A DNA stretch of 64,000 nucleotides, from NCBI RefSeq assembly GCF_017813355.1, contig NZ_JAGIYZ010000008.1:1-64000 (forward strand). Direction: 5' to 3'. Within the stretch, counting starts at the first letter, position 1, and every line of letters begins with the position of its first letter. Below, piece by piece: positions 1 through 64,000 of the stretch. Both the position numbers and the translations under genes were made by a program. The notes under the pieces are model-generated. The model worked only from the letters and a program-made list of their open reading frames with translations, had not been told where the DNA came from and made no database searches. The stretch comes from Roseomonas nitratireducens (GTDB lineage: Bacteria > Pseudomonadota > Alphaproteobacteria > Acetobacterales > Acetobacteraceae).

Positions 1-123
1 CTGGCGGGCGGGGAGGCCGCCGGCGGGCGCGCCGGCGCCGTCGCGGCGCTGGTGCGGGAAGCCGCCGCGGCGCGGGACCTCGCGGCGGCGACCGTCGCCG
101 CGCGCGCCCTGGCGTCGTTGTAG
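1..123 (+). CDS. C-terminal end of an unidentified protein (5' end outside window)
   Basis: The first 40 codons read in one frame and end at TAG (121-123). The peptide is almost entirely Ala, Gly, Arg, Leu and Glu and probably forms a C-terminal helix. Nothing in it identifies a family. A hairpin follows the stop by seven bases, which supports a genuine gene end. The rest of the gene is outside the window. Confidence 0.5.
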   Translation: MAGGEAAGGRAGAVAALVREAAAARDLAAATVAARALASL

Positions 124-130
124 CCAGTCC

Positions 131-148
131 GAGGGCCTTTCGGCCCTC
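131..148 (+). terminator. Hairpin after first gene
   Basis: Perfect 7-bp stem GAGGGCC/GGCCCTC with a TTTC loop, right after the stop of the first gene. No T-run follows, so intrinsic termination is only probable. It also lies downstream of the convergent DoxX gene and could serve both. Confidence 0.45.
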
Positions 149-187
149 GGTCGGGGAGGAGGAGGGGGCGGCGCCCCCTTGCAACCG

Positions 188-622
188 TCAGGCCTGCGCC
201 GGCACCGCGCCGCGGCCGAGCAGCCGCTTCGCGTCCAGCGCATGGGCGCCGGCGCCGAGCCCGGCCTGCACCAGCAGCGCGACCGTCCAGAAGGCCGGGA
301 ATTCCCAGCCGCCGCCCTGGCCGCTGAACATCCAGCCCGCCGGCCAATGCTGGATCGTCGCGCCGATCAGGATGGGCAGCGCGAGCAGGCTGACCACGCG
401 CACACCGACGCCGGCGATCAGCGCGATGCCCGCGCCGATCTCGGCGAAGGTGACGATGGCGCCGAAGACCGGCGGATAGCCGAGCGAGCCGAAGAACCCC
501 ATCGTGCCGGCGAGCCCGAAGGTGCCGAGCTTCAGCAGCGCGCCATGGGCGAGGAACATCACGCCCAGGCTGACGCGAAGCAGCAGGGCGGCGTAGGGGG
601 TGGTGGTGCGGGTGTCGAGCAT
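188..622 (-). CDS. DoxX family membrane protein
   Basis: A 144-residue protein with four predicted membrane helices (about 11-30, 50-70, 72-90 and 105-125). The conserved early stretch LRVSLGVMFLAHGALLK and the later GAGIALIAGVGVR are typical of the DoxX/DoxD-like family. Members are small inner-membrane proteins often linked to redox or thiosulfate metabolism, but most, like this one, have no assigned reaction. The start is placed at the Met of MLDTRTTTPY; an upstream in-frame Met would add 34 Arg-rich residues with no homology. The gene is divergent from a LysR regulator 110 bp away, which is its likely regulator. Confidence 0.8.
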   Translation of the reverse strand: MLDTRTTTPYAALLLRVSLGVMFLAHGALLKLGTFGLAGTMGFFGSLGYPPVFGAIVTFAEIGAGIALIAGVGVRVVSLLALPILIGATIQHWPAGWMFSGQGGGWEFPAFWTVALLVQAGLGAGAHALDAKRLLGRGAVPAQA

Positions 623-732
623 CGTTCGTGTCTCCGTTGCGCGGCATCGTGCCGCTGCGATGGGCGGACCATGCGCCCGGGTCCGGGGGCGCTTCCAACG
701 GAGCCTCCGAACGTCCATCATCACGCCTGCGA

Positions 733-1683
733 ATGGCGGACCTCTCCACCCTCGACCTGAACCTGCTGCGGGTCTTCGACGCGGTGGCGCGCGAGCGGCA
801 CGTGACGCGCGCGGCGCAGCGGCTGAACCTGTCCCAGCCCGCGGTGTCGAACGCGCTGGCGCGGCTGCGCGCGGCGCTGAACGACGAGCTGTTCCTGCGC
901 CGGCCCGGGGGCGTGGAGCCGACGGAGCTCGCCCTCGCCCTGGCCGGCCCGGTCGCCGAGGTGCTCGACCGGCTGCGCGACACGCTCGCCGCCCATGCGC
1001 CCTTCGATCCCGCGACGAGCGACCGCGTCTTCACCCTCGCGCTGAGCGAATACGCCGAGGCGGTGCTGGTCCCCGCGCTGCTGGAACGGCTGGCGAAGGA
1101 CGCGCCGGGCTGCCTGCTCGCGGTGCGGCATGCGGACCGCACCAACTGGCAGGCGCTGCTCGACCGGGGGGAAGCGGAACTCGCCATCGGCGTGCTGCCC
1201 GAGCCGCCGGCGATCTACACGCGCATGCGCCTGCTGCCGGAAGGCTTCCTGACGCTGATGCGCCCGGACCATCCGCTGGCCAGGGGCGTGCTGGACGAGG
1301 ACCGGCTGATCGCCTTCCCGCACCTGCTGCACTCGCCGAACGGGTCGCGCGACGGGGCGGTCGACGTGGCGCTGGCCGCGCGCGGGAAGAAGCGGCGGCT
1401 TGGCGCGGTGGTGGCGCATCTGTCGGCGGTGCCGGAGATCCTGCTACGGACCGACATGGTGATGACGCTGTCGGCGCGGCTGGCGCGGCTGCTGTCGGCC
1501 GCGCATGGGCTCGCACTGCGCGAATCCCCCTTCGGCATGCGCCACACGCGGCTGTCGATGATCTTCCACCGGCGCCTCGACGGCGATGCGGGGCATGCGT
1601 GGGTCCGGCGCACCATCCTCGCCATCGCGCGGGACGTGCCGGCGGTGGAGGTGGGGGAGACACCGCCGGGCGATGACGACTGA
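733..1683 (+). CDS. LysR family transcriptional regulator
   Basis: 316 residues. The N-terminal winged HTH (about 5-65) has the classic LDLNLLRVFDAVARERHVT and AAQRLNLSQPAVSNAL pattern, followed by a LysR effector-binding domain to about residue 300. The start chosen is MADLSTLDLN; a longer frame upstream would run into the DoxX promoter region. The stop overlaps the next gene by 11 bp (ATGACGACTGA), so it is translationally coupled to the GMC oxidoreductase. It therefore probably controls DoxX, the oxidoreductase, or both. The effector cannot be read from sequence. Confidence 0.88.
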   Translation: MADLSTLDLNLLRVFDAVARERHVTRAAQRLNLSQPAVSNALARLRAALNDELFLRRPGGVEPTELALALAGPVAEVLDRLRDTLAAHAPFDPATSDRVFTLALSEYAEAVLVPALLERLAKDAPGCLLAVRHADRTNWQALLDRGEAELAIGVLPEPPAIYTRMRLLPEGFLTLMRPDHPLARGVLDEDRLIAFPHLLHSPNGSRDGAVDVALAARGKKRRLGAVVAHLSAVPEILLRTDMVMTLSARLARLLSAAHGLALRESPFGMRHTRLSMIFHRRLDGDAGHAWVRRTILAIARDVPAVEVGETPPGDDD

Positions 1684-3277
1684 CACCTTCGACCATGTGA
1701 TCGTCGGCGCCGGCAGCGCGGGCTGCGTGCTGGCCAACCGCCTGTCCGCCGATGGACGTGCGACCGTCGCCGTGATCGAGGCCGGCGGGCGCGACCGCCA
1801 CCCCTACATCCACATCCCCGCCGGCTATGCGCGCATCCTCGACCATCCGCGCCTGACCTGGGGCTTCCGCACCCAGCCGGATGCGGCGACGGGCAATCGC
1901 GCGCTCGACTATCCGCGCGGGCGGGTCTGGGGCGGGTCGTCCTCGATCAACGGGCTCGGCCATGTGCGCGGGCATCCGTCGGACTATGACCTCTGGGCGC
2001 AGAAGGGCTGCACGGGCTGGGGGTGGGACGACCTGCTGCCGTACTTCATGCGCCACGAATCCTTCGCCGGCGGCGGGGAAGGGCGCGGCACGGCGGGCCC
2101 GCAGCCGATCGAGCACCTGGCGGAGACGCCCGCGCTGCTCGACGAATTCGCCCGCGCTGCGGAAGCGATCGGCTTGCCGGTCAACGCCGACATGAACGGC
2201 CCGCGGCGCGAGGGGTTTTCGACCTTCCAGCAGACCCGGCGGGGGCAGCGGCGCGTCTCGGCCGCGCGCGCCTATTTGGTGCCCGCCCTGTCCCGCCCGA
2301 ACCTGACCGTGATCGACGAGGCGCTGGTGCTGCGCGTGATCGTCGAGGAAGGCCGCGTGACCGGCATCGCCATCCGCCGCGGTGGCCAGGAGCGGGTGCT
2401 GCGCGCGCGCTTCGGCGTGGCGCTCGCCGCCGGCGCGATCGGCTCGCCGCATCTGCTGCAACTGTCGGGCATCGGGCCGGGGGAGGTGCTGGCCGCGCAG
2501 GGCATCGCGCCGCTGCTCGACGCGCCGGGTGTGGGGCGCAACCTGCAGGACCACTACATCGCGCGGCTGACCTTCCGCCTGGCCGATCACCGCTGGTCGG
2601 CGAACCGGCGCATCGTCTGGCCGCGCCTTGCGGTCGAGGTGCTGCGCTGGGCCTTCACCGGCAAGGGCGTGCTGACCTGGTCGCCGGGGATGATGTCGCT
2701 GTTCGCCCGCACCGAGGAGGGGCTCGAGGCGCCGGACGTGCAGATCAATGGCGGGCCCTTGTCCTGGCAGGACGGGCGCATCGGCGTGCCGGAGACGGAG
2801 CCCGGCTTCACCCTGGGCGTGTGGCAGTGCCGGCCGCAGAGCCGCGGCACGGTGACGCTGCGATCCCCGCGGGCGGAGGACGCGCCCGCGATCGCGCCAC
2901 GCTTCCTGACCGAACGCGCGGACGAGGCCTGCGTGGTGCGCGGCCTGCGCCTGGCCCGTCGCTGGATGGCGGCGGAGCCGCTGCGCGGGATCGTCGCGCA
3001 TGAGGTCCGCCCCGGCCCCGATGTGGACAGCGACGCGGCGCTGCTTGACTTCGCGAAGGCCACCGGGGGGACGGTCTACCACCCCTCCTGCACCGTGCGG
3101 ATGGGCGGGGATGCCGCCGCGCCGCTCGATGCGCGGCTGCGGCTGCGCGGGATCGACGGGCTGCGCGTGGTGGACGCATCCGTCTTCCCCGACATCCCGG
3201 TGTGCAACATCAACGCGACGGTGCTGTCGGTCGCGGAGAAGGCGGCGGATCTGATCGCGGAGGATATGCGGGGGTGA
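1673..3277 (+). CDS. GMC family FAD-dependent alcohol/choline dehydrogenase-like oxidoreductase
   Basis: 534 residues, the usual length for the family. An N-terminal FAD Rossmann motif (GAGSAGCVLANRLS, about residues 10-23) is followed by the GMC signature segments around PRGRVWGGSSSINGL and GAIGSPHLLQLSGIG. The C-terminal YHPSCTVRMG and CNINATVLS segments carry the conserved His and Asn that act in hydride abstraction in choline oxidase relatives. It probably oxidises an alcohol; the substrate is unknown. The start ATG (1673) lies inside the 3' end of the LysR gene. Its last 676 bp recur almost perfectly at 37798-38473. Confidence 0.9.
   Translation: MTTDTFDHVIVGAGSAGCVLANRLSADGRATVAVIEAGGRDRHPYIHIPAGYARILDHPRLTWGFRTQPDAATGNRALDYPRGRVWGGSSSINGLGHVRGHPSDYDLWAQKGCTGWGWDDLLPYFMRHESFAGGGEGRGTAGPQPIEHLAETPALLDEFARAAEAIGLPVNADMNGPRREGFSTFQQTRRGQRRVSAARAYLVPALSRPNLTVIDEALVLRVIVEEGRVTGIAIRRGGQERVLRARFGVALAAGAIGSPHLLQLSGIGPGEVLAAQGIAPLLDAPGVGRNLQDHYIARLTFRLADHRWSANRRIVWPRLAVEVLRWAFTGKGVLTWSPGMMSLFARTEEGLEAPDVQINGGPLSWQDGRIGVPETEPGFTLGVWQCRPQSRGTVTLRSPRAEDAPAIAPRFLTERADEACVVRGLRLARRWMAAEPLRGIVAHEVRPGPDVDSDAALLDFAKATGGTVYHPSCTVRMGGDAAAPLDARLRLRGIDGLRVVDASVFPDIPVCNINATVLSVAEKAADLIAEDMRG
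2598..3273 (+). repeat. Segmental duplication, copy 1 (3' part of GMC gene)
   Basis: This stretch is repeated at 37798-38473 at a constant offset of 35,200 bp. Reading both copies by eye I count seven single-base differences and no gaps, about 99% identity. Similarity starts inside the coding region and stops a few bases before the stop codon. This is the donor copy because it lies within an intact gene. Confidence 0.95.
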
Positions 3278-3282
3278 TGGTC

Positions 3283-3302
3283 GGGGGAGGGGATGCTCCC
3301 CC
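3283..3302 (+). terminator. Hairpin after GMC gene
   Basis: Perfect 7-bp stem GGGGGAG/CTCCCCC with loop GGGATG, six bases after the GMC stop. There is no T-run. The duplicated copy at 38 kb lacks this hairpin because homology ends before it. Confidence 0.45.
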
Positions 3303-3790
3303 GCTTCGCCCGTGAAGGCTCACCGCCAAGGTGACAAAGGATGTTGAGGCGGGTTCGGGGGGCCTGGATCCCTCTATACCGAACTCGAATCTCCGCCGCT
3401 AAGCACTCTTTAGCCCCATGACAGGATCAAATCGGGGACACGCATCGGCTTATGCCGAACACGGCTGGGATGACATTGGGCAAGACGCGTACGCTCGCCT
3501 CGAACGCCCACCGGTCCGCCAGTTGCCATGCGAGGCGTGCTCTCCGCTAGACCGACCGCCGCCCTGAGTGGCAGGTTTCCTGGGGTTTTCGGGGCGGACC
3601 TGTTGACTGGCTGGACGCGGAGACGCCCAGAAATCGCTCTCCGGAGGCCAATTCTCTCCGCCCCCCGACTTGGGCGCTTTAGTACGGAACTCAAAAACCT
3701 AGGTAAAGGAACGGTTTCAGCGAGGTCGACTCTTGCCGTGGTTCGAACCCCACTTGCCCGAATCCGTACTTCGAGAGCGAACACTTTGGT
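3303..3790. other. Gene-free stretch at the left edge of the mosaic island
   Basis: About 490 bp with visibly lower GC than the flanks. No frame has a coherent protein-like translation or recognisable family. A T-loop-like string (GGTTCGAACCCC near 3739) is present but no tRNA can be folded around it. Confidence 0.5.
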
Positions 3791-3934
3791 ACGGCGGAGG
3801 CAACGGTCAGCGGCGCGCTGATAGTCACCGACATCGACACGGGCGATCCGCTGCTGAAGACGATCCGGCGCACCCCGGCGTCAGCGGCCAGTGTGAGCAG
3901 GAAAACGGGCCAAGTCCTGGTTGAGACCATCTGA
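3791..3934 (+). pseudogene. Fragment of a VCBS-repeat protein
   Basis: One frame reads TAEATVSGALIVTDIDTGDP, the typical opening of a VCBS domain, and then loses similarity and stops at TGA (3932-3934). The large VCBS/RTX gene that resumes at 5620 is its likely partner, so this may be a displaced piece of that gene's missing upstream part. No start codon or upstream continuation is recognisable. Confidence 0.5.
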
Positions 3935-4056
3935 AACCATTGACGGATCCGCGCTCCGCGTTTTCGTCACCGAGGCTACCTCTATGACTCTCTGCCTTGC
4001 CAATGTGCATGTGCTCTCCCCAGACGCTGAGCCGGCCGGGTCACGGTGCCGACGGG

Positions 4057-4365
4057 CTACAGCGGTCTGGGGAATGCGAGCCTCCGGACGACCCATTGAC
4101 CCACAGCGATGGTGAGCAGCCACATGCCGAGGACCACGATGTCGGCGGTCAGCCCCGTGGGTGGCTCTCCACTGATCAGGTAGACCGGGAACATAACCGG
4201 CGCGACGGTTCCCGACCCCATGCCGATGGCATATGCGCGGATCATCCAAGCGCGGTGTTGAGGCGTGGCGCGCGCCCGCGCCGCCACCACCCCCAGCACG
4301 AGCATTGCGATCAGCGCCAGCCCAAAGACCCCGCGTGCGGCATCCAGAAGCCCGGTCGCGATGCT
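4057..4365 (-). pseudogene. C-terminal fragment of a DUF2306-like membrane protein, cut by the IS element
   Basis: On the minus strand a frame runs from the left end of the IS element to a stop at 4057, about 102 codons. It contains TPQHRAWMIRAYAIGMGSGT, typical of DUF2306 proteins (polytopic membrane proteins of unknown function), between hydrophobic helices. The upstream half is missing at the IS boundary (4366). The other side of the IS carries a different gene (the RTX protein). A simple insertion therefore does not explain the arrangement; an IS-associated deletion or rearrangement does. Confidence 0.6.
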
Positions 4366-4431
4366 TGACCTGACCCCCTAGAAGCGGTCCGCCGGTGATG
4401 TAGTCCGGCGGCAGCGATGGGAGGTTGTGGG

Positions 4432-4713
4432 ATGGGGCGGAAGAAGGCGCACACGCCTGAGGAGATCGTCGCGAAGCTGCGGCAAGCGGAGGTGCTGGTC
4501 GGCCAGGGCAAGACGGTGGCCGATGCGGTGCGCGCGATCGGCGTGACGGAGCCGACCTACTATCGCTGGCGGACGGAGTTCGGCGGCCTGAAGCTGGACC
4601 AGGTGAAGCGGCTGAGGGAACTCGAGCGGGAGAACGCGCGGCTGCGCAAGGCGGTTTCTGACCTGACGCTCGAGAAGGTCATCCTGAAGGAAGCCGCGTC
4701 GGGAAAATGGTGA
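4432..4713 (+). CDS. IS3-family transposase OrfA
   Basis: 93 residues, with a helix-turn-helix (TPEEIVAKLRQAEVLVGQGK, then AVRAIGVTEPTYYRWRTEFG) and a C-terminal leucine-zipper-like coiled coil (LRELERENARLRKAVSDLTL). The stop TGA (4711-4713) overlaps orfB by 7 bp. The local GGGAAAATGG could support the programmed -1 frameshift that yields the OrfAB transposase. The start ATG at 4432 is preferred over 4417 because family members begin near GRKK. Confidence 0.88.
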   Translation: MGRKKAHTPEEIVAKLRQAEVLVGQGKTVADAVRAIGVTEPTYYRWRTEFGGLKLDQVKRLRELERENARLRKAVSDLTLEKVILKEAASGKW

Positions 4714-5585
4714 GCCCCGCGCGGCGGCGGGCCTGCGTCGAGCATGTGGTGCGCGAGATCGGGATCTCCGAGCGCAAGGCCTGCGCGGTGCTGGGGCAGC
4801 ACCGCTCGACGCAGCGGAAGGCGCCGCGCGGGGCGGACGACGAGGCCCGGCTGACGGCCGACATGATCGAACTGGCGAAGCGGTACGGACGATACGGCTA
4901 TCGCCGGATCACCGCCTTGCTGCGGGACGCGGGCTGGGCGGTGAACCGCAAGCGGGTGGAGCGGATCTGGCGCCGCGAGGGGCTGAAGGTGCCGCAGCGG
5001 CAGCCGAAACGCGGCAGGTTGTGGCTGGCGGACGGGTCCTGCATTCGGCTGCGGCCGGAGCGGGCGAACCACTTCTGGGCCTACGACTTCGTCGAGGACC
5101 GGACGCGAGAGGGGCGGAAGTTCCGGATGCTGTGCGTGGTGGACGAGTTCACGCGTGAGGCGCTGGCGATCCGGGTGGCGCGCAGGCTGACCTCGTCGGA
5201 CGTGATCGACGTGCTGGCGGAGCTGTTCCTCGCGCACGGGACGCCCGCATATATCCGCTCGGACCAGGGGCCGGAGTTCATCGCCGAGGCGGTGAAGGCG
5301 TGGATCGCCGGCGTGGGCGCACGGACGGCCTACATCGAGAAGGCGAGCCCGTGGGAGAACGGGTACGTCGAATCCTTCAACGGCAAGCTGCGCGACGAGT
5401 TGCTGAACGGGGAGGTGTTCAACACGCTGAGGGAAGCGCAGGTGCTGATCGAGGAATGGCGGCGGCACTACAACCAGGTCCGGCCGCACTCGTCGCTGGG
5501 TTACCGCCCGCCAGCCCCCGAGACGCTGCCAATGGCCAGGTCGCAGATCAGCTCAGGAGCAGGCGCGGCTGGGATGGCCCACTAA
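4707..5585 (+). CDS. IS3-family transposase OrfB (DDE integrase core)
   Basis: 292 residues. An HTH_21-like region (IELAKRYGRYGYRRITALL) is followed by an integrase catalytic core. The DDE residues sit in AYDFVEDRTREGRK, RSDQGPEFIAEAVK and SPWENGYVESFNGKLRDE, and the typical C-terminal IS3 motif is HYNQVRPHSSLGYRPPAP. The reading frame is intact, so the element may still be active. Similar but decayed OrfB tails occur at 12376-12510 and 14633-14844. Confidence 0.92.
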   Translation: MVSPARRRACVEHVVREIGISERKACAVLGQHRSTQRKAPRGADDEARLTADMIELAKRYGRYGYRRITALLRDAGWAVNRKRVERIWRREGLKVPQRQPKRGRLWLADGSCIRLRPERANHFWAYDFVEDRTREGRKFRMLCVVDEFTREALAIRVARRLTSSDVIDVLAELFLAHGTPAYIRSDQGPEFIAEAVKAWIAGVGARTAYIEKASPWENGYVESFNGKLRDELLNGEVFNTLREAQVLIEEWRRHYNQVRPHSSLGYRPPAPETLPMARSQISSGAGAAGMAH

Positions 5586-5619
5586 AATTCCGCCTGGATC
5601 ACTCGATGGGGGCTGGTCA

Positions 5620-8600
5620 ATCACGCAGCAGGACCTCACCGGCGCGGCGACCGAGGCACCGACGCCCGCGGATAACCTCGTCGACAGCGGCGTCATCCGG
5701 TTCTCCGACGCGGACCTGGCCGACGTCCACCTAGTCTCGGCGGCGGGCACGCCCATCGGCGTCGTCCTCGGCGCGCTCGCGCTCGCGAAGGACAGCGACA
5801 CCACCGGCAGCGGCACCGGTGGCCAACTGACCTGGACCTATTCCGTGGCCGCCTCGGCGGTCGAATACCTCGCGGCCGGCCAGACCAGGGTCGAGAGCTT
5901 CACCGTCACGCTCGACGACCAGCAGGGCGGGGCGGTCACCCGGCAGGTCGACGTGACCATCACCGGCACCAACGACGGCCCCGTGATCACGTCGCAGGAC
6001 CTCTCGGGCGCGGTGACCGAGCAGGGCAGCCCGGCCGGGCTCATCCAGGACGTCGGCACGATCGGCTTCGGCGACGTCGATGTCTCGGATGTGCACCTCG
6101 TCTCCAGCGCGCCCGTCGGCACCACGCTCGGCACGCTCACGGCCGTCAAGGACAGCGACACCACGGGCAGCGGCACCGGCGGCCAGCTGTCCTGGACCTA
6201 TTCCGTGGCCGCCTCGGCGGTCGAGTACCTCAAGGCCGGGGAGACCAGGGTCGAGAGCTTCATCGTCACGATCGACGACCAGCAGGGCGGCGTGGTCACC
6301 CGGCAGGTCGATGTCACCATCACCGGCGCCAACGACGCCGCCTCGATCACCGGCACCGCCACGGGCGCGGTGGCGGAGGACGGCGTGCAGGCCGCCACCG
6401 GCACGATCATGGTCGACGATGCCGATGGCGGCGAAGCCCGCTTTGCCACGCCCGCCTCGCTGGACGGCACCTATGGCAGCTTCGCCCTCGACGTGAACAC
6501 GGGCGAATGGACCTACACGCTCGCCAACGGCGCGGCGAACGTGCAGGCGCTGGCGCTGGGCACGACGGCGACCGACACGCTGACCGTCGCCTCGCTCGAC
6601 GGCACCGCGACCCAGTCGATCTCCGTCGCCATCGCAGGCACGCTGGACGGGCCGCGCATTGAGGTCGAAGGGGCCAGCGGCACGGCCGCGAGCACCGCCA
6701 TCCCGCTTTCGATCTCGGCGAGCCTCGTCGATGTGGGCGGAAACGCCACGCTGCAATCCTTCGTTATCACCGGCGTGCCCTCCGCCTATGTGCTGTCGGC
6801 CGGCGTGCAGGACGAACTCGGCAACTGGGTGCTCACGCCCGCGCAGCTGGTGGGTCTCGCGCTCCTCCCCGCCGATGGCGCGATCGGGCTGGCCGGCGAC
6901 TTCGATCTGCAGGTGACGGGAACAACTCAGTCGGGCGCCGTGCTCGCCTCGGCCACGGTCGAACTGCCGGTCAGCATCGCGCCCGCCGCCGGCCAGCAGA
7001 GCGGCCAGGTGATCGACGGCTACATCGCCGGCGCCACCGTCTTCGCCGATGCGAACGACAACGGCATTCGCGACCAGGGCGAGGCCTTCACCACCACCAA
7101 TGCCGATGGCAGCTTCACGCTGACCGGCGGCAGCGGCCAGCTGGTCATGACCGGCGGCATCGACACGTCCACCGGCAGGAGCTTCGCCGGCACGCTGACG
7201 GCGCCCGCGGGGTCCAGCGTCATCACGCCGCTCACCACGCTGATCGCGGCCATCGCCGGGCCCGGCGCCAGCGCCACCGACATCGCCAACGCGCAGGATG
7301 CGGTGCGCGACAGCCTCGGGCTCGCCCCGGGCGTGGACCTGACGAGCTTCGACCCGGTCGCGGCCGCCGTGGCCGGCGATCCGGACGCCATCGCCGTGCT
7401 CGCGGCCGGCGTGCAGGTGCAGGCGACCATCACGCAGATCGCCGCCGCCACCGGTGCCGGCGCCGAGGATGTCGTGGCCAGCCTGGCGGGCGCGCTTGCC
7501 GCACCCGGCACGGTCGACCTCACCTCGGCGGCGACGCTCGGCGCGCTCGTCACCGATGTCGCGCCTTCGGCCGACCCCGCCGCCATCGTCCTGGCGAGCG
7601 AGGTGATCGCCGCGGCGAATGCCAGCGTGGCCGCCGCCGCGGCCGAGCCCGACGGGCTCACCGCCATCGCCCAGGCCGCGCAGGTCGCACTCGGCAGCAC
7701 GACCCAGGCCCTCGCGACATCCGGCCTCGATGCCGGCGCGCTCACCACCGTCGCCGCGGATTTCACCGGCACCGCGCTGGACAGCCAGGTGGATGCGGCG
7801 ACGGTCGGCGACGTGAATGGCCCCACCCTCGGCACGATCGGCGCCGACACGCTGACCGGCGGGGCGGGCGTCGATGCCATCGACGGTCTCGACGCCAACG
7901 ACCTGCTGGACGGCGCCGGCGGCGACGACCTGCTCTATGGCGGCAATGGCCGGGACACGCTGATCGGCGGCACCGGCGACGACGCGCTCGATGGCGGCAC
8001 CGGGCTCGATACGGCGTCCTACCGCCTCGCCACGGAGGGGATCGTCGTGGGCCTCGCAGCGGGCAGCGTCACGGGCGGCGCCTCGGCCGGGACGGATGCG
8101 CTGCGCAGCGTCGAGGCCATCCGCGGCACCGACCTCGCCGATACCTTCAACGCGGCCGGCTACACCGCGACCACGGGCTACGCCACGGGCGTGAACGACC
8201 AGGGCAGCTTCAACGCCTTCCAGGGGCATGGCGGCGACGACACCATCACCGGCAACGGCTTTACGCTGCTGAGCTATACCGAAGCCGCCTCCGGCGTGTC
8301 GGTGAACCTCAGTGTCGGCGTTGCCAGCGGCATCCTGGCTGGCGACGTGGCCGGCATCGGCACGGATACGCTGCTGGGCGGCATCCTGCAGATCCGCGGG
8401 TCGGCCTTCGACGACAGCCTGGTCGGTTCGGCCAACGGGAACACCGGCGAAGCCTATGAGGGGATGGGCGGCAACGACTTCATCGACGGCGTGTCGGGCT
8501 TCGACCGCGTGCGCTACGACAACCTGAACTTCGGAAGCCTCGGGATCGACGTGAACCTGGGCGCGGGCACCGTCACCGGCCGGGACGCCGCGGCCACGGC

Positions 8601-11600
8601 GCTGGCCGGCACGGACACGCTGCGCAGCATCGAGGCCATCCGCGGCACCAATGCCGCCGACAGCTACAACGCCGCGACCTTCACCGCCGCCGCCAGCGCC
8701 AACAACGGAGGCGACCAGGGCACCTTCAACGAATTCGAGGGGATGGGCGGCAACGACACCATCACCGGCAATGGCAGCACGCGCCTGAGCTTCGGCAATG
8801 CGACGGGCGGGGTGACCGTGATCATGTCCGGCCCCGTGGCGGGCGCCGGGACGGCGACGGGCGATTCCTCCGTCGGTACCGACACCTTCACTGCCGTGAA
8901 CGCCCTGCGCGGGTCGGCCTTCAACGACAGCTTCACCGGTTCCGACAACGGGCAGTTCGCCACCGAGGCCTTCGAGGGCTGGGGCGGCGATGACCTGATC
9001 AACGGCGGCCTCGGCTTCGACAGCGCGCGGTACAACAACAACGGCCTGAACGGCGTCACGCTCGCAGTTGGCATCAGCGTGCAGATGGCGGCTGGCACCG
9101 TCACCGGGCGGGACGCGACGGCGCTGCTGGCGCACGGCACGGATACGCTGCGCGCGATCGAATCCGTGCGCGGCACCAATGCCGCTGACATCTACGACGC
9201 CACGGGCTTTGCGCAGGCGGGCGCGCTCAACATCGGCAACAGCGGCGCCGCCGGCGCACTCGGCGGCACCCTCAACGAATTCGAGGGGATGGGCGGGGAC
9301 GACGCCGTCACCGGCAGCGGGACCACGCGCCTGTCCTTCATCAGCGCTACCGGCGCGGTGAACATCAGCTTCACGGGCCTGGTCCCGGGCCTTGGCGGCG
9401 CCTCGGGCACCGCCGCGGGCGGCGCCTCTGTCGGGACGGACACGTTCACCGGCGTGAATGCCGTGCGCGGGTCGAACTTCGGGGACACCATTTCCGTCGG
9501 CGTCACCCAGGTGCTCACGCTCGAGGGGCAGGGCGGCAACGACACCATCGATGGCGGCGCCGGATCCGAGAACATCTCCGGCGGCGCCGGCAACGACGCG
9601 ATCAACGGCGGCGGCGGAACGGACATCGCCATCTTCGCCACGAATCGCGCCGCCGGCACCCTCACCTTCTCGGGCGGCGCCGTCACGCAGGTCGTAAGTT
9701 CTGATGGAACCGACGCGCTGACCGGCGTCGAAGTTCTGCGCTTCAACGACGGCGTCGTGCTGGGCGTCTCGACGCTAAGCCTCGTCGGCTTCTTCGGCAT
9801 CCCCAACGGCAACGGAATCTTCGGTACGGACAATGCCGAGACGGTGACCATCGGCAACAACCTGCCCAATAGCCTGTTCAACCTGGGCGGCGGGGCCGAC
9901 ACGATCGTCCTCGGCACCGCCGGCACGGGCTACACGCTCAACGCCGTCAATGTGGAGGCGATCACTGGCGCCGCCGGCAATGAGAACCTGATCCTCTCCT
10001 CCACGCAGAACGGCACATCGATCGACCTCGGCGCCGGCGCGGACACGCTGACGCTGAACGGCATCAACAACACCGTGACCACGAGGAACGTCGAGACCCT
10101 GACCGGGTCGGGCGGCAACGACATCGTCACCCTCTTCCAGACCGTCGGCGGGCCGGCGGCGACGATCAGCCTCGGCTTCGGCGTTGACTCGCTCACGCTC
10201 GGCGACAATGGCGGCACGGGCAACATCGTGTCGGTCGGTAGCGCAGAGACGATCATCGGATCGTCGCTGGACGACAGCGTCAGCCTGGTCGCGCTGGCCA
10301 GCGGCGCGTTCACCAACATCGACCTAGGCGGCGGCACCAACACCGTGACGCTGGCCATTTTCGGGGCGAACACCTACAGCCTGGCCCTAGCGAATGTGGG
10401 CTTGGTCACCAACTTCGGGGGCGGCTCCGATACCCTCAATCTCATCAACGTGGCGAACGGCCTGGCCGTGGACCTCGGGACCGGCGTCGACTCGCTGAAC
10501 CTCGCCACCGGCAACAACACGATCACGGTGTCGAACACCGAGAGCCTGACCACCGGGGGCGTGGGCAATGACGTGGTCAACTTCACGGTCGACCCCGCCA
10601 TCGTCAACCAGAGCATCTACCTGGGGCTCGGCACGGATGTGCTGAACCTGGTCGGCGATGCGACGACCATGTCGATGTCCATCGGCGGCGGCGGCGGCTC
10701 GGGCCTGACGGTCAACCTCGCGACCACGGGCGGCAACGAGGACCTCAACCTGCTCAACCAGCAGTCCAACGCCACCTACGATTTCGGCGCGGGCAGCAAC
10801 GACATCCTGCGCCTCGCCAATATCGCCGGCAATGCCGTCACCGTGCGCAACCTCGAGAACCTCTTCGGCTCGGGCGGAAATGACGGCGTGGTGCTCCACC
10901 AGGACCCGACCGGCGCGCGCGCCATCGTGGACCTGGGCTTCGGGACGGACACGCTGACGCTGATGGGCGGCGGCGCCGCGGCCAATTTCGTCACCGTCGG
11001 CAATACCGAGTTCATCACCGCCTTCGCGGCCGACGACGTCGTCACCCTTTCGACCACCGGCATCGCCACACTGAACCTGGGCGGGGGCACGAACACGGTC
11101 TCCCTCGAAGGCGGCGGCGGCACCTACAACCTGACCCTCGTCGACGTCGCGTCGGTGACCGCGATGGGGGCGACGGCGGAGACGATCTTCCTCGGCGATT
11201 CGGCGATCGGCCTCTCGATGGATCTCGGGGGCGGCTCCGACACGGTCAACCTGTCGGGCCTCAGCAACGTCATCTCGCTCACCAATGTCGAGGTGGTGAA
11301 CGGCACCGCGGGCAACGACGTGGTCAACCTCGCCGTCGATCCGCTGCTGTCGAACCAGGCAGTGAGCCTCGGGGCCGGGACGGATGCGCTGAACCTTGTG
11401 GGCATCGACGGCACGATGGCCCTGTCCATCGTCGGCGGCATTGGCGGCAGCCTGGCCGTGACCGTGAACACGGCGCAGGTGAATGACGACCTCACGCTGC
11501 TCAACGTGCAGTTCGGCACCGTCTTCGACTTCTCGACGGGGGCGAACGACACGCTGCGCCTCGCATTCGACGGCGTCGGCAGCAACGTGGTCACCGTGCT

Positions 11601-12027
11601 CAACACCGAGAACGTCATCGGGACCGCTGGCGCCGACACCATCACCATCGGCGGCAGCAACCCCAACGTCACCACCGTGACGGGCGGCCTGGGCGCGGAC
11701 ATCATCGGCGCCGGCGTCGGCAGCGACCAGTTCCGCTTCACCGCGATCCAGGATTCGGCTGTCGGACCGGGGAGCGACCAGGTCACGGGCTTCGATGCGG
11801 CGGCCGACGTGCTCGTCTTCCAGGGCATTTCCGGCTTCACCGGGCTGGTTGCCTACGTCGGCTCCGATGCCTTCGCCAACACTGGCGCGTCCCAGGCGCG
11901 GCTGGACGGCGCAGGCATCCTGCAGATCGACGTCAATGGCGACGGTGCCATGGACGGCAACGACATGGAGATTCGGCTCGCCGGCCTCACGGGAACGCTG
12001 ACGGACACGAACTTCCTGGTGCTGTGA
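5620..12027 (+). CDS. Large VCBS/RTX secreted protein, N-terminus lost at the IS junction
   Basis: An open frame of 2,135 codons runs from the IS right end to TGA at 12025-12027, with no plausible start of its own; the first common start-type codon is GTG at 5845. Order: two and a half VCBS domains (repeated KDSDTTGSGTGG and TRQVDVTITG), a segment with an EF-hand-like loop near 7040 (FADANDNGIRDQGE), RTX calcium-binding nonapeptides (7834-8000), and three units sharing GTDTLRSIEAIRGTN. More RTX follows (9514-9625), then a long array of about 130-residue repeats with NTENVxGTAGxD-like cores, and a serralysin-type C-terminus that should be the type I secretion signal. This is probably a secreted or surface adhesin. 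No type I secretion ABC gene is in the window. Confidence 0.85.
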   Translation: MTQQDLTGAATEAPTPADNLVDSGVIRFSDADLADVHLVSAAGTPIGVVLGALALAKDSDTTGSGTGGQLTWTYSVAASAVEYLAAGQTRVESFTVTLDDQQGGAVTRQVDVTITGTNDGPVITSQDLSGAVTEQGSPAGLIQDVGTIGFGDVDVSDVHLVSSAPVGTTLGTLTAVKDSDTTGSGTGGQLSWTYSVAASAVEYLKAGETRVESFIVTIDDQQGGVVTRQVDVTITGANDAASITGTATGAVAEDGVQAATGTIMVDDADGGEARFATPASLDGTYGSFALDVNTGEWTYTLANGAANVQALALGTTATDTLTVASLDGTATQSISVAIAGTLDGPRIEVEGASGTAASTAIPLSISASLVDVGGNATLQSFVITGVPSAYVLSAGVQDELGNWVLTPAQLVGLALLPADGAIGLAGDFDLQVTGTTQSGAVLASATVELPVSIAPAAGQQSGQVIDGYIAGATVFADANDNGIRDQGEAFTTTNADGSFTLTGGSGQLVMTGGIDTSTGRSFAGTLTAPAGSSVITPLTTLIAAIAGPGASATDIANAQDAVRDSLGLAPGVDLTSFDPVAAAVAGDPDAIAVLAAGVQVQATITQIAAATGAGAEDVVASLAGALAAPGTVDLTSAATLGALVTDVAPSADPAAIVLASEVIAAANASVAAAAAEPDGLTAIAQAAQVALGSTTQALATSGLDAGALTTVAADFTGTALDSQVDAATVGDVNGPTLGTIGADTLTGGAGVDAIDGLDANDLLDGAGGDDLLYGGNGRDTLIGGTGDDALDGGTGLDTASYRLATEGIVVGLAAGSVTGGASAGTDALRSVEAIRGTDLADTFNAAGYTATTGYATGVNDQGSFNAFQGHGGDDTITGNGFTLLSYTEAASGVSVNLSVGVASGILAGDVAGIGTDTLLGGILQIRGSAFDDSLVGSANGNTGEAYEGMGGNDFIDGVSGFDRVRYDNLNFGSLGIDVNLGAGTVTGRDAAATALAGTDTLRSIEAIRGTNAADSYNAATFTAAASANNGGDQGTFNEFEGMGGNDTITGNGSTRLSFGNATGGVTVIMSGPVAGAGTATGDSSVGTDTFTAVNALRGSAFNDSFTGSDNGQFATEAFEGWGGDDLINGGLGFDSARYNNNGLNGVTLAVGISVQMAAGTVTGRDATALLAHGTDTLRAIESVRGTNAADIYDATGFAQAGALNIGNSGAAGALGGTLNEFEGMGGDDAVTGSGTTRLSFISATGAVNISFTGLVPGLGGASGTAAGGASVGTDTFTGVNAVRGSNFGDTISVGVTQVLTLEGQGGNDTIDGGAGSENISGGAGNDAINGGGGTDIAIFATNRAAGTLTFSGGAVTQVVSSDGTDALTGVEVLRFNDGVVLGVSTLSLVGFFGIPNGNGIFGTDNAETVTIGNNLPNSLFNLGGGADTIVLGTAGTGYTLNAVNVEAITGAAGNENLILSSTQNGTSIDLGAGADTLTLNGINNTVTTRNVETLTGSGGNDIVTLFQTVGGPAATISLGFGVDSLTLGDNGGTGNIVSVGSAETIIGSSLDDSVSLVALASGAFTNIDLGGGTNTVTLAIFGANTYSLALANVGLVTNFGGGSDTLNLINVANGLAVDLGTGVDSLNLATGNNTITVSNTESLTTGGVGNDVVNFTVDPAIVNQSIYLGLGTDVLNLVGDATTMSMSIGGGGGSGLTVNLATTGGNEDLNLLNQQSNATYDFGAGSNDILRLANIAGNAVTVRNLENLFGSGGNDGVVLHQDPTGARAIVDLGFGTDTLTLMGGGAAANFVTVGNTEFITAFAADDVVTLSTTGIATLNLGGGTNTVSLEGGGGTYNLTLVDVASVTAMGATAETIFLGDSAIGLSMDLGGGSDTVNLSGLSNVISLTNVEVVNGTAGNDVVNLAVDPLLSNQAVSLGAGTDALNLVGIDGTMALSIVGGIGGSLAVTVNTAQVNDDLTLLNVQFGTVFDFSTGANDTLRLAFDGVGSNVVTVLNTENVIGTAGADTITIGGSNPNVTTVTGGLGADIIGAGVGSDQFRFTAIQDSAVGPGSDQVTGFDAAADVLVFQGISGFTGLVAYVGSDAFANTGASQARLDGAGILQIDVNGDGAMDGNDMEIRLAGLTGTLTDTNFLVL

Positions 12028-12116
12028 TTCGTTCGATGACTTGCCGCCCGAATCCTGGACCGCCCTTAACTGGAGAATTCCAGTCTAGAGTTGGGCCGGG
12101 AGACGAAGGGGTGGCG

Positions 12117-12290
12117 ATGAAGAAGTCGAAATTCACGGATGCGCGGATTGCGTTCGCGCTGCGCCTCGCGGAGTAGGGGACGGCGACTTCGGAGGTCTGC
12201 CGCAAGGCGGGCATTTCGGAGGCGACGTTCCAAAATTTGCGCAAGAAGGACGGTGGCCTGATGCCCTCGGAAATGCGGCAACTGAAGTAG
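12117..12290 (+). pseudogene. Decayed IS3-family OrfA
   Basis: Starts MKKSKFTDARIAFALRLAE, then TAG (12174-12176). It continues in frame with TATSEVCRKAGISEATFQNL and KKDGGLMPSEMRQLK before a second TAG (12288-12290). This is the OrfA HTH of the IS407-like IS3 branch, inactivated by two nonsense codons. The matching orfB does not follow on this strand. Confidence 0.75.
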
Positions 12291-12375
12291 CTCGAGCGAC
12301 CTGCCCCTGGTCGGGAGTCCAAGGGCCATGAGAGAGTTGGTCTACGTGGTCCTGACTCCGGCTCTGGTCCGGGGT

Positions 12376-12510
12376 CTACGCAAGTTCTCGAGTTGGTTGA
12401 CCTTGGTTGGCGAAAGCCGTCGTGGTCAAGTTGCCGAAGCCTGAATGCGGTCGCTCCTCGTTGTAGTGGCACCTCCATTCTTCGATGCGTTGCTTGGCGT
12501 TGGCCACCCA
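12376..12510 (-). pseudogene. C-terminal scrap of an IS3-family OrfB
   Basis: On the minus strand the frame gives AKQRIEEWRCHYNEERPHSG followed by FGNLTTTAFANQGQPTRE and a stop. This is the last part of an IS3-family transposase. It lies opposite to the OrfA remnant just upstream, so the two come from different insertions or an inverted segment. Its 5' side runs into the start of the Bug gene. Confidence 0.65.
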
Positions 12511-12538
12511 CGCAACGATCAGGAAGGCGAAGCACCCC

Positions 12539-13636
12539 ATGAGAGGCATCGCGCGTCGGTCCGCCATCACCCTTGGCTTCGACTTGGCCGGCGATCCCCT
12601 CCGTCCCGCCCGTGCGCAGGAGCCGCCGGCCTGGCCGAGCCGGACGGTTCGGCTTCTGGTGGGCTTCGCGCCCGGCGGGTCGCTCGATTTCGCGGCCCGC
12701 GCCGTGGCCGAGCGGCTCACCCAGCGGCTCGGGCAGTCCTTCGCCGTCGAGAACCGGGCCGCTGCGACGGGCAACATCGCCGCCGAGGCGGTCGCCAGCG
12801 CCGCTCCACCGCGCGACGGGCATCTGCTGCTGATGGGCAACGTGCAGAACATCGCGGTCAACGCCGCGCTCCAGCGCGACCTCGCCTTCGATCCCGCGCG
12901 CGACCTACTGCCCTTGGCGCAGGTCGCCACGGTGCCCTACGTCCTCGTCGTGCCCGCCGAATTGCCGGTCCGGTCAATGGCGGAGCTGATCGCTCTGGCG
13001 CGGCGGGAGCCGGGCCGACTGAACGCCGGGACGCCCGGCATCGGCTCGCTGCAGCATCTCGCGCTGGAACTGCTGAAGGCGCGCGCGGGTGCGCTGGACA
13101 TCACGCATGTCCCGTTCCGCGGCGGCTCCGAGGTGGCACGCGACCTGATTGGCGGCCGACTGCAGATCGGCATCGACACCTTGGTGAGGTTCGGCCCAGG
13201 CATCGAGGCCGGGCATATCCGCCCGCTCGCGACGCTGCATACGGAACGCCTCCCGGGACGCCCCGGCCTGCCGACGATCGCCGAGACACCGGGTCTTGAG
13301 GGCGTGGAGGCCGCCGGCTGGATCGGCATCGCCGGCCCGTCCGGCATGCCGTTCCCCGCGCTGGCGCTGCTCGAGGCGGCGACCGCCTGGGCCATGCGCG
13401 AGACGGACCTGCCCGCGCGCATGGATACGCAGGGCCTGCTGGCGCGCTTCGCCGACGCCGAGGCCTTCGGCGCGCTGGTCGCCGGCGAGCGCGAGAGATG
13501 GGCGCGCGTCGTGCGCGCGGCAGGCATCACCCTGGCTGAGCGGCAGGGGGCCGCCGCGCGCTCGTCCCAGAATGCACGCGAGACCGCGGGCATTTACGAT
13601 CGCTCCGGGTCGAAGGCGGTCGTACGGCAGCATTGA
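12539..13636 (+). CDS. Bug-family (TctC-like) solute-binding protein with atypical ends
   Basis: 365 residues. The core matches tripartite tricarboxylate-binding proteins: RTVRLLVGFAPGGSLDFAAR near the N-terminus, then THVPFRGGSEVARDL and GLPTIAETPG. Such proteins bind organic acids in the periplasm. The signal region (RRSAITLGFDLAGDPLRPAR) contains charged residues where a hydrophobic core is expected. The C-terminus has about 30 extra residues beyond the usual end (VRAAGITLAE). Both ends abut IS debris. The gene may be decaying or a moved fragment. No TctA/TctB genes accompany it. Confidence 0.7.
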   Translation: MRGIARRSAITLGFDLAGDPLRPARAQEPPAWPSRTVRLLVGFAPGGSLDFAARAVAERLTQRLGQSFAVENRAAATGNIAAEAVASAAPPRDGHLLLMGNVQNIAVNAALQRDLAFDPARDLLPLAQVATVPYVLVVPAELPVRSMAELIALARREPGRLNAGTPGIGSLQHLALELLKARAGALDITHVPFRGGSEVARDLIGGRLQIGIDTLVRFGPGIEAGHIRPLATLHTERLPGRPGLPTIAETPGLEGVEAAGWIGIAGPSGMPFPALALLEAATAWAMRETDLPARMDTQGLLARFADAEAFGALVAGERERWARVVRAAGITLAERQGAAARSSQNARETAGIYDRSGSKAVVRQH

Positions 13637-14059
13637 CACGGTTCGGCAAAGGCCGATGCCGGGTCTCTGGAAGGGGTTGATTTGCCGAGAACTTCAGGAT
13701 GCGGGGACGCGCAGCCACCGAGGGGCACCCACTATGCTCAGGGCGTGAGGCGTACACGAGATAGGTGGACATCGCGTTCCAGCCGACGGGCAAGATTGTC
13801 CCCTTAGGAATTACCGTCTACGTCGCTCTCCCAGTGCGTCGCTAGTGGTATTCGGCTTCGTAGGAGAGTGCTTTTGCCTTCGATAGCCGAGCTGCGGATA
13901 GACACCGGGAGCTAGCGAACTGTGGGCTTCCTGAACTGCCACCTCGGATCGATCGGGCACGGTCGCTGGTTCCCGTTGGGGGTTGGCCTGCTACCCATCT
14001 CCGGACGGTCCAGGCGGGCGTCTTCCAATTCAGCGCGATCCAGAAAGCGGGCCGCAGGT
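13637..14059. other. Stretch without a recognisable gene
   Basis: About 420 bp between the Bug gene and an RTX remnant. Translations in all frames are short or without family resemblance. GC is lower than in the flanking housekeeping genes, consistent with a decayed mobile region. Confidence 0.45.
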
Positions 14060-14396
14060 CAGGGTGGCGACGGCACCGTCTACGGTCGCCGCGGGGTTGA
14101 TGCGGTGTCAGGGGGGGCACGCAACGACCTGATCGATGGCGGCTAAGCGGAGACGTGTCGGTTACGTCCACAGCCACCTGAACGACGAGAAAGGCAACGA
14201 CACGCTGATCGGCGGTTTCGGCCGAGAGAATGTCAACGGCGGTACCGGCAACGACTCGCTGTTTGGCGGCAGCAATTTGAACCTGGCGGACTCCGTGCTG
14301 GACGCCGGCGATGGTGCCCACCAGATCACCGCCTGTGGCACGGGAGCGTCAACGCTGACCGGCGGCAACGACGCAAACCGCTTCGTCTTTGGTTGA
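14060..14396 (+). pseudogene. RTX calcium-binding repeat remnant
   Basis: One frame gives GQGGDGTVYGRRGVDAVSGG and ARNDLIDGG before TAA (14144-14146). A second frame continues KGNDTLIGGFGRENVNGG, TGNDSLFGGSNLNL and STLTGGNDANRFVFG to a stop near 14396. These are RTX nonapeptides split by a stop and a frameshift. It is probably a leftover of another RTX protein or of the 3' end of the large gene upstream. Confidence 0.7.
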
Positions 14397-14632
14397 AGTG
14401 GACACGGCTCTGTGGACACCCCGAGGCTCGAGATGGAGGTGTCCGAGATGATCAGGTTCAGGGCGCGCTAATCACCAGCTTTTCGGCGGCAGATATGGCG
14501 GAGTTGGCCCGATAGGCGCGAATGCTGCAGGACCTCGCTCAAAAGTTCGAGCCGAGTGCGCAATAGTTTGCATCGGGTTCAGCGGATGGGGCGGAATGCC
14601 CGTCAGCGCCGCGATAGCGCCACGGTCATTGC

Positions 14633-14844
14633 TGAGAGCAAGGTGTCTGGGGGGCCTGCGTGAAGACCTGCAAGCGCGACTACGTCCGTCGGAAGTTAAG
14701 GTGCGACGCAATCTCCGTCTTGCGGCGCATCGCCGAACGGTTCGACGACGACAACCCCATCCCCACTCGAAGCGGCTTGCGCATGCGCTAACACCTGAGT
14801 TCATCGCTACGCAGTCATTAACCCAAGCCGCATTTCTGGTTTGA
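14633..14844 (+). pseudogene. Decayed IS3-family OrfB C-terminus
   Basis: Pieces of the canonical IS3 OrfB tail can be followed through frameshifts: ACVKTCKRDYVRR (consensus AFVKTFKRDYVR), DAISVLRRIAERFDDDNP, SGLRMR, then in another frame PEFIATQSLTQAAFLV. The fragment is upstream of the ABC exporter operon and marks the right part of the mosaic island. Nothing recognisable lies between its end and 15028. Confidence 0.65.
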
Positions 14845-15028
14845 TGGGGGCAACTACGCCTCCGTCACATCGTTCTTTCCGGGGCGGCGGCCGCACGACT
14901 GGCGCGATCGTCCGGCATTGCCGCGATGCCGTTCGGATTTCGATCATCGGACGTGGCGAAGTGCTGGCGCCGGCGCCCTTGGGACAGAACTGCGTGGGCG
15001 ATACGACCGTATAGGAAGATGAGGAGCC

Positions 15029-16399
15029 ATGATGTCGTCCGACTCAGCGCCGCGCTCCTCAGCCTCGGAGCATGATGGCGCTTTGCTCCCACGGACAGCG
15101 GTGACGGCGACAGCCGCGACGGGAAGCCTCGTGGATGGCCCGCCGACGGAGATTGTGGTGACGCCCCCGCGCATCGGCAGGCTCGTCGGCGTGCGGCTGT
15201 GGAGCTGGCGTTGGCGTATCGTTGCCCTTCTGGTGCTGCTGGGCGCGGGCCTCTACCTGGCAATTCCCTGGTTCCTCGGGCCAATGGTCGCTGCGCACCC
15301 TGTGGTCCGCGGCGCGCTGGTGCAGAGCGTCGTGGCAAGCGGCCGCATCGCGACGCCACACCGCGTGAATATCGGCAGCCAGATCACCGGCACCGTCGCC
15401 TCCGTTCCCGTTACAGAGGGCCAGGCGGTCGCGCTCGGCCAGGTTCTCGTCACGCTCGAGGACAGCGAACTGCGCGCAAGCGTCGAACAGGCGGAAGCGG
15501 CGACGGCCCAAGCGGCGGCCCGCCTGCGCCAGATCGTCGAGGTGACGCTCCCCGTGGCGCAGGAGAACCTGAGCCAGGCGCAGTCGACGCTGCTCAACGC
15601 GCAGCAGCAATACGCCCGCGCTGAAAGCCTGCGCTCGGGTGGCTTCGAAACGCAGGCGCAACTCGAGAACGCCCGGCGCGCCCTCAACATCGCGCAGGCG
15701 CAGGTACGGGCCACGCAGGCGCAGGTTGCCGGCAACGTCCCTGGCGGGACCGAATACGTCGCTGCAGAAGCCACGCTGCGGCAGGCGCGCGCAAGCCTGC
15801 TCGTGGCGCTCTCGCGGCTCGACTACACGCAGATCAGGGCGCTCGAAGCCGGCACGCTCATTGCCCGGAACGTGGAACGCGGCTGGGTCGTGCAGCCGAA
15901 CCAGGTCCTCATGGTGCTGTCACCGATCGGGCAGATCGAGATCGTGCTGCAGATCGACGAGAAGAACCTCGGCCTCATCGTCATCGGCCAGCAGGCGGTC
16001 GCCTCCGCGGACGCCTATCCGGATCGGCGCTTCGCCGCGGAGCTCGCCTACATCAACCCATCCGTCGATCCCGATCGCGCCGCCGTCGAGGTGAAGCTGC
16101 GCGTGCTGGCCCCACCGGACTATCTGCGCCAGGACATGACGGTATCGGCGGACATCTCCGTGGCCCAGCGCGCGGATGCGCTTGTCCTGCCGGTCTCGGC
16201 CGTGCGCGACGCGGCGGGCGCGGCGCCCTGGGTGCTGCGCATCGAGGACGGGCGGGCACGACGCCGCCCCGTCACGATCGGCCTGCGCGGTCCGCAGCGG
16301 GTCGAGATCCTGGATGGGCTGCGCGAAGGCGACCTGGTCGTGCCGTCCGGCGCGCCGGTCGCCGATGGCGGCCGGGTTCGGCCCGTGGCAGCGCGATGA
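15029..16399 (+). CDS. Periplasmic adaptor (MacA/HlyD type) of an ABC exporter
   Basis: 456 residues. A long N-terminal cytoplasmic tail is followed by one membrane helix (about 61-85), a split lipoyl domain (RVNIGSQITGTVASVPVTEG), an alpha-helical hairpin with heptads (about 145-220), and beta-barrel and membrane-proximal domains ending in [18 protein letters not shown]. It should bridge the inner-membrane ABC permease to an outer-membrane channel. The stop overlaps the permease start (ATGA). The first of two adjacent Met codons is used; a ribosome site (GATGAGGAG) lies just upstream. Confidence 0.88.
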   Translation: MMSSDSAPRSSASEHDGALLPRTAVTATAATGSLVDGPPTEIVVTPPRIGRLVGVRLWSWRWRIVALLVLLGAGLYLAIPWFLGPMVAAHPVVRGALVQSVVASGRIATPHRVNIGSQITGTVASVPVTEGQAVALGQVLVTLEDSELRASVEQAEAATAQAAARLRQIVEVTLPVAQENLSQAQSTLLNAQQQYARAESLRSGGFETQAQLENARRALNIAQAQVRATQAQVAGNVPGGTEYVAAEATLRQARASLLVALSRLDYTQIRALEAGTLIARNVERGWVVQPNQVLMVLSPIGQIEIVLQIDEKNLGLIVIGQQAVASADAYPDRRFAAELAYINPSVDPDRAAVEVKLRVLAPPDYLRQDMTVSADISVAQRADALVLPVSAVRDAAGAAPWVLRIEDGRARRRPVTIGLRGPQRVEILDGLREGDLVVPSGAPVADGGRVRPVAAR

Positions 16400-17622
16400 G
16401 GACCTGGCTGCCCTTCGAATGGATCGCTGCCATCCGGTTCCTGCGCGACGGGTGGATGCAGACGATCTTCATCCTCGCCGGTGTCTCCATGGGCGTCGCC
16501 GTGATCGTGTTCATGTCGGCGTTGCTCACCGGCATCCAGGCGAATTTCCTCAATCGCGTCCTGAGCGCGCAGGCACATCTTGTCCTGCTGCCGCCGGACG
16601 AGGTCGCGCGACCGCTGCGCGCCGCGGAAGGCGTGATCCAGGATGCGGTGGTTCAGCGGCCGCCGCAGCGTATCCGCTCCATCGACCAGTGGCAGACCGT
16701 ATTGCGTCAGATGCGTGACCTGCCGCAGATCGCCGTGGCGACGCCTGTCGCCGCCGGCGGCGCGCTTGCGGTACGCGGCGAAGCGAGCCGCTCCATCACG
16801 CTGACCGGCGTCGAGCCGGAAGGCTACTTCCGCATCGTCAAGCTGCCGGACAATATCGTGGCGGGACAGCCGCGACTGACCAGCGAGGATATCGTCATCG
16901 GCACCGACCTCGCGGTCGAACTCGGCGTAGGCGTTGGCGACAAGCTGCGGGTGACGACAGCGACGGGTCGCGATGCGACGCTTACGGTGACGGGCCTCTT
17001 CGACCTCGGCAACCGTGGCGTCAACGAACGCAGCACCTTCGTCGCCCTGCGCACGGCGCAGAGCCTGCTCAGTCTCACCGGCGGCGTGACGAGCCTGCAG
17101 GTGACGCTGCACGATCCCTACGCGGCGGAGATCCTGGCTCGGCTTGCCCATGGCATGACCGGCATCCGCGCAGACAGCTGGATCAGGACGAATCTCCAGT
17201 TCTTCACGGCGGTCAACGCGCAGCAGACATCGAACACGGTGATCCGGCTGTCCGTCGGCCTGTCCGTGGCGCTCGGCATCGCGAGCGTGCTCGTGGTGTC
17301 GGTCGTGCAGCGCTCGCGCGAAATCGGCATCCTGCGCGCAATGGGCGCGCGGCGCGGGCAGATCCTGCGGGTGTTCCTGATCCAGGGCGGCGTGCTCGGG
17401 CTGTTGGGTTCGCTGATCGGGTCCGCCGCAGGCGTCGGCGCGCTGGTGGCGTGGCATGCCTCGGTGCGCCAGGCGGATGGGAGCCCGCTGTTTCCCCTGA
17501 TGATTCAGCCGCAGCTCTTCGTCATCGCGGCGGTCGTGGCCGCATCGACCGGCGTGCTCGCGGCGATGGCGCCCGCGTTGCGCGCCGCGCGGCTCGATCC
17601 CGTCGAGGCGATCCGTGGCTGA
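16396..17622 (+). CDS. ABC exporter permease (MacB/FtsX/DevC type)
   Basis: 408 residues. TM1 is near residues 17-45, followed by a large periplasmic MacB-like domain (about 50-270) and three C-terminal helices (about 277-305, 335-360, 370-395). The FtsX-domain segment [20 protein letters not shown] is typical. The gene overlaps the adaptor upstream (ATGA) and the ATPase downstream (8 bp), so all three are made together. The separate permease and ATPase resemble DevBCA-type exporters more than one-piece MacB. The substrate is unknown. Confidence 0.88.
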
Positions 17623-18358
17623 CGCCCCCGCGCCGGATGAGCCCGAGGTCCTCCGCCTCGAAGGCGTGCGGAAGTCGTTCGGCACGAGTACGCCGCGCGA
17701 GGTCGAGGTGCTGCACGGCATCGACCTGGTGCTGCGACGCGGTGAGTTCTGCGCCCTGATCGGTCCCTCCGGATCGGGCAAGAGCACGATGCTCAACCTG
17801 ATCGGCCTGCTCGACCGGCCGACGGCGGGAACGCTGTTCATCGAGGGGCGCGATACGCGCGACATGGACGACGCCTCGCTGACGCAGTTGCGGGGCCGCA
17901 GCATCGGCTTCGTGTTCCAGCATCATCACCTGATCGGCGCCTTCACAGCCGCCGAGAACGTCATGATGCCGCTACTGCTCTACCGCAACCGCCCGGACGT
18001 GGCGATGCGGCGCCATGCCGAGGCCCTGCTCGACCGCGTCGGCCTGCTGCCCTGGAAGGACAGCCGCGTCGGCAACCTTTCCGGTGGCCAGCAGCAGCGG
18101 GTCGCGATCGCCCGCGCGCTCGCCATGTCCCCGGCGCTGGTGCTCGCGGATGAGCCGACCGGCAATCTCGACACGAGGTCCGCCGATGGCGTCTTCGACC
18201 TGCTGCGGGAGATGAACCAAACGAGTCGCACCACCTTCCTGATCGTCACGCACGACCCGCGCCTGGCGCAGCGCTGCGACCGCATCATCGAGGTGGTGGA
18301 CGGACAGATCGTCGCCGATGAAGCGGTGCTGGCTCCAGGACGGATCGGCACGGCGTAA
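17615..18358 (+). CDS. ABC exporter ATPase (LolD/MacB type)
   Basis: 247 residues. Walker [10 protein letters not shown], signature [15 protein letters not shown], Walker [14 protein letters not shown] and the H-loop THD are all intact. LolD-like sequence ([20 protein letters not shown]) fits an exporter of the MacB/LolCDE superfamily. The start is GTG inside the permease gene; this is the only start that keeps the N-terminal strand. It powers the adaptor/permease pair just upstream. A short GC-rich hairpin (18364-18378) follows the stop. Confidence 0.9.
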
Positions 18359-18715
18359 CGGATGCGGCGCGACGCCGCGTGACACGAGGCCGCGTCTCCC
18401 GCCCCGATGTCGCGAAGACTGTCCGCAACGGAGATGGCTCGTCCGCTGCCGTCTACGAACTGCCGGCAAGCATGGCCCCATTCCGCCCGGCTGGCGGAAC
18501 GCTGCCGCGCGGGCGAGCCGTACCGGCTTGGCCGCGGACCATTCCGTCGGATGGCGTTGAATCAACATCGCAACCGAGGTGCCGATCGGGCGTCACCGCG
18601 GACGGCGTGACACCGTCGATGGATGGCCGTGCGCATTTCGCGACGCTGGACGAGATCCCTTGCCGCGGAACCTTCCGGGCGACGGATGCCGTACGCCCGC
18701 AAGGAAGGACCGGTC
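18359..18715. other. Intergenic region between exporter operon and envelope cluster
   Basis: About 360 bp. It starts with a 6-bp GCGGCG/CGCCGC hairpin (18364-18378) that may end the exporter transcript. No frame gives a recognisable protein. It probably holds the promoter of the 24-residue peptide gene that follows, but I see no confident -35/-10 pair. Confidence 0.4.
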
Positions 18716-18790
18716 ATGAACAACATCGTCTACATCGTCGGCGCCGTCGTCATCGTGTTGTTCATCCTGGGCTTTCTCGGCTTCCGCTGA
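18716..18790 (+). CDS. 24-residue hydrophobic membrane peptide
   Basis: Encodes MNNIVYIVGAVVIVLFILGF plus LGFR: one membrane helix with a short polar start and an Arg end. A strong ribosome site (AAGGAAGG) is placed eight to nine bases before the ATG. Very similar one-helix peptides of unknown function occur in many alphaproteobacteria, often near envelope or stress genes, so this is likely real despite its size. It precedes the SYLF/DUF883 cluster and may be part of the same response. Confidence 0.7.
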   Translation: MNNIVYIVGAVVIVLFILGFLGFR

Positions 18791-19026
18791 CCTCAATACC
18801 ATCCGTCTTGCCGCGGCGAAGGCTTGGCGCCGCCAGGCACAATGCTGTGACGGGCACGATGCGGAATGCGCGGCATCGCGGCGGAAGACGCTCCGGTCCC
18901 GCGCACGGGACGTGACGGCTCGCACGCACGCGAAACTCATTCGACCGTCGCGCGTTATCGGTCGGAGTGGCAGGGCTCCGCCTTGCCCATTGCGTGGTTC
19001 GGCGCGCCACAGGCAAGGAGGCCATC

Positions 19027-19596
19027 ATGACCGAGACTACCCGGCGCCAGATGCTTCCCTTGGGCGCGGTGATCGCCAGCGCGCCCACCATGCTTGCTTT
19101 TGCGTCACGCGCGGCCCTGGCCGTAACGCGGGCGGAGATCGACGGCGAGGTGGCGAACGCGCTCAGCGCGCTGCGGACGCTGGACATCACGCGGCCGCTG
19201 TTTGCTGGGGCGAAATCCATCCTCATCTTTCCGCGCATCCTCAGCGGCGGCTTCATCGTGGGTGGCCAGTACGGCCAGGGTGCGCTCATCGCCGGTGACC
19301 GGGCGGTCGGCTACTACAACATCGCCGGCGCATCCTTCGGCTTCACGATGGGCGCGCAGGTTGCCGGCCTCGCCATGTTCTTCATGACGGATGCGGCCTG
19401 TGCGGCGCTCGACGCCGAGAGCGGCTGGGAGATCGGCACCGGTCCGGCGGTCGTGGCACTCGACCAGGGCATGCAGGCCGACATCACCTCGACGACGCTG
19501 GCAGCGCCGGTCTACGCGATCAGCTTCAGCCAGCAGGGGTTGATGGCGTCGCTCTCGATCAATGAGTCGAAGATCACGCGCATCCAGCCGGAGTGA
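19027..19596 (+). CDS. SYLF/Ysc84-domain lipid-binding family protein
   Basis: 189 residues. The N-terminus (RRQMLPLGAVIASAPTMLAF) looks like a signal peptide, possibly Tat-like in shape but with RRQ rather than a full RRxFLK motif. The SYLF domain follows: AGAKSILIFPRILSGGFIVG, GQYGQGALI, ASFGFTMGAQ and a C-terminal TTLAAPVYAISFSQQGLMAS. The family binds lipids; bacterial members are exported proteins of unclear role. The ribosome site AAGGAGG precedes the chosen ATG. About 70 bp downstream is the DUF883 gene. Confidence 0.85.
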   Translation: MTETTRRQMLPLGAVIASAPTMLAFASRAALAVTRAEIDGEVANALSALRTLDITRPLFAGAKSILIFPRILSGGFIVGGQYGQGALIAGDRAVGYYNIAGASFGFTMGAQVAGLAMFFMTDAACAALDAESGWEIGTGPAVVALDQGMQADITSTTLAAPVYAISFSQQGLMASLSINESKITRIQPE

Positions 19597-19664
19597 CCGC
19601 GCACGCCATGCCGGCACCGGCATGGCGTATTCCCCGTTAGGCGCCTTTATGACTGGAGATGTCC

Positions 19665-19979
19665 ATGACCAAGCTTCCCGAAGCCCCCAGCGCAGACGTG
19701 GCGGCGGACCTGGCCGCCCTCCGGCAGGATGTGGCCCGCCTGGCGGACTCCATGACCGCGCTGATGCAGGGCCAGGCACAGGGCGCAGCACAGCGCGTCT
19801 CGGATATCGTCGATGATGCAAAGGCCAAGGTCACGAGCACCGCGGCCGACGTCAAGTCGCGCGTCAATGCGGCCGGGGGCGAGATCGAGGCCAGCATCGA
19901 ACGCAACCCGCTCACCGCCATGCTGATCTCCTTCGGTGTCGGGATGGCGCTCGGCATGATGAGCCGCTCGCGGCACTGA
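19665..19979 (+). CDS. DUF883 (ElaB/YqjD-like) tail-anchored protein
   Basis: 104 residues. A long helical, Ala- and charge-rich body (LRQDVARLADSMTALMQGQA, VDDAKAKVTSTAADVKSRVN) ends in a short hydrophobic anchor containing GxGxxxG (LISFGVGMALGMMSRSRH). E. coli YqjD and ElaB are inner-membrane proteins that associate with ribosomes in stationary phase. An ATG six bases upstream touches the ribosome site GGAG (19655-19658), so the ATG at 19665 is the better start. The next gene begins seven bases after the stop. Confidence 0.82.
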   Translation: MTKLPEAPSADVAADLAALRQDVARLADSMTALMQGQAQGAAQRVSDIVDDAKAKVTSTAADVKSRVNAAGGEIEASIERNPLTAMLISFGVGMALGMMSRSRH

Positions 19980-19985
19980 CAGCCC

Positions 19986-20435
19986 ATGTTCCGCGGGCTG
20001 CATCGCCTCCTGGTCGCCGCGGCGGATTGGCAGCCGCGCGACTTCCTGATGAGCATGATCGGCGCCGAGGCGGTGACGCTGCTCGCCGCCGTCAGCCTGG
20101 GCTTCGGAACCTTTGCCGCCTATGCGCATCTCAGCGCGGTCGAGGGGCCGGTCTTCGCGGCGGTCGTTATCTCTACGGCCTATGGCGTCGTTGCCGTCGT
20201 TGCGGGCGTCGCGCTCGCTCGTTGGTATGCGGGTTCGTCCAAAGCGCGCCCTGCCGAGGCGCCATCGGCCGAGAACCTTGAGGCCCTGCTGCGATCCCTG
20301 GCCGCGGCCGGCACCCCACAGGATCAGATGGCGCTGATCGCGGCACTCAAGGTGGGGCGAGACCTGTCACCAATGGAGCTGCTCGCGATCTCGCTGATCA
20401 GCGGTTTCTTCGCAGGCAGAACTGCGGGAAAGTAG
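19986..20435 (+). CDS. Holin-like/YqjE-like membrane protein
   Basis: 149 residues. Two adjacent membrane helices (about 22-47 and 53-80) are followed by a soluble tail, with a third hydrophobic patch near the end (LAISLISGFFAGRTAGK). The position immediately after a DUF883 gene mirrors the yqjD-yqjE order, where YqjE is a holin-superfamily-like protein. Sequence similarity alone does not settle the family. It is probably co-transcribed with the two genes upstream. Confidence 0.6.
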   Translation: MFRGLHRLLVAAADWQPRDFLMSMIGAEAVTLLAAVSLGFGTFAAYAHLSAVEGPVFAAVVISTAYGVVAVVAGVALARWYAGSSKARPAEAPSAENLEALLRSLAAAGTPQDQMALIAALKVGRDLSPMELLAISLISGFFAGRTAGK

Positions 20436-20471
20436 GCTCCGCCGCGTACAAGCCCCGGGGCGATGGGCGCG

Positions 20472-21524
20472 CTACACCTGATCTCCATCACCCACCGACC
20501 AGCGCATGATCGCAACGCGGAGAACCGCCTGAAGCGGAGCCGCAAGCGCGATGCCGACGGCACCGAACAGCGTTCCCATCAGCATTTGCATGCCGAGGGC
20601 GTGCGCGGGTTGGATATGGACCGTGCGTCGCTGGACGAGAGGCGTAAGCACATACCCTTCGACGATCTGGATCACGAGATAGATCGCGATCACCCAGACG
20701 ACCATGGTGCTGCCTTGGGAGGAGGCGGCGATCGCGATCGGAACGGCGCCGACGAAGGCCCCGAGGTAAGGAATGAAGTTGAGAAGACCCGCCAGGAGGC
20801 CAAGAACTAGGGCTCCCGGCGTACCCAGGGCCATCAGCGCGAACGCGATCGAAAGTGCTACGACAACGATGGTGACGACCTGGCCGACAAGCCACCACCG
20901 CAATGTCTCGGCCATGTCGTCGAAGACATCGAGCACGAGGTCGCGGCGCTCGCGCGGCAGGATGCTCCCGAGCCCGCGGCGATAGGCGGCTGGATTGAGA
21001 CCGACGAAGAAACCGATGAAGAGCATGAGCAGGACGTCGCCCGCGGTGCCGAGCGCCGAGCGCGCCTGACCGAAGAGACCGGCGGGATCCGGCAGGAGGA
21101 TGCGAGCGATCTGTTCGTCGGTGATGCGCCCTCCGCGCGGACCGGGCGTCTGCACGCCCATCTCGGCAAGCCGGTTCCCGATGTTCTCCAGCTGGCTGCG
21201 AAGGACGTGATGCAACTCATCCCATTCGTGGACGATCGTGTACCCGCCCCAGGCGACTCCCATCAGGATCAAGCCCGCCGACAGCGTACAGACGATGGCG
21301 AAGCAGACCCCGCGGCCAAGGGGAAGCAGGTGCTGCAGCCCACGCGTCGCGGCGTCGAGAAGTGCGGCCAGAAGTAGACCGCCGAAGATCATCAGCAGCG
21401 TGCCGGCCGTCTGCCACGCCATGAATGCGCCCGCGGCCAGGGCGAGCGCGACGAGCAGGAGGCCATACTTCGAGCGCGCGCCGCGCTCCGCTGATCCACC
21501 GCCCGGCTGATCGACTACGGCCAT
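20472..21524 (-). CDS. AI-2E family (PerM/TqsA-like) transporter
   Basis: 350 residues with about seven membrane helices. Family hallmarks include GFFVGLNPAAYRRGLGSILP, the FALMALGTPGALVLGLLAGL plus LNFIPYLGAFVG block, and VLTPLVQRRTVHIQPAHAL near the end. The superfamily includes the autoinducer-2 exporter TqsA but also Na+/H+ antiporters, so the substrate is open. The start is at MAVVDQPGG; an upstream Met would add 19 Arg/Pro-rich residues. It is convergent with the DUF883 operon and separated from the upstream minus-strand gene by a hairpin. Confidence 0.88.
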   Translation of the reverse strand: MAVVDQPGGGSAERGARSKYGLLLVALALAAGAFMAWQTAGTLLMIFGGLLLAALLDAATRGLQHLLPLGRGVCFAIVCTLSAGLILMGVAWGGYTIVHEWDELHHVLRSQLENIGNRLAEMGVQTPGPRGGRITDEQIARILLPDPAGLFGQARSALGTAGDVLLMLFIGFFVGLNPAAYRRGLGSILPRERRDLVLDVFDDMAETLRWWLVGQVVTIVVVALSIAFALMALGTPGALVLGLLAGLLNFIPYLGAFVGAVPIAIAASSQGSTMVVWVIAIYLVIQIVEGYVLTPLVQRRTVHIQPAHALGMQMLMGTLFGAVGIALAAPLQAVLRVAIMRWSVGDGDQV

Positions 21525-21542
21525 GATGCTTCGAGAGCGCGG

Positions 21543-21577
21543 CGCCTGCCGGACTGCCGCTGGCCGGCCGGCAGGCG
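21543..21577 (-). terminator. Hairpin between peptidoglycan-binding and AI-2E genes
   Basis: Perfect 10-bp stem CGCCTGCCGG/CCGGCAGGCG with a 15-base loop, located between the stop of the upstream minus-strand gene and the start of the AI-2E gene. No T-run is present. It may separate the two transcription units or stabilise the upstream mRNA. Confidence 0.45.
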
Positions 21578-21593
21578 GCACTCCCGAGGACCT

Positions 21594-22175
21594 CTACTGC
21601 GCCCGGTGCGGCGCGGCAGGATTGTTCGGATCGAGCCCGAGCGCCTGCAGGGTCGCCGGGTTGACCTGGCCAGTCGTCTGGAGGCCTCTGCCTTGCTGGA
21701 AGCGCTCGATGGCGTTCTGCGTCCCGGGTCCCCAGAGGCCATCGACCGCACCGCGATAGAATCCGAGCGATCGCAGGTGCTGCTGGACGTTCCGCACCGC
21801 GCCGGCGCTCAGTGGATCCGGCACGGCCGCGCCGGTCGACGCTGCCGCGGGCGGCGGCATGGTCCGCGCCGCGAGCAATTCACCGGGCGCCACGCCGAGC
21901 GTCGCGACCGTCGCCTCGTTCAATTGGCCAGTGACCTGGAGATTGCGCGTCTGCTGGAAGCGTTCCAGCGCCGCCTGGCTGTCAGGGCCCCAGATGCCGT
22001 CGGCCTGGCCAGCGTAGACGCCCGCCTGCTGCAGCCTGCCCTGGATCAGGACCGTCGCCGCGGGCGACAGGGCCTGGGTGTAGAGCAGGATGGTTGGGGC
22101 TTGTGCGTGAAGCGGCGGCGTCCCCAACGGCATGGCGAGGATCGATCCGACGAGAAATGCGTGTGACCGCTTCAT
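21594..22175 (-). CDS. Exported protein with two peptidoglycan-binding (PGBD) domains
   Basis: 193 residues. The signal peptide (MKRSHAFLVGSILAMPLG, cleavage probably after the AQA near residue 25) is followed by two PG_binding_1 repeats. The first contains GRLQQAGVYAGQADGIWGPD and ALERFQQTRNLQVTGQLNE; the second contains HLRSLGFYRGAVDGLWGPGT and AIERFQQGRGLQTTGQVNP. There is no catalytic domain, so it probably anchors to or senses the cell wall. The start is at MKRS, after an Arg-rich in-frame leader without export features. Confidence 0.87.
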   Translation of the reverse strand: MKRSHAFLVGSILAMPLGTPPLHAQAPTILLYTQALSPAATVLIQGRLQQAGVYAGQADGIWGPDSQAALERFQQTRNLQVTGQLNEATVATLGVAPGELLAARTMPPPAAASTGAAVPDPLSAGAVRNVQQHLRSLGFYRGAVDGLWGPGTQNAIERFQQGRGLQTTGQVNPATLQALGLDPNNPAAPHRAQ

Positions 22176-22407
22176 CCTTCGCGCTCCCTGACGGCATGCT
22201 GCATGCGAAGAACGTCGAAGCCGCCGCGTGGTTGCATGGCGTTTCTCGTCACGCGCCACTCAGGCGGACTGCCCTGCGACCTGCTTCAGCGCGATCCCCA
22301 ACCTCTACTCGCTGCCGCCGACTTACCTCATGGGCGGAGCGGTTCTGCGGGGTCATGGCTAAATCGGCCGACACATCCGGAATCGTCGACAGACGCAGAA
22401 GGATCCC

Positions 22408-22930
22408 TTGAGTGGCCGGGTACACCGTCGGCCGAACGACGAAGGTGCCGTCATTGTCCAAGATGTTCCGGACCTGCGCATCGTCGAGCAGGCGACCCGG
22501 GACGCGGTCCAGGCACGCCTTGTCCGGGATGCCACCCCAAGGATGGACCCGGCGCGGCCGCACTTCTGGGACTGCCGTCGTCCCCAGCATCTTCTCACCG
22601 GCAAGGTCGTCTGCGCTCGCTGCGGCGCGCTCTTTGCGCCGACCGGCCCGGATTACCTCGCCTGCTGAGGTTGTAAGGTCGGCGGCTGCTGGAACGGGGC
22701 TTCGGTTCGAAGGGACCCTCTTGAGGGAGAGGTCCTGGAAGCGTTCAGCAATCGGCTCGTGGGCCCGGAACTAGTCGCGAGATTCGCGGACGAATTCGTG
22801 GCGACATGGAAGCGTCCATCGAAGGAGCAGTCGGGGGCGTCTGAGGCACATCGGACGGAACTGGCCGCGGTGGAACGCAAGATCGCGAACCTCGTCGAGG
22901 CGCTTGCGGAGGGCGTGGCTCGGGGAAGCC
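22408..22930 (+). pseudogene. C-terminal half of a large serine recombinase, one nonsense codon
   Basis: A single frame gives VQDVPDLRIVEQATRDAVQA, then RRPQHLLTGKVVCARCGALF and TGPDYLAC followed by TGA (22666-22668). It continues in the same frame with GCWNGASVRRDPLEGEVLEA, LVGPELVARFADEFVATW and a coiled-coil tail. This is the zinc-ribbon (CARC and later Cys residues) and coiled-coil region of large serine recombinases. The catalytic N-terminal half is absent here. A matching N-terminal half without this region lies at 37328-37797. Confidence 0.75.
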
Positions 22931-22973
22931 AACCTTGTCTGGGCGGCTTCGCAGGTCGCCCATCAGCGCCGTC

Positions 22974-23762
22974 TCAATGCAAAACGCCAAGGCTGCGGGC
23001 AAGCATGTATCCCGCAACCGCGAAAATGAGCCCGGCAAACACACGGGTCAGCGCCCCACGACGCCGCGACAGCGCCCGACCGGCGCGCGCACCGACCAGC
23101 CCGCCCAGCACTCCGCCCGCGACGAACACCGTCGCCAACGGCCAATTCACCAAGCCGGCGGCGGCATAGGTTCCGGCTGTTGTCACACCGAATGCGGTGA
23201 CGGCGACGAGTGAGGTGCCGATCGCCTGCAGCATCGGCATGCCCGTCGCGAAGATCAGACCTGGCACGATCAGAAACCCGCCGCCGATCCCGAAGAACCC
23301 GGACAGCGCACCGACGCCGATCCCGGTGCCGACCAGCGCCGGCGCATTGCCGCGGTTCAGGCGGACCCTTCGATCCACGCCGTCATCGCGCCGCCGCAGC
23401 ATCAGCACGGCCACAACCACCATCAGCATCGCGAAGGCGGCCAGCAGCGCCTCGCCATCCACCCGTCGACCCAGCGCCGACCCCGCAAAGGCTCCCCCAA
23501 CTCCAGCGGAGGCGAAGACCGAAGCACAGGGCCAGCGGACATTCCCTGCGCGGGCGTGGCCCACGACGCTCGCCGCGGCGTTAACCGCGACCGCGACCGC
23601 GCTGGTGCCGATCGCAACATGGGCATTTGGCACACCCACCAGATAGACCAGCAGCGGCACCGCCAGGATCGACCCTCCACCGCCCACCAGGCCCAGCGTG
23701 AAGCCGACCAGCGATCCGGAAGCACCACCGAGCAGCGCCTGCAACATTGAGAGATCGAACAT
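22974..23762 (-). CDS. TauE/SafE family anion permease
   Basis: 262 residues and eight predicted helices. Both TauE repeats are visible: GFTLGLVGGGGSILAVPLLV near the N-terminus and GFFGIGGGFLIVPGLIFATG in the second half. Members export sulfite, organosulfonates or other small anions. In BigR-type loci this gene accompanies the persulfide dioxygenase and rhodanese and is thought to remove sulfite. It lies downstream of, and probably in one transcript with, the rhodanese and the repressor gene. Confidence 0.88.
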   Translation of the reverse strand: MFDLSMLQALLGGASGSLVGFTLGLVGGGGSILAVPLLVYLVGVPNAHVAIGTSAVAVAVNAAASVVGHARAGNVRWPCASVFASAGVGGAFAGSALGRRVDGEALLAAFAMLMVVVAVLMLRRRDDGVDRRVRLNRGNAPALVGTGIGVGALSGFFGIGGGFLIVPGLIFATGMPMLQAIGTSLVAVTAFGVTTAGTYAAAGLVNWPLATVFVAGGVLGGLVGARAGRALSRRRGALTRVFAGLIFAVAGYMLARSLGVLH

Positions 23763-23780
23763 GACGTGGCGCCCGGTGAG

Positions 23781-24329
23781 CTATTCTGCGCCTACGACGT
23801 GAGATGCGGCCGGCACACGGTTCCAGGGCATCATCCGGAGCAGTCGCGCCATGCCGCAAGTGCCAGTCGCGCCGGCGAAGACAAGCCCGGCGCCGACGAA
23901 CCCGGACAGCGCGTAGAGCCACGGTGAGACCAGCGCACCGAGCACGACGCCAAGAACCACCAGGCTGCCTGCGGCGATCTGCACCTGGCGCATCAACTCA
24001 AGCGGCTGGCGGCGATCGGCTGCGACCGGAAGGCCAGCCTGCTTCCAGGCATCCAGCCCGCCCTCGACGATATAGGCCTCGCACACACCAACCTTTGCGC
24101 TCAGCCGATCTGAATGTCCGGCGGTGCGGGCACCGCTGCGGCAGTGGAACAGCACCGGCTTGCCGTCGTGCACGGCCAGTTCCGCCTCCTCCAATCGCGA
24201 CAGCGGCAGGCTCCGCGCGCCGGGGATCCGCTCGCGCGCATGCTCGTCCGGCTCGCGCACATCCACCAACGTTGCCCCGCCTTCGCGTAGCAGGGCGGCT
24301 GCGGCTGCGGGAGAAATCGTCTTCAGCAT
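23781..24329 (-). CDS. Rhodanese with C-terminal DUF2892-type membrane domain (YgaP-like)
   Basis: 182 residues. The rhodanese domain spans residues 1-100, with the DVREPDEHARERIPGARSLP substrate-side motif and the active loop HCRSGARTAG, whose Cys63 should carry the persulfide. Two hydrophobic helices follow (about 118-160), ending in GTCGMARLLRMMPWNR, the DUF2892 hallmark. It transfers sulfane sulfur at the inner membrane. It sits between the repressor and TauE genes with short gaps, as expected for a persulfide-handling operon. Confidence 0.9.
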   Translation of the reverse strand: MLKTISPAAAAALLREGGATLVDVREPDEHARERIPGARSLPLSRLEEAELAVHDGKPVLFHCRSGARTAGHSDRLSAKVGVCEAYIVEGGLDAWKQAGLPVAADRRQPLELMRQVQIAAGSLVVLGVVLGALVSPWLYALSGFVGAGLVFAGATGTCGMARLLRMMPWNRVPAASHVVGAE

Positions 24330-24353
24330 GGTCGTCGTCCTTTCGCGATCAGG

Positions 24354-24686
24354 TCAGTGGCCGGGTGGGCAGTAGAGGTCGCGCAGCAGCGCCAGGACGC
24401 TGACAGCCTTGGGATCGGCCAGGCGGTAGAACACCGCCTGCGCCTCCTTCCGGGTCGCCACCAGGCCATCCTCGCGGAGCATGGCGAGATGCTGGGAGAG
24501 GGCCGGCTGGGAGAGGCCGACAGCTTCCGCCAACGCGCTCACCGTCATCTCGCCCTCCCCGACCAGGTGACAGAGCAGGAGAAGGCGATTCGCATTGGCA
24601 AGCATGCGCAACAGCCGCGCCGCTTCCGTCGCCTTCTCCTGCAGGGCCCCGAGATCGCCGGGCGCTTCCATGGTTGCTGCACTCAT
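24354..24686 (-). CDS. bigR: ArsR-family persulfide-sensing repressor (BigR/SqrR type)
   Basis: 110 residues, winged-helix ArsR fold with recognition helix VGLSQPALSQHLAMLREDGL. Two cysteines, Cys39 (RLLLLCHLVGEGE) and Cys106 (LYCPPGH), occupy the positions of the sensing pair of BigR and SqrR, which form a tetrasulfide link in the presence of persulfide and release DNA. The metal-binding ELCVCDL motif of ArsR is absent. The ATG at 24686 is used; a TTG 18 bases upstream is the alternative. It is divergent from the persulfide dioxygenase gene it most likely represses. Confidence 0.87.
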   Translation of the reverse strand: MSAATMEAPGDLGALQEKATEAARLLRMLANANRLLLLCHLVGEGEMTVSALAEAVGLSQPALSQHLAMLREDGLVATRKEAQAVFYRLADPKAVSVLALLRDLYCPPGH

Positions 24687-24775
24687 CTCCGTGACCACTT
24701 TCAATAAGCTTGTGCTAATTAAGGGATACGTTATATGAAGTTCAAGCCCCGATGTTCGAGATCACGGAGGACACC
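24687..24775. promoter_or_regulatory. Divergent promoter/operator region of the persulfide locus
   Basis: The 89-bp gap between the repressor and the dioxygenase is strikingly AT-rich for this genome (AATAAGCTTGTGCTAATTAA and CGTTATATGAAG). TTATAT at 24731-24736 is a plausible -10 for the plus-strand gene, with a weak -35-like TTGTGC 15 bp upstream. BigR-family operators are AT-rich dyads; GCTTG (24708-24712) and CAAGC (24743-24747) flank an imperfect dyad here. Exact boundaries are inference. Confidence 0.45.
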
Positions 24776-25678
24776 ATGCAGACCCCTGAGATCCGCGCTT
24801 TTTTCGACGAGCCGACCAACACCGTCAGCTATCTCGCCTGGGACCCTGCGACGAAGATCGCTGCCGTCATCGACCCTGTGCTCGACTGGGATCACAAGTC
24901 CGGTACCGCCGACACGGCCTTCGCAGACCGCATTCTGAAGGCTGCCCAGCAGGAAGGCCTCGCCATCCGCTGGGTGCTGGAGACGCACGCGCATGCCGAT
25001 CACCTGACGGCGGCGCCCTACATCAAGGCGAAGACCGGCGCGCCGATCGGCATCGGCGAGCACATCAAGGACGTGCAGCGCATCTTCCGCCCGGTCTTCG
25101 ACGCCCGCGACGTCAAGCCCGAGGGCGGCGATTTCGACCGCCTGTTCAAGGACAACGAGCGGTTCATGCTCGGCTCGCTGGAAATCGAGGTACTGCACGT
25201 GCCCGGGCACACCCCGGCAGACGTCGCGTACCGCATTGGTCAGGACGTCCTCGTCGGCGACACCATCTTCATGCACGACTACGGCACGGCACGCGCCGAC
25301 TTTCCGGGTGGCGATGCGCACCAGCTCTGGCGCTCCATCCAGCGCCTGCTTGCGCTGCCGCCGGAAACCAGGCTCTGGATCTGCCATGACTACAAGGCGC
25401 CGGGCCGCGACCAGTTTGCGTGGCAGAGCACCGTAGCCGAGCAGCGGGCTCACAACCCGCACGTAAAGGACGGCACGACGGAGGCCGCATTCGTCGCCTT
25501 CCGCCAGCGGCGAGACAGCACGCTGGCCGCGCCGACGCTGCTGCTGCCGTCAATCCAGGTGAATATCCGTGCCGGCCGCTTCCCGGAAGCGGAGGCGAAT
25601 GGCGTTCGCTACCTGAAGATCCCTGTGAAGACGAAGGCGGGACACCCGGCAGTCTTCGGCGAGGAGCCGGCACGATGA
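24776..25678 (+). CDS. blh: MBL-fold persulfide dioxygenase (Blh/ETHE1-like)
   Basis: 300 residues. Metallo-beta-lactamase fold with THAHADHL (His71, His73, Asp75, His76), a further metal His in VLHVPGHTPADVAYR, the DTIF aspartate and ICHDYK. The single mononuclear iron site of this group oxidises glutathione persulfide to sulfite. The start is at MQTPEIRAFF, preceded by ACGGAGGACACC; an upstream in-frame Met adds eight residues but lacks a good ribosome site. It is divergent from the BigR-type repressor, as in the known bigR operons. Confidence 0.9.
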   Translation: MQTPEIRAFFDEPTNTVSYLAWDPATKIAAVIDPVLDWDHKSGTADTAFADRILKAAQQEGLAIRWVLETHAHADHLTAAPYIKAKTGAPIGIGEHIKDVQRIFRPVFDARDVKPEGGDFDRLFKDNERFMLGSLEIEVLHVPGHTPADVAYRIGQDVLVGDTIFMHDYGTARADFPGGDAHQLWRSIQRLLALPPETRLWICHDYKAPGRDQFAWQSTVAEQRAHNPHVKDGTTEAAFVAFRQRRDSTLAAPTLLLPSIQVNIRAGRFPEAEANGVRYLKIPVKTKAGHPAVFGEEPAR

Positions 25679-25760
25679 ACGGCAGATTCCAAGTGCTTTG
25701 CCCGGGGTGCGATGCCAGGAACCTGGCATCCGGCCCAGCACGGGATCGGTCGGCGACGCC

Positions 25761-25957
25761 TACCCTTCGGCATCCACCCCGACATGCGCCTTGAAGCCAT
25801 GCACCGAGGGGCGATTGGGATGCTTCACCCAGCGCGGGGTGAGCAGCCCGGAGACCGGGTGTCAGTCGATCAGAAACGATAGGCGCTCCAGGGCCGCGCC
25901 GCTTCGCGAGGTACCGTCCGGCGCCAGGGCCTCCTGGCCGATGGTTCGATGTGCCAT
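25761..25957 (-). pseudogene. IS5-family transposase remnant with nonsense codon and internal deletion
   Basis: On the minus strand, ATG at 25957 opens MAHRTIGQEALAPDG, then RSGAALERLSFLID and TGA where the family has Trp. It continues in frame with HPVSGLL and jumps directly to PRWVKHPNRPSVHGFKAHVG, normally far downstream in the same transposase, ending at TAG. A large internal deletion is therefore fused in frame. The flanking bases to 26232 hold nothing I recognise. Confidence 0.72.
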
Positions 25958-26232
25958 GCCCCCCGCTTCCTGCCTTGTGAAGCACAGAGAATCGCCCAGT
26001 ACGCCACGCGACAAGGCTTCCGCATACAGGTCTCATCATTGGTCCGCGCCGGCCAGCGGGCTTCCGGCGCCTTGATCAAGCGGGGCACGGCCATGCCGTA
26101 CACCCGGCTGCGCCCGCGCCGGCAAGTCGGCCCACTTACCTAGCGCAGGCTGCGTCTGCCCGACCTACGGGTTCATGGCTACTTCGGGCCATGCCCCAAT
26201 GAGACGACGCGTGCCGACCGCCACGGACACAG

Positions 26233-26382
26233 CTAAACGCCAGCGCGCCACCGGCGGGGGCAGGTTGCCGAGGGAAGAACGACGCGCGGTCCGATCATGA
26301 GGCCGCCCAGAGGCGAACTTGCCATGGGCCCGACGAAGAAGAGGCCGGTCTCGGGATCGGCACGCAGGAAGTCGAGAAGCAT
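26233..26382 (-). CDS. Short ORF coupled to the BASS gene, unidentified
   Basis: 49 codons beginning at an ATG that overlaps the BASS stop (TGATG) and ending at TAG. It encodes MLLDFLRADPETGLFFVGPM, then ASSPLGGLMIGPRVVLPSAT and a short Cys/Arg tail. I do not recognise it. The first 35 residues look protein-like while the rest does not, so it may be the start of a truncated downstream operon gene whose remainder was lost next to the IS5 remnant. Confidence 0.35.
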   Translation of the reverse strand: MLLDFLRADPETGLFFVGPMASSPLGGLMIGPRVVLPSATCPRRWRAGV

Positions 26383-27230
26383 CAGGCCGCCGGCCCCCGC
26401 CCGGTCATCCACACAACGAGCATGGCGAAGCCCACCATCAGCGGCAGCCCGAGCACCACCATGATCGCCGCCTGCTGGTCAGGCTCCGGCACGGCCAGCA
26501 ACGGCGCGATGGCAGCCCCGATGTTGCGCGTGGTCAGGCCGATGCTGAGCACGATCCTCTCCTCGTGCGGCAGGCCGAAGGCCAGCAGGTAGGTCACCGT
26601 GGCGACGGTCGCGAAGAACAGGCACTGCGCGGCAACGGCGAATGTGCCACCCAGCCCGAGCAGGCCATTGCCATAGATGACGACGCACAGCACCACCACG
26701 ACCAGCGTCGCGACGCCGGTCACCTTCTTGACCACCGGCTGCAGCGTGCCGGCGCGCGCGACCGATGCACGACGGATCGCCATGCCGATCATCATCGGTA
26801 TCAGCACCATGACCAGCAGCGGCCTGGCGACCGACCAGGCGCTCACGGTCAGGCCGGAGGTCAGCAACGGCACCGCCACGGGCATCACGATGACGGTGCC
26901 GACCGCCGTCAACAGCATGAAGGCCGCGGTGGAACCAAGGTCGCCATGGCCCTTGGCGACCAGCATCGGCACGAAGGGCGCGCACGGCGCCAGCCCCATC
27001 AGGATCAGGCCGAGCGCATAGGGCGCGTCGAGCGGCATGGCATGGGCGATGCCATAGGCCAGCCCGGGAATGAGCAGGAAGGCCCAGAGCAGCGTCAACA
27101 CGACGAAGCGCAGGTTGCGCAAACCCCGCAGGGCGTCCGCGATCTCGAGCCGCAGCCCCATGTCCATCAGGTTGCCGGCCATGAAGATCACCAGCGAGAT
27201 CTTCAGGGCGGGCATCAGCAGGTCTGCCAT
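26382..27230 (-). CDS. Bile acid:sodium symporter (BASS) family transporter
   Basis: 282 residues with nine to ten predicted helices. Family landmarks are the early LVIFMAGNLMDMGLRLEIAD and the paired core motifs GLILMGLAPCAPFVPMLVAK and IGLTTRNIGAAIAPLLAVPE (the second crossing-helix motif). BASS proteins import organic anions with sodium; bacterial substrates include bile acids, pyruvate-like acids and sulfated compounds. It follows the Mo-enzyme cluster on the same strand with an 18-bp gap and may supply or remove its substrate or product. Confidence 0.83.
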   Translation of the reverse strand: MADLLMPALKISLVIFMAGNLMDMGLRLEIADALRGLRNLRFVVLTLLWAFLLIPGLAYGIAHAMPLDAPYALGLILMGLAPCAPFVPMLVAKGHGDLGSTAAFMLLTAVGTVIVMPVAVPLLTSGLTVSAWSVARPLLVMVLIPMMIGMAIRRASVARAGTLQPVVKKVTGVATLVVVVLCVVIYGNGLLGLGGTFAVAAQCLFFATVATVTYLLAFGLPHEERIVLSIGLTTRNIGAAIAPLLAVPEPDQQAAIMVVLGLPLMVGFAMLVVWMTGRGPAA

Positions 27231-27248
27231 CGCATGTCCTCGCCGCGG

Positions 27249-30209
27249 TCAGGATGTCGCGGGGTGTCGCCCCCATCGCGGACGGTCGGCCCGGTCACGC
27301 GCGCAGGCCTGGCAGAGCTCGCGATCGAGCAGCGCCGCCATATGCTCGGGCAGGCGCGCGCGGATGAAGTCGCGATGCGCTGGCGTGCGCGTCGGCGCGC
27401 CGCACTCCACGCAGGTCAGCAGCGGCTGCGCCTTCACCACCGTGCCTGTGATGATAGTACGGCGGATGCCGTCGCGATCTTCGATCCGGATCGCCCCGGT
27501 CGGGCAGACCTGGGTGCAGGCGCCGCAGCCGATGCAACGATCCTCGGGCCGCTGGAAGTCGAAATAGGCGAGCCGCCCGGCGCCGGTGTCGCCAAGGCGC
27601 AGCGCCTCGATGCCCATCTCGCTGCACGCCGCCATGCACAGGCCGCAGCCGATGCACATGTCGCAGCGCAGGCAGCGGCGCACCTCGTCCTGTGCCTGGG
27701 CGACGGTCAGGCCCTCCTCGATCCGGATGTAGTTGCCTTCGCCGAGCACCTCCTCGACGCTCTTCGAGGCCATCACGGCGCGGGGGCCATGGCTGCGATC
27801 GGCGGCGGCGACCGGAAGCGGCGCCACCTCGCCGCGGCGGACGGGCCGGGCGACCGAGCCATCGGCGCTGCCGCCGCGCAGCCAGGCATCGATCCCTGCC
27901 GCGGCGATCTTGCCGGCGCGGATCGCCTCGACGACGGTGCGCGGCCCCTGCTGCGCATCGCCGCCGGCGAAGACGCCCGGGACCTTGGTCATCAGCGTCT
28001 TCGGATCGGCGACGATGTAGCCGCGGGTATTCTCGACCGCGCTGCCTTCGAGAAGGCCGAGATCGGTGCCCTGGCCGGCAGCGAGGAGCACGTCGTCCGC
28101 CGCGAGCGTCATCGGCCGCGCCGTGTCGAAGACCGGGGCGAAGCGGCCCGCCTCGTCCTTCACGCGCTCGCAGTAGTGGAAGACGACCTCGCCCTCCGCC
28201 TCGATACGGACCGGTCCCCAGCCGGCGCGCAGATGCACGCCTTCGGCGACGGCCTCCTCGATCTCGTGCGGGCTCGCCGGCATCTCGCGCCGCTTTTCGA
28301 GGCAGACGAGGTCGACATGCGTGGCGCCCTGGCGCAGCGCGGTCAGCGCGACGTCGATCGCGACGTTGCCGCCGCCGATCACCACCACGCGCGGCCCGAC
28401 CCGAACCTTTTCCCCGCTGCGCACCGCCCGCAGGAAGTCGATGCCGCCGCGCACGAGGTCATGGTGCACGCCCTCGATCGGAAGCAGCCGCGCCATCTGC
28501 GTGCCGAGGCCGAGATAGACGGCGTCGAATCCGCCTCGGAAATCCTCGAGGCTGCCGATCTTCGCCCCGGTGCGGATCGGGATGCCAAGCCGCTCGATCT
28601 CCCCGAGCTCCTGGTCCAGCAGTTCGGGCGGCAGCCGGTAGGCCGGGATGCCGTAGCGCAGCATTCCGCCGGCCTTCTCCTGCGCCTCGAAGACCTCGAC
28701 CTGGTGGCCGTGGGTGCGCAGGTAGTAGGCGGCCGTCAGCCCGGACGGGCCCGAGCCGATGACGCCGATGCGCTTGCCCGTGTCGGGCGCGATCTCCGGC
28801 AGCGGATATCCGCCGTTCGCAAGGCAGTGTTCCGCCGCCGTCGCCTTGAGCGGCCGGATGAAGACGGACCCGTCATGGCTGCCGCGGACGCAGGCGGATT
28901 CGCAGGGCGCCGGGCAAACCAGCCCGCAGGTCAGCGGCAGCGGATTGTCGCGCCGGATGACCTCGATCGTCGCGCGATAATCGCCATGGCCGAGATGCGC
29001 CATGAAGCTCGGGATGTCGATATTGGCCGGGCAGGTGCCGTGGCAGGGCGCGGCGGGCAGCGACAGGCACGCGCCCTCGGGGCAGGATTCCCGCCGCGCG
29101 TGGCTTTCCCACTGCGCCCGGAAATGCCGCAGCGAGGAGGCGAGCGGCCAGGCCGCGGCGAGCCCCTGCGTGGCTAGCTTCAGCGCGAGTTCGTCGAGCG
29201 CCTTCAGATGCCCGGCATCGCCGCGGCCGAGCGTGACCTCGGTGGCGAGGCGTGCCGCGCGCGCGAGCATCCCCCGTACCGGCGCAGCCTCGTCCTCCGC
29301 CAGCTGCCAGTGGCGATAGAGCGCGCGCCGCGTCTGCTTCACCATGCAGGTTCCTGGCGGCAGCACCATCGCGGTAGAGGGCACCGGCACGATGCCGGCC
29401 GCCGCCAGGGACAGCGGATCGGCGGCGATATCGGTGGCCGAGAGCGGCAGCGTGCCGCCGAGGCCGTCGTCGAAGACCAGGATAGGATCCTCGCCCTGGC
29501 CCTTGATGCCGCCGGTCCAGGACTCGATCTGCCGGCGCAGATTACTCGTGCGATCGAGTTCGACCAGGCCGCGCTGCTTCACGCCGCGCCGCAGCGTCAG
29601 CAACGATCCGTCGCGATCGCCGGCGCCGGCGAAGAGCCGGGCGATGCGGCACCATGTCTCGGGCGTGTGCACCAGGCGCGATGCATCGCCGTCTGGGCCT
29701 TCCGCCCAGCAGCCCGGCTTGCGGTCCCGAAGCACCTCGATGCGCTTGCGGGGGCCGGAGACCTGCGCCAGCGCGCGGATCGCATCGACGGCGTTGAGGA
29801 AGGGCGCTTCCCTGCCGGTGAGCTCGGGCGGCACGCGCAGTTCGATCGTGCCGCTGTCGCGCAGGCCTGCGGCGATCAGCAGCCCCTCGGCCAGCAGCCA
29901 GGGCGCGCGGGCGAGGACGGTCGCGGCGGCTTCGGCGCGTTCGTCGAAGGCGGTGGCGTCCACCACCAGGGTCGAGGGGCCATGGCCGCGCAGGAAGCGA
30001 CGCCATTCCAGATGCACCGGTTCCCCGCCGCCGCCACATTCGGCCAGGGACGCCCCCTGCAGCACCTGCAGCCGCTGCAGCGGTGACAGCGCGCGCGCAT
30101 GCGCATAGCCCGGCAGCGCCGCATCGAGCGTGGGTGCCGGCGGCGCGGCGCCGGACAGGCCGGCATCGCCGGCGGCGAGCCAGGCCGGCAGGGACGGCAG
30201 GTCGCTCAT
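27249..30209 (-). CDS. NuoF-like / GltD-like flavoprotein / ferredoxin fusion, electron-transfer subunit
   Basis: 986 residues. The N-terminal 370 or so resemble NuoF (LLAEGLLIAAGLRDSGTIEL, later GDAGHLKALDELALKLATQG) but lack the FMN glycine loop and the four-Cys N3 cluster motif. A GltD-type module follows: a Cys-rich linker (CHGTCPANIDIP, near 390), FAD motif GVIGSGPSGLTAAYYL (near 480), and nucleotide motif VVVIGGGNVAIDVALTALR (near 606). Then come two [4Fe-4S] motifs (CDMCIGCGLCMAACSEMG near 850 and CIGCGACTQVCPTGAI near 890) and a CxxC...CxxC C-terminus. It probably links NAD(P)H to the Fe-S and Mo subunits upstream. No signal peptide. Confidence 0.85.
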   Translation of the reverse strand: MSDLPSLPAWLAAGDAGLSGAAPPAPTLDAALPGYAHARALSPLQRLQVLQGASLAECGGGGEPVHLEWRRFLRGHGPSTLVVDATAFDERAEAAATVLARAPWLLAEGLLIAAGLRDSGTIELRVPPELTGREAPFLNAVDAIRALAQVSGPRKRIEVLRDRKPGCWAEGPDGDASRLVHTPETWCRIARLFAGAGDRDGSLLTLRRGVKQRGLVELDRTSNLRRQIESWTGGIKGQGEDPILVFDDGLGGTLPLSATDIAADPLSLAAAGIVPVPSTAMVLPPGTCMVKQTRRALYRHWQLAEDEAAPVRGMLARAARLATEVTLGRGDAGHLKALDELALKLATQGLAAAWPLASSLRHFRAQWESHARRESCPEGACLSLPAAPCHGTCPANIDIPSFMAHLGHGDYRATIEVIRRDNPLPLTCGLVCPAPCESACVRGSHDGSVFIRPLKATAAEHCLANGGYPLPEIAPDTGKRIGVIGSGPSGLTAAYYLRTHGHQVEVFEAQEKAGGMLRYGIPAYRLPPELLDQELGEIERLGIPIRTGAKIGSLEDFRGGFDAVYLGLGTQMARLLPIEGVHHDLVRGGIDFLRAVRSGEKVRVGPRVVVIGGGNVAIDVALTALRQGATHVDLVCLEKRREMPASPHEIEEAVAEGVHLRAGWGPVRIEAEGEVVFHYCERVKDEAGRFAPVFDTARPMTLAADDVLLAAGQGTDLGLLEGSAVENTRGYIVADPKTLMTKVPGVFAGGDAQQGPRTVVEAIRAGKIAAAGIDAWLRGGSADGSVARPVRRGEVAPLPVAAADRSHGPRAVMASKSVEEVLGEGNYIRIEEGLTVAQAQDEVRRCLRCDMCIGCGLCMAACSEMGIEALRLGDTGAGRLAYFDFQRPEDRCIGCGACTQVCPTGAIRIEDRDGIRRTIITGTVVKAQPLLTCVECGAPTRTPAHRDFIRARLPEHMAALLDRELCQACARDRADRPRWGRHPATS

Positions 30210-30239
30210 CGGGTCATCCTCCGCGCGATGCGCCAGGTG

Positions 30240-30764
30240 CTACTCGCCACCGAGGCCATCCGAAGGCTCGGCCAACAGCATCCTCGCGTAGCGTTCGCGG
30301 CGCGGATCGGGCAGTTCGGTCGCAGGGCCGAAGGACAGGCAGCCGGTCACGCATTTGGTGACGCAGGCAGGCTTCAGCCCGGCATCGACGCGGTCCATGC
30401 AGTAGTCGCACTTGACCACCTTGTTGGTGGACGGATCCCATTGCGGCACGCCCCAGGGGCAGGCGGCGATGCAGCTCTTGCAGCCCACGCAGAGGCTCGC
30501 CTCGACATGGACGATGCCGTCCTTCTCGCGCTGCTGCATTGCGCCCGTCGGGCAGGCCCGGACGCACCACGCATCCTCGCAGTGGAAGCAGGGCATGAAG
30601 ACGTGGCGCATGCGCGGTTGGCCATCGACATCCACGGGGCCGAGCGAGATGATCTTGCAGGGCGACGGGCCGGGTCCGAGGTCCTTGTTCGTCTTGCAGT
30701 GTACCTCGCAGGCCTGGCAGCCGATGCAGTTCGCCTCGTCGTGTCGCAGCGCGTACTTGCTCAT
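30240..30764 (-). CDS. Four-cluster ferredoxin subunit (DmsB/PhsB/FdhB type)
   Basis: 174 residues. Four [4Fe-4S] motif groups are visible: CIGCQACEVHC, CFHCEDAWCVRACPTGA, CVGCKSCIAACPWG and CDYCMDR with CVTKCVTGC. This is the standard electron-transfer beta subunit of DMSO reductase-family enzymes. There is no membrane anchor or signal. The ATG lies three bases after the stop of the catalytic subunit, and the flavoprotein gene follows 30 bp downstream, so the three are a single unit. Confidence 0.92.
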   Translation of the reverse strand: MSKYALRHDEANCIGCQACEVHCKTNKDLGPGPSPCKIISLGPVDVDGQPRMRHVFMPCFHCEDAWCVRACPTGAMQQREKDGIVHVEASLCVGCKSCIAACPWGVPQWDPSTNKVVKCDYCMDRVDAGLKPACVTKCVTGCLSFGPATELPDPRRERYARMLLAEPSDGLGGE

Positions 30765-30767
30765 CGC

Positions 30768-32918
30768 TCAGGCTCCTTCCGCCGCGGCGGGCCGGACACG
30801 GACGATGGTCTCGGTCAGCGTGCAGCCGCCGCCGGCCGGGTCGAAGGCGTAGAGCTTGCCGTGCTGCAGGCGCTGGTCGGCCACGCCGACGCCCCTGGCG
30901 CGCGTCGCGACCGGCACGGTGGCGCCATAGCCGTGCAGCATGAACACCGCGTCCGGGTGGATCCAGGGCGTGACCTTCGCCGGCAGGCGCCCGACATAGG
31001 CGCCCCCGCCGCTGACCTCGACCTCCTCGCCGTCGTTGATCGCGAGCGCGGCCGCGCGGTCGGGATGGATCCACAGCTCCTGTCTCGGCGCCGCTTCCCG
31101 CAGCAGCGGATTGTTCAGGGACTGGCCATGCGCCAGCGTCGCCGGCCGGCCGAACAGCAGGGTGAAGCTGTCGCCTTCCGGCGCGGCCTTCGGTTCATAG
31201 GGCGGCATGAAGGGCAGGTCCGCCTGCCGAAGAACCGCGCTGTCGATCTCGATCTTGCCCGAAGGCGTCGGGAAGCGCAGCGCGTCGCGCGGCATCAGCT
31301 TCGGCGCGGTGGCCAGGGCAACCACGCCGGCCTTGCGCATCTCCGCCACCGTGACGCCGGTGCCTTCGAGCTGGTAGTTCCAGATTTCCTCGACAGTCTC
31401 GAAGTCGAGCGCATCCTTCACGCCCATCCGGCGCAGGATCTCGCGGAAGATCCACCAAGCGGGCCTGCTGTCGAAGCGCGGCGCGACCGCTTGGTCGCGC
31501 ATGAGGAAGACAGGCACCGGGCCGGGCATACCGGCGAGGATGTTGGCGCGTTCGAGATAGGTGGATTCCGGCAGGATCACATCCGAGTACCAACCCGTCT
31601 CGGAATAGCGGACGTCGATCGAGACCAGCAGGTTCAGCTTGTCGAGCGCGCTCTTCAGTGCTTCGGCATCGGGCAGGCTGGTGATGGGATCGTGCCGGTA
31701 GGCGAAATAGGCGCCGACGCCGTAGGGCTGGCCGGTCTCCATGGCGGCAAAGAGCTGGTGCACCATGCCGATCGACGGATCCCAGGACGGGCGCGTCGTG
31801 CCGGCGCCGTCCACCCGAGCCTCCGTCACCTTGGGCACGCGGGCGGATAGCGGCTTGAGGCTCTCGCGGCCAAAGGCCTCGGGCGACTTCGCGATGATCA
31901 GGCCGCCCGGTACCTCGATGCTGCCCATCAGCGCGTTCAGGATCAGCGCCGTGCGGGTGACGTGGAAGGATTGCCGGTGGCGCGCCGTCATCCAGCCCGG
32001 ATGAAAGATCACGCGCGGCGCCTGGGCCGCGATCTCCCGCACCAGCGCGCGCAGCTCGGCGGCGGGTACGCCGGTATGCTGTTCCTGCCACTCCGGCGTG
32101 GTGTCCCGTACCGCCTCCCGCAGCACGTCCATGCCGCTGACGAAGCGCGCGACGAAGTCCTTGTCATGGACGTCCTGGGCCAGCACCTCATGGATCAGCG
32201 CGAGGTTCAGCGCATAGTCGCTGTTCGGCCGCACCTTCCAGTAGCGGGTCGCCTTGCAGGCGGTGCCGCTCGCGCGTGGATCGATGTAGGTGACGCGCAA
32301 GCCGTTGGCCACGGCGTCCATGAACGCCTTGGCTTCCTTCACCATCAGCGATTCGACGATGTTGCGCCCGTAGAGCACCAGGTGGCGCGCATTGCGGTAG
32401 TCCGGGATCAGCCCCGCGTGGCTGAAGCCGAACATGCTGCGCGCCGCGTTGTGCGCGTTCCCGCCGCAGGTTGCGTCATGGTTGAAGTAGTTGGGCGAGC
32501 CCAGCGCCGCCAGGAACGTCTTGGTCAGATCCGAGAAGGGGCCGCCGCGGTCCGACAGGGCGATGCCGCGCGGGCCGTGCGCATCGATCGTCTCGCGCAG
32601 CCTGTCGGCGATGTGGTCGAGCGCTTCCTCCCAGGACACGCGCCGCCAGCGGCCGCTGCCGCGTTCGCCGATGCGCATCAGCGGCGTCTGCGGCCGCTCG
32701 TCATCGGCGTATTCCAGCGGCAGGCCGGCCGACCCCTTGGCGCAGAGGCTCGCGCCGATCGCCGCATCGTGCCGGTTGCCCTGGATCCAGGTGGCCTTGC
32801 CGTCCTCGACCGTCACTTCGATCGGGCAGCGGACCGAACACATGCCGCACATGCTGTAGACCGTGCGCCGGCCGGGCGTTCCGACTCCGCGGGCGTTGGG
32901 TGCCGTGGTCGCGTTCAT
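30768..32918 (-). CDS. Molybdopterin (bis-PGD) oxidoreductase, PhsA/PsrA-like, cytoplasmic
   Basis: 716 residues. The [4Fe-4S] site is C24-x2-C27-x3-C31-x27-C59. The domain order is that of the DMSO reductase family, ending in a C-terminal molydopterin dinucleotide-binding domain (LLFGRPATLAHGQSLNNPLL and RVRPAAAEGA at the end). Cys151 in NHDATCGGNAHNA is the likely Mo/W ligand, as in thiosulfate/polysulfide reductases and formate dehydrogenases. The start MNATTAPN has the ribosome site AGGGAG. Unlike PhsA/PsrA there is no Tat signal, and no NrfD-type anchor gene is present. The substrate is unassigned; inorganic sulfur or an oxyanion is plausible given the neighbours. Confidence 0.88.
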   Translation of the reverse strand: MNATTAPNARGVGTPGRRTVYSMCGMCSVRCPIEVTVEDGKATWIQGNRHDAAIGASLCAKGSAGLPLEYADDERPQTPLMRIGERGSGRWRRVSWEEALDHIADRLRETIDAHGPRGIALSDRGGPFSDLTKTFLAALGSPNYFNHDATCGGNAHNAARSMFGFSHAGLIPDYRNARHLVLYGRNIVESLMVKEAKAFMDAVANGLRVTYIDPRASGTACKATRYWKVRPNSDYALNLALIHEVLAQDVHDKDFVARFVSGMDVLREAVRDTTPEWQEQHTGVPAAELRALVREIAAQAPRVIFHPGWMTARHRQSFHVTRTALILNALMGSIEVPGGLIIAKSPEAFGRESLKPLSARVPKVTEARVDGAGTTRPSWDPSIGMVHQLFAAMETGQPYGVGAYFAYRHDPITSLPDAEALKSALDKLNLLVSIDVRYSETGWYSDVILPESTYLERANILAGMPGPVPVFLMRDQAVAPRFDSRPAWWIFREILRRMGVKDALDFETVEEIWNYQLEGTGVTVAEMRKAGVVALATAPKLMPRDALRFPTPSGKIEIDSAVLRQADLPFMPPYEPKAAPEGDSFTLLFGRPATLAHGQSLNNPLLREAAPRQELWIHPDRAAALAINDGEEVEVSGGGAYVGRLPAKVTPWIHPDAVFMLHGYGATVPVATRARGVGVADQRLQHGKLYAFDPAGGGCTLTETIVRVRPAAAEGA

Positions 32919-33085
32919 TGCGATCTCCCTGCGCGGGCTCCGTGCGCTCGCCATCCAGTAGGGCCCGCGGCCCGGCGCCGGCGATGATCTGCGTCAAGCC
33001 GACGCACCGCGCCGCATGGATCCCGCGCAGCACATGCTGCTCCCTTGCCGCTCGGACGACGACGGACGACGACGCACCTGGCATG

Positions 33086-34120
33086 TCATGCGGCGCGTTC
33101 TGGCGCGGGCCCGACAGGCCGGTCGCGGCGGAACGCCTCCAGCACATAGAGCGCGAGGATCGCGTAGATCGCCGCCATGCCGAGCTCGCCGAGCCGATCG
33201 ACGAAACCCGCGCTGGCATTCTCGTCCGTGGGGCTCATCGCGCCCCCGAAAAGGATCAGCATGACGCTCAGCGCCGCGCCGGCGAGCGGCGCGACCCTGG
33301 TGCCCGACGTCATCACGCGCGCGAAGACCAGATGCACCGGGAGCATCAGCGCCGCCAGGAAGACGAACAGCGGCACCATGGCGACCAGCTCGTAGAGCAG
33401 CAGCGCGATCACGCCACCTGCGACGTTCGCTGCCAGGATCGCGCCACTGATCGAGAGGGTGCGCGCCAGGCTGAGATGCAGCGCGAAGATCGCGATGTAG
33501 AGCGGCGTGTGGATGTTGGTCCAGTCGAAGGCGAAATAGGCGACGCTGTAGGACCAGGTGATCAGCGCGACCTGCCAGCCGCGCCAGGCGGCCTCCTCGG
33601 CCGGCAGCGGTTCCCGCGGCCCGGGCGCGGCCTCGCCGGGCGCCGGCGGCATCAGCGCGAACATCGCAGACGCGACCACCAGCGAGAGCCCGATGTTCCA
33701 CACGAAGGACGCCGCGAGCTGCCGCGCGACCTCCGGCGCCACCTTGGCACCCAAAGGCACCAGCAGCACGGCGCACAGGATCACCACCACGATCAGGGTG
33801 TTGCCTCCGCGCAGATGGGTTCGAAGGGTCCAGACCAGCACCGGCAGCAGGGCCGCCATGAACAGCACCGGGTAGATGCGCGCGACACCGCCGGCCAGGA
33901 GGCAGGCGAGGGCGATGAGGCACGTCGCCGCCATTACCCCCGCGGCTTCCCGCAGCGTCGGCGCGCGCGACCCCTGCAGCAGCGGCGCGGCGAAGACCGG
34001 CGCGAGGTAGGCCAGCAGCCAGTTGATGTAGATCGCCACCAGGAAGACGACGGTGATGCCGAAGCCGAGCCGCAGCGCGCGCCGGTCGGCCAGCCGCGGA
34101 TCCGGCGAATCAGTAGGCAT
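33086..34120 (-). CDS. DUF2955 / fusaric acid resistance-like membrane protein
   Basis: 344 residues in two sets of hydrophobic helices (about 20-160 and 190-330), the two-half layout of FUSC/DUF2955 proteins. These act as inner-membrane components of aromatic-acid or drug efflux systems with a HlyD-type partner. The first codons overlap the 3' end of the HlyD gene by 11 bp, so translation is coupled. No outer-membrane factor gene is nearby. Confidence 0.8.
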   Translation of the reverse strand: MPTDSPDPRLADRRALRLGFGITVVFLVAIYINWLLAYLAPVFAAPLLQGSRAPTLREAAGVMAATCLIALACLLAGGVARIYPVLFMAALLPVLVWTLRTHLRGGNTLIVVVILCAVLLVPLGAKVAPEVARQLAASFVWNIGLSLVVASAMFALMPPAPGEAAPGPREPLPAEEAAWRGWQVALITWSYSVAYFAFDWTNIHTPLYIAIFALHLSLARTLSISGAILAANVAGGVIALLLYELVAMVPLFVFLAALMLPVHLVFARVMTSGTRVAPLAGAALSVMLILFGGAMSPTDENASAGFVDRLGELGMAAIYAILALYVLEAFRRDRPVGPAPERAA

Positions 34121-35177
34121 AGGAGATCCAGCTCATGAAGCGGATCCAGGCGGCGGCGAGCCCGTTCAGGACCGCATTGCCGCCGGTATAGACGACGACA
34201 TCGGCCTGGCCGTTCACCTGGCGCCGGATGTCCGCTGCCTCGCTGCCACCGCCATAGCCTTCCATGCGTATCCGAACCGGGAAGCGCTGCGGGTCGCGCA
34301 TCCAGCCCGAGACCTCGGGCGGCTTCGGCAAGCCGTCGGAGGACGTGCCCGCATGCGGTGCCGCGGCGGCGATGGTGATGCTGGTGACGGTGCCCTGGAA
34401 GATCCGGCCCGGATAGACGTCGAGCGAAAGCTCCGCCGCGTTGCCGACGGCGATGCGGCCGAGGTTGTTCTCGGTCATGTAGGCCTCGACCCAGACCTCC
34501 TCGAAGGAGACGAAGGTCATCAGCCGCTGGCCGGCCGGTGCGAAGGTTCCTTCGGTGATCTGAAGGTCCACCACGGCACCGCGGCCAGGCGCGCGCAACT
34601 CGGTCCAGCGCAGGTTGATCTCGGCGAGGCCCAGCGCCGCGATGGCCGCCTGGATCCGCGCATTGTCCGCCCCTGTGGCGCCAAGCTGCTGGCGCGCGCG
34701 CTCCAGCTCCGCCTCGGCGGCCGTGACCCGGCCCTGCGCGCTCAGCAGCTGCGCCTGCGCCTGGTCGGCGGCGGCGCGTGTTGCGATGCCCTGGCGCGCG
34801 AGTGTGAAGGTGCGTTCACTCTGCGACTGGGTGTTCTCGAGCTGGGCGCGCGCCTGCGCGAGTTCGGCCTGCGCCGCCTCAACCTGGGCGGAACTCGCGC
34901 CCACCTCCTGCGTCGCGAGCTGGAGATCCGAGCGCGCCTTCTCGACCTGCAGCAGGAAGGGTTGCGGGTCGATCCGCGCGAGCAGCTGCCCGGGCTCGAC
35001 AACCTGCCCGTTGGTCACCGGCACGGCGGAGACGTAGCCCGCGACCTGCGGCACCATCGCGACCACCAGCGCCTTCACGCGTGCATTGCCCGTGTAGGGC
35101 GTGATGCGGTCGGCGACGATGTACCAGGCGAAGATGGCGATCGCGACGGCGGTCGAGATTCGGATGGCGGTCTTCAT
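34110..35177 (-). CDS. HlyD/EmrA-type membrane fusion protein
   Basis: 355 residues. One N-terminal helix (about 5-24), a lipoyl half-motif (VPQVAGYVSAVPVTNGQVVE), a long coiled-coil hairpin (about 70-180, Ala/Gln/Glu-rich), then LRAPGRGAVVDLQITEGTFA and a barrel domain. The start is at MKTAIRISTA; the frame is open 81 codons further upstream, but that part is Arg/Pro-rich and without homology. It works with the DUF2955 protein and is probably controlled by the AraC-type gene just upstream. Confidence 0.87.
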   Translation of the reverse strand: MKTAIRISTAVAIAIFAWYIVADRITPYTGNARVKALVVAMVPQVAGYVSAVPVTNGQVVEPGQLLARIDPQPFLLQVEKARSDLQLATQEVGASSAQVEAAQAELAQARAQLENTQSQSERTFTLARQGIATRAAADQAQAQLLSAQGRVTAAEAELERARQQLGATGADNARIQAAIAALGLAEINLRWTELRAPGRGAVVDLQITEGTFAPAGQRLMTFVSFEEVWVEAYMTENNLGRIAVGNAAELSLDVYPGRIFQGTVTSITIAAAAPHAGTSSDGLPKPPEVSGWMRDPQRFPVRIRMEGYGGGSEAADIRRQVNGQADVVVYTGGNAVLNGLAAAWIRFMSWISYAY

Positions 35178-35307
35178 GGCGGCTTTGGCCTCGAGGCGTG
35201 CGTCGGCTGGGTGATCGGCAGGCGAAGGCCCGACTTTATGGGAAGGGGTCCGCTGATGCCGCTGCGTTCGCCACTGTAGCGCGAACCGACACGTGTTCCT
35301 GATAGCG

Positions 35308-36270
35308 TTAGGGGCGGCGTTGCTCGGGCGGCGCTGCGCTGCTCCTGCCATTGGCCTTAGCGAGCGTGTCCGTCGGCGTCTCCCCGAAGAGCGTACGGTA
35401 TTCCCGAGTGAATTGCCCAAGGTGCCAGAAGCCGAGGTCGAGCGCAGTGGTCTTGACCAGCGCGGTCGCGCCCTGCGGCCCGGCCAGCGCGCAGCGCACC
35501 AGGTTCAGCCTGCGGACGCAAAGATAGCGATGCACGCTCATGCGATAGACGGCGGCGAAGGCAGACGTCAGGAACCGTTCGCTGACGCCGAGCGCGGCAG
35601 CAATCTCCTGCGTGTAGACGGCGCAGCGGAGCGCGGCCGAGAGGACATCCTCCGCCGCCTTGACTACGCGCACGCGGCGGTGGAGCAGCAGGGCGCGATG
35701 CCGACCCTGCTCCATACGGCAGGCACGCATTGCCGATGACTTGGCCCAGGGCCTCGATCAGCGCATCCGGCACCGTGCCGGCGCGCGCCGCAGAAGGTCC
35801 GGCAGGGCGAAGAACCCCGCCTCGGCGCGGAGCCAGGCCTCGCCGCCGAAGGCCGCGAAGGCATCGTCGTCCATGATGATCCCGGACCAGCGCTGGGGGC
35901 CGTCCATTGTCACATGCATTTCCGCCCCGGGCTTCACGAAGACGCCCTGTCCTTCGGAGAAGGCAAGGCCGTTCACCCGCAGCCCCGATGTGAGGCTACC
36001 CCAGGGAAACAGGATTCCGCAGGCGCGCGGGAGCATCGCGCCGCGCGCAATATGCGCGTCGTCCGTTGCGTCATGGACCCGGAAGCGGCCGAGATCCACG
36101 AAGGCGAGACGGCTCCGGTAGCTGTCGTCCCGCGCGATGGGGATCGATTCGAGATTCGCGTCGCGTTGCGCTTCGGCCATGTCCTCGGGGCAGGTGAAGC
36201 GGCCCGCCCAGACGCTGGGCGCGGGCGGCAGGGAGTACGCCTCTCTGGATGAGATCACTGTCGAGGTCAT
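35308..36270 (-). pseudogene. AraC-family regulator, disrupted in the linker
   Basis: The N-terminal cupin-like half (MTSTVISSREAYSLPPAPSV onward, about 165 codons) and the C-terminal AraC HTH half (VSERFLTSAFAAVYRMSVHR, DLGFWHLGQFTREYRTLFGE) lie in the same frame but are separated by TGA (near 35758). The stretch between them reads as sensible protein in another frame (VPDALIEALGQVIGNACLPY). Two compensating indels within about 80 bp explain this best. It is either a recent pseudogene or a sequencing error. It would have regulated the efflux pair downstream. Confidence 0.75.
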
Positions 36271-36359
36271 GTCTGTTGAGTGTAGCGGTTGCCGCGCATC
36301 GGCAGAACGGCGTCACCAGAATATGCATGTGACCGAGGCATCGGTGGCGTACGGCGCGC

Positions 36360-36662
36360 TCAGCCCGACCGGGTGATCAGGCCGATGATCTGCACCGCGA
36401 TCAGCTTCACGATGGTGGCCGAGGGGAAGATCATTTCGCAGCCGATGTACGGCTGCTCCGTCGGCGCCATCCGTGTGGCAAATACGAGGATGGCCGGGTT
36501 GCCCTTCGCCCCGGAGGCGACGCCGAGAATGTTGTCACAGGGCAGCCGCAACAGGTAGTCGCCGATGCTGAGGATGATCACCGCCGTGGTCAGCACCACC
36601 AGGGCGAAGATGATCAGCAGCAGCGGCCCTTGCGAGGCCACGGTAGTGACGAAGGTCTGCAT
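36360..36662 (-). pseudogene. C-terminal fragment of an AspT/YidE-like transporter
   Basis: 100 codons containing two hydrophobic helices and CDNILGVASGAKGNPAILVF with ATRMAPTEQP and MIFPSATIVKLIAVQIIG. This is the tail of the second repeat in the aspartate:alanine-exchanger (Asp-Al_Ex) family. The rest of the roughly 550-residue protein is absent; upstream sequence switches to an unrelated tyrosine-recombinase remnant on the other strand. Not functional as it stands. Confidence 0.68.
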
Positions 36663-36698
36663 CGATTTGATGTCGGCAAGGGCTATGGCGGCGGGCGG

Positions 36699-37331
36699 AT
36701 GAATGTGCGCGACGCCGCCCTGCTTGGCCTGCTCGCCGCGCATGCGCCCCGTATCCGCTCCATCGCGGCGATGGAGATCGGGTAGCACATCCGGCGCACC
36801 GATACCGGCTACCAGATCCATTTCGGCGAGCAGGACACGAAGACCGAGGGGTACGTGACCTACGACATGCACCCCGAGCTTGTTCCAGTGTTCGATCGCT
36901 ACCTCTCGTCCGTTCGCCCGACCCAGCCGGGCAGCGCCTGCACCGCCGCGCTCTGGATCGGGACCAGGGGCAAGGCGCTGTTCACGCTCGACCTCGGCAA
37001 GGTTGTCCGTCGCCGAACGAAGCGCTGGTTTGGGCGCGCGGAGGGGCCGCACTGGTTCAGGAAATGCCTCCGCACGACGGCCTCCATGCTGTCTCCGGAA
37101 CTGGCGCTCGATGCCGGTGTTGCCCTTGGCCACAGCCCTCAGGTCTCGATCGACCACTACCTCAAGTCGCGCGGCACGGAGGCGCTTCGCCGTCATGGCG
37201 CACGGATCTCTCGGCTGCGGCGCGAAACGCGCGTGCTCGCCGAGCGGTTCTACCGGGAACGCGACGACACCAACGGGCAGCGGGTGGGGCATGATCGGCC
37301 CGGGCGAATCGTCAGAGGGGCTTCGCCATGA
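36699..37331 (+). pseudogene. Tyrosine recombinase (phage integrase family) remnant
   Basis: One frame with an in-frame TAG (36783-36785). Before it: MNVRDAALLGLLAAHAPRIR. After it: GYQIHFGEQDTKTEGYVTYD, the box-II-like GPHWFRKCLRTTASM, and GHSPQVSIDHYLKSRGTEAL, which should contain the catalytic Tyr. The N-terminal arm- and core-binding domains are missing. The stop overlaps the ATG of a serine recombinase (ATGA), so the two were once adjacent cargo of one mobile element. Confidence 0.75.
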
Positions 37332-37797
37332 GTCAGCACGTTGCCATCTACGCCCGGTACGCTCGGAGAACCAGCGCGAGGCCTCGATCGAGGACCAGTT
37401 GCGCATCTGCCGCGCCCGCGCCGCGCGCGAGGGCTGGACCGTCGTGGGGGAATTCTCCGACGCGGCGATCTCAGGCACCAAGGAGAAGCGCCCGGGTTTC
37501 GTCGCCCTGCGGGATGCCGCCCGCGCCGGCAAGTGCGACGTCATCCTCGCCGAGAGCCTCGACCGCTTCTCCCGCGACCTCGAGCACGTCGCGGCCTTCT
37601 ATAAGCAGGTGACCTTCTGCCGCGTGAAGCTCGTCACCCTCGCCGAAGGCGAGATCTCCGACTTCCATGTCGGGGTGAAGGGCGCCATGGGCGCGCTCTA
37701 CCTCAAGGACCTCGCGGCCAAGACCCATCGCGGCCTGGAAGGCAGGCTGCGCAAGGGACACTGCATCACCACGCCCGCCTACGGCTACCGCGTCGTC
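37328..37797 (+). pseudogene. N-terminal half of a large serine recombinase, frameshifted at the active-site serine
   Basis: Starts MSQHVAIYARY, then a one-base loss at about 37361. Family members read YARYSSENQRE, and the sequence TAC GCTCG GAG fits TAC AGC TCG GAG minus one A, which falls in a conserved Ser codon. The other frame then gives ENQREASIEDQLRICRARAA, LAESLDRFSRDLEHVAAFYK and GALYLKDLAAKTHRGLEGRL, ending at YGYRVVR. At 37798 it changes abruptly into the copied GMC sequence. Confidence 0.85.
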
Positions 37798-38473
37798 CGG
37801 CGAACCGGCGCATCGTCTGGCCGCGCCTTGCGGTCGAGGTGCTGCGCTGGGCCTTCACCGGCAAGGGCGTGCTGACCTGGTCGCCGGGGATGATGTCGCT
37901 GTTCGCCCGCACCGAGGAGGGGCTCGAGGCGCCGGACGTGCAGATCAATGGCGGGCCCTTGTCCTGGCAGGATGGGCGCATCGGCGTGCCGGAGACGGAG
38001 CCCGGCTTCACCCTGGGCGTGTGGCAGTGCCGGCCGCAGAGCCGCGGCACGGTGACGCTGCGATCCCCGCGGGCGGCGGACGCGCCCGCGATCGCGCCAC
38101 GCTTCCTAACCGAACGCGCGGACGAGGCCTGCGTGGTGCGCGGCCTGCGCCTCGCCCGCCGCTGGATGGCGGCGGAGCCGCTGCGCGGGATCGTCGCGCA
38201 TGAGGTCCGCCCCGGCCCCGATGTGGAGAGCGACGCGGCGCTGCTCGACTTCGCGAAGGCCACCGGGGGGACGGTCTACCACCCCTCCTGCACCGTGCGG
38301 ATGGGCGGGGATGCCGCCGCGCCGCTCGATGCGCGGCTGCGGCTGCGCGGGATCGACGGGCTGCGCGTGGTGGACGCATCCGTCTTCCCCGACATCCCGG
38401 TGTGCAACATCAACGCGACGGTGCTGTCGGTCGCGGAGAAGGCGGCGGATCTGATCGCGGAGGATATGCGGGG
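37798..38473 (+). repeat. Segmental duplication, copy 2
   Basis: Partner of 2598-3273; about 99% identical by eye, with seven substitutions. The left boundary is the serine-recombinase break at CGGCGAACC; the right boundary is three bases before the stop codon. No IS element borders this copy. Confidence 0.95.
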
Positions 38474-38477
38474 ATAG
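37798..38477 (+). pseudogene. Duplicated 3' fragment of the GMC oxidoreductase gene
   Basis: Encodes the last 220 or so residues of the GMC protein at 1673-3277, in frame and ending with its own TAG (38475-38477). It has the C-terminal substrate-side domain but no FAD-binding Rossmann motif, so it cannot be an active enzyme. Two visible amino-acid changes are Glu to Ala in RAADAP and Asp to Glu in GPDVESD. The nearest in-frame start-type codon lies well inside the copy (37839). Confidence 0.9.
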
Positions 38478-38485
38478 TACGGCGT

Positions 38486-38965
38486 CTAGCGCTGGCCCAT
38501 TCGCCGAAGCCCGTCCGGTTCGCGGCGGCGGCGGCGCAGCGTGACAAGATCGCCGGCGGCGAACCATCCAGTCAGTGCCGCGATCAGTGCCCCGCCGAGG
38601 ATCAGCCCGACGCTTCCCTCGCGCAAGCCCACCATCGCGACAAGAAGCATCAGCGTGGTGACGAGAACCAGCATGGCGAAGCGTCCGCGGATGACGCGCT
38701 TCCCGAGCCTCGGCATGCCCGGCGCATCGGCGTCCAGCGGCGTCAGCAATTCGCTCACGCGCGAGGACCGTGCCGTGGCAAGCGAAGCCATCAGCGCGGG
38801 CCATTCCAGCACGGCCCAGGCGAGCGCGAAGCCGATACCCGCCCCGCTCGCCACCACGTCGCCGCTCAGCGGCGCGGGATCGACCCAGCGCCAACCCGCG
38901 ACCCAGACGCCGGTCGCGGTGGCGCCGAGGATGCCACCCAGCACCGCGCGCACCTGCCGGGTCAT
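38486..38965 (-). CDS. Small hypothetical membrane protein
   Basis: 159 residues. About four hydrophobic segments (near 5-25, 38-58, 97-115 and 118-140) with a charged loop (SELLTPLDADAPGMPRLGKR) in the middle and a basic C-terminus. I recognise no family with confidence. It follows the Bug gene on the same strand with a 7-bp gap, so they are co-transcribed, and it could be a reduced TctB-like small subunit. That idea rests on position and size only. Confidence 0.62.
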   Translation of the reverse strand: MTRQVRAVLGGILGATATGVWVAGWRWVDPAPLSGDVVASGAGIGFALAWAVLEWPALMASLATARSSRVSELLTPLDADAPGMPRLGKRVIRGRFAMLVLVTTLMLLVAMVGLREGSVGLILGGALIAALTGWFAAGDLVTLRRRRREPDGLRRMGQR

Positions 38966-38972
38966 CGGGCCC

Positions 38973-39941
38973 TCACTCGTCGAACCGCAGCCCCTTCGCC
39001 CGGATCAGCGCGCTCCACTTCTCCGCCTCGGTGCGCATATGCGCCTGGGCCGTCGCGACGTCCGAGCCATCGGTCCCGACGAAGCCGACTTCCGCGACCC
39101 GCGCCTTCACGTCCGGCTGCGCCAGGGCGTGCCGCGCCGCGGCGTTCAGGCGGTTCACGACCGCGTCGGGGGTCGCGGCGGGCACCCACCACATCACCCA
39201 GGAATTCGCCTCGAAGCCCGGGGCGACGGTCTCGGCCATGGTCGGCACGTCGGGCAGGGCAGGCACGCGCTGCGGCGTGTTCACCGCCAGCGCCTGCAGC
39301 GCGCCGTCGCGCACTTGGCCCATCGTGGCCGGCATGTCGGCGAACATGAACTGGACAGACCCGGCGCGGATGTCGGTCAGGCCCGCCGCGGTGCCGCGAT
39401 AGTTCACCAGCGTGAAGTCCGCCCCGCGCATGGACTGGTACAGCACGGCGGCCAGCTGGTGCGGCGTGCCCGGCCCGCCCGTCGCGGCCGAGAAGCGGCC
39501 GGGATTGGCGCGCACGGCCGTGTCCCAGGCGCGCACATCGGCGAACAGCCCCGGCCGCGCCACCAGCACGAAGGGCGTCGTCGCCAGCAGCGAGACCGGC
39601 TTGAAGTCCGACAGCGCGTAGCCCGGGTCGCGCATCATGAAGGGCGCGATGACGGAGGAGATGGGCGCCAGCAGCACCGTATGCCCATCCGGCGCCGCGC
39701 GCGCGACGGAACGCGTGCCGACCGCGGCCCCCGCGCCGGGCCGGTTCTCCACCACCATGGGCTGGCCGAGGAAGGCCTGCATGTGCGGCGCCATGACGCG
39801 CGCGAGGATGTCGGGCGACCCGCCGGGGGCGAAGGGGTTGATCAGGCGGATCGTCTCCCGCGGCGCCCAGTCCTGGGCGCGCGCGGCGAAGGGAAGCGTG
39901 AGGCCGGCGGCGAGCGTCGCGCGGCGCGTGGTGCGGATCAT
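38973..39941 (-). CDS. Bug-family tripartite tricarboxylate solute-binding protein
   Basis: 322 residues. Signal peptide MIRTTRRATLAAGLTLPFAA with an ARA-Q cleavage site, then TIRLINPFAPGGSPDILARV, VVENRPGAGAAVGT, LVNYRGTAAGLTDIRAG and PALPDVPTMAETVAPG, all typical of the family. The protein binds a carboxylate in the periplasm. The large TctA permease gene is absent; only a small membrane protein follows. Orphan Bug proteins are common in Acetobacteraceae and Burkholderiales. Confidence 0.9.
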   Translation of the reverse strand: MIRTTRRATLAAGLTLPFAARAQDWAPRETIRLINPFAPGGSPDILARVMAPHMQAFLGQPMVVENRPGAGAAVGTRSVARAAPDGHTVLLAPISSVIAPFMMRDPGYALSDFKPVSLLATTPFVLVARPGLFADVRAWDTAVRANPGRFSAATGGPGTPHQLAAVLYQSMRGADFTLVNYRGTAAGLTDIRAGSVQFMFADMPATMGQVRDGALQALAVNTPQRVPALPDVPTMAETVAPGFEANSWVMWWVPAATPDAVVNRLNAAARHALAQPDVKARVAEVGFVGTDGSDVATAQAHMRTEAEKWSALIRAKGLRFDE

Positions 39942-40045
39942 GCAAACATCCCCGGATGGACGTGAAGCGGTGCGGGCGTTCTTGGCCGGGCGGCCGGCGG
40001 AGCGGACTTTGGCATGGCGGGGGCGCGGGACAAGACGGGGCGGCG

Positions 40046-40090
40046 CCCCTCCAGACCAGGACATCACCTGGAGGGGCTCCGCCCCTCCAG
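40046..40090. repeat. GC-rich hairpin/direct-repeat cluster between divergent genes
   Basis: CCCCTCCAGACCA occurs at 40046-40058 and 40082-40094. Between them is CTGGAGGGG (40068-40076), which pairs perfectly (9 bp) with either copy; the tighter hairpin has a CTCCG loop. The unit sits between a Bug gene and a penicillin-binding protein gene. It may be a small dispersed palindromic repeat or a bidirectional attenuator. Confidence 0.6.
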
Positions 40091-40174
40091 ACCACCGGGC
40101 CGCGGGCCGAAAGGCGCTCGGAACCCGATACACGGCATCGCGCCGGATCGAGCGGCGTGATACGCCTGCGATCA

Positions 40175-42004
40175 ATGCCCCGTGCCGTCGCGCCGCGGGC
40201 GCGGCGTGCCCCCTCCGCCGTCCCTGCACGACCCGCACCCCCCGCCCCCGCGCGACGCCGCCAGGCGCCGCGCCTGCTGCGTTGGGGCATCTCCCTGCTC
40301 GTCTGGGGCATGGTGGCGGGCTTCGCCGCGCTGCTCTGGTTCGCCTGGGACCTGCCGCGGCCGGAAGAAGCGCTGGGGGCGACGCGCCGCCCTTCCATCA
40401 CGCTGACTGCCGCGGACGGGTCGCTGCTCGCGACCAGCGGCGACCTGTATGGGGAGACGTTGCGCCTGGCCGACCTGCCGGCGCATGTGCCCGCCGCCTT
40501 CATCGCCATCGAGGACCGCCGCTTCAGGGACCATGGCGGGCTTGACCTGGTCGGCGTGGCGCGCGCCCTGGTGGCGAACGTCACCGCCGGGCGCGTCGTG
40601 CAGGGTGGCTCGACCCTCACGCAGCAATTGGCCAAGAACCTGTTCCTGACGCCGGAACGCAGCCTGCGGCGCAAGGTGCAGGAAGCGCTGCTCGCGCTGT
40701 GGCTCGAATACCGCTTCAGCAAGGACGAGCTGCTGACCATCTACCTCAACCGCGTCTATCTCGGCGCCGGGACCTTCGGCGTGGATGCGGCGGCGCGGCT
40801 GTATTTCGGCGTCTCGGCACGGCGGCTGACGGCGGGGCAGGCGGCGGTCATCGCGGGCCTGCCCAAGGCGCCGTCGCGGCTCAATCCGCGCGTCAATCCC
40901 TCCGCCGCCGTGGCGCGCGCGACCGAGGTGCTGGAGGCGATGGCCGAGACCGGCGCGCTCAGCCCCGCGGCCGCGATGCAGGAAGCCGAGCGCCTGCGCT
41001 TCCCGCCCGCCCCGTCGCGCGACGCCGGCTGGTTCGCCGACTGGGTGCGGGACGCGATCGGCGACCGCGCCCCGCGCCATGCCGACCTGCTGCTGCGCAC
41101 CACGCTCGATGCGCGGCTGCAGGCGGCGGTGGAAGCGCGGATCGACGCGCTGCTCGCCGGCCCCGGCCGCGCGGCGGGCGTCGCGCAGGGCGCGGTGGTG
41201 GCGCTCGATGCGCAGACCGGCGCCGTGCGCGCCATGGCCGGCGGGCGGGACTACCGCAGCAGCCCCTTCAACCGCGCGACCCAGGCGCGGCGGCAGCCGG
41301 GCTCGGCCTTCAAGCCCTTCGTCTTCCTCGCCGCGATCGAGGCCGGCGCCCGGCCGGAGGACATGGTCGCGGACGGGCCGATCACGCTCGGCGGCTGGTC
41401 CCCCGGCAATGGCGCCTGGCGCCCGCGCGGGGAGATCACGCTGGAGGACGCCTTCGCGCAATCGGTCAACACCGCCGCGGTGCGCCTGCTGCAGCGCGCC
41501 GGCGGGCCGCGCCCGGTGGCGGCGGTGGCGCAGCGGCTCGGCCTGCCCGGGCCCTTCCCGCGGGAGGCCTCGCTCGCGCTTGGCACCACGGAGGTGACGC
41601 TGCTCGACCTCGTCGCCGCCTATGCCGCCTTCGGCAATGGCGGGCATCGCGTCACGCCGCATGGCGTGGCGGAAGCGCTGGCGGAGGGGCGCGCCATCCC
41701 CTGGGCGGCGCCGCCGCGCGCGCAGGCGATGGCGCCCGAGGCGGCGGAGGCGATGCGCCGGATGATGGCCGCGACGGTCGCGCGCGGCACCGGGCGCGCG
41801 GCGGCGGTGCCGGGCCTCGCGGTGGCGGGCAAGACCGGCACCACGCAGGACAATCGCGACGCCTGGTTCGTCGGGATCGCCGGCGGGCTCGTCATGGGCG
41901 TCTGGCTCGGCAACGACGACGCGACGCCGATGGACGGCGTGGCCGGCGGCGGCCTGCCCGCGCGGCTGTTCCGGGAGATCCTCGAGACCGCGCGGGCGCG
42001 CTGA
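40175..42004 (+). CDS. Class A penicillin-binding protein (transglycosylase/transpeptidase)
   Basis: 609 residues. A Pro/Arg-rich cytoplasmic tail and one membrane helix (about 35-58) are followed by a GT51 transglycosylase (IAIEDRRFRDHGG, GGSTLTQQLAKNLFL, RKVQEALLALWLEYRFSKDE) and a transpeptidase with SAFK (near 379), SVN (near 430) and KTGTTQD (near 552). It polymerises and crosslinks peptidoglycan in the periplasm. It is shorter than E. coli PBP1a because the inserted domains are lacking. ATG 40175 is preferred; a GTG six codons upstream is possible. Confidence 0.92.
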   Translation: MPRAVAPRARRAPSAVPARPAPPAPARRRQAPRLLRWGISLLVWGMVAGFAALLWFAWDLPRPEEALGATRRPSITLTAADGSLLATSGDLYGETLRLADLPAHVPAAFIAIEDRRFRDHGGLDLVGVARALVANVTAGRVVQGGSTLTQQLAKNLFLTPERSLRRKVQEALLALWLEYRFSKDELLTIYLNRVYLGAGTFGVDAAARLYFGVSARRLTAGQAAVIAGLPKAPSRLNPRVNPSAAVARATEVLEAMAETGALSPAAAMQEAERLRFPPAPSRDAGWFADWVRDAIGDRAPRHADLLLRTTLDARLQAAVEARIDALLAGPGRAAGVAQGAVVALDAQTGAVRAMAGGRDYRSSPFNRATQARRQPGSAFKPFVFLAAIEAGARPEDMVADGPITLGGWSPGNGAWRPRGEITLEDAFAQSVNTAAVRLLQRAGGPRPVAAVAQRLGLPGPFPREASLALGTTEVTLLDLVAAYAAFGNGGHRVTPHGVAEALAEGRAIPWAAPPRAQAMAPEAAEAMRRMMAATVARGTGRAAAVPGLAVAGKTGTTQDNRDAWFVGIAGGLVMGVWLGNDDATPMDGVAGGGLPARLFREILETARAR

Positions 42005-42092
42005 ACCTCGTGCCGAGGCCGCGAAGGCGGCCCGCCGGTTGCCCGGCGAAGCCAAACAGCCTGGGAGTTCGCGCCCGGCCTTCGAGGGCACG

Positions 42093-42133
42093 AAAAAACA
42101 GGCCTACCGGCGGTCGATGCGGTCGACCACCGG
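42093..42133 (-). terminator. Intrinsic terminator of the downstream Bug gene (minus strand)
   Basis: Stem CCGGCGGTCGA (42107-42117) pairs with TCGACCACCGG (42123-42133) at 10 of 11 positions with a short loop. Read on the minus strand it follows the Bug stop by two bases and is followed within ten bases by TTTTTT (42098-42093). This is the best rho-independent terminator in the window. Confidence 0.8.
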
Positions 42134-42135
42134 CC

Positions 42136-43107
42136 TCAGTCGATCTGCGCGCCGGAGGCACGGACCACCGGCGCCCATTTCGCCACTTCCTCCCGCATGA
42201 AGGCGTCATAGGCGGCGGGGCCGAGCGGCCAGGGCTCGGCGCCGTAGTCGCGGACGCGCTGGGCGATGGCGGGGTCCTCCAGCGCGTTGACGATCTCCGC
42301 CCCCAGCCGCTCGCGGATCGCCTGGGGCACGCCCGACGGCGCGACGACGCCGTACCAGGACGCCACGTCGAAATCCGGCACGCCCTGTTCCTGCAGCGTC
42401 GCCAGTTCCGGCATGGTGCTGGCGCGCCTGGCGGTCGAGACGCCGAGCGCGCGCAGCATCCCCGCCAGCACCTGCTGGCGCGAGGCTGGGGCGTTGTCGA
42501 TCGCGAACAGCACCTCCCCGTTCAGCACGGCGGCCATGGACGGCGCGGTGCCGCGATAGGGCACATGCGTCACCTCGACGCCGGTGCGCATCCCGAACAG
42601 CAGTCCCGAGAGGTGGGAGGATGTGCCCGACCCGGCCGAGGAGAAATTCGCCCGCGCCGGATTGGCGCGGCAGAAGGCGATCAGCTCCGCGACCGTCTTC
42701 ACCGGCCCGTCGCCCTTGACGATCAGCACGTTCGGCATGGCGGCGATGCGCGCCACCCCCGGCAGGTCGCGCAGCGGGTCGAAGGACAGCCGGCGATAGA
42801 GCGTCGGCCCGATGCCGTGGGAGGCGATGTGGTTGACGTAGAAGGTGTAGCCATCGGCCGCGGCGCGCGCCGTCACCTCCGCCCCCACCATGCCGCCGGC
42901 GCCGGGGCGCGGGTCGATCACCATGGGCTGGCCGAGCCGCTCGCGCAGCCGGTTCTCCATCATGCGCAGGAAGATGTCCGAGACGCCGCCGGCCGCGCCG
43001 CCGATCACGTAGCGGATGGGCTTGTCGGGCCAGCCCTGCTGGGCGCGGACGGCGGGCGCGGCGAGCATCGCGCCGGCGGCGCCGGCAAGGGCGCGTCGGG
43101 TGATCAT
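42136..43107 (-). CDS. Bug-family tripartite tricarboxylate solute-binding protein
   Basis: 323 residues. The signal peptide (MITRRALAGAAGAMLAAPAV, cleaved near VRA-Q) is followed by IRYVIGGAAGGVSDIFLRMM, VIDPRPGAGGMVGAEV, VTHVPYRGTAPSMAAVLNGE and TLQEQGVPDFDVASWYG. It is a periplasmic carboxylate-binding protein with no adjacent TctA/B genes. The ribosome site GAGGAGG is well placed. It lies downstream of a methyltransferase gene on the same strand with an 81-bp gap and ends in a strong terminator. Confidence 0.9.
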   Translation of the reverse strand: MITRRALAGAAGAMLAAPAVRAQQGWPDKPIRYVIGGAAGGVSDIFLRMMENRLRERLGQPMVIDPRPGAGGMVGAEVTARAAADGYTFYVNHIASHGIGPTLYRRLSFDPLRDLPGVARIAAMPNVLIVKGDGPVKTVAELIAFCRANPARANFSSAGSGTSSHLSGLLFGMRTGVEVTHVPYRGTAPSMAAVLNGEVLFAIDNAPASRQQVLAGMLRALGVSTARRASTMPELATLQEQGVPDFDVASWYGVVAPSGVPQAIRERLGAEIVNALEDPAIAQRVRDYGAEPWPLGPAAYDAFMREEVAKWAPVVRASGAQID

Positions 43108-43188
43108 GGGCGTGTCCTCCTCGGCTCTGCGGCCGTCGGGGGAACACTAGGCCCGTTCGGCGCCCGGACGGAACCGGGACCCGCGCGG

Positions 43189-44430
43189 TCAGGGGGCGGC
43201 GAGCAGCATCCGGTTCACCCGCTCCATTTGCCGGGCGAGCGCCGCGATGTCGCGCGCGAAGGCCTCGCGGGAGACGCCGTTGGCCGCCAGCTCGTCGCCG
43301 ATCGCGCCGATGCTGCGCCGCCCGTCCACCCGCGCGAGGATCGCCGCGGCGAGGCGCGGCAGGGCCAGCGGCACCTTGAGCCCGTCGAAGGCGATGCGCA
43401 GCACGCCGTCGGGCGGGATCTGCGCAGCGACCTTCGCCCCGTCGAGCTCGCGCAGCACGGGCACGGCGGCCGGATCCTCCCAGGGCGGGGGCGGCGGGGC
43501 TTCGCCGGCGCGCACCACATAGGCGATGTGGATGCCCATGTTGCCGCAGGCGGCCTCGGCCAGCGCGGCGCGCTGCACGGCATCGAGCCCGGCGATGCGC
43601 TCGCGCAGCCTCGGGTCGGTGAAATAGGCCTCGGGGTCGTAGCGCAGCGGCTCGACCAGGCAGCGGATCTCGAGCCCCGCGGCGGCGAGCAGGGCGGCGA
43701 ATTGCGGGACGGTGAAGGCGACGTCGCGCGGGTTCAGCAGCAGGTCGTACAGCCCGGCATCGCCGCCCTGCACATGGTCCGTGATCCAGGGATTTCGGCG
43801 CAGCCAGGCGGTCTCCGGCGCCTGGCGCCAGACCCGCTTGGCGATCTCGACGCGCTGCGCCGGCGGCAGGTCGGCCGGCGCGACCAGCCGCAGCGCGTCC
43901 TGCATCATGTAGACGCCGGTCCGCCCGTGTGGCGCATAGACCATCAGCCCCAGCCCGCCCCCGGGCGCGAGGACCGAGACGAGCGCCTTCAGCCCCGCCA
44001 GCGGGTCGGGCAGGTGGTGCAGCACGCCGCAGCAATCGATGTAGTCGAAGGGGCCGAGGCCGCTGCCCGGCAGGTCGAGGATCGAGCCTTCCTCGAACAC
44101 CACGTTCGAAAGCCCGCGCGCGGCGACGCGCGCGCCCGCCACCTTGCGCGCGCCGGCGGAACGGTCGAGCCATGTCACGGTCCCGGAACGCCCCAGGTCG
44201 GTCATCTGCTGGGCGATCATAACGGTCGCGTCGCCCGACCCGCCGCCGGCGACGAGCGCGCGCAGCGGCGCCGCGGCGGGCCGGCGGGCGCCGAAGATCC
44301 AGTGGTCGACCTCCCGCAGATGGCTCGGGCTGCCGACGACGAGGCGCTTCGCCTCGTCGCGCGGGTCGCGCTGCGGATAGGGGTAGGCCTCGTATTGGGC
44401 GGCGAGGGCGGCGTCGGCGGGGTCGCTCAT
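43189..44430 (-). CDS. Class I SAM-dependent methyltransferase with C-terminal extension
   Basis: 413 residues. The methyltransferase fold spans about 50-200: motif I is ALVAGGGSGDATVM (a GxGxG variant), followed by WLDRSAGARKVAGAR, DYIDCCGVLHHLPDPLAGL and LAPGGGLGLMVYAPHGRTG. The N-terminal YEAYPYPQRDPRDEAKR is seen in several protein- or small-molecule methyltransferases. The last 100 residues (RVDGRRSIGAIGDELAANGV) look like a small winged-helix domain. The substrate is unknown. Confidence 0.8.
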   Translation of the reverse strand: MSDPADAALAAQYEAYPYPQRDPRDEAKRLVVGSPSHLREVDHWIFGARRPAAAPLRALVAGGGSGDATVMIAQQMTDLGRSGTVTWLDRSAGARKVAGARVAARGLSNVVFEEGSILDLPGSGLGPFDYIDCCGVLHHLPDPLAGLKALVSVLAPGGGLGLMVYAPHGRTGVYMMQDALRLVAPADLPPAQRVEIAKRVWRQAPETAWLRRNPWITDHVQGGDAGLYDLLLNPRDVAFTVPQFAALLAAAGLEIRCLVEPLRYDPEAYFTDPRLRERIAGLDAVQRAALAEAACGNMGIHIAYVVRAGEAPPPPPWEDPAAVPVLRELDGAKVAAQIPPDGVLRIAFDGLKVPLALPRLAAAILARVDGRRSIGAIGDELAANGVSREAFARDIAALARQMERVNRMLLAAP

Positions 44431-44513
44431 GCCGGCCTGTTACGCCGGACGCGCGCGCCGGGCCAGACGGGCGGCGGTTGCCCCGCAGGGCCGGGCTTCG
44501 TATCTAGGGTCCC

Positions 44514-45032
44514 ATGCGAGCCGTTCTCATGATTCCCGCCCTCCTCGCCCTTCTGGCCGTGCCGGCCCTGGCGCAGCAGCGACCGGCCGCGCCCGCGCAG
44601 CCGGGCCCGCGCAAGCTCGGCGACTTCCAGGACTGGACGGCGGCCGTCCACACGGAGAACGGGCAGAAGGTCTGCTACGCCTTCACCCGCGCCTCCCGCA
44701 CCGACCCGCAGCGCGACGGGGTGATCCTGACGGTGACGCATCGTGCCCAGGGGCGCGACCAGGTCGCGATCACGGCGGGCTATGCCTATCCGCGCAACGC
44801 GAATGTGACGGTCGCGATCGGCAACACCAACCTCGCCTTCTACACCAACGCCAATTCGGCCTTCGCCAATGACGGCCGCGCCGCCGTCGCCGCCTTCCGC
44901 GGCGGCGCCCAGGCGGTGGCGCGCGGTCCGCGGGCGGGCGGGCGCGGGACGGCGACGGACACCTTCAGCCTGTCTGGCTTCTCCGCCGCGCATGAGGCGA
45001 TCAGCCAGGAATGCCCGGCCTCGCGCCGATGA
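44514..45032 (+). CDS. IalB-like (invasion-associated locus B) exported protein
   Basis: 172 residues. A clear signal peptide ([20 protein letters not shown], then QQRP) is followed by an IalB-type beta domain with [20 protein letters not shown] and a late Cys (SQECPASRR) that could pair with it. The family was named from Bartonella but is widespread in free-living alphaproteobacteria with no proven role. The stop overlaps the rlmN start (ATGA). Confidence 0.82.
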
Positions 45033-46204
45033 CCGACGCCGCCGCGACCGACGGGCTCGCCGCGGCGGAGCGCGAGCGCATCCTCGCCAAGGCGGCGATT
45101 TTCGCACCCCCGCCGGCGACGCTGGCCGACGGGCGGCGCGACCTCGTCGGGCTGTCGCGCGACGAACTCGTCGCCGAAATGGCCGCGATCGGGGAGAAGC
45201 CCTTCCGCGCCAAGCAGCTGTGGCACTGGATCTACCACCAGGGCGCGACCGACTTCGCCGCGATGACGACGATCGCCAAGCCGATGCAGGCGAAGCTCGC
45301 CGAACGCTTCGTCGTCGGCCGGCCCGATGTCGCGACGCAGCAGGACAGCGCCGATTCGACGCGCAAATGGGTCTTCGCCTTCCGCGACGCCCAGCGGGTC
45401 GAGACGGTCTACATCCCCTCCGCCGAGGAGGATCGCGGCGCGGTCTGCATCTCGACCCAGGTCGGCTGCACCCTGTCCTGCCGCTTCTGCCACACCGGCA
45501 CGCAGAAGCTGGTGCGCAACCTCGGCGCCGCCGAGATCGTCGGCCAGTTCATGGCGGCGCGGGATTCCTACGGCGAATGGCCATCCCCCAAGGACGGCGC
45601 GCCCCGGCTGCTGTCCAACATCGTCGTGATGGGCATGGGGGAGCCGCTCTACAACTACGAGAACGTCGCCAAGGCGCTGCGCATCGTGATGGACCATGAG
45701 GGCATCGGCCTGTCGCGCCGGCGCATCACGCTGTCCACCTCCGGCGTCGTGCCGATGATGGACCGCTGCGGGACGGAACTCGGCGTCGGGCTGGCCGTCT
45801 CGCTGCACGCCGTGACGAACGAACTGCGCGACGAGATCGTGCCGCTGAACCGGAAATACCCGATCGAGGACCTTCTCGCCGCCTGCCGCCGCTATCCCGG
45901 CGCGTCCAACGCGCGGCGCATCACCTTCGAATACGTCATGCTGCGCGGCGTGAACGACAGCGAGGCCGAGGCGCGCGAGCTGGTGCGCCTGATCCGCGGC
46001 ATCCCGGCCAAGGTGAACCTGATCCCGTTCAACCCCTGGCCGGGCAGCCCGTACAAGACCTCGACCAGCGAGGCGATCCAGCGCTTCGCGCAGATCGTGA
46101 ACGATGCCGGCTATGCGAGCCCGATCCGCCGGCCGCGCGGGCGGGACATCCTTGCCGCCTGCGGCCAGCTCAAGACCGAGAGCGAGCGGCAGCGCCGCGC
46201 CTAG
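45029..46204 (+). CDS. rlmN: 23S rRNA/tRNA adenine-C2 methyltransferase
   Basis: 391 residues. The radical-SAM motif [14 protein letters not shown] is near residues 145-158, with [32 protein letters not shown] and the C-terminal ILAACGQLK carrying the second catalytic Cys. RlmN makes m2A2503 in 23S rRNA and m2A37 in some tRNAs using two SAM and a methyl-Cys intermediate. The ATG at 45029 overlaps the IalB-like stop; six upstream codons are also open but less likely. It is followed by a convergent signalling gene. Confidence 0.96.
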
Positions 46205-46246
46205 CGCGGCATCCGGCCAGCCGGACGCGGCCGGGCGGACACTGCT

Positions 46247-47998
46247 TCAGCGCGGCGTGGCGGCGGCGATCCGGGCCGTCGCTGCATCGGCCGACATCGG
46301 CCGCGCCACGCCGTAGCCCTGCACCGCGTAGACGCCGGCCGTCGCGGCGAGCGCGAGCTGCCCGGCGGTCTCGATCCCTTCCGCCACGATGTCGAGGCCG
46401 AGGCCCTGCACCGCCTGGATCAGGCGCGTGAAGAAGGCCGCGCCGCGCGCATCCTCGGCCCCGGCGGGCAGCAGGCTGCGGTCGAACTTCACGATGTCCG
46501 CGGGCAGGCTGCGCAGCGTCGACAGCGAGGTATAGCCCGAGCCGAAATCGTCGAGCGCGACGCGCAGGCCCCGCCCGCGCAGCGCGGTCAGGATCCCGGG
46601 CGCGCCGGCGCCGGCCGCGACCGTCTCCGTCACCTCGATCACCAGCGCCTGGGGCGGGAGGTCCGCGCCATCCAGCGCGCCGAGGACGAGCGCCGTCACG
46701 TCGGCTTCCTGCAACTGCCGGCCGGACAGGTTGACCGAGACATAGGGCGCGTCAGGGGTGCCGCTGCGCCAGCGCGCGGCCTGCGCCGCCGCGGCCTCCA
46801 GCGCCCAGACGCCGATGTCGAGGATCGCCCCGCTCTCCTCGGCGGCGGGGATGAATTCCCCCGGGCCGATCGGGCCGAGCACGGGATGCGTCCAGCGCAT
46901 CAGCGCCTCGAAGCCGAGCAGCGCCGACAGGTCGGGCGTCATCAGCGGCTGGTACATCAGGGACAGGTGCCCCGCGGCCGCGGCGGCCGGCAGGTCCTGC
47001 GTCACGCGCAGGCGGCGCGCGGCGTCGCTGTGCATGCGCGCGGAATAGGTGACGAGCCGCCCGCTGCCCTGCCGCCCGGCCTCGGCCGTGGCGACCTGGG
47101 CGCAGACATCGAGCGGCGCGGTGCCCGCGCCCTCGCGCGTCGCGAGCCCGACCGAGGCGGTGAGCGCGAGCGCCTGGTCGCCGGCGCGCATCGGCTCCGT
47201 CGTCGCGGCGAGCAGCGCGCGGCCGACCGCCTCGGCCTCCAGCGCCGAGGCGCCGTCGAGCAGCACGGCGAAATGCGCCGCGTCGTGCAGCGCATAGAGT
47301 CTTTCGCGCCCGGCCACGGCGGCGAAGCGGCTGGCCGCGTCGGCGAGCAGCCGGTCGTGCAGCGCGCGCCAGCCCGCATCCGTCACCACATGCAGGCCGT
47401 CGAGCCGGATCATGAGCAGCGCGACGCGCATGTCGCCCAGCCCGACGATCGCTTCCTGCAGCGCCTGCACGTTGGGCAGGCCGGTCACCTGGTCGCGCCG
47501 CCGCATCCGCGCCGTCTCGGCTTCCGCCTTCATCAGCCTTGCGCGGGTGAGCTGCGCGTCCTGGTGCCCCTTGCGTTCCGCCGCGGCGGAATCCGCCGCG
47601 CGGGTGACGATGAGCACGAGGTCGTCGAGCGAGAAGGGCTTGCGCAGGTAGTCGAAGGCGCCGGCGCGCAGCGCCGCCGAGGCGTCGTCGAGCGTCGACT
47701 GGCCGGTCATGATGACGACGCGCCGCGCCGTCTCGGGCCGCGCCTCGGCCACCAGGCGGCTCGCGAAGGAGAAGCCGTCGCTGCCCGGCATGCGGACGTC
47801 GGTGACGATGACGCCGATCTCGGGCGAGGCGGCGAGCAGGCGCAGCGCCTCCTCCGCCGAGCCGGCGATGCGCGTGGGCAGCCCTGCCTCGGCCAGGCCG
47901 TCGGCGAGTTCCTCGGCGAGATCCCGCTCGTCGTCGACGACCAGGACCGAGAGCGCCGCCGGGGCCGGGTCGGCCGCCGGAAGGCGCGCGGCCGTCAT
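46247..47998 (-). CDS. Response regulator with degenerate GGDEF and EAL domains
   Basis: 583 residues. A receiver domain (phospho-acceptor Asp67 in IVTDVRMPG) is followed by a GGDEF-like domain in which the GGDEF loop is replaced (LHDAAHFAVLLDG), so it should not make c-di-GMP. The EAL domain has GFEALMRWTHP, VSVNLSGRQLQ, ALDDFGSGYTSL, VKFDRSLL and AEGIETAGQ, the residues expected in active phosphodiesterases. It probably hydrolyses c-di-GMP under control of a phosphorelay. Its start overlaps the stop of the single-domain regulator upstream (ATGA). Confidence 0.9.
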   Translation of the reverse strand: MTAARLPAADPAPAALSVLVVDDERDLAEELADGLAEAGLPTRIAGSAEEALRLLAASPEIGVIVTDVRMPGSDGFSFASRLVAEARPETARRVVIMTGQSTLDDASAALRAGAFDYLRKPFSLDDLVLIVTRAADSAAAERKGHQDAQLTRARLMKAEAETARMRRRDQVTGLPNVQALQEAIVGLGDMRVALLMIRLDGLHVVTDAGWRALHDRLLADAASRFAAVAGRERLYALHDAAHFAVLLDGASALEAEAVGRALLAATTEPMRAGDQALALTASVGLATREGAGTAPLDVCAQVATAEAGRQGSGRLVTYSARMHSDAARRLRVTQDLPAAAAAGHLSLMYQPLMTPDLSALLGFEALMRWTHPVLGPIGPGEFIPAAEESGAILDIGVWALEAAAAQAARWRSGTPDAPYVSVNLSGRQLQEADVTALVLGALDGADLPPQALVIEVTETVAAGAGAPGILTALRGRGLRVALDDFGSGYTSLSTLRSLPADIVKFDRSLLPAGAEDARGAAFFTRLIQAVQGLGLDIVAEGIETAGQLALAATAGVYAVQGYGVARPMSADAATARIAAATPR

Positions 47999-48432
47999 GC
48001 GCCTGTGGCCATGCGCGCCGCGGCCCGTGCATGCGCGGATTCCAGCGGCTCGATCAGCTCGTTCCAGCGGAACGGCTTGCGCACGACGCAGACGCGGTCG
48101 CAGGGCAGGGCCTGCGCGATCTCCCGCGGCACACCGTGGCCGGTGACGAGGATGACCTCCGGCCGGCGCGTCTCATCCGTCATGGCGAGAATGTCGCGCG
48201 CGAGCGCGACGCCGTCCATGCCGGGCATGCGGATGTCGGTCACGACGACGCCGAAGCGCCCGGGGGCCAGTTCGATCCGGTCGAGCGCCGCGCGGCCGCT
48301 CGTGACCACCTCGACGACATAGCCGTCCGAGCGCAGGCCGTCCGCGATCTCGAGGGCGACTTCCTCCTCGTCATCGACGATCAGAATCGCCAGGGGAGCG
48401 GGGGCGGGTGTCCCGGCGCCGGTCTCGCTCAT
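47995..48432 (-). CDS. Single-domain response regulator
   Basis: 145 residues. One receiver domain with acidic pocket VDDEEE, Asp66 in VVVTDIRMPGMDG, the switch residue T in ILVTGHG and Lys in VRKPFRWNEL. There is no output domain, so it acts as a phosphate shuttle or through protein contacts. It is coupled by a 4-bp overlap to the EAL regulator. The kinase is probably the one at 49.5 kb, divergent from this pair. Confidence 0.9.
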   Translation of the reverse strand: MSETGAGTPAPAPLAILIVDDEEEVALEIADGLRSDGYVVEVVTSGRAALDRIELAPGRFGVVVTDIRMPGMDGVALARDILAMTDETRRPEVILVTGHGVPREIAQALPCDRVCVVRKPFRWNELIEPLESAHARAAARMATGA

Positions 48433-48616
48433 GCCATCTCCACAACGGGGGCGGGCTTGTGCCCGCCATGCCCAACGCTCGCCGCCCCCGGCGGGGCGAA
48501 CGGATAGGCAAGGGGCGCGAAAGGTTCACCTGTCGAATTGTCGGCTTTTGTCATATTCTTGCGTGCGGTCACCGGTTCCGGCGCATTCGGCCGGACCGTG
48601 TCGAAACTTTCCATGA

Positions 48617-49363
48617 ATGGTTGCTATGCTAAGCGACCCTGATTGCACGGAGCGCGAGCAAGCCTTGAACGGAGCCGAGAGCGCCGGCCGGGTCATCCTG
48701 GTGGTCGAGGATGACCTCGATCTGGCGCGGGAAATCGCCGACACGCTGTCGGATTACGGGATGCGTCCGGTGGTCGCCACGACCTGGGACGCGGCCCTGG
48801 CGGAACTCGCCGCGGGCAAGCCGGACCTCGTGCTGCTGGACCAGCGGCTCGGCACGGTCGACACCGTGCCGCTGCTGCCGCGCCTCAGGGCGCTCACCGC
48901 CGCGCCGGTGCTGTTCCTGACCGGCAACCGGGCCGAGGCCGACCGCATCGTCGCGCTCGAGATCGGCGCCGACGACTTCCTGCTGAAGCCGACCTCGGGG
49001 CGGGAACTCGTGGCGCGCATCCGCGCCCATCTGCGCCGCGCCGGCGCCGCCCCGGAAGCCGCCACGCCCGCCGAATGGCGGCTCAACATCGGGGAACGCC
49101 GCCTTACGCGCCCGGATGGCAGCGAGGTGCCGCTGACCGCGGCCGAGTTCGACCTCGTCGCGGTGCTGGCCGAACATGCCGGCCGCGCGCTCGACCGCGA
49201 CGAGCTGACGCAGCGCGTGCTGGGCCGCCCCTGGCGCCCGGACGACCGCGCGCTCGACAACCTCGTCCTGCATGTCCGCCAGAAGCTCGGTCCGGGCTGT
49301 GAGCGCACGATCGCGACGGTGCGCAACCGCGGCTACGTCTTCACCGCCTTCCCCAAGGCCTGA
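48617..49363 (+). CDS. OmpR/PhoB-family response regulator
   Basis: 248 residues. The receiver domain has EDD pocket residues 31-33 and Asp75 in LVLLDQRLG; the winged helix has LTAAEFDLVAVLAEHAGRAL and VRQKLGPGCERTIATVRNRG with the usual RGYVF end. It is a DNA-binding regulator. The start is uncertain: ATG at 48617 or 48626 both fit and neither has a strong ribosome site. The sensor kinase follows after 111 bp on the same strand. Confidence 0.9.
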   Translation: MVAMLSDPDCTEREQALNGAESAGRVILVVEDDLDLAREIADTLSDYGMRPVVATTWDAALAELAAGKPDLVLLDQRLGTVDTVPLLPRLRALTAAPVLFLTGNRAEADRIVALEIGADDFLLKPTSGRELVARIRAHLRRAGAAPEAATPAEWRLNIGERRLTRPDGSEVPLTAAEFDLVAVLAEHAGRALDRDELTQRVLGRPWRPDDRALDNLVLHVRQKLGPGCERTIATVRNRGYVFTAFPKA

Positions 49364-49474
49364 CGGGCCGCGCGCCGGTGTCCCCGGGCGACAATCCACG
49401 ACAGGCGGCGACACGTCGCCCCGCGCCGGACGTGGTATCGCGACAGGCCATGGCATGGCGATCGGACACCTCGC

Positions 49475-51601
49475 ATGACCGATGACCCCAACGGCCCGGT
49501 CGCGGCGGCCGCGCGCGCCGCTCCGATGCAGTGGCTGCAGCGGCAGGGCGCCTTCATCCTGCTGCTGCTCGCACTCACCGCGCTGGCGGTGGCGGTCAGC
49601 GAATCCCTCGTCGCCGGCGTTCGCGCGCGCAGCGACAGCGAGGCGCGCGCCCGCGCCGAGGTCGCCGCCGGCGTCGCGCAGCAGGTCGTGATCCGCCGCA
49701 TCGAGGCGGCCGACGTGCTGCATCGCCTCGCCCAGGCCTGGTTCACGCTGCGCGAGCGGGGCAACATCGAGGGCGCGGCCGCGCTCGAGGACCACATCGC
49801 CGCCACCGCCAATTCGGGCAGCTTCGGCTTCGTGCAGGTGGCGCTGATCGGCGCCGATGGCTGGATGGACTGGTCCAGCATCTCCCGCCGCGAGTCGCGC
49901 GTCTATCTCGGGGACCGGGAGCATTTCCTCGTCCACGCGCGGGGCATGCAGGACATGTTCGTCAGCGCCCCGGTGCTGGGGCGCGTGTCGAACCGCTGGA
50001 CCATCCAGCTGACCAAGCCGATGCGCGACGAGGCCGGGCGCTTCGGCGGCGTGGTCGTCGTCTCCCTCGACCTCTACAGCCTGTCGGAAGCGCTGTCGGA
50101 ACTGACGCCGACGCCGGGCGACGCGGCCCTGCTGCTGCGCGGCGAGACCACCATCGCCGCGCACAGCGAGACGCCGCAGGCCTCGATCGGCCAGGATCTC
50201 GCCACCAGCGATCCGCTGCGGCGGCTCATTCCCACCCGGCCGACGGGGTCCTTCACGCGGCGGGACGAAGGGCGCGTCGAATCCTTCGTCGGCTGGCGGC
50301 GCCTGCCGGGGACGAACCTCGCCGTCGTCGCGATGCTGGACGGCAACGCGGTGGAGGGCGCAGTATCGACGCTCATCACCTCCACCCGCATGGTCGCCTT
50401 CGCCGTGGTGCTTGCCGTGCTCGCCGGCGGCATCGTGCTGATCCTGGCGCGCGAACGCCGCGCCGCGCGGCAGGAAGTCGACAGGGTCGAGGCGGAGCGC
50501 CGCCTGTCCGACGAGGCGCACCGCCTGTTCGAGCGCCGCGTGGCGGCGCTGCCCGCGGTGGTCTTCGGCGGCCGCGTCGACCTGGAGGGTGGCTTCACGC
50601 TGACCCATGTCAGCGAAAGCCTCGAGCGCATCACCGGCTGGCGGCGCGACCAGCTGGGCGACCGGCAGCCATGGGCGCACCTGGCCGAGGACATGCCGGT
50701 CGAGGACCACGGCGCCTTCAAGCGCCAGGCCGTCGCCAACGGCCAGGGCACGCGGGAGTTCCGTGCGCGCCGGCCGGATGGCACCGTGGTGATGCTGCGC
50801 GAGCACCTGCGCGTCGTCGAGGCCATGCCCGACGGATCGACCGAGGTGGTCGGCTACCTGCGCGACATCACCGCCGAACGCGACATAGAACTGAAGGCGC
50901 AGGCCGCGGGCCGGCTGGCGACGCTGGGCGAGATGGCGGCGGGCCTCGCGCATGAGCTCAACCAGCCGCTCGCGGTCATGTCGCTCGCCGCCGACAACGC
51001 CGCGCGCGCGCTGCAGCGGCGCGGGGTGGACGCGCTGCCGGAAGTCCTGCAGCGGCTCGACCGCATCGGCGTGCAGGGGCGCCGGGCGCGCGACATCGTC
51101 GACCACCTGCGCGTCTTCGGCCGGCCGCAGGAGGAAGGGGATCCCGAACCCGTCAGCCTCGCTGACGCGGTCGAGGGCGCGATGGTGCTGACCCGCGCGG
51201 CGCTGCGCGAGGCCGCGATCGAGGTGACGATCGACCTTCCCGCGGACCTGCCGCCGGTGATGGGCCGCCTGATCGCCTTCGAGCAGGCGATCGTGAACCT
51301 GCTGCTCAACGCGCGCGACGCCATCCACGACCACGCCAAGGAGCCGGGCAGCATCCGCATCGTCGGGCGGGTCGAGGAACCCGGCGTCGTCCTGCGGATC
51401 ATCGACAATGGCGGCGGCATCCCCGAGGCGGTGATGTACCGCCTGTTCGAGCCCTTCTTCACGACCAAGCCGCCGGGCAAGGGCACCGGGCTCGGCCTGC
51501 CGATCTGCCATGCCGCGATGCGCGCCGTGGGCGGCGACATCGAGGCGGCGAACCTCGATGGCGGGGCGTGCTTCACGCTGCGCTTCCGCCCCGCGGCCTG
51601 A
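49475..51601 (+). CDS. Membrane sensor histidine kinase (dCache-PAS-HisKA-HATPase)
   Basis: 708 residues. TM1 is near 26-46, then an extracytoplasmic double-Cache-like sensor (about 50-300; FVQVALIGADGWMDWSS, RESRVYLGDREHFLVH), TM2 near 304-326 and a PAS domain (about 345-470). The H-box is GLAHELNQPLAVMSLAADNA. The ATPase has NLLLNARDAIHD, DNGGGIPEAV and FEPFFTTKPPGKGTGLGLPI. It resembles the DctB/FixL class of kinases. It should phosphorylate the OmpR-type regulator and perhaps the two divergent receivers. Confidence 0.92.
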   Translation: MTDDPNGPVAAAARAAPMQWLQRQGAFILLLLALTALAVAVSESLVAGVRARSDSEARARAEVAAGVAQQVVIRRIEAADVLHRLAQAWFTLRERGNIEGAAALEDHIAATANSGSFGFVQVALIGADGWMDWSSISRRESRVYLGDREHFLVHARGMQDMFVSAPVLGRVSNRWTIQLTKPMRDEAGRFGGVVVVSLDLYSLSEALSELTPTPGDAALLLRGETTIAAHSETPQASIGQDLATSDPLRRLIPTRPTGSFTRRDEGRVESFVGWRRLPGTNLAVVAMLDGNAVEGAVSTLITSTRMVAFAVVLAVLAGGIVLILARERRAARQEVDRVEAERRLSDEAHRLFERRVAALPAVVFGGRVDLEGGFTLTHVSESLERITGWRRDQLGDRQPWAHLAEDMPVEDHGAFKRQAVANGQGTREFRARRPDGTVVMLREHLRVVEAMPDGSTEVVGYLRDITAERDIELKAQAAGRLATLGEMAAGLAHELNQPLAVMSLAADNAARALQRRGVDALPEVLQRLDRIGVQGRRARDIVDHLRVFGRPQEEGDPEPVSLADAVEGAMVLTRAALREAAIEVTIDLPADLPPVMGRLIAFEQAIVNLLLNARDAIHDHAKEPGSIRIVGRVEEPGVVLRIIDNGGGIPEAVMYRLFEPFFTTKPPGKGTGLGLPICHAAMRAVGGDIEAANLDGGACFTLRFRPAA

Positions 51602-51743
51602 CGCGGGGCGCGAAAGTCGCGCGACATCGCCGACACTTCGAGAGGTTTCGCGACTGGTTGTTCTGCGCCCGGTAAGGGATTTTCCGCCCGTCGAGGCCGG
51701 CGCCGCAGCGCGCCGGTCCATCCTGAAAAGCGGACGATCCTTC

Positions 51744-51959
51744 ATGCCCTACGACGCCATCGACTTCCCCGCCGCACGCGATGCCTCCGACCTGCGCCCG
51801 CTGCCGAGCGCGGCCGGGATCGTCGATTGCCTGCGCCTGCTCGAGCAGGAGGCCGGGCTGCTCGGCCTCGACGTCGCGCAGCGCCTGCTCGGCGCCGTCG
51901 CCGTCGCGGTGATGGACGAGGCGCTCTCGCGCCACGCGGGGCCCTCGCTCGCGGCCTGA
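51744..51959 (+). CDS. Small hypothetical protein
   Basis: 71 residues: MPYDAIDFPAARDASDLRPL, then SAAGIVDCLRLLEQEAGLLG and a helical C-terminus ending HAGPSLAA. It is probably a small all-helical cytoplasmic protein. The composition fits the genome and it is bounded by real genes, but no family is recognised and the ribosome site is weak (AAAAGCGGA). It lies 140 bp after the kinase and could be an accessory to it. Confidence 0.5.
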   Translation: MPYDAIDFPAARDASDLRPLPSAAGIVDCLRLLEQEAGLLGLDVAQRLLGAVAVAVMDEALSRHAGPSLAA

Positions 51960-52030
51960 CCTTTCCCGCATCCCCGCCGACCGGACGCTGCCGTAGGATG
52001 CGCCCGGACGACGGCTGAGGAGCGGGCGGG

Positions 52031-52804
52031 ATGCGGCTTGCGGACAAGGTCGCGATCGTGACCGGCGGTGCCTCGGGCATCGGCCGTGCGATCGCGCGGC
52101 TCTTCGCGCGCGAAGGCGCGAAGGTGGTGATCGGCGACCTGACGGAGGCGGTGCGCGAAGGCGGCGCCCCCACCGCCCAGGTGATCGCCGGGGACGGCGG
52201 CACGGCGCGCTTCCGTATCTGCGACGTCGCCCGCAAGGCCGATGTCGATGCGCTGGTCGCCGCGGCGGTCGCGGAATTCGGCCGGCTCGACATCATGGTC
52301 AACAACGCCGCGACGCTCGGCGCCGGCACCGGGCTGCTCGAGACCACGGAGCAGGACTGGGACCACGTCATGGCGGTCAACGCCAAGGGCGTCTTCCTCG
52401 GCTGCCAGGCGGCGGTGCGGCAGTTCCTGACCCAGCCGGTGGTGGACGAGGCGCGCGGGCGGATCGTCAACATCTCCTCCCAGCACGGCATGGTCGCCGC
52501 ACCGGGCAAGATCGCCTACGGCACCGGCAAGGCGGCGGTGGTCTACCTGACGCGCCAGATCGCGGTGGACCACGCGAAGGACCACATCATCTGCAACGCG
52601 GTGGCGCCGGGGCGGATCCTGACCGGCAAGCCGCTCGGCGGGCCGGGTTCGGACCCGCTGGAGTATTCGCGCATGCGCACGCCGATGCCGCGGCTCGGCC
52701 GGCCGGACGACGTGGCGCGCGCGGCGCTGTTCCTCGCCAGCGCGGAAGCGACCTACGTGACCGGCCACAACCTCATGGTCGATGGCGGCTGGATGGCCTA
52801 CTGA
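52031..52804 (+). CDS. Short-chain dehydrogenase/reductase (SDR)
   Basis: 257 residues, classical SDR. Cofactor motif TGGASGIG (residues 11-18) with Asp at the end of strand 2 (VVIGDLTEA) suggests NAD(H) preference. NNAAT near residue 93, the catalytic SSQHG Ser and YGTGK Tyr/Lys (near 162-166), and a C-terminal TGHNLMVDGGWMAY complete the family pattern. The substrate is unknown. The stop overlaps the end of the convergent Rrf2 gene by a few bases. Confidence 0.92.
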   Translation: MRLADKVAIVTGGASGIGRAIARLFAREGAKVVIGDLTEAVREGGAPTAQVIAGDGGTARFRICDVARKADVDALVAAAVAEFGRLDIMVNNAATLGAGTGLLETTEQDWDHVMAVNAKGVFLGCQAAVRQFLTQPVVDEARGRIVNISSQHGMVAAPGKIAYGTGKAAVVYLTRQIAVDHAKDHIICNAVAPGRILTGKPLGGPGSDPLEYSRMRTPMPRLGRPDDVARAALFLASAEATYVTGHNLMVDGGWMAY

Positions 52805-53205
52805 CCCGCGCCGAGGCAGTCGGCCAGCGTCACCGCGTCGAGCGTCGCGAGGAAGGCGTCCCGCGCCGCGCCGAGATGCCCGCGCAGTCGGCAGCCCGAC
52901 GCCATGCAGCAGGCGCCGCCATCGGCGCGGAAGCATTCGACCAGCGCCTGCCCGGCCTCCAGCCGCCGCACCACGGGGCCGAGCCGTATCTCCGCCGGCG
53001 CGACGGCGAGCAGCACGCCGCCCTGCGCGCCGCGCCGCGTACGCACCAGTCCTGCCTCGGCCAGGTCCTGGACGATCTTGTGCACGTGGTTGCGCGGCAC
53101 GCCGATGCCGGCGGCGAGCGCCTCCGTGCTCTGCTGCCGGGCGGGGTCGACGCCGAGATGGAGCAGCACGCGCAGCGCGAAATCGGTCGAGGCGAGGAGG
53201 CGCAC
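52798..53205 (-). CDS. Rrf2-family regulator, NsrR-like
   Basis: 135 residues. The HTH (AAGIGVPRNHVHKIVQDLAE, wing RRGAQGGVLLA) and three C-terminal cysteines (ECFRADGGACCMASGCRLRG) are in the arrangement that binds an Fe-S cluster in NsrR. The start is GTG at 53205 (VRLLASTDFALR), supported by AGGAGA eight bases upstream and by the family's usual N-terminus; a longer frame would start inside the operator. NO destroys the NsrR cluster and releases DNA. The RIC gene is divergent, and the shared gap holds two dyads. Confidence 0.85.
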   Translation of the reverse strand: MRLLASTDFALRVLLHLGVDPARQQSTEALAAGIGVPRNHVHKIVQDLAEAGLVRTRRGAQGGVLLAVAPAEIRLGPVVRRLEAGQALVECFRADGGACCMASGCRLRGHLGAARDAFLATLDAVTLADCLGAGQ

Positions 53206-53219
53206 GATCGGTCTCCTGA

Positions 53220-53244
53220 AATTGGCATTGACGATACCACAATT
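53220..53244. promoter_or_regulatory. Rrf2/NsrR-type operator, site A
   Basis: AATTGGCAT-N5-ATACCA-CA-ATT. This is the same dyad as site B but with two extra bases (CA) in the right half. It overlaps the ribosome-proximal promoter region of the Rrf2 gene, so autoregulation is likely. Confidence 0.6.
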
Positions 53245-53256
53245 ACGGGACAAGGT

Positions 53257-53279
53257 AATTGGTATCCGGAATGCCAATT
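53257..53279. promoter_or_regulatory. Rrf2/NsrR-type operator, site B
   Basis: AATTGGTAT-CCGGA-ATGCCAATT: a 23-bp dyad in which eight of nine outer positions pair. Sites A and B are themselves inverted relative to each other (AATTGGCATT at 53220 and AATGCCAATT at 53270-53279 are perfect reverse complements). It sits about 40 bp before the RIC start. Confidence 0.7.
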
Positions 53280-53315
53280 CAGGCCCCGGCCGCAGCGCGA
53301 AGGGAACCGCCCCGC

Positions 53316-53969
53316 ATGTCCGCCACCGAAACCGGCTTCGCCGCCCGCCCGATCGGCGAGATCGCCGCCAGCCTGCCCGGCGCGACCGCCATCTTCCGCC
53401 GCCACAAGCTGGATTTCTGCTGCGGCGGCGCCGCGCGGCTGGCCGATGCCGCGCCCGCCGCGGCGCTGCCGGACATCGAGGCCGAGCTCGCCACCCTCGC
53501 CCCCGAGACCGAGGACGCGCCGCAGGCGACGGAGGCGCTGATCGACCACATCCTGGCGCGCTACCACGCCGTGCACCGGCGCGAACTGCCCGAACTCGCC
53601 CGCATGGCCCGCCGCGTCGAGGCGGTGCATCGTGACCATCCCGCCGTACCGCAGGGCCTCGCCGTCCTGCTCGAACGGATGGCCTTCGAGATGGAGGCGC
53701 ACATGATGAAGGAGGAACAGGCCCTGTTCCCGATGATGCGCGCCGGCGCCCCGACGCTGTCGGTTCCCATCGGCATCATGCGCGACGACCACGACGACCA
53801 CGGCGCGCGGCTGCGCGAGCTGGAGGCGCTCACCAACAACCACCTCCCGCCCGAAGGCGCCTGCACCACCTGGCGCGCGCTGTACAACGGCACCGCGAAG
53901 TTCGCGTCGGACCTGGTCGAGCACATCCACCTCGAGAACAACGTGCTGTTCCCGCGCTTCGGCGGATGA
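53316..53969 (+). CDS. Iron-sulfur cluster repair di-iron protein (RIC/YtfE/ScdA)
   Basis: 217 residues. The ScdA_N domain contains GATAIFRRHKLDFCCGG, the CCGG-type motif of the family. It is followed by a hemerythrin-like four-helix domain with the His/Glu iron ligands (DHILARYHAVHRRELPEL, FEMEAHMMKEEQALFPMM, DDHDDHGARLRELE, VEHIHLENNVLFPRF). The protein restores Fe-S clusters damaged by NO or peroxide. The chosen ATG gives the family's usual N-terminus. It is controlled from the operator pair upstream, probably by the divergent NsrR-like protein. Confidence 0.93.
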   Translation: MSATETGFAARPIGEIAASLPGATAIFRRHKLDFCCGGAARLADAAPAAALPDIEAELATLAPETEDAPQATEALIDHILARYHAVHRRELPELARMARRVEAVHRDHPAVPQGLAVLLERMAFEMEAHMMKEEQALFPMMRAGAPTLSVPIGIMRDDHDDHGARLRELEALTNNHLPPEGACTTWRALYNGTAKFASDLVEHIHLENNVLFPRFGG

Positions 53970-54006
53970 GCGCGGCGGTCCCGACCGGCCCGCTGGCCGG
54001 GCCCGC

Positions 54007-54660
54007 GTGATGGAAGGCTGGGGCGAATACGCCCTGGCCTGGGCGCTGTTCCTGGCAAGCAACGTGCTGCCGGCGCGCCCCGCCCTGCGCGGCCCGCTGG
54101 TCCGGCGGGTGGGGGAGGCGCGCTTCGCCATTGCCTACAGCGCCGTCTCCCTCGCCATCCTCGCCTGGCTTGTCGCCGCGGCGGGTCGTGCGCCGGCCTG
54201 GCCGCTCTGGGGCTGGGCGCCCTGGCAGGCCTGGGTGCCGAACCTGATGATGCCGGTCGCCTGCGTGCTGCTCGCGCTCGGCGCCGGCATCCCCAATCCC
54301 TTCTCGATCGGCGGCGCGCGGGCCTGTCTCTACGATCCGGCGCGGCCGGGCGTGCTCGCCCTCACGCGCCATCCGGTGCTCTGGGCAGTCACCTTGTGGG
54401 CCGGGGCGCATGTGCCGCCCAATGGCGACCTCGCGCATGTGCTGATGTTCGGCGGCTTCGCCGCCTTCGGGCTGGCGGGCATGCGTGCCCTGGACAGGCG
54501 CCGCCGCCGCGCCTGGGGTGCCGCGCGATGGGCCGAGATGGCACCGCGGCAGCGGGTGAACCTGCCGCCGTGGCGCGTCGCCGCGGGCCTCGCGGCCTGG
54601 GGCGTGCTGGCCGGGCTGCACGCCGACATCATCGGCGTGCCGCCCTGGCCTGTCGCCTGA
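54007..54660 (+). CDS. NnrU family membrane protein
   Basis: 217 residues with about five to six membrane helices. The family pattern includes FLASNVLPARPALRGPLVRR, ALGAGIPNPFSIGG, ALTRHPVLWAVTLWAGAHV and ANGDL-like PPNGDLAHVLMFGGFAAFGL. NnrU is needed for nitrite/nitric oxide reductase expression or assembly in denitrifiers but also occurs without denitrification genes. It starts at GTG 54007, 37 bp after the RIC stop, so it likely shares its promoter and NO-responsive control. Confidence 0.87.
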   Translation: MMEGWGEYALAWALFLASNVLPARPALRGPLVRRVGEARFAIAYSAVSLAILAWLVAAAGRAPAWPLWGWAPWQAWVPNLMMPVACVLLALGAGIPNPFSIGGARACLYDPARPGVLALTRHPVLWAVTLWAGAHVPPNGDLAHVLMFGGFAAFGLAGMRALDRRRRRAWGAARWAEMAPRQRVNLPPWRVAAGLAAWGVLAGLHADIIGVPPWPVA

Positions 54661-54669
54661 CGCGGCGGG

Positions 54670-56364
54670 TCAGGCCGCCTGGCGGCGCAGCCGCGCCGTC
54701 AGCTCCTCCACCGCGCCGCGCAGCGCCTCGCCCTGCCGGGCGACGTCGCCGCTCGCGCCGCGCACCTCGCCGATGGCGCGCGCGGCCTCGGATGCCGCAT
54801 CCGCCACGCGCTCGATGCCGCCCGAGACGGTCTGCGTGCCCTGCGCAGCCTCGCCCGCCGCGCGGGCGATCTCCTGCGTCGCCGCCCCCTGTTCCTCGAC
54901 CGCGGCGGCGATGGCGCTGGCGATGCCGCTCGCGCGCTCCACCGCCCCGGCGATGCCCTGGATGGCGTCGATCGCGGCACGCGTCGCACCCTGCATGTCG
55001 GCGATCTGGCGGCTGACCTCCTCGGTCGCCTTCGCCGTCTGGGCGGCGAGCGCCTTCACCTCGCCCGCCACCACCGCGAAGCCCTTGCCGGCATCGCCCG
55101 CGCGCGCCGCCTCGATCGTCGCGTTCAGCGCGAGCAGGTTGGTCTGCCCGGCGATGCTGCCGATGATGCGGGCCACTTCCTCGATGCGCCGCGCGCCGTC
55201 GGCCAGCGCGCCCACCGTCTGGTCGGTGGCGCGGGCCTGCGCCGCCGCGTCGCTCGTCGCCTCGCTCGAGGCGACGATCTGCCGGGAGATCTCGCTGACC
55301 GTCGCGGTCAGCTCCTCGGCCGCCGCGGCGACGGTCTGGACGGAGGCGCTGGCCTTCTCCGCGCCCTCGCCGGCCGTTGCCGAGATGGCGCGGGTGTGTT
55401 CCGCCGTCGCGCCGACGGTCGTGGCGGAGCCGTCGAGCTGCGTCGCCGCCGCGGCGAGCGTCGCGGCCACGCCGCCGAGGGAGCGCTCCACCTCATCCGC
55501 CAGCGCGAGGGTGGCGGCGCGGCGCTCGGCCTCGGCCTTCTCGCGCAGCGCGGCGCCCTCCGCCTCCGCCGCGCGGCCGCGCAGCGAGTTGTGGCGCAGC
55601 ACTTCCACCGCCTGGGCGAGGCCGCCGATCTCGTCGCCGCGCGCCTTGCCGGGGACCTCGGCGTCGAGCCGCCCCTCGGCCAGCTCGCCGACCGTGCCCG
55701 TCAGGCGCAGCATCGGGCGGACCACGCCGAGCAGGACGAGCAGCACCGAGCCGATAAGGCCGATCGGCAGGGCGACGCCGAGCATGATGTAGGCGACGAG
55801 GCGCGTCTGGTCGAAGGCGCCGTCCATCGCGCCCCGGGTCTGCTCGACGAGGCGCATCGCGCGGTCCTCGATGGCGCGCAGGTGCCGGCGCGCGGTGGCG
55901 ATCTGGCTGGCGGACTCCAGCGCCAGGCGCCCGGCGGCGTCGAACTGGCCCTCGCGGGACAGGGACTCGATGCGCCGCGCGACCTCCCGGTGCTGGCTGA
56001 TCGCGGCGCGGATGGCGGCGACGTCGGCGTCGTCGCCGTCGATCCGGCGCTGGCCGATCGCGTTCAGGCGACGCTGGAACCGTTCATGTTCGTCGGCCAC
56101 CGTCCGTTCCATGGCCGCGCGTTCGGCGGCGGGAAGCTCGATCGGCAGGAATTCGACGGCGCGTGCGTAGGACAGCAGGTTGCCCGTCGCGCGCCCGCCT
56201 TCGAAGCTGTGATCGTTGGCGGCGCCGAGGCGGTCTTCGAGCGCCTCCAGGTGGTTCAGCGTGTCGATGCTCTTCCAGCCGATCACGCCCGCGATCGCGG
56301 CAACAAGGAAGACGGCGCCCAGCAGCTTGGGCGCCAGTCGGATACGCGCAACGAAGTCCAGCAT
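54670..56364 (-). CDS. Methyl-accepting chemotaxis protein
   Basis: 564 residues. TM1 is near 13-32, a periplasmic helical sensor (four-helix-bundle MCP type, about 33-190), TM2 near 192-215, HAMP (about 216-270; [20 protein letters not shown]), and a signalling coiled coil with the hairpin tip [20 protein letters not shown] and [17 protein letters not shown]. There is no C-terminal CheR-binding pentapeptide; it ends RLRRQAA. The start is at [10 protein letters not shown]. The ligand is unknown; neighbouring genes suggest no specific one. Confidence 0.93.
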
Positions 56365-56677
56365 GGTCCGGGATTCCTCAACATGTTCACCCGGCGGACG
56401 GTCGTTCCCGACCACCGGTGCGCCAGCCGGCGCGTCACGTTGGGCGCGCGGGTCTGAGCCTTGCCGGCCGCCAGTTGGCGACCGGGAAAGGCAGCGTGCA
56501 GGCCCCTTCGCGGGCTCGGACGATGCCGTCTCCGGCGCGGATCATTTGCCGCGCTGACTGAACGGGTGATGAATGCCCAGGCATATGAAAGTCGCCTTTT
56601 GTCGCCCGGCGCGCGCATTCACGAAGTGAAAATCCGACATGCCGGCGGCGTGCCCCGACGCGTGCCGGCGGCGCGGT
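56365..56677. other. Intergenic region between chemoreceptor and the AbrB gene
   Basis: About 310 bp containing the promoter side of the chemoreceptor gene and the 3' end of the long minus-strand operon. The section near 56560-56630 is locally less GC-rich (GGCATATGAAAGTCGCCTTTTG) and is the most likely promoter. No coding potential is convincing. Confidence 0.4.
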
Positions 56678-57724
56678 TCACGGGCCGGGCGGGGCCCCGC
56701 CGCCGCGCCGGTGCAGCAGCCGGAAGGCCGGCGGCGTCAGCAGCGTGACGAGGAAGATCCGCGTCACGTGCAGCGTGACGATCAGCGCCACGTCGAAGCC
56801 GAGCACCTTGCCGGTCAGGCTCATCTCCGCGACGCCGCCGGGCGCGGTGCCGAGCAGCATGGCGCCGGCGGATTCGCCGAACATCCAGGCAAGCGCGACG
56901 CCCGCCGCGCCGCAGGCCGCCATCAGCAGCAGCACCTGCGCCACCGCATGCGGCAGGTAGCGGCGCAGCGGGCGGATCGTCTCCCGCCCGAAGGCGGCGC
57001 CGAGGCTCGCGCCGAGCGCCACCTGCGCCGCCGCCGAAAGCCAGCCCGGCACGCCCGACGGCGCGATGCCGGCCGCGGCCAGCCCGCCGCTGACGGCGAG
57101 CGGCCCGAGCATCCAGCCCGCGCGCACGCCCGCCCTGACCAGCAGCCACCCCGCCGCCCAGGCGACCAGCAGCAGCGGCAGCAGCCACATCGGGCGGAAG
57201 GGCAGCAGGGCGGAGATCTGCGGCACCTCGCCGCGCAGTCCCGCCAGCGCAAACAGGTTCGGCACCAGCACCACCACAGCGCAGACGCGCAGCGATTGCG
57301 CGAGTGCGACATGGGCGGGCCGCCCGCCATAGGCTTGCGCGAGCATCGCCATATCGGCGACGCCGCCGGGGATGGAGGAGAACCAGGCCGTCGCCATGTC
57401 CACCTTCGCGCGCCGTGCGAGCGGCGGCGCGAGCAGCGCGCCGAAGGCGAGCGTGATGGCCGCCGCGACCAGCAGCAGCGGCGCCTTGGCCGCGATCAGC
57501 GCCGCCGTCGCCGGCGTGAAGTAGGCCCCCAGCGCGACGCCGATCACGCCAAGGCAGCCATTGCGCAGCGGCGCGGATGCTTCCGCCGGCAGGCCCGAAA
57601 GCCGCGCCGCCGCCACCGCGACGAGCGCGCCGATCAGCCAGGGCAGCGGCAGCGACAGCGCGGCGAAGGCCGCGCCCCCCGCGGCACCGAGCGCGAGGCC
57701 GAGCGCGAGCCGCCCGGCGCGCAT
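56678..57724 (-). CDS. AbrB-family membrane transporter
   Basis: 348 residues and ten or so helices in two repeats: GCLGVIGVALGAYFTP and SSIPGGVADMAMLAQAYGGR in the first, QVALGASLGAAFGRETIRPL and GTAPGGVAEMSLTGKVLGFD in the second. The paired PGG(V)A(D/E)M motifs are the family hallmark. The family was once annotated as a regulator (AbrB) or ammonia monooxygenase, but is a transporter of unknown substrate. It is the last gene of the six-gene operon, starting five bases after the PuuE-like stop. Confidence 0.85.
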   Translation of the reverse strand: MRAGRLALGLALGAAGGAAFAALSLPLPWLIGALVAVAAARLSGLPAEASAPLRNGCLGVIGVALGAYFTPATAALIAAKAPLLLVAAAITLAFGALLAPPLARRAKVDMATAWFSSIPGGVADMAMLAQAYGGRPAHVALAQSLRVCAVVVLVPNLFALAGLRGEVPQISALLPFRPMWLLPLLLVAWAAGWLLVRAGVRAGWMLGPLAVSGGLAAAGIAPSGVPGWLSAAAQVALGASLGAAFGRETIRPLRRYLPHAVAQVLLLMAACGAAGVALAWMFGESAGAMLLGTAPGGVAEMSLTGKVLGFDVALIVTLHVTRIFLVTLLTPPAFRLLHRRGGGAPPGP

Positions 57725-57729
57725 CGGCG

Positions 57730-58644
57730 TCACGCCGCCGGCGCGGGATGCACCTTCAGCCAGTGCCGCGCGATGTCCACGCGCCGCGCCACCCACACAT
57801 CCTTGCGGCTGCCGATGTGGTCGAGCAGCCGCTTCAGCCCCATCGCCCGCGCCGGATGGCCGATCAGGCGCATGTGCAGCCCGATCGACATCATCTTCGG
57901 CCGACCCTTCTGGCCTTCCTCGTACAGCATGTCGAAGGCGTCGCGGACGAAGGAGAACCACTGGTCGGAGGTGCCCATCCAGCCCGCGTACTTGCCGTCG
58001 TTGTTCACGAGCGAATAGGGCACGACGAGGTGCGGCTTGCCTTCCACGCGCACGTAGAAGGGCAGTTCCTCACCATAGTAGTCGCTGTCGTAGAGGAAGC
58101 CGCCATGCTCGGCGACCAGGCGGCGGGTGTTCACCGAGGGTCCGTAGCGGCAGTACCAGCCATCGGGGCGGTGGCCGACGGTCTTCTCCAGGCTCGCGAC
58201 GGCCTTCGCGATGTGCTCGCGCTCCTCCGCCTCGCTCAGTTCGAAGTGCTTCACCCAGCGCCAGCCATGGGAGCAGACGTCGTAGCCCGCGGCGCGGATG
58301 GCGGCGGCGGCTTCCGGGTTGCGTTCCAGCGCCAGCGCGCAGCCGAAGACGGTCATCGGCAGGCCGCGTTCCTGGAACAGGCGCATCAGGCGCCACACCC
58401 CGACGCGGGAGCCGTATTCGAACATCCCTTCCGCGGCGAGGTCGCGGCCGGACTTCACCTGGTTGAGGCCATGCGCCTCGGTCAGCCCGTTCTCCGTCAC
58501 GCCGTCGCCGAGCTCGAAGGAGGGCTCGGAGCCTTCCTCGTAGTTCATGACGAAATTCACCGCGACCTTGGCGCCGCCCGGCCATTGCGGGTCGGGCGGA
58601 TTCGCGCCGTAGCCGATGAAGTCGCGCGTCACTTCGTAGGGCAT
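57730..58644 (-). CDS. PuuE-like polysaccharide-deacetylase-fold hydrolase
   Basis: 304 residues. It starts VTRDFIGYGANPPDPQWPGG, continues NFVMNYEEGSEPSF, GLPMTVFGCALALERNP, DVCSHGWRWVKHFELSEAEE and ends LLDHIGSRKDVWVARRVDIA; this is the PuuE allantoinase layout of the NodB fold. PuuE opens the hydantoin ring of allantoin without metal. Related proteins act on other cyclic amides, so the substrate is not fixed. It is co-transcribed with a polyamine-type ABC importer. A second, divergent paralogue lies at 62618. Confidence 0.88.
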   Translation of the reverse strand: MPYEVTRDFIGYGANPPDPQWPGGAKVAVNFVMNYEEGSEPSFELGDGVTENGLTEAHGLNQVKSGRDLAAEGMFEYGSRVGVWRLMRLFQERGLPMTVFGCALALERNPEAAAAIRAAGYDVCSHGWRWVKHFELSEAEEREHIAKAVASLEKTVGHRPDGWYCRYGPSVNTRRLVAEHGGFLYDSDYYGEELPFYVRVEGKPHLVVPYSLVNNDGKYAGWMGTSDQWFSFVRDAFDMLYEEGQKGRPKMMSIGLHMRLIGHPARAMGLKRLLDHIGSRKDVWVARRVDIARHWLKVHPAPAA

Positions 58645-58663
58645 GCCGTCTCTCCGGGCCGTG

Positions 58664-59482
58664 TCATCCGCTCATGCGCCGCGCCAGGCCCACGGCGCGG
58701 TCCATCACCAGCAGCAGGATGAAGGCAACCGCGACCAGCACGCCAGAGGCCGCCGCGACGCGGACGTCCAGCGCCGTCTCCATCATGCCCCACAGGCGGA
58801 TCGGCAGCATGTCCGTCTGCGCCGAGGCGAGGAACAGCGAGACGGGCACGTTGTCGAGCGAGGAGACGAAGGCGAGGAAGGCGCCCGCGGCCACGCCCGG
58901 CATGATCAGCGGCAGCGTCACCCGGCGGAAGGTGCGCCAGGGCCCGGCGCCGAGCGCGGCGCTGCTTTCCTCCAGCGCCGGGTCGAGCCCCGCCGCGGCC
59001 GCGCCCACCGTGCGCAGCGCGAAGGGCGCGGCGATCATGGCATGCCCCGCGACCAGCAGCGCGAGGGAGGGCGGCAGCCGCAGCCAGGAGAAGAACATCA
59101 GCGCCGCGAGGCCGAAGGCGATGCCCGGCAGGACGAGCGGCGCCATGAAGCCGCCCTCGGCTAGGCGCGCCCAGCCCGCGCGGGACCGCGCGATGGCCAG
59201 CGCCGCGGCGGTGGCGAGGGCGGTCGAGACGATGGCGGTCAGCGCTGCGACCAGCAGGCTGTTGCCCGCCGCCACATGGATCTGCGCCGAGCGCACCGGG
59301 TCGAACAGGTCCCGGTACCATTGCAGGGTCAGCCCCGGCGGCGGGAAGCGCAGCGCGCGGGAGGAGGTGAAGGAGGTGACGAGCACCACCAGCACCGGCC
59401 CGACCAGGATCAGGAAGCCGATCCCCGCCAGCGCGACGATCAGCAGCACGAGCAGGCGGTCGCCGCCCGAATACCTATGCAT
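58664..59482 (-). CDS. ABC importer permease (PotC/PotI type)
   Basis: 272 residues and six helices. The EAA loop is DPALEESSAALGAGPWRTFR followed by RVTLPLIMPGV, the standard contact to the ATPase. The sequence FISSLD-like SSLDNVPVSLFLASAQTDML is characteristic of PotC/PotI permeases. It overlaps the first permease by 8 bp and precedes the PuuE-like gene by 19 bp. Confidence 0.92.
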   Translation of the reverse strand: MHRYSGGDRLLVLLIVALAGIGFLILVGPVLVVLVTSFTSSRALRFPPPGLTLQWYRDLFDPVRSAQIHVAAGNSLLVAALTAIVSTALATAAALAIARSRAGWARLAEGGFMAPLVLPGIAFGLAALMFFSWLRLPPSLALLVAGHAMIAAPFALRTVGAAAAGLDPALEESSAALGAGPWRTFRRVTLPLIMPGVAAGAFLAFVSSLDNVPVSLFLASAQTDMLPIRLWGMMETALDVRVAAASGVLVAVAFILLLVMDRAVGLARRMSG

Positions 59483-60308
59483 GGCGCACCCGCGAGCCGA
59501 GCAGGGAGAGCGCGCCGGCCACCATCAGCACCGAGGCCATCAGCGTGATGGCGAGGGCGGCGGCAAGCGGCCAGTCGAACACCACCATGGCCTGCTGCCA
59601 GACCAGCGCTGGCAGGTAGTTGAGCCGCCCGCCCCCGATCACGCCCTGGGAGATGAAGGCGGTGGATGCGCTGGCGAAGACCAGCGTCGCGCCGGCGACC
59701 AGCCCCGGCATCGCCATGGGCAGCACCACCTTCCACAGCGTGCGCGCCAGCGACCCGCCGAGCGAGGCCGAGGCGTCGAGCAGGGCGGGGTCGATCCGCG
59801 CCAGCGCCGCCAGCAGCGGCAACAGCATCAACGGCATCTCGATCTGCGTCAGGGCCAGGATCAGCCCGTGTTCCGTCTGCAGCAGCGCGACCGGCGCGGT
59901 GATGATGCCGGCGCCGAGCAGCGTCGCGTTGATCACGCCTTCCCGCCCCAGGATGACGATCCAGGCGAAGGTGCGCACGACGACGGAGGTCAGCAGCGGC
60001 AGCACCGCGGCCATCAGGATGATGCGCCGGAGCGTCGGCCCCGCCGCCATGTGCACCAGCGCCAGCGGCACGGCGAGCAGCGCGGTGGCGAGCACCGTCA
60101 GCGCGCCGAGCCGCATCGTGTTCAGCACCGATTGCAGGTGGAAGGAGTCGGCGAGCGCGTCGCGCCAGCCGCGCATCCCCCAGTCGCGAAGATTCTCGTC
60201 CGTCGCGAAGGAGGTGGCGACCAGCAGCAGCAGCGGGGCGACGAAGAACAGCACCTGCGCGAGCGCCAGCGGCAGGGCAAGCTTCCAGGGGCCGTTGCCC
60301 GTCGCCAT
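59475..60308 (-). CDS. ABC importer permease (PotB/PotH type)
   Basis: 277 residues and six helices. N-terminal FVAPLLLLVATSFATDENLR; EAA loop DPALLDASASLGGSLARTLW then KVVLPMAMPGLVAGATLVFA, as in PotB/PotH. The start is at MATGNGPWK, seven bases after the binding-protein stop; an upstream open stretch overlaps that gene and is not used. It pairs with the second permease to form the channel. Confidence 0.92.
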   Translation of the reverse strand: MATGNGPWKLALPLALAQVLFFVAPLLLLVATSFATDENLRDWGMRGWRDALADSFHLQSVLNTMRLGALTVLATALLAVPLALVHMAAGPTLRRIILMAAVLPLLTSVVVRTFAWIVILGREGVINATLLGAGIITAPVALLQTEHGLILALTQIEMPLMLLPLLAALARIDPALLDASASLGGSLARTLWKVVLPMAMPGLVAGATLVFASASTAFISQGVIGGGRLNYLPALVWQQAMVVFDWPLAAALAITLMASVLMVAGALSLLGSRVRHA

Positions 60309-60315
60309 CGCCGTG

Positions 60316-61335
60316 TCAGCCCGCCATCTCGCGGTTGAAGCGCGCGATCCACTGCGCCCGCACCGGGTTGATCCGCGCCCAGTCATGGGTGACGAAATTG
60401 CCGATCTCGCTGATCGAGCGCATCGGCACGTCCGCACCCGGCGTGACGTCCTTGTTCACCGGCACGAAGAAGTACGGATCCTGGGCGAGCGCCGCCTGCA
60501 CCGGGGTCGCGATCATCTCGTCGATGTACTTGTACGCGGAATCGAGGTTCCGGCTGCCCTTGGCGATGTGCATCGTCGTCACGAAGGCGGCGGCGCCGGT
60601 CTCCGGCACCGCGAAGTCGATGTTCACCCCGCGGGAGCGCAGCAGCGTGACCGTGTAGGTGTTGGTGTACATCACGTCGATCTGGCCCTGCTGGAACATC
60701 CCCGGCATGGCGGCGGGCTGGCCGACCGCGGCGACGTTCGGGCGGATGCGGCGCAGTTCGGCGAACAGCGGATCCATGTTCGCCTCGGACCCGCCGAGCG
60801 CCTTGGCCATCTCGATCAGCGAGATGGTGCCGAAGGTGGTGCCGAAGCCCGTCAGGCCCAGCTTCGGCACGTATTCCGGCTTGAACAGGTCCGCCCAGCC
60901 CTTCGGCTTGGCGACCTTGGTCGGGTTGTAGGCGATGCCGACCACCTGCGCCGCCACCGCCGCGCCATGCGCATCCGCATAGCCGTCCGGCAGCAGGGCG
61001 CGGTTGGTCAGCTTCGCCGGGTCGAAGGCCTCGAAGAGCCCGAACTCGATGCCCGAGACGCGCGGGCCGGGGTCGAGCACGAAGACGTCGAAGGGCGGGT
61101 TGCCGCGCGCCGCGCGCGCCTTGGCGATCTGGTCGACGGCGAAGAGCGGCTCGAAGGCGACGCCGATGTTGTGCCGTTCCCGCAGCCGGGGCGCGAGCAC
61201 GGCGCGCAGCGCCTCGTCCCAGCCGCCGGGATAGACGGCGGCGGTCATGGCGGCCTGGGCGCGGGCCGCGTCCCAGGGCAGGGCGGCGCCGGCCAGGGCG
61301 GCGCCCAGCAGGTGGCGACGGCGGAACTCGGTCAT
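60316..61335 (-). CDS. Extracellular solute-binding protein (PotD/PotF-like)
   Basis: 339 residues. A signal peptide (MTEFRRRHLLGAALAGAALP, cleavage near ARA-Q) is followed by a periplasmic-binding fold with AAVYPGGWDEALRAVLAPRL, FDVFVLDPGPRVSGIEFGLF, VGIAYNPTKVAKPKGWADLF and AKGSRNLDSAYKYIDEM. The class binds spermidine, putrescine, amino-acid derivatives, ureides or thiamine-like cations. The gene overlaps the ATPase stop (ATGA). Confidence 0.9.
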   Translation of the reverse strand: MTEFRRRHLLGAALAGAALPWDAARAQAAMTAAVYPGGWDEALRAVLAPRLRERHNIGVAFEPLFAVDQIAKARAARGNPPFDVFVLDPGPRVSGIEFGLFEAFDPAKLTNRALLPDGYADAHGAAVAAQVVGIAYNPTKVAKPKGWADLFKPEYVPKLGLTGFGTTFGTISLIEMAKALGGSEANMDPLFAELRRIRPNVAAVGQPAAMPGMFQQGQIDVMYTNTYTVTLLRSRGVNIDFAVPETGAAAFVTTMHIAKGSRNLDSAYKYIDEMIATPVQAALAQDPYFFVPVNKDVTPGADVPMRSISEIGNFVTHDWARINPVRAQWIARFNREMAG

Positions 61336-62462
61336 GTCGTGTCTCCTTCGGGAAAGAGGGCCGGCGTCGCATCCGGCCGCAGCGCCACGCGCACCGTGCC
61401 GGGGGTCGGCGGCGCGCCGTGGCGGGCCGCGTGCAGCTTCAGCTCCGTCGCGCCGGCCTCGATGTCGTGGATCAGCGCGGGGCCGAGCGGCAGGGATTGG
61501 CGGAGCCTGGCGGGGAAGGCGTCCGGCGCCTCCGCGCCCTCGCGCAGCGCCAGCTGCTCCGGCCGTGCGCAGAGCACGACGCGCGCGCCGATGTCGAAGC
61601 CGCGCGTCGTCTCGACCGCGAAGGTCGCGCCGGCATCGAGCCGTACGCGATATCCCGTGCCGTCCCGCGCCTCGATCCGGCCGGGCAGGCGGTTGGTGGT
61701 GCCGACGAAGCCCGCGACGAAGGCGGTGGCCGGGCGGTCATAGACCTCGGCCGGCGGGCCCACCTGCTCGACCTGGCCGGCATTCATCACGGCCATGCGG
61801 TCGGCCATGCTCATCGCCTCGTCCTGGTCGTGCGTGACCAGCACGGCGGTGACGCCGAAGCGGCGCTGGATGCGCTTGATCTCGAGCTGCAGGTCGAGCC
61901 GGAGCGAGCGGTCGAGCGCGGCGAAGGGCTCGTCGAGCAGCAGGATCGAGGGTTCGATCGCCAGCGCGCGGGCCAGCGCGACGCGCTGCTGCTGCCCGCC
62001 GGACAGCGCGCGCGGCCGGCGGTCGGCGAAGCCTTCCATGCGCACGGCGGCCAGCGCGGCTTCCACCTTGCGGGCGATCTCGGCCCTGGGCAGGCGCCGC
62101 GCCTCGAGCCCATAGGCGACGTTCTCGGCCGCGCTCATGTGCGGGAACAGGGCGTAGGACTGGAACACGATGCCGACGCCGCGCCGGCCCGGCGGCAGAT
62201 GGTCGATCGCCGCGCCGTCGACCAGCACGCGGCCGGCCTCGGCGCGGATGAAGCCGGCGACGGTGCGCAGCAGCGTGGTCTTGCCGCAGCCCGAAGGTCC
62301 GAGCAGGGCGAGCATCTCGCCCGGCTCGACGCTCAGCGTCACGTCGCGCACGGCCAGGGTCTGGCCGTAGCGCACGCGCACGCCGTCCATGTCGAGTCGG
62401 TGGCCACGCATGCGCGCCGCCGCGTCCGGGGCCGAACCGGCCGAGCGCGAATCATCCAGCAT
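61332..62462 (-). CDS. ABC importer ATPase (PotA type)
   Basis: 376 residues. Walker A GPSGCGKTTLL, Q-loop FQSYALFPHMSAAENVAYGL, signature [15 protein letters not shown], Walker B ILLLDEPFAALD and H-loop THDQDEAMSMADR. A C-terminal TOBE domain follows (FVGTTNRLPGRIEARDG, ARPEQLAL). It is the first gene of the six-gene operon and powers the PotBCD-like importer. The start MLDDSRSAG excludes a long Cys/Arg-rich leader that is open but overlaps the divergent promoter. Confidence 0.92.
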   Translation of the reverse strand: MLDDSRSAGSAPDAAARMRGHRLDMDGVRVRYGQTLAVRDVTLSVEPGEMLALLGPSGCGKTTLLRTVAGFIRAEAGRVLVDGAAIDHLPPGRRGVGIVFQSYALFPHMSAAENVAYGLEARRLPRAEIARKVEAALAAVRMEGFADRRPRALSGGQQQRVALARALAIEPSILLLDEPFAALDRSLRLDLQLEIKRIQRRFGVTAVLVTHDQDEAMSMADRMAVMNAGQVEQVGPPAEVYDRPATAFVAGFVGTTNRLPGRIEARDGTGYRVRLDAGATFAVETTRGFDIGARVVLCARPEQLALREGAEAPDAFPARLRQSLPLGPALIHDIEAGATELKLHAARHGAPPTPGTVRVALRPDATPALFPEGDTT

Positions 62463-62617
62463 GGCGCAGGTATCGCAACGCCCGTGCCAGCGACGTTTCG
62501 GCGGGCGGTGGCGCGGGCGGGCGTCGCGCATGCGGCGCGCACTGCCTATTCGCTGTGCGGTCTGCCCCGCGGGCTCGCAACATTGCCGCGCGCGCCGCGA
62601 TGCGCGAAGCAGGGCGC

Positions 62618-63508
62618 ATGACACGCGACCTGATCGGCTATGGCGGCGCCTGGCCCGAGATGCGGTGGCCGAACGGCGCGCGGCTCGCCGTCTCGGTGGT
62701 GGTGAATTTCGAGGAGGGCGCCGAACAGCAGGTCGGCGACGGCGACCCGCAATCGGAACGCATGGGGGAGGTGATGAGCGTCGTCGCCCCCGGCACGCGC
62801 GACATGGGGCAGGAGCAGATCTTCGCCTATGGCCTGCGCGCGGGGCTGTGGCGGATGCTCGATGCGCTCGACCGGCACGCGCTGCCGGCGACCTTCCTGA
62901 TGTGCGGCCGCGCCGTGGCGCGGGCCCCCGCCCTGGCGGCGGAGGTCGCGCGGCGCGGGCACGAGGCCGCCGCGCATGGCTGGCTCTGGCGCCCGCATGC
63001 CGACTACGCGTCCGCGGCGGAGGAGGCGCACGACCTCGACCGCTGCATCGAGACCATCGCGGCGGCGACGGGGGCGCGGCCGCGCGGCTTCTTCTGCCGC
63101 GGATCGGAAAGCGCCTGGACGCGCGGATTGCTGGCCGAGCGCGGGTTCGGCTGGGTGTCGAACGCCTTCGACGACGACCTGCCCTATCGCGACCCGGATC
63201 ATCCGGCGCTGCTGGTGCTGCCCTATGCGCTCGACAGCAACGACATGAAGTTCTTCCACCCTAACGGCTTCGTGCGCGCGGCGGAGATGGTCGAGTATGT
63301 CGGCGATGCGCTCGATGTGCTGCTGGCGGAGGCGGAGGCCGGCAGGCCGCGATTGCTCAACATCGGCTACCACCTGCGCATCTGCGGGCGGCCGGGGCGG
63401 TTTCCGGCCTTCGACCGTGTGCTGGCGCGACTTGCCGCCCTGGGTGACCGGGTGTGGGTGGCGCGTCGGGGCGAGATCGCCGAGGCCTGGGCCGCCGCGA
63501 CGCGTTGA
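62618..63508 (+). CDS. Second PuuE-like polysaccharide-deacetylase-fold hydrolase
   Basis: 296 residues. It opens MTRDLIGYGGAWPEMRWPNG, with VVVNFEEGAEQQVGDGDPQS, LPATFLMCGRAVARAP, EAAAHGWLWRPHADYASAAE and CRGSESAWTRGLLAERGFGW, parallel to the paralogue at 57730 but clearly diverged. It is divergent from the ABC operon with a 155-bp shared upstream region, so both are probably controlled together. An alternative start lies six codons upstream (MREAGR); the chosen ATG aligns with the paralogue's start. Confidence 0.87.
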   Translation: MTRDLIGYGGAWPEMRWPNGARLAVSVVVNFEEGAEQQVGDGDPQSERMGEVMSVVAPGTRDMGQEQIFAYGLRAGLWRMLDALDRHALPATFLMCGRAVARAPALAAEVARRGHEAAAHGWLWRPHADYASAAEEAHDLDRCIETIAAATGARPRGFFCRGSESAWTRGLLAERGFGWVSNAFDDDLPYRDPDHPALLVLPYALDSNDMKFFHPNGFVRAAEMVEYVGDALDVLLAEAEAGRPRLLNIGYHLRICGRPGRFPAFDRVLARLAALGDRVWVARRGEIAEAWAAATR

Positions 63509-63597
63509 AGGGCCGCCGGGACGGTGACGCATGAGGCCTGGCGGCGCCGGGTCCTGCGTTAATCGAACGGAAACGAGAATGGCCCAGTTTCGGAACG

Positions 63598-64000
63598 ATG
63601 TCGCAGTCTTCGTCCGAACGGGCCCTGAGCGAAGCGGGCGCGGCCGTGCCGCGCGCCGATGCGCGGGGCGTGCTGCCGGATCCGCACGATCCCGCGGTCG
63701 AGATCGACCAGAGCATCGCGGGCGCGCTGCTGCGCCCGAAGCTGGACGGCGACGTGGCGGCCAATGTCCTCGGCAAGCTCGCGGCCTTCCAGCGGCCCGA
63801 CGATGTGCTCGCCCGGCCGCATGACGCGCCCACGCATGCCGGCGCCGCGGGGAGCGCCACGCCGGATCCGGGCGCCCCCGCAACGCCGAACGCTTCGTCC
63901 GTTGGCGCCATGCCCGCCGGCGCGCCCGACCGGGCGCGGGGCGAAGTTGTGGAGGCGGGCCCGTTGCCCGGCGGCGCGGCTGGCGTGTCCGCGCCGATCG
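63598..64000 (+). CDS. N-terminal part of an unidentified Pro/Ala-rich protein (runs off the window)
   Basis: 134 codons without a stop, from ATG 63598 to the window end. The first 75 residues look folded (VEIDQSIAGALLRPKLDGDV, NVLGKLAAFQRPDDVLARP). The rest is a low-complexity Ala/Gly/Pro linker. No family is recognised. The frame is supported by amino-acid composition rather than by a clear ribosome site. What lies beyond the window would decide its identity. Confidence 0.5.
   Translation, partial: MSQSSSERALSEAGAAVPRADARGVLPDPHDPAVEIDQSIAGALLRPKLDGDVAANVLGKLAAFQRPDDVLARPHDAPTHAGAAGSATPDPGAPATPNASSVGAMPAGAPDRARGEVVEAGPLPGGAAGVSAPI

Follow-up and report, generated by a model that had tools for sequence, protein, structure and literature searches.

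A candidate soluble NADH:thiosulfate oxidoreductase of the PhsA/PsrA kind, with a degenerate NuoF-like electron module, on a genomic island of Roseomonas nitratireducens

Introduction

The available portions of two papers deal with Psr and Phs systems of the periplasm (PMC12142623, PMC3949148). From where, then, might a PhsA/PsrA-type catalytic subunit draw its electrons if its operon offers neither an export signal nor a membrane anchor but a large flavoprotein instead? The question is raised by an operon in 64,000 nucleotides of the R. nitratireducens genome (contig NZ_JAGIYZ010000008.1, positions 1 to 64,000; hereafter, the window). The operon and its neighbours are as follows:

33086..34120, minus strand: DUF2955 protein, upstream of the operon
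30768..32918, minus strand: catalytic subunit, MopB of the PhsA/PsrA type, 716 aa (728 aa from a longer start at 32954)
30240..30764, minus strand: four-cluster ferredoxin subunit, DmsB/PsrB-like, 174 aa
27249..30209, minus strand: fusion flavoprotein, 986 aa
26382..27230, minus strand: BASS-family transporter, 18 bp downstream of the fusion gene
24752..25678, plus strand: metallo-beta-lactamase-fold, persulfide-dioxygenase-like protein (best NCBIfam model Blh, score under its cut-off)
24354..24704, minus strand: ArsR-family repressor (BigR model second best, score under its cut-off)
23781..24329, minus strand: rhodanese with a YgaP-like transmembrane part
22974..23762, minus strand: TauE/SafE family exporter

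Results and Discussion

No Tat signal and no nearby anchor

Our analysis confirmed the original prediction of a single operon, with neither a Tat signal nor an anchor, in which a PhsA/PsrA-type MopB protein is encoded together with a four-cluster ferredoxin and a flavoprotein of 986 residues. The PhsB/PsrB-like four-cluster subunit, a feature of PhsABC and PsrABC, is present. A Tat-like motif ahead of the Fe-S motif was found in none of the 38 relatives, and the start of the window protein is likewise free of a signal; the motif was present in all five controls of the PhsA, PsrA and MOLY-like types (the last being our label for loci of Desulfogranum and Desulfopila). The window operon includes no anchor gene, and no TorD/DmsD-type chaperone family was recognized among the scanned window neighbours.

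We searched the host and the genomes of 11 loci for NrfD and for paralogs. The host has no NrfD over the cut-off (a single match, 20.9 bits vs. a cut-off of 25.8). NrfD genes do exist in the 11 other genomes; the one nearest to MopB lies ~12 kb away, near dsrAB (G494), in G501 the two genes share a contig at a distance of ~500 kb at the nearest, and in the remaining nine genomes NrfD is on contigs other than that of MopB. Several of the MopB contigs are short and hence, the absence of NrfD within ~12 kb is a local statement.

The catalytic subunit belongs to a distinct clade

The catalytic subunit (728-residue numbering) carries the [4Fe-4S] ligands C36, C39, C43 and C71 and a candidate Mo ligand, C163; its nearest solved structure is PsrA, and its score with the PhsA model is under the cut-off. 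Maximum-likelihood analysis of 54 rows places it in a clade of 39 with 100/100 support, which joins PhsA and PsrA in one group of 45 (100/100). The PhsA branch consists of E. coli PhsA with two Tat-bearing proteins of our phylum sample, and the PsrA branch of Thermus PsrA with two MOLY-like proteins. The tree took 10 of the 20 paralog or control loci (L089-L093, L098-L101 and L003 were left out) and excluded the incomplete relatives L029, L061 and L063-L067; the program flagged long branches meeting among distant references, and we draw nothing from the branching order at the deep nodes. With the references included, the tree does not put the catalytic subunit firmly inside a characterised clade of the same make-up, a placement that would have refuted the original prediction, although the clade may take in Desulfovibrionaceae PhsA proteins for which some functional data exist. 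Two Desulfovibrionaceae proteins (L056, L057) do fall inside it, and the L057 genome has no further match at E<=1e-20.

Five residues (R136, W321, R325, D422 and H666) are invariant in all 39 clade members, and the same alignment positions hold H/K, R/H, W/F, N and R in six PhsA/PsrA/MOLY-like controls, a signature that sets the whole group apart from periplasmic PhsA and PsrA. Since the signature, as a matter of alignment, differs from all six controls and some of its residues align with positions near the Mo in PsrA, the substrate cannot be read off these residues. For folding, we aligned 26 of the 38 full-length relatives with the window protein.

A NuoF-like domain without its cofactor motifs

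The fusion flavoprotein is composed of three recognizable parts:

residues 1-385: NuoF-like, cofactor motifs missing
residues about 386-785: GltD-like (FAD and NADH)
residues about 845-910: 2x[4Fe-4S]

The NuoF-like domain has kept the fold, but the nine full-length fusions that we aligned have all lost its FMN, NADH and [4Fe-4S] motifs, and the window fusion scores 30.4 bits with the NuoF model (cut-off 558.65), compared to 640.8 for the host's own NuoF. Because of these losses, NADH probably does not enter at this domain, and we rejected it both for this role and as a bifurcation site. The best NCBIfam model of the fusion is PRK12771 (498.5 bits, cut-off 516), and its GltD-like domain has an acidic residue as in the NAD-dependent PreT at the position where GltD has arginine. 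The GltD-like domain is the likely entry point, with a residue of the NADH rather than the NADPH type, and a respiratory-type flavin module appears to have been kept as a cofactor-free scaffold. The predicted soluble, cytoplasmic and NAD(P)H-linked character of the enzyme is supported at the sequence level.

In the Desulfarculaceae locus, a second, diverged fusion-like protein (L030:9470-11662; 36% identity to the window fusion) is encoded right behind the first.

A portable MopB-ferredoxin pair with varying electron partners

A single scan of genome contigs, with six peptide patterns taken from the window protein, recovered 45 loci, a lower bound that is biased toward close relatives. MopB identity is 70-78% in Burkholderiales, Rhodocyclaceae, Sulfurisoma, Thiorhodococcus, Chromatium and a Boseongicola MAG, 58% in a Desulfarculaceae MAG, and 44-53% in Nitrospirota, Desulfobulbaceae, Desulfocapsa, Desulfovibrionaceae and others; two short fragments show 61% (L066) and 69% (L067). 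No MopB match at E<=1e-60 was found in the 98 other genomes related to the host, 34 of them of the same genus. The phylum sample of 397 other genomes contains no orthologue, and its only two matches at E<=1e-70 are Tat-bearing and of the PsrA type. In the plasmid collection, no record covered >=80% of either the operon DNA or the fusion, and the MopB matches listed best there were canonical phsA at about 31-33%.

The ferredoxin gene follows MopB within 200 bp in 38/45 loci, and the three-gene order with the fusion, whose recurrence elsewhere was a proposed check, was found in ten (L023-L031 and L065, some of them cut by contig ends). The fusion carriers are Pseudomonadota plus one member of Desulfarculaceae, and the fusion-bearing rows of the tree form one sub-clade of nine (100/100). 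The electron partners vary by lineage otherwise. That is, nuo genes (nuoA, or nuoB/nuoD/nuoI) are directly behind the pair in L034, L036, L037, L044 and L045, a 2Fe-2S/Fe-S protein plus a NuoF-tail/GltD protein in L043 and L046, and a GltD-ferredoxin protein in L040 and L041. In the nuo-adjacent Nitrospirota loci, the pair may dock on parts of complex I. Separately, a Rhodocyclaceae MAG encodes, ~1 kb past the fusion, a second MopB (L026:14699-17774; 26% identity) that starts with a Tat-like N-terminus and has a ferredoxin of its own.

The BASS transporter, originally suggested to serve the enzyme, is not a conserved partner and was rejected as part of the core: it was found in 2/45 loci (L025, where a 60% relative likewise follows the fusion, and a fragment in L061), compared to 29/45 for TauE/SafE within 6 kb of MopB, as two split genes or one longer gene. 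Several of the 16 loci without TauE within 6 kb end at contig ends. A 51% relative of the DUF2955 protein is also upstream of the operon in L025. Where TauE/SafE is split in two upstream of MopB (L026:6210-7937 and counterparts in Nitrospirota and Rhodocyclaceae), the first half has an N-terminal extension of ~280 residues, while Desulfobulbaceae have a single longer gene.

A sulfur setting and a genomic island

We searched for dsrA and soxB in the host and in the genomes behind 28 of the 45 loci. DsrA was over the cut-off in 26 of these 29 genomes, G504 showed partial matches only, and none reached the cut-off in G508 and the host; the corresponding fraction in a phylum sample was 50/299. Among the eight searched fusion-bearing genomes, seven had dsrA over the cut-off (the eighth had partial matches) and six had soxB, these six being the only ones among the 29, with soxB not over the cut-off in the host either. 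The dsr association spans Chromatiaceae, beta-proteobacteria, Nitrospirota and Desulfobacterota, although both associations are inflated by shared lineages. This distribution, the clade placement, and the TauE, SulP and persulfide-gene neighbours indicate that an inorganic sulfur compound is probably the substrate, as originally proposed. For the other part of that proposal, selenium or another oxyanion, we found nothing pointing that way.

How the operon reached a host in which neither marker is over the cut-off is suggested by its surroundings:

3274..37786: 34.5-kb island holding the operon, with direct repeats at its two sides (2589-3273 and 37787-38473)

The repeats (687 aligned columns, 98.5% identity) correspond to the 3'-terminal part of a GMC oxidoreductase gene, and the G+C content of the island is 0.68-0.69 vs. 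0.735-0.74. A same-genus relative (G017) has the empty site: its L106 matches window 1098-3273 and 37798-40039 with one copy of the repeat. By this sequence evidence, the host has gained the operon genes on a mobile island, which also bears the persulfide genes and TauE. The island contains, in addition, a 2060-residue repetitive ORF with a VCBS/RTX-like look (5845-12027). Inside the right repeat ends a frame (36880-37872) that encodes the catalytic (Resolvase) domain of a serine recombinase, with its remainder not seen there.

Proposed function and alternative explanations

Our preferred explanation, to which we give about an even chance, is that the operon encodes a soluble cytoplasmic NADH:thiosulfate (sulfane-sulfur) oxidoreductase, i.e., a "PhsAB without C" equipped with a dead-NuoF electron module. 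The three proteins would form a complex in which the hydride of NADH passes to the FAD of the GltD-like domain, and electrons then travel through the Fe-S clusters of the fusion and the four-cluster ferredoxin to the [4Fe-4S] cluster and the Mo/W-bisPGD of the catalytic subunit, which would split thiosulfate into sulfide and sulfite. The NuoF-like domain would be a scaffold left from an Nfn/Stn-type module; with its FMN, NADH and cluster sites gone, it would neither accept NADH nor bifurcate. Sulfite might leave through the TauE/SafE exporter, although sulfite import was proposed for a TauE homolog in the accessible part of PMC3949148 and TauE may thus import, not export. Sulfide might enter assimilation or be dealt with by the persulfide genes nearby, and our guess for the role in a host without dsrA or soxB over the cut-off is thiosulfate assimilation or persulfide handling. 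The wiring seems to run from NADH in the cytoplasm and not from the membrane, an arrangement absent from the papers searched.

Several observations count against this explanation. The five signature residues differ from those of all six controls, and under standard conditions it is an uphill reaction to reduce thiosulfate with NADH (about -402 vs. -320 mV). The lack of dsrA and soxB over the cut-off in the host does not favor it, nor do two loci with a deviating ferredoxin gene (on the opposite strand in L056, none found in L057). In addition, PMC9751629 reports, in the portion available, that the PhsA proteins of Desulfolithobacter were scarce under thiosulfate disproportionation.

Alternatively, the same wiring might serve polysulfide, persulfide or tetrathionate in a cytoplasmic NADH-dependent sulfane-sulfur reductase. 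We regard this as unlikely but credible, given that PsrA is the nearest solved structure, that rhodanese and persulfide-dioxygenase-like genes are nearby in the window, and that PhsA/PsrA sequence cannot reveal the substrate, as stated in the available text of PMC13047784. However, the TauE association suggests a sulfite product, and the functional hints published for likely relatives concern thiosulfate: in the parts of these papers at hand, phsAB of D. alaskensis has fitness values of -0.79 and -0.30 on thiosulfate (PMC4215793), and overexpression of O. marinus PhsA in E. coli gave more H2S from thiosulfate (PMC10989961). A substrate outside sulfur metabolism (arsenate, selenate, formate or an organic compound) is very improbable; the MopB superfamily is diverse and the invariant residues of the clade are unlike those of PhsA and PsrA, but the clade placement, the distribution among sulfur organisms and the TauE, SulP and persulfide-gene neighbours all argue for sulfur.

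The direction of the reaction could also be the reverse, with sulfide and sulfite condensed to thiosulfate and NAD+ reduced. Sulfurisoma, Thiorhodococcus and Chromatium, which are sulfur oxidisers, are among the fusion holders; the standard potential makes NAD+ reduction downhill; dsrA and soxB are frequent in the fusion-bearing genomes (7/8 and 6/8 over the cut-off); and the pair adjoins nuo genes in some Nitrospirota. Nonetheless, the same core is found in Desulfobulbaceae and Desulfovibrionaceae, and low cellular sulfite and sulfide favor reduction, and we consider the oxidative direction decidedly unlikely. It is intriguing, if more doubtful still, to extend it to an NAD+-coupled, thiosulfate-forming enzyme at home in the Dsr world, whose cytoplasmic MopB-ferredoxin core would be portable, would take different partners in different lineages and would be mobile into Dsr-less bacteria. 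If this were true, the partners would be complex I subunits, a NuoF-tail/GltD module that bears cofactors, or the de-bifurcated dead-NuoF/GltD fusion, and sulfur oxidisers would gain NADH without reverse electron flow. Finally, the fusion might serve ferredoxin or another partner as an NADH-ferredoxin oxidoreductase, the MopB pair being fed elsewhere. Many relatives indeed have MopB and ferredoxin without the fusion, but the recurrent three-gene order, the single fusion clade, and the analogous flavoproteins behind the pair in L040, L041, L043 and L046 make this the slimmest of chances.

Returning to the NADH:thiosulfate explanation, the locus offers a concrete soluble donor, an NADH-type flavoprotein, and this, together with the residue signature and the alternative donors of other lineages, makes the matter testable.

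Comparison with known systems

The window system resembles PhsABC and PsrABC in its MopB subfamily neighbourhood, the DmsB-like four-cluster partner, the Cys at the place of the Mo ligand and the A-B gene order. It differs in other invariant residues (R136, W321, R325, etc.), in a donor that is probably cytoplasmic, and in lacking a Tat signal and a nearby PhsC/NrfD anchor; since both of the latter were looked for and were absent, we do not file it as PhsABC. A closer match is the "PhsAB lacking subunit C" of Desulfobulbaceae (PMC9751629, PMC13047784, PMC7117923, each in the part available), which probably belongs to the same clade but has no fusion; Desulfobulbaceae loci, e.g., L047, L050, L060 and L062, show MopB and ferredoxin with no adjoining anchor seen. 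The portions of these papers at hand describe PhsA-1 and PhsB-1 of Desulfolithobacter, which come with no subunit C and whose locus tags (GF1_30490 and 30500) adjoin the Nuo tags 30510 and 30520, and state that PhsAB had had no functional analysis (PMC9751629); cable-bacteria relatives that encode Phs/PsrAB only (PMC13047784); and expressed phsAB, with a TauE/SafE permease among the marked transcripts, in a Desulfobulbus epibiont (PMC7117923). PMC11505543 notes, in its accessible text, phsA in Pseudodesulfovibrio type strains. Hence, the original view that no characterised enzyme has this exact make-up holds for the fusion, on which no paper was found in the literature searched (subscription journals being thinly covered), but an anchor-less PhsAB as such was already known.

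The MOLY cluster, MolyABC (PMC12998232), also combines MopB and ferredoxin without a membrane anchor in sulfur-disproportionating lineages but is described, in the part of that paper available, as exported and accompanied by a TorD-type chaperone. The MOLY-like genes of Desulfogranum and Desulfopila have a Tat motif, an adjoining Nitrate_red_del (TorD-type) chaperone gene and a place in a different clade; with no Tat motif, a different clade and no chaperone family among the scanned neighbours, membership of the window system in this cluster was rejected.

The fusion itself is comparable to NfnABC (9bov, 9n5u) and StnABC (8oh5) in having a GltD-like FAD/NAD(P)H part with Fe-S clusters, but it is a single chain with a PhsA-like neighbour, and its NuoF-like part is devoid of flavin, NADH and cluster motifs. 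With GltD, PreT, AegA and PRK12771-type proteins it shares the FAD/NAD(P) and N-terminal Fe-S core, from which it is distinguished by the extra, dead NuoF domain and by an NADH-type residue that is as in PreT, not as in GltD.
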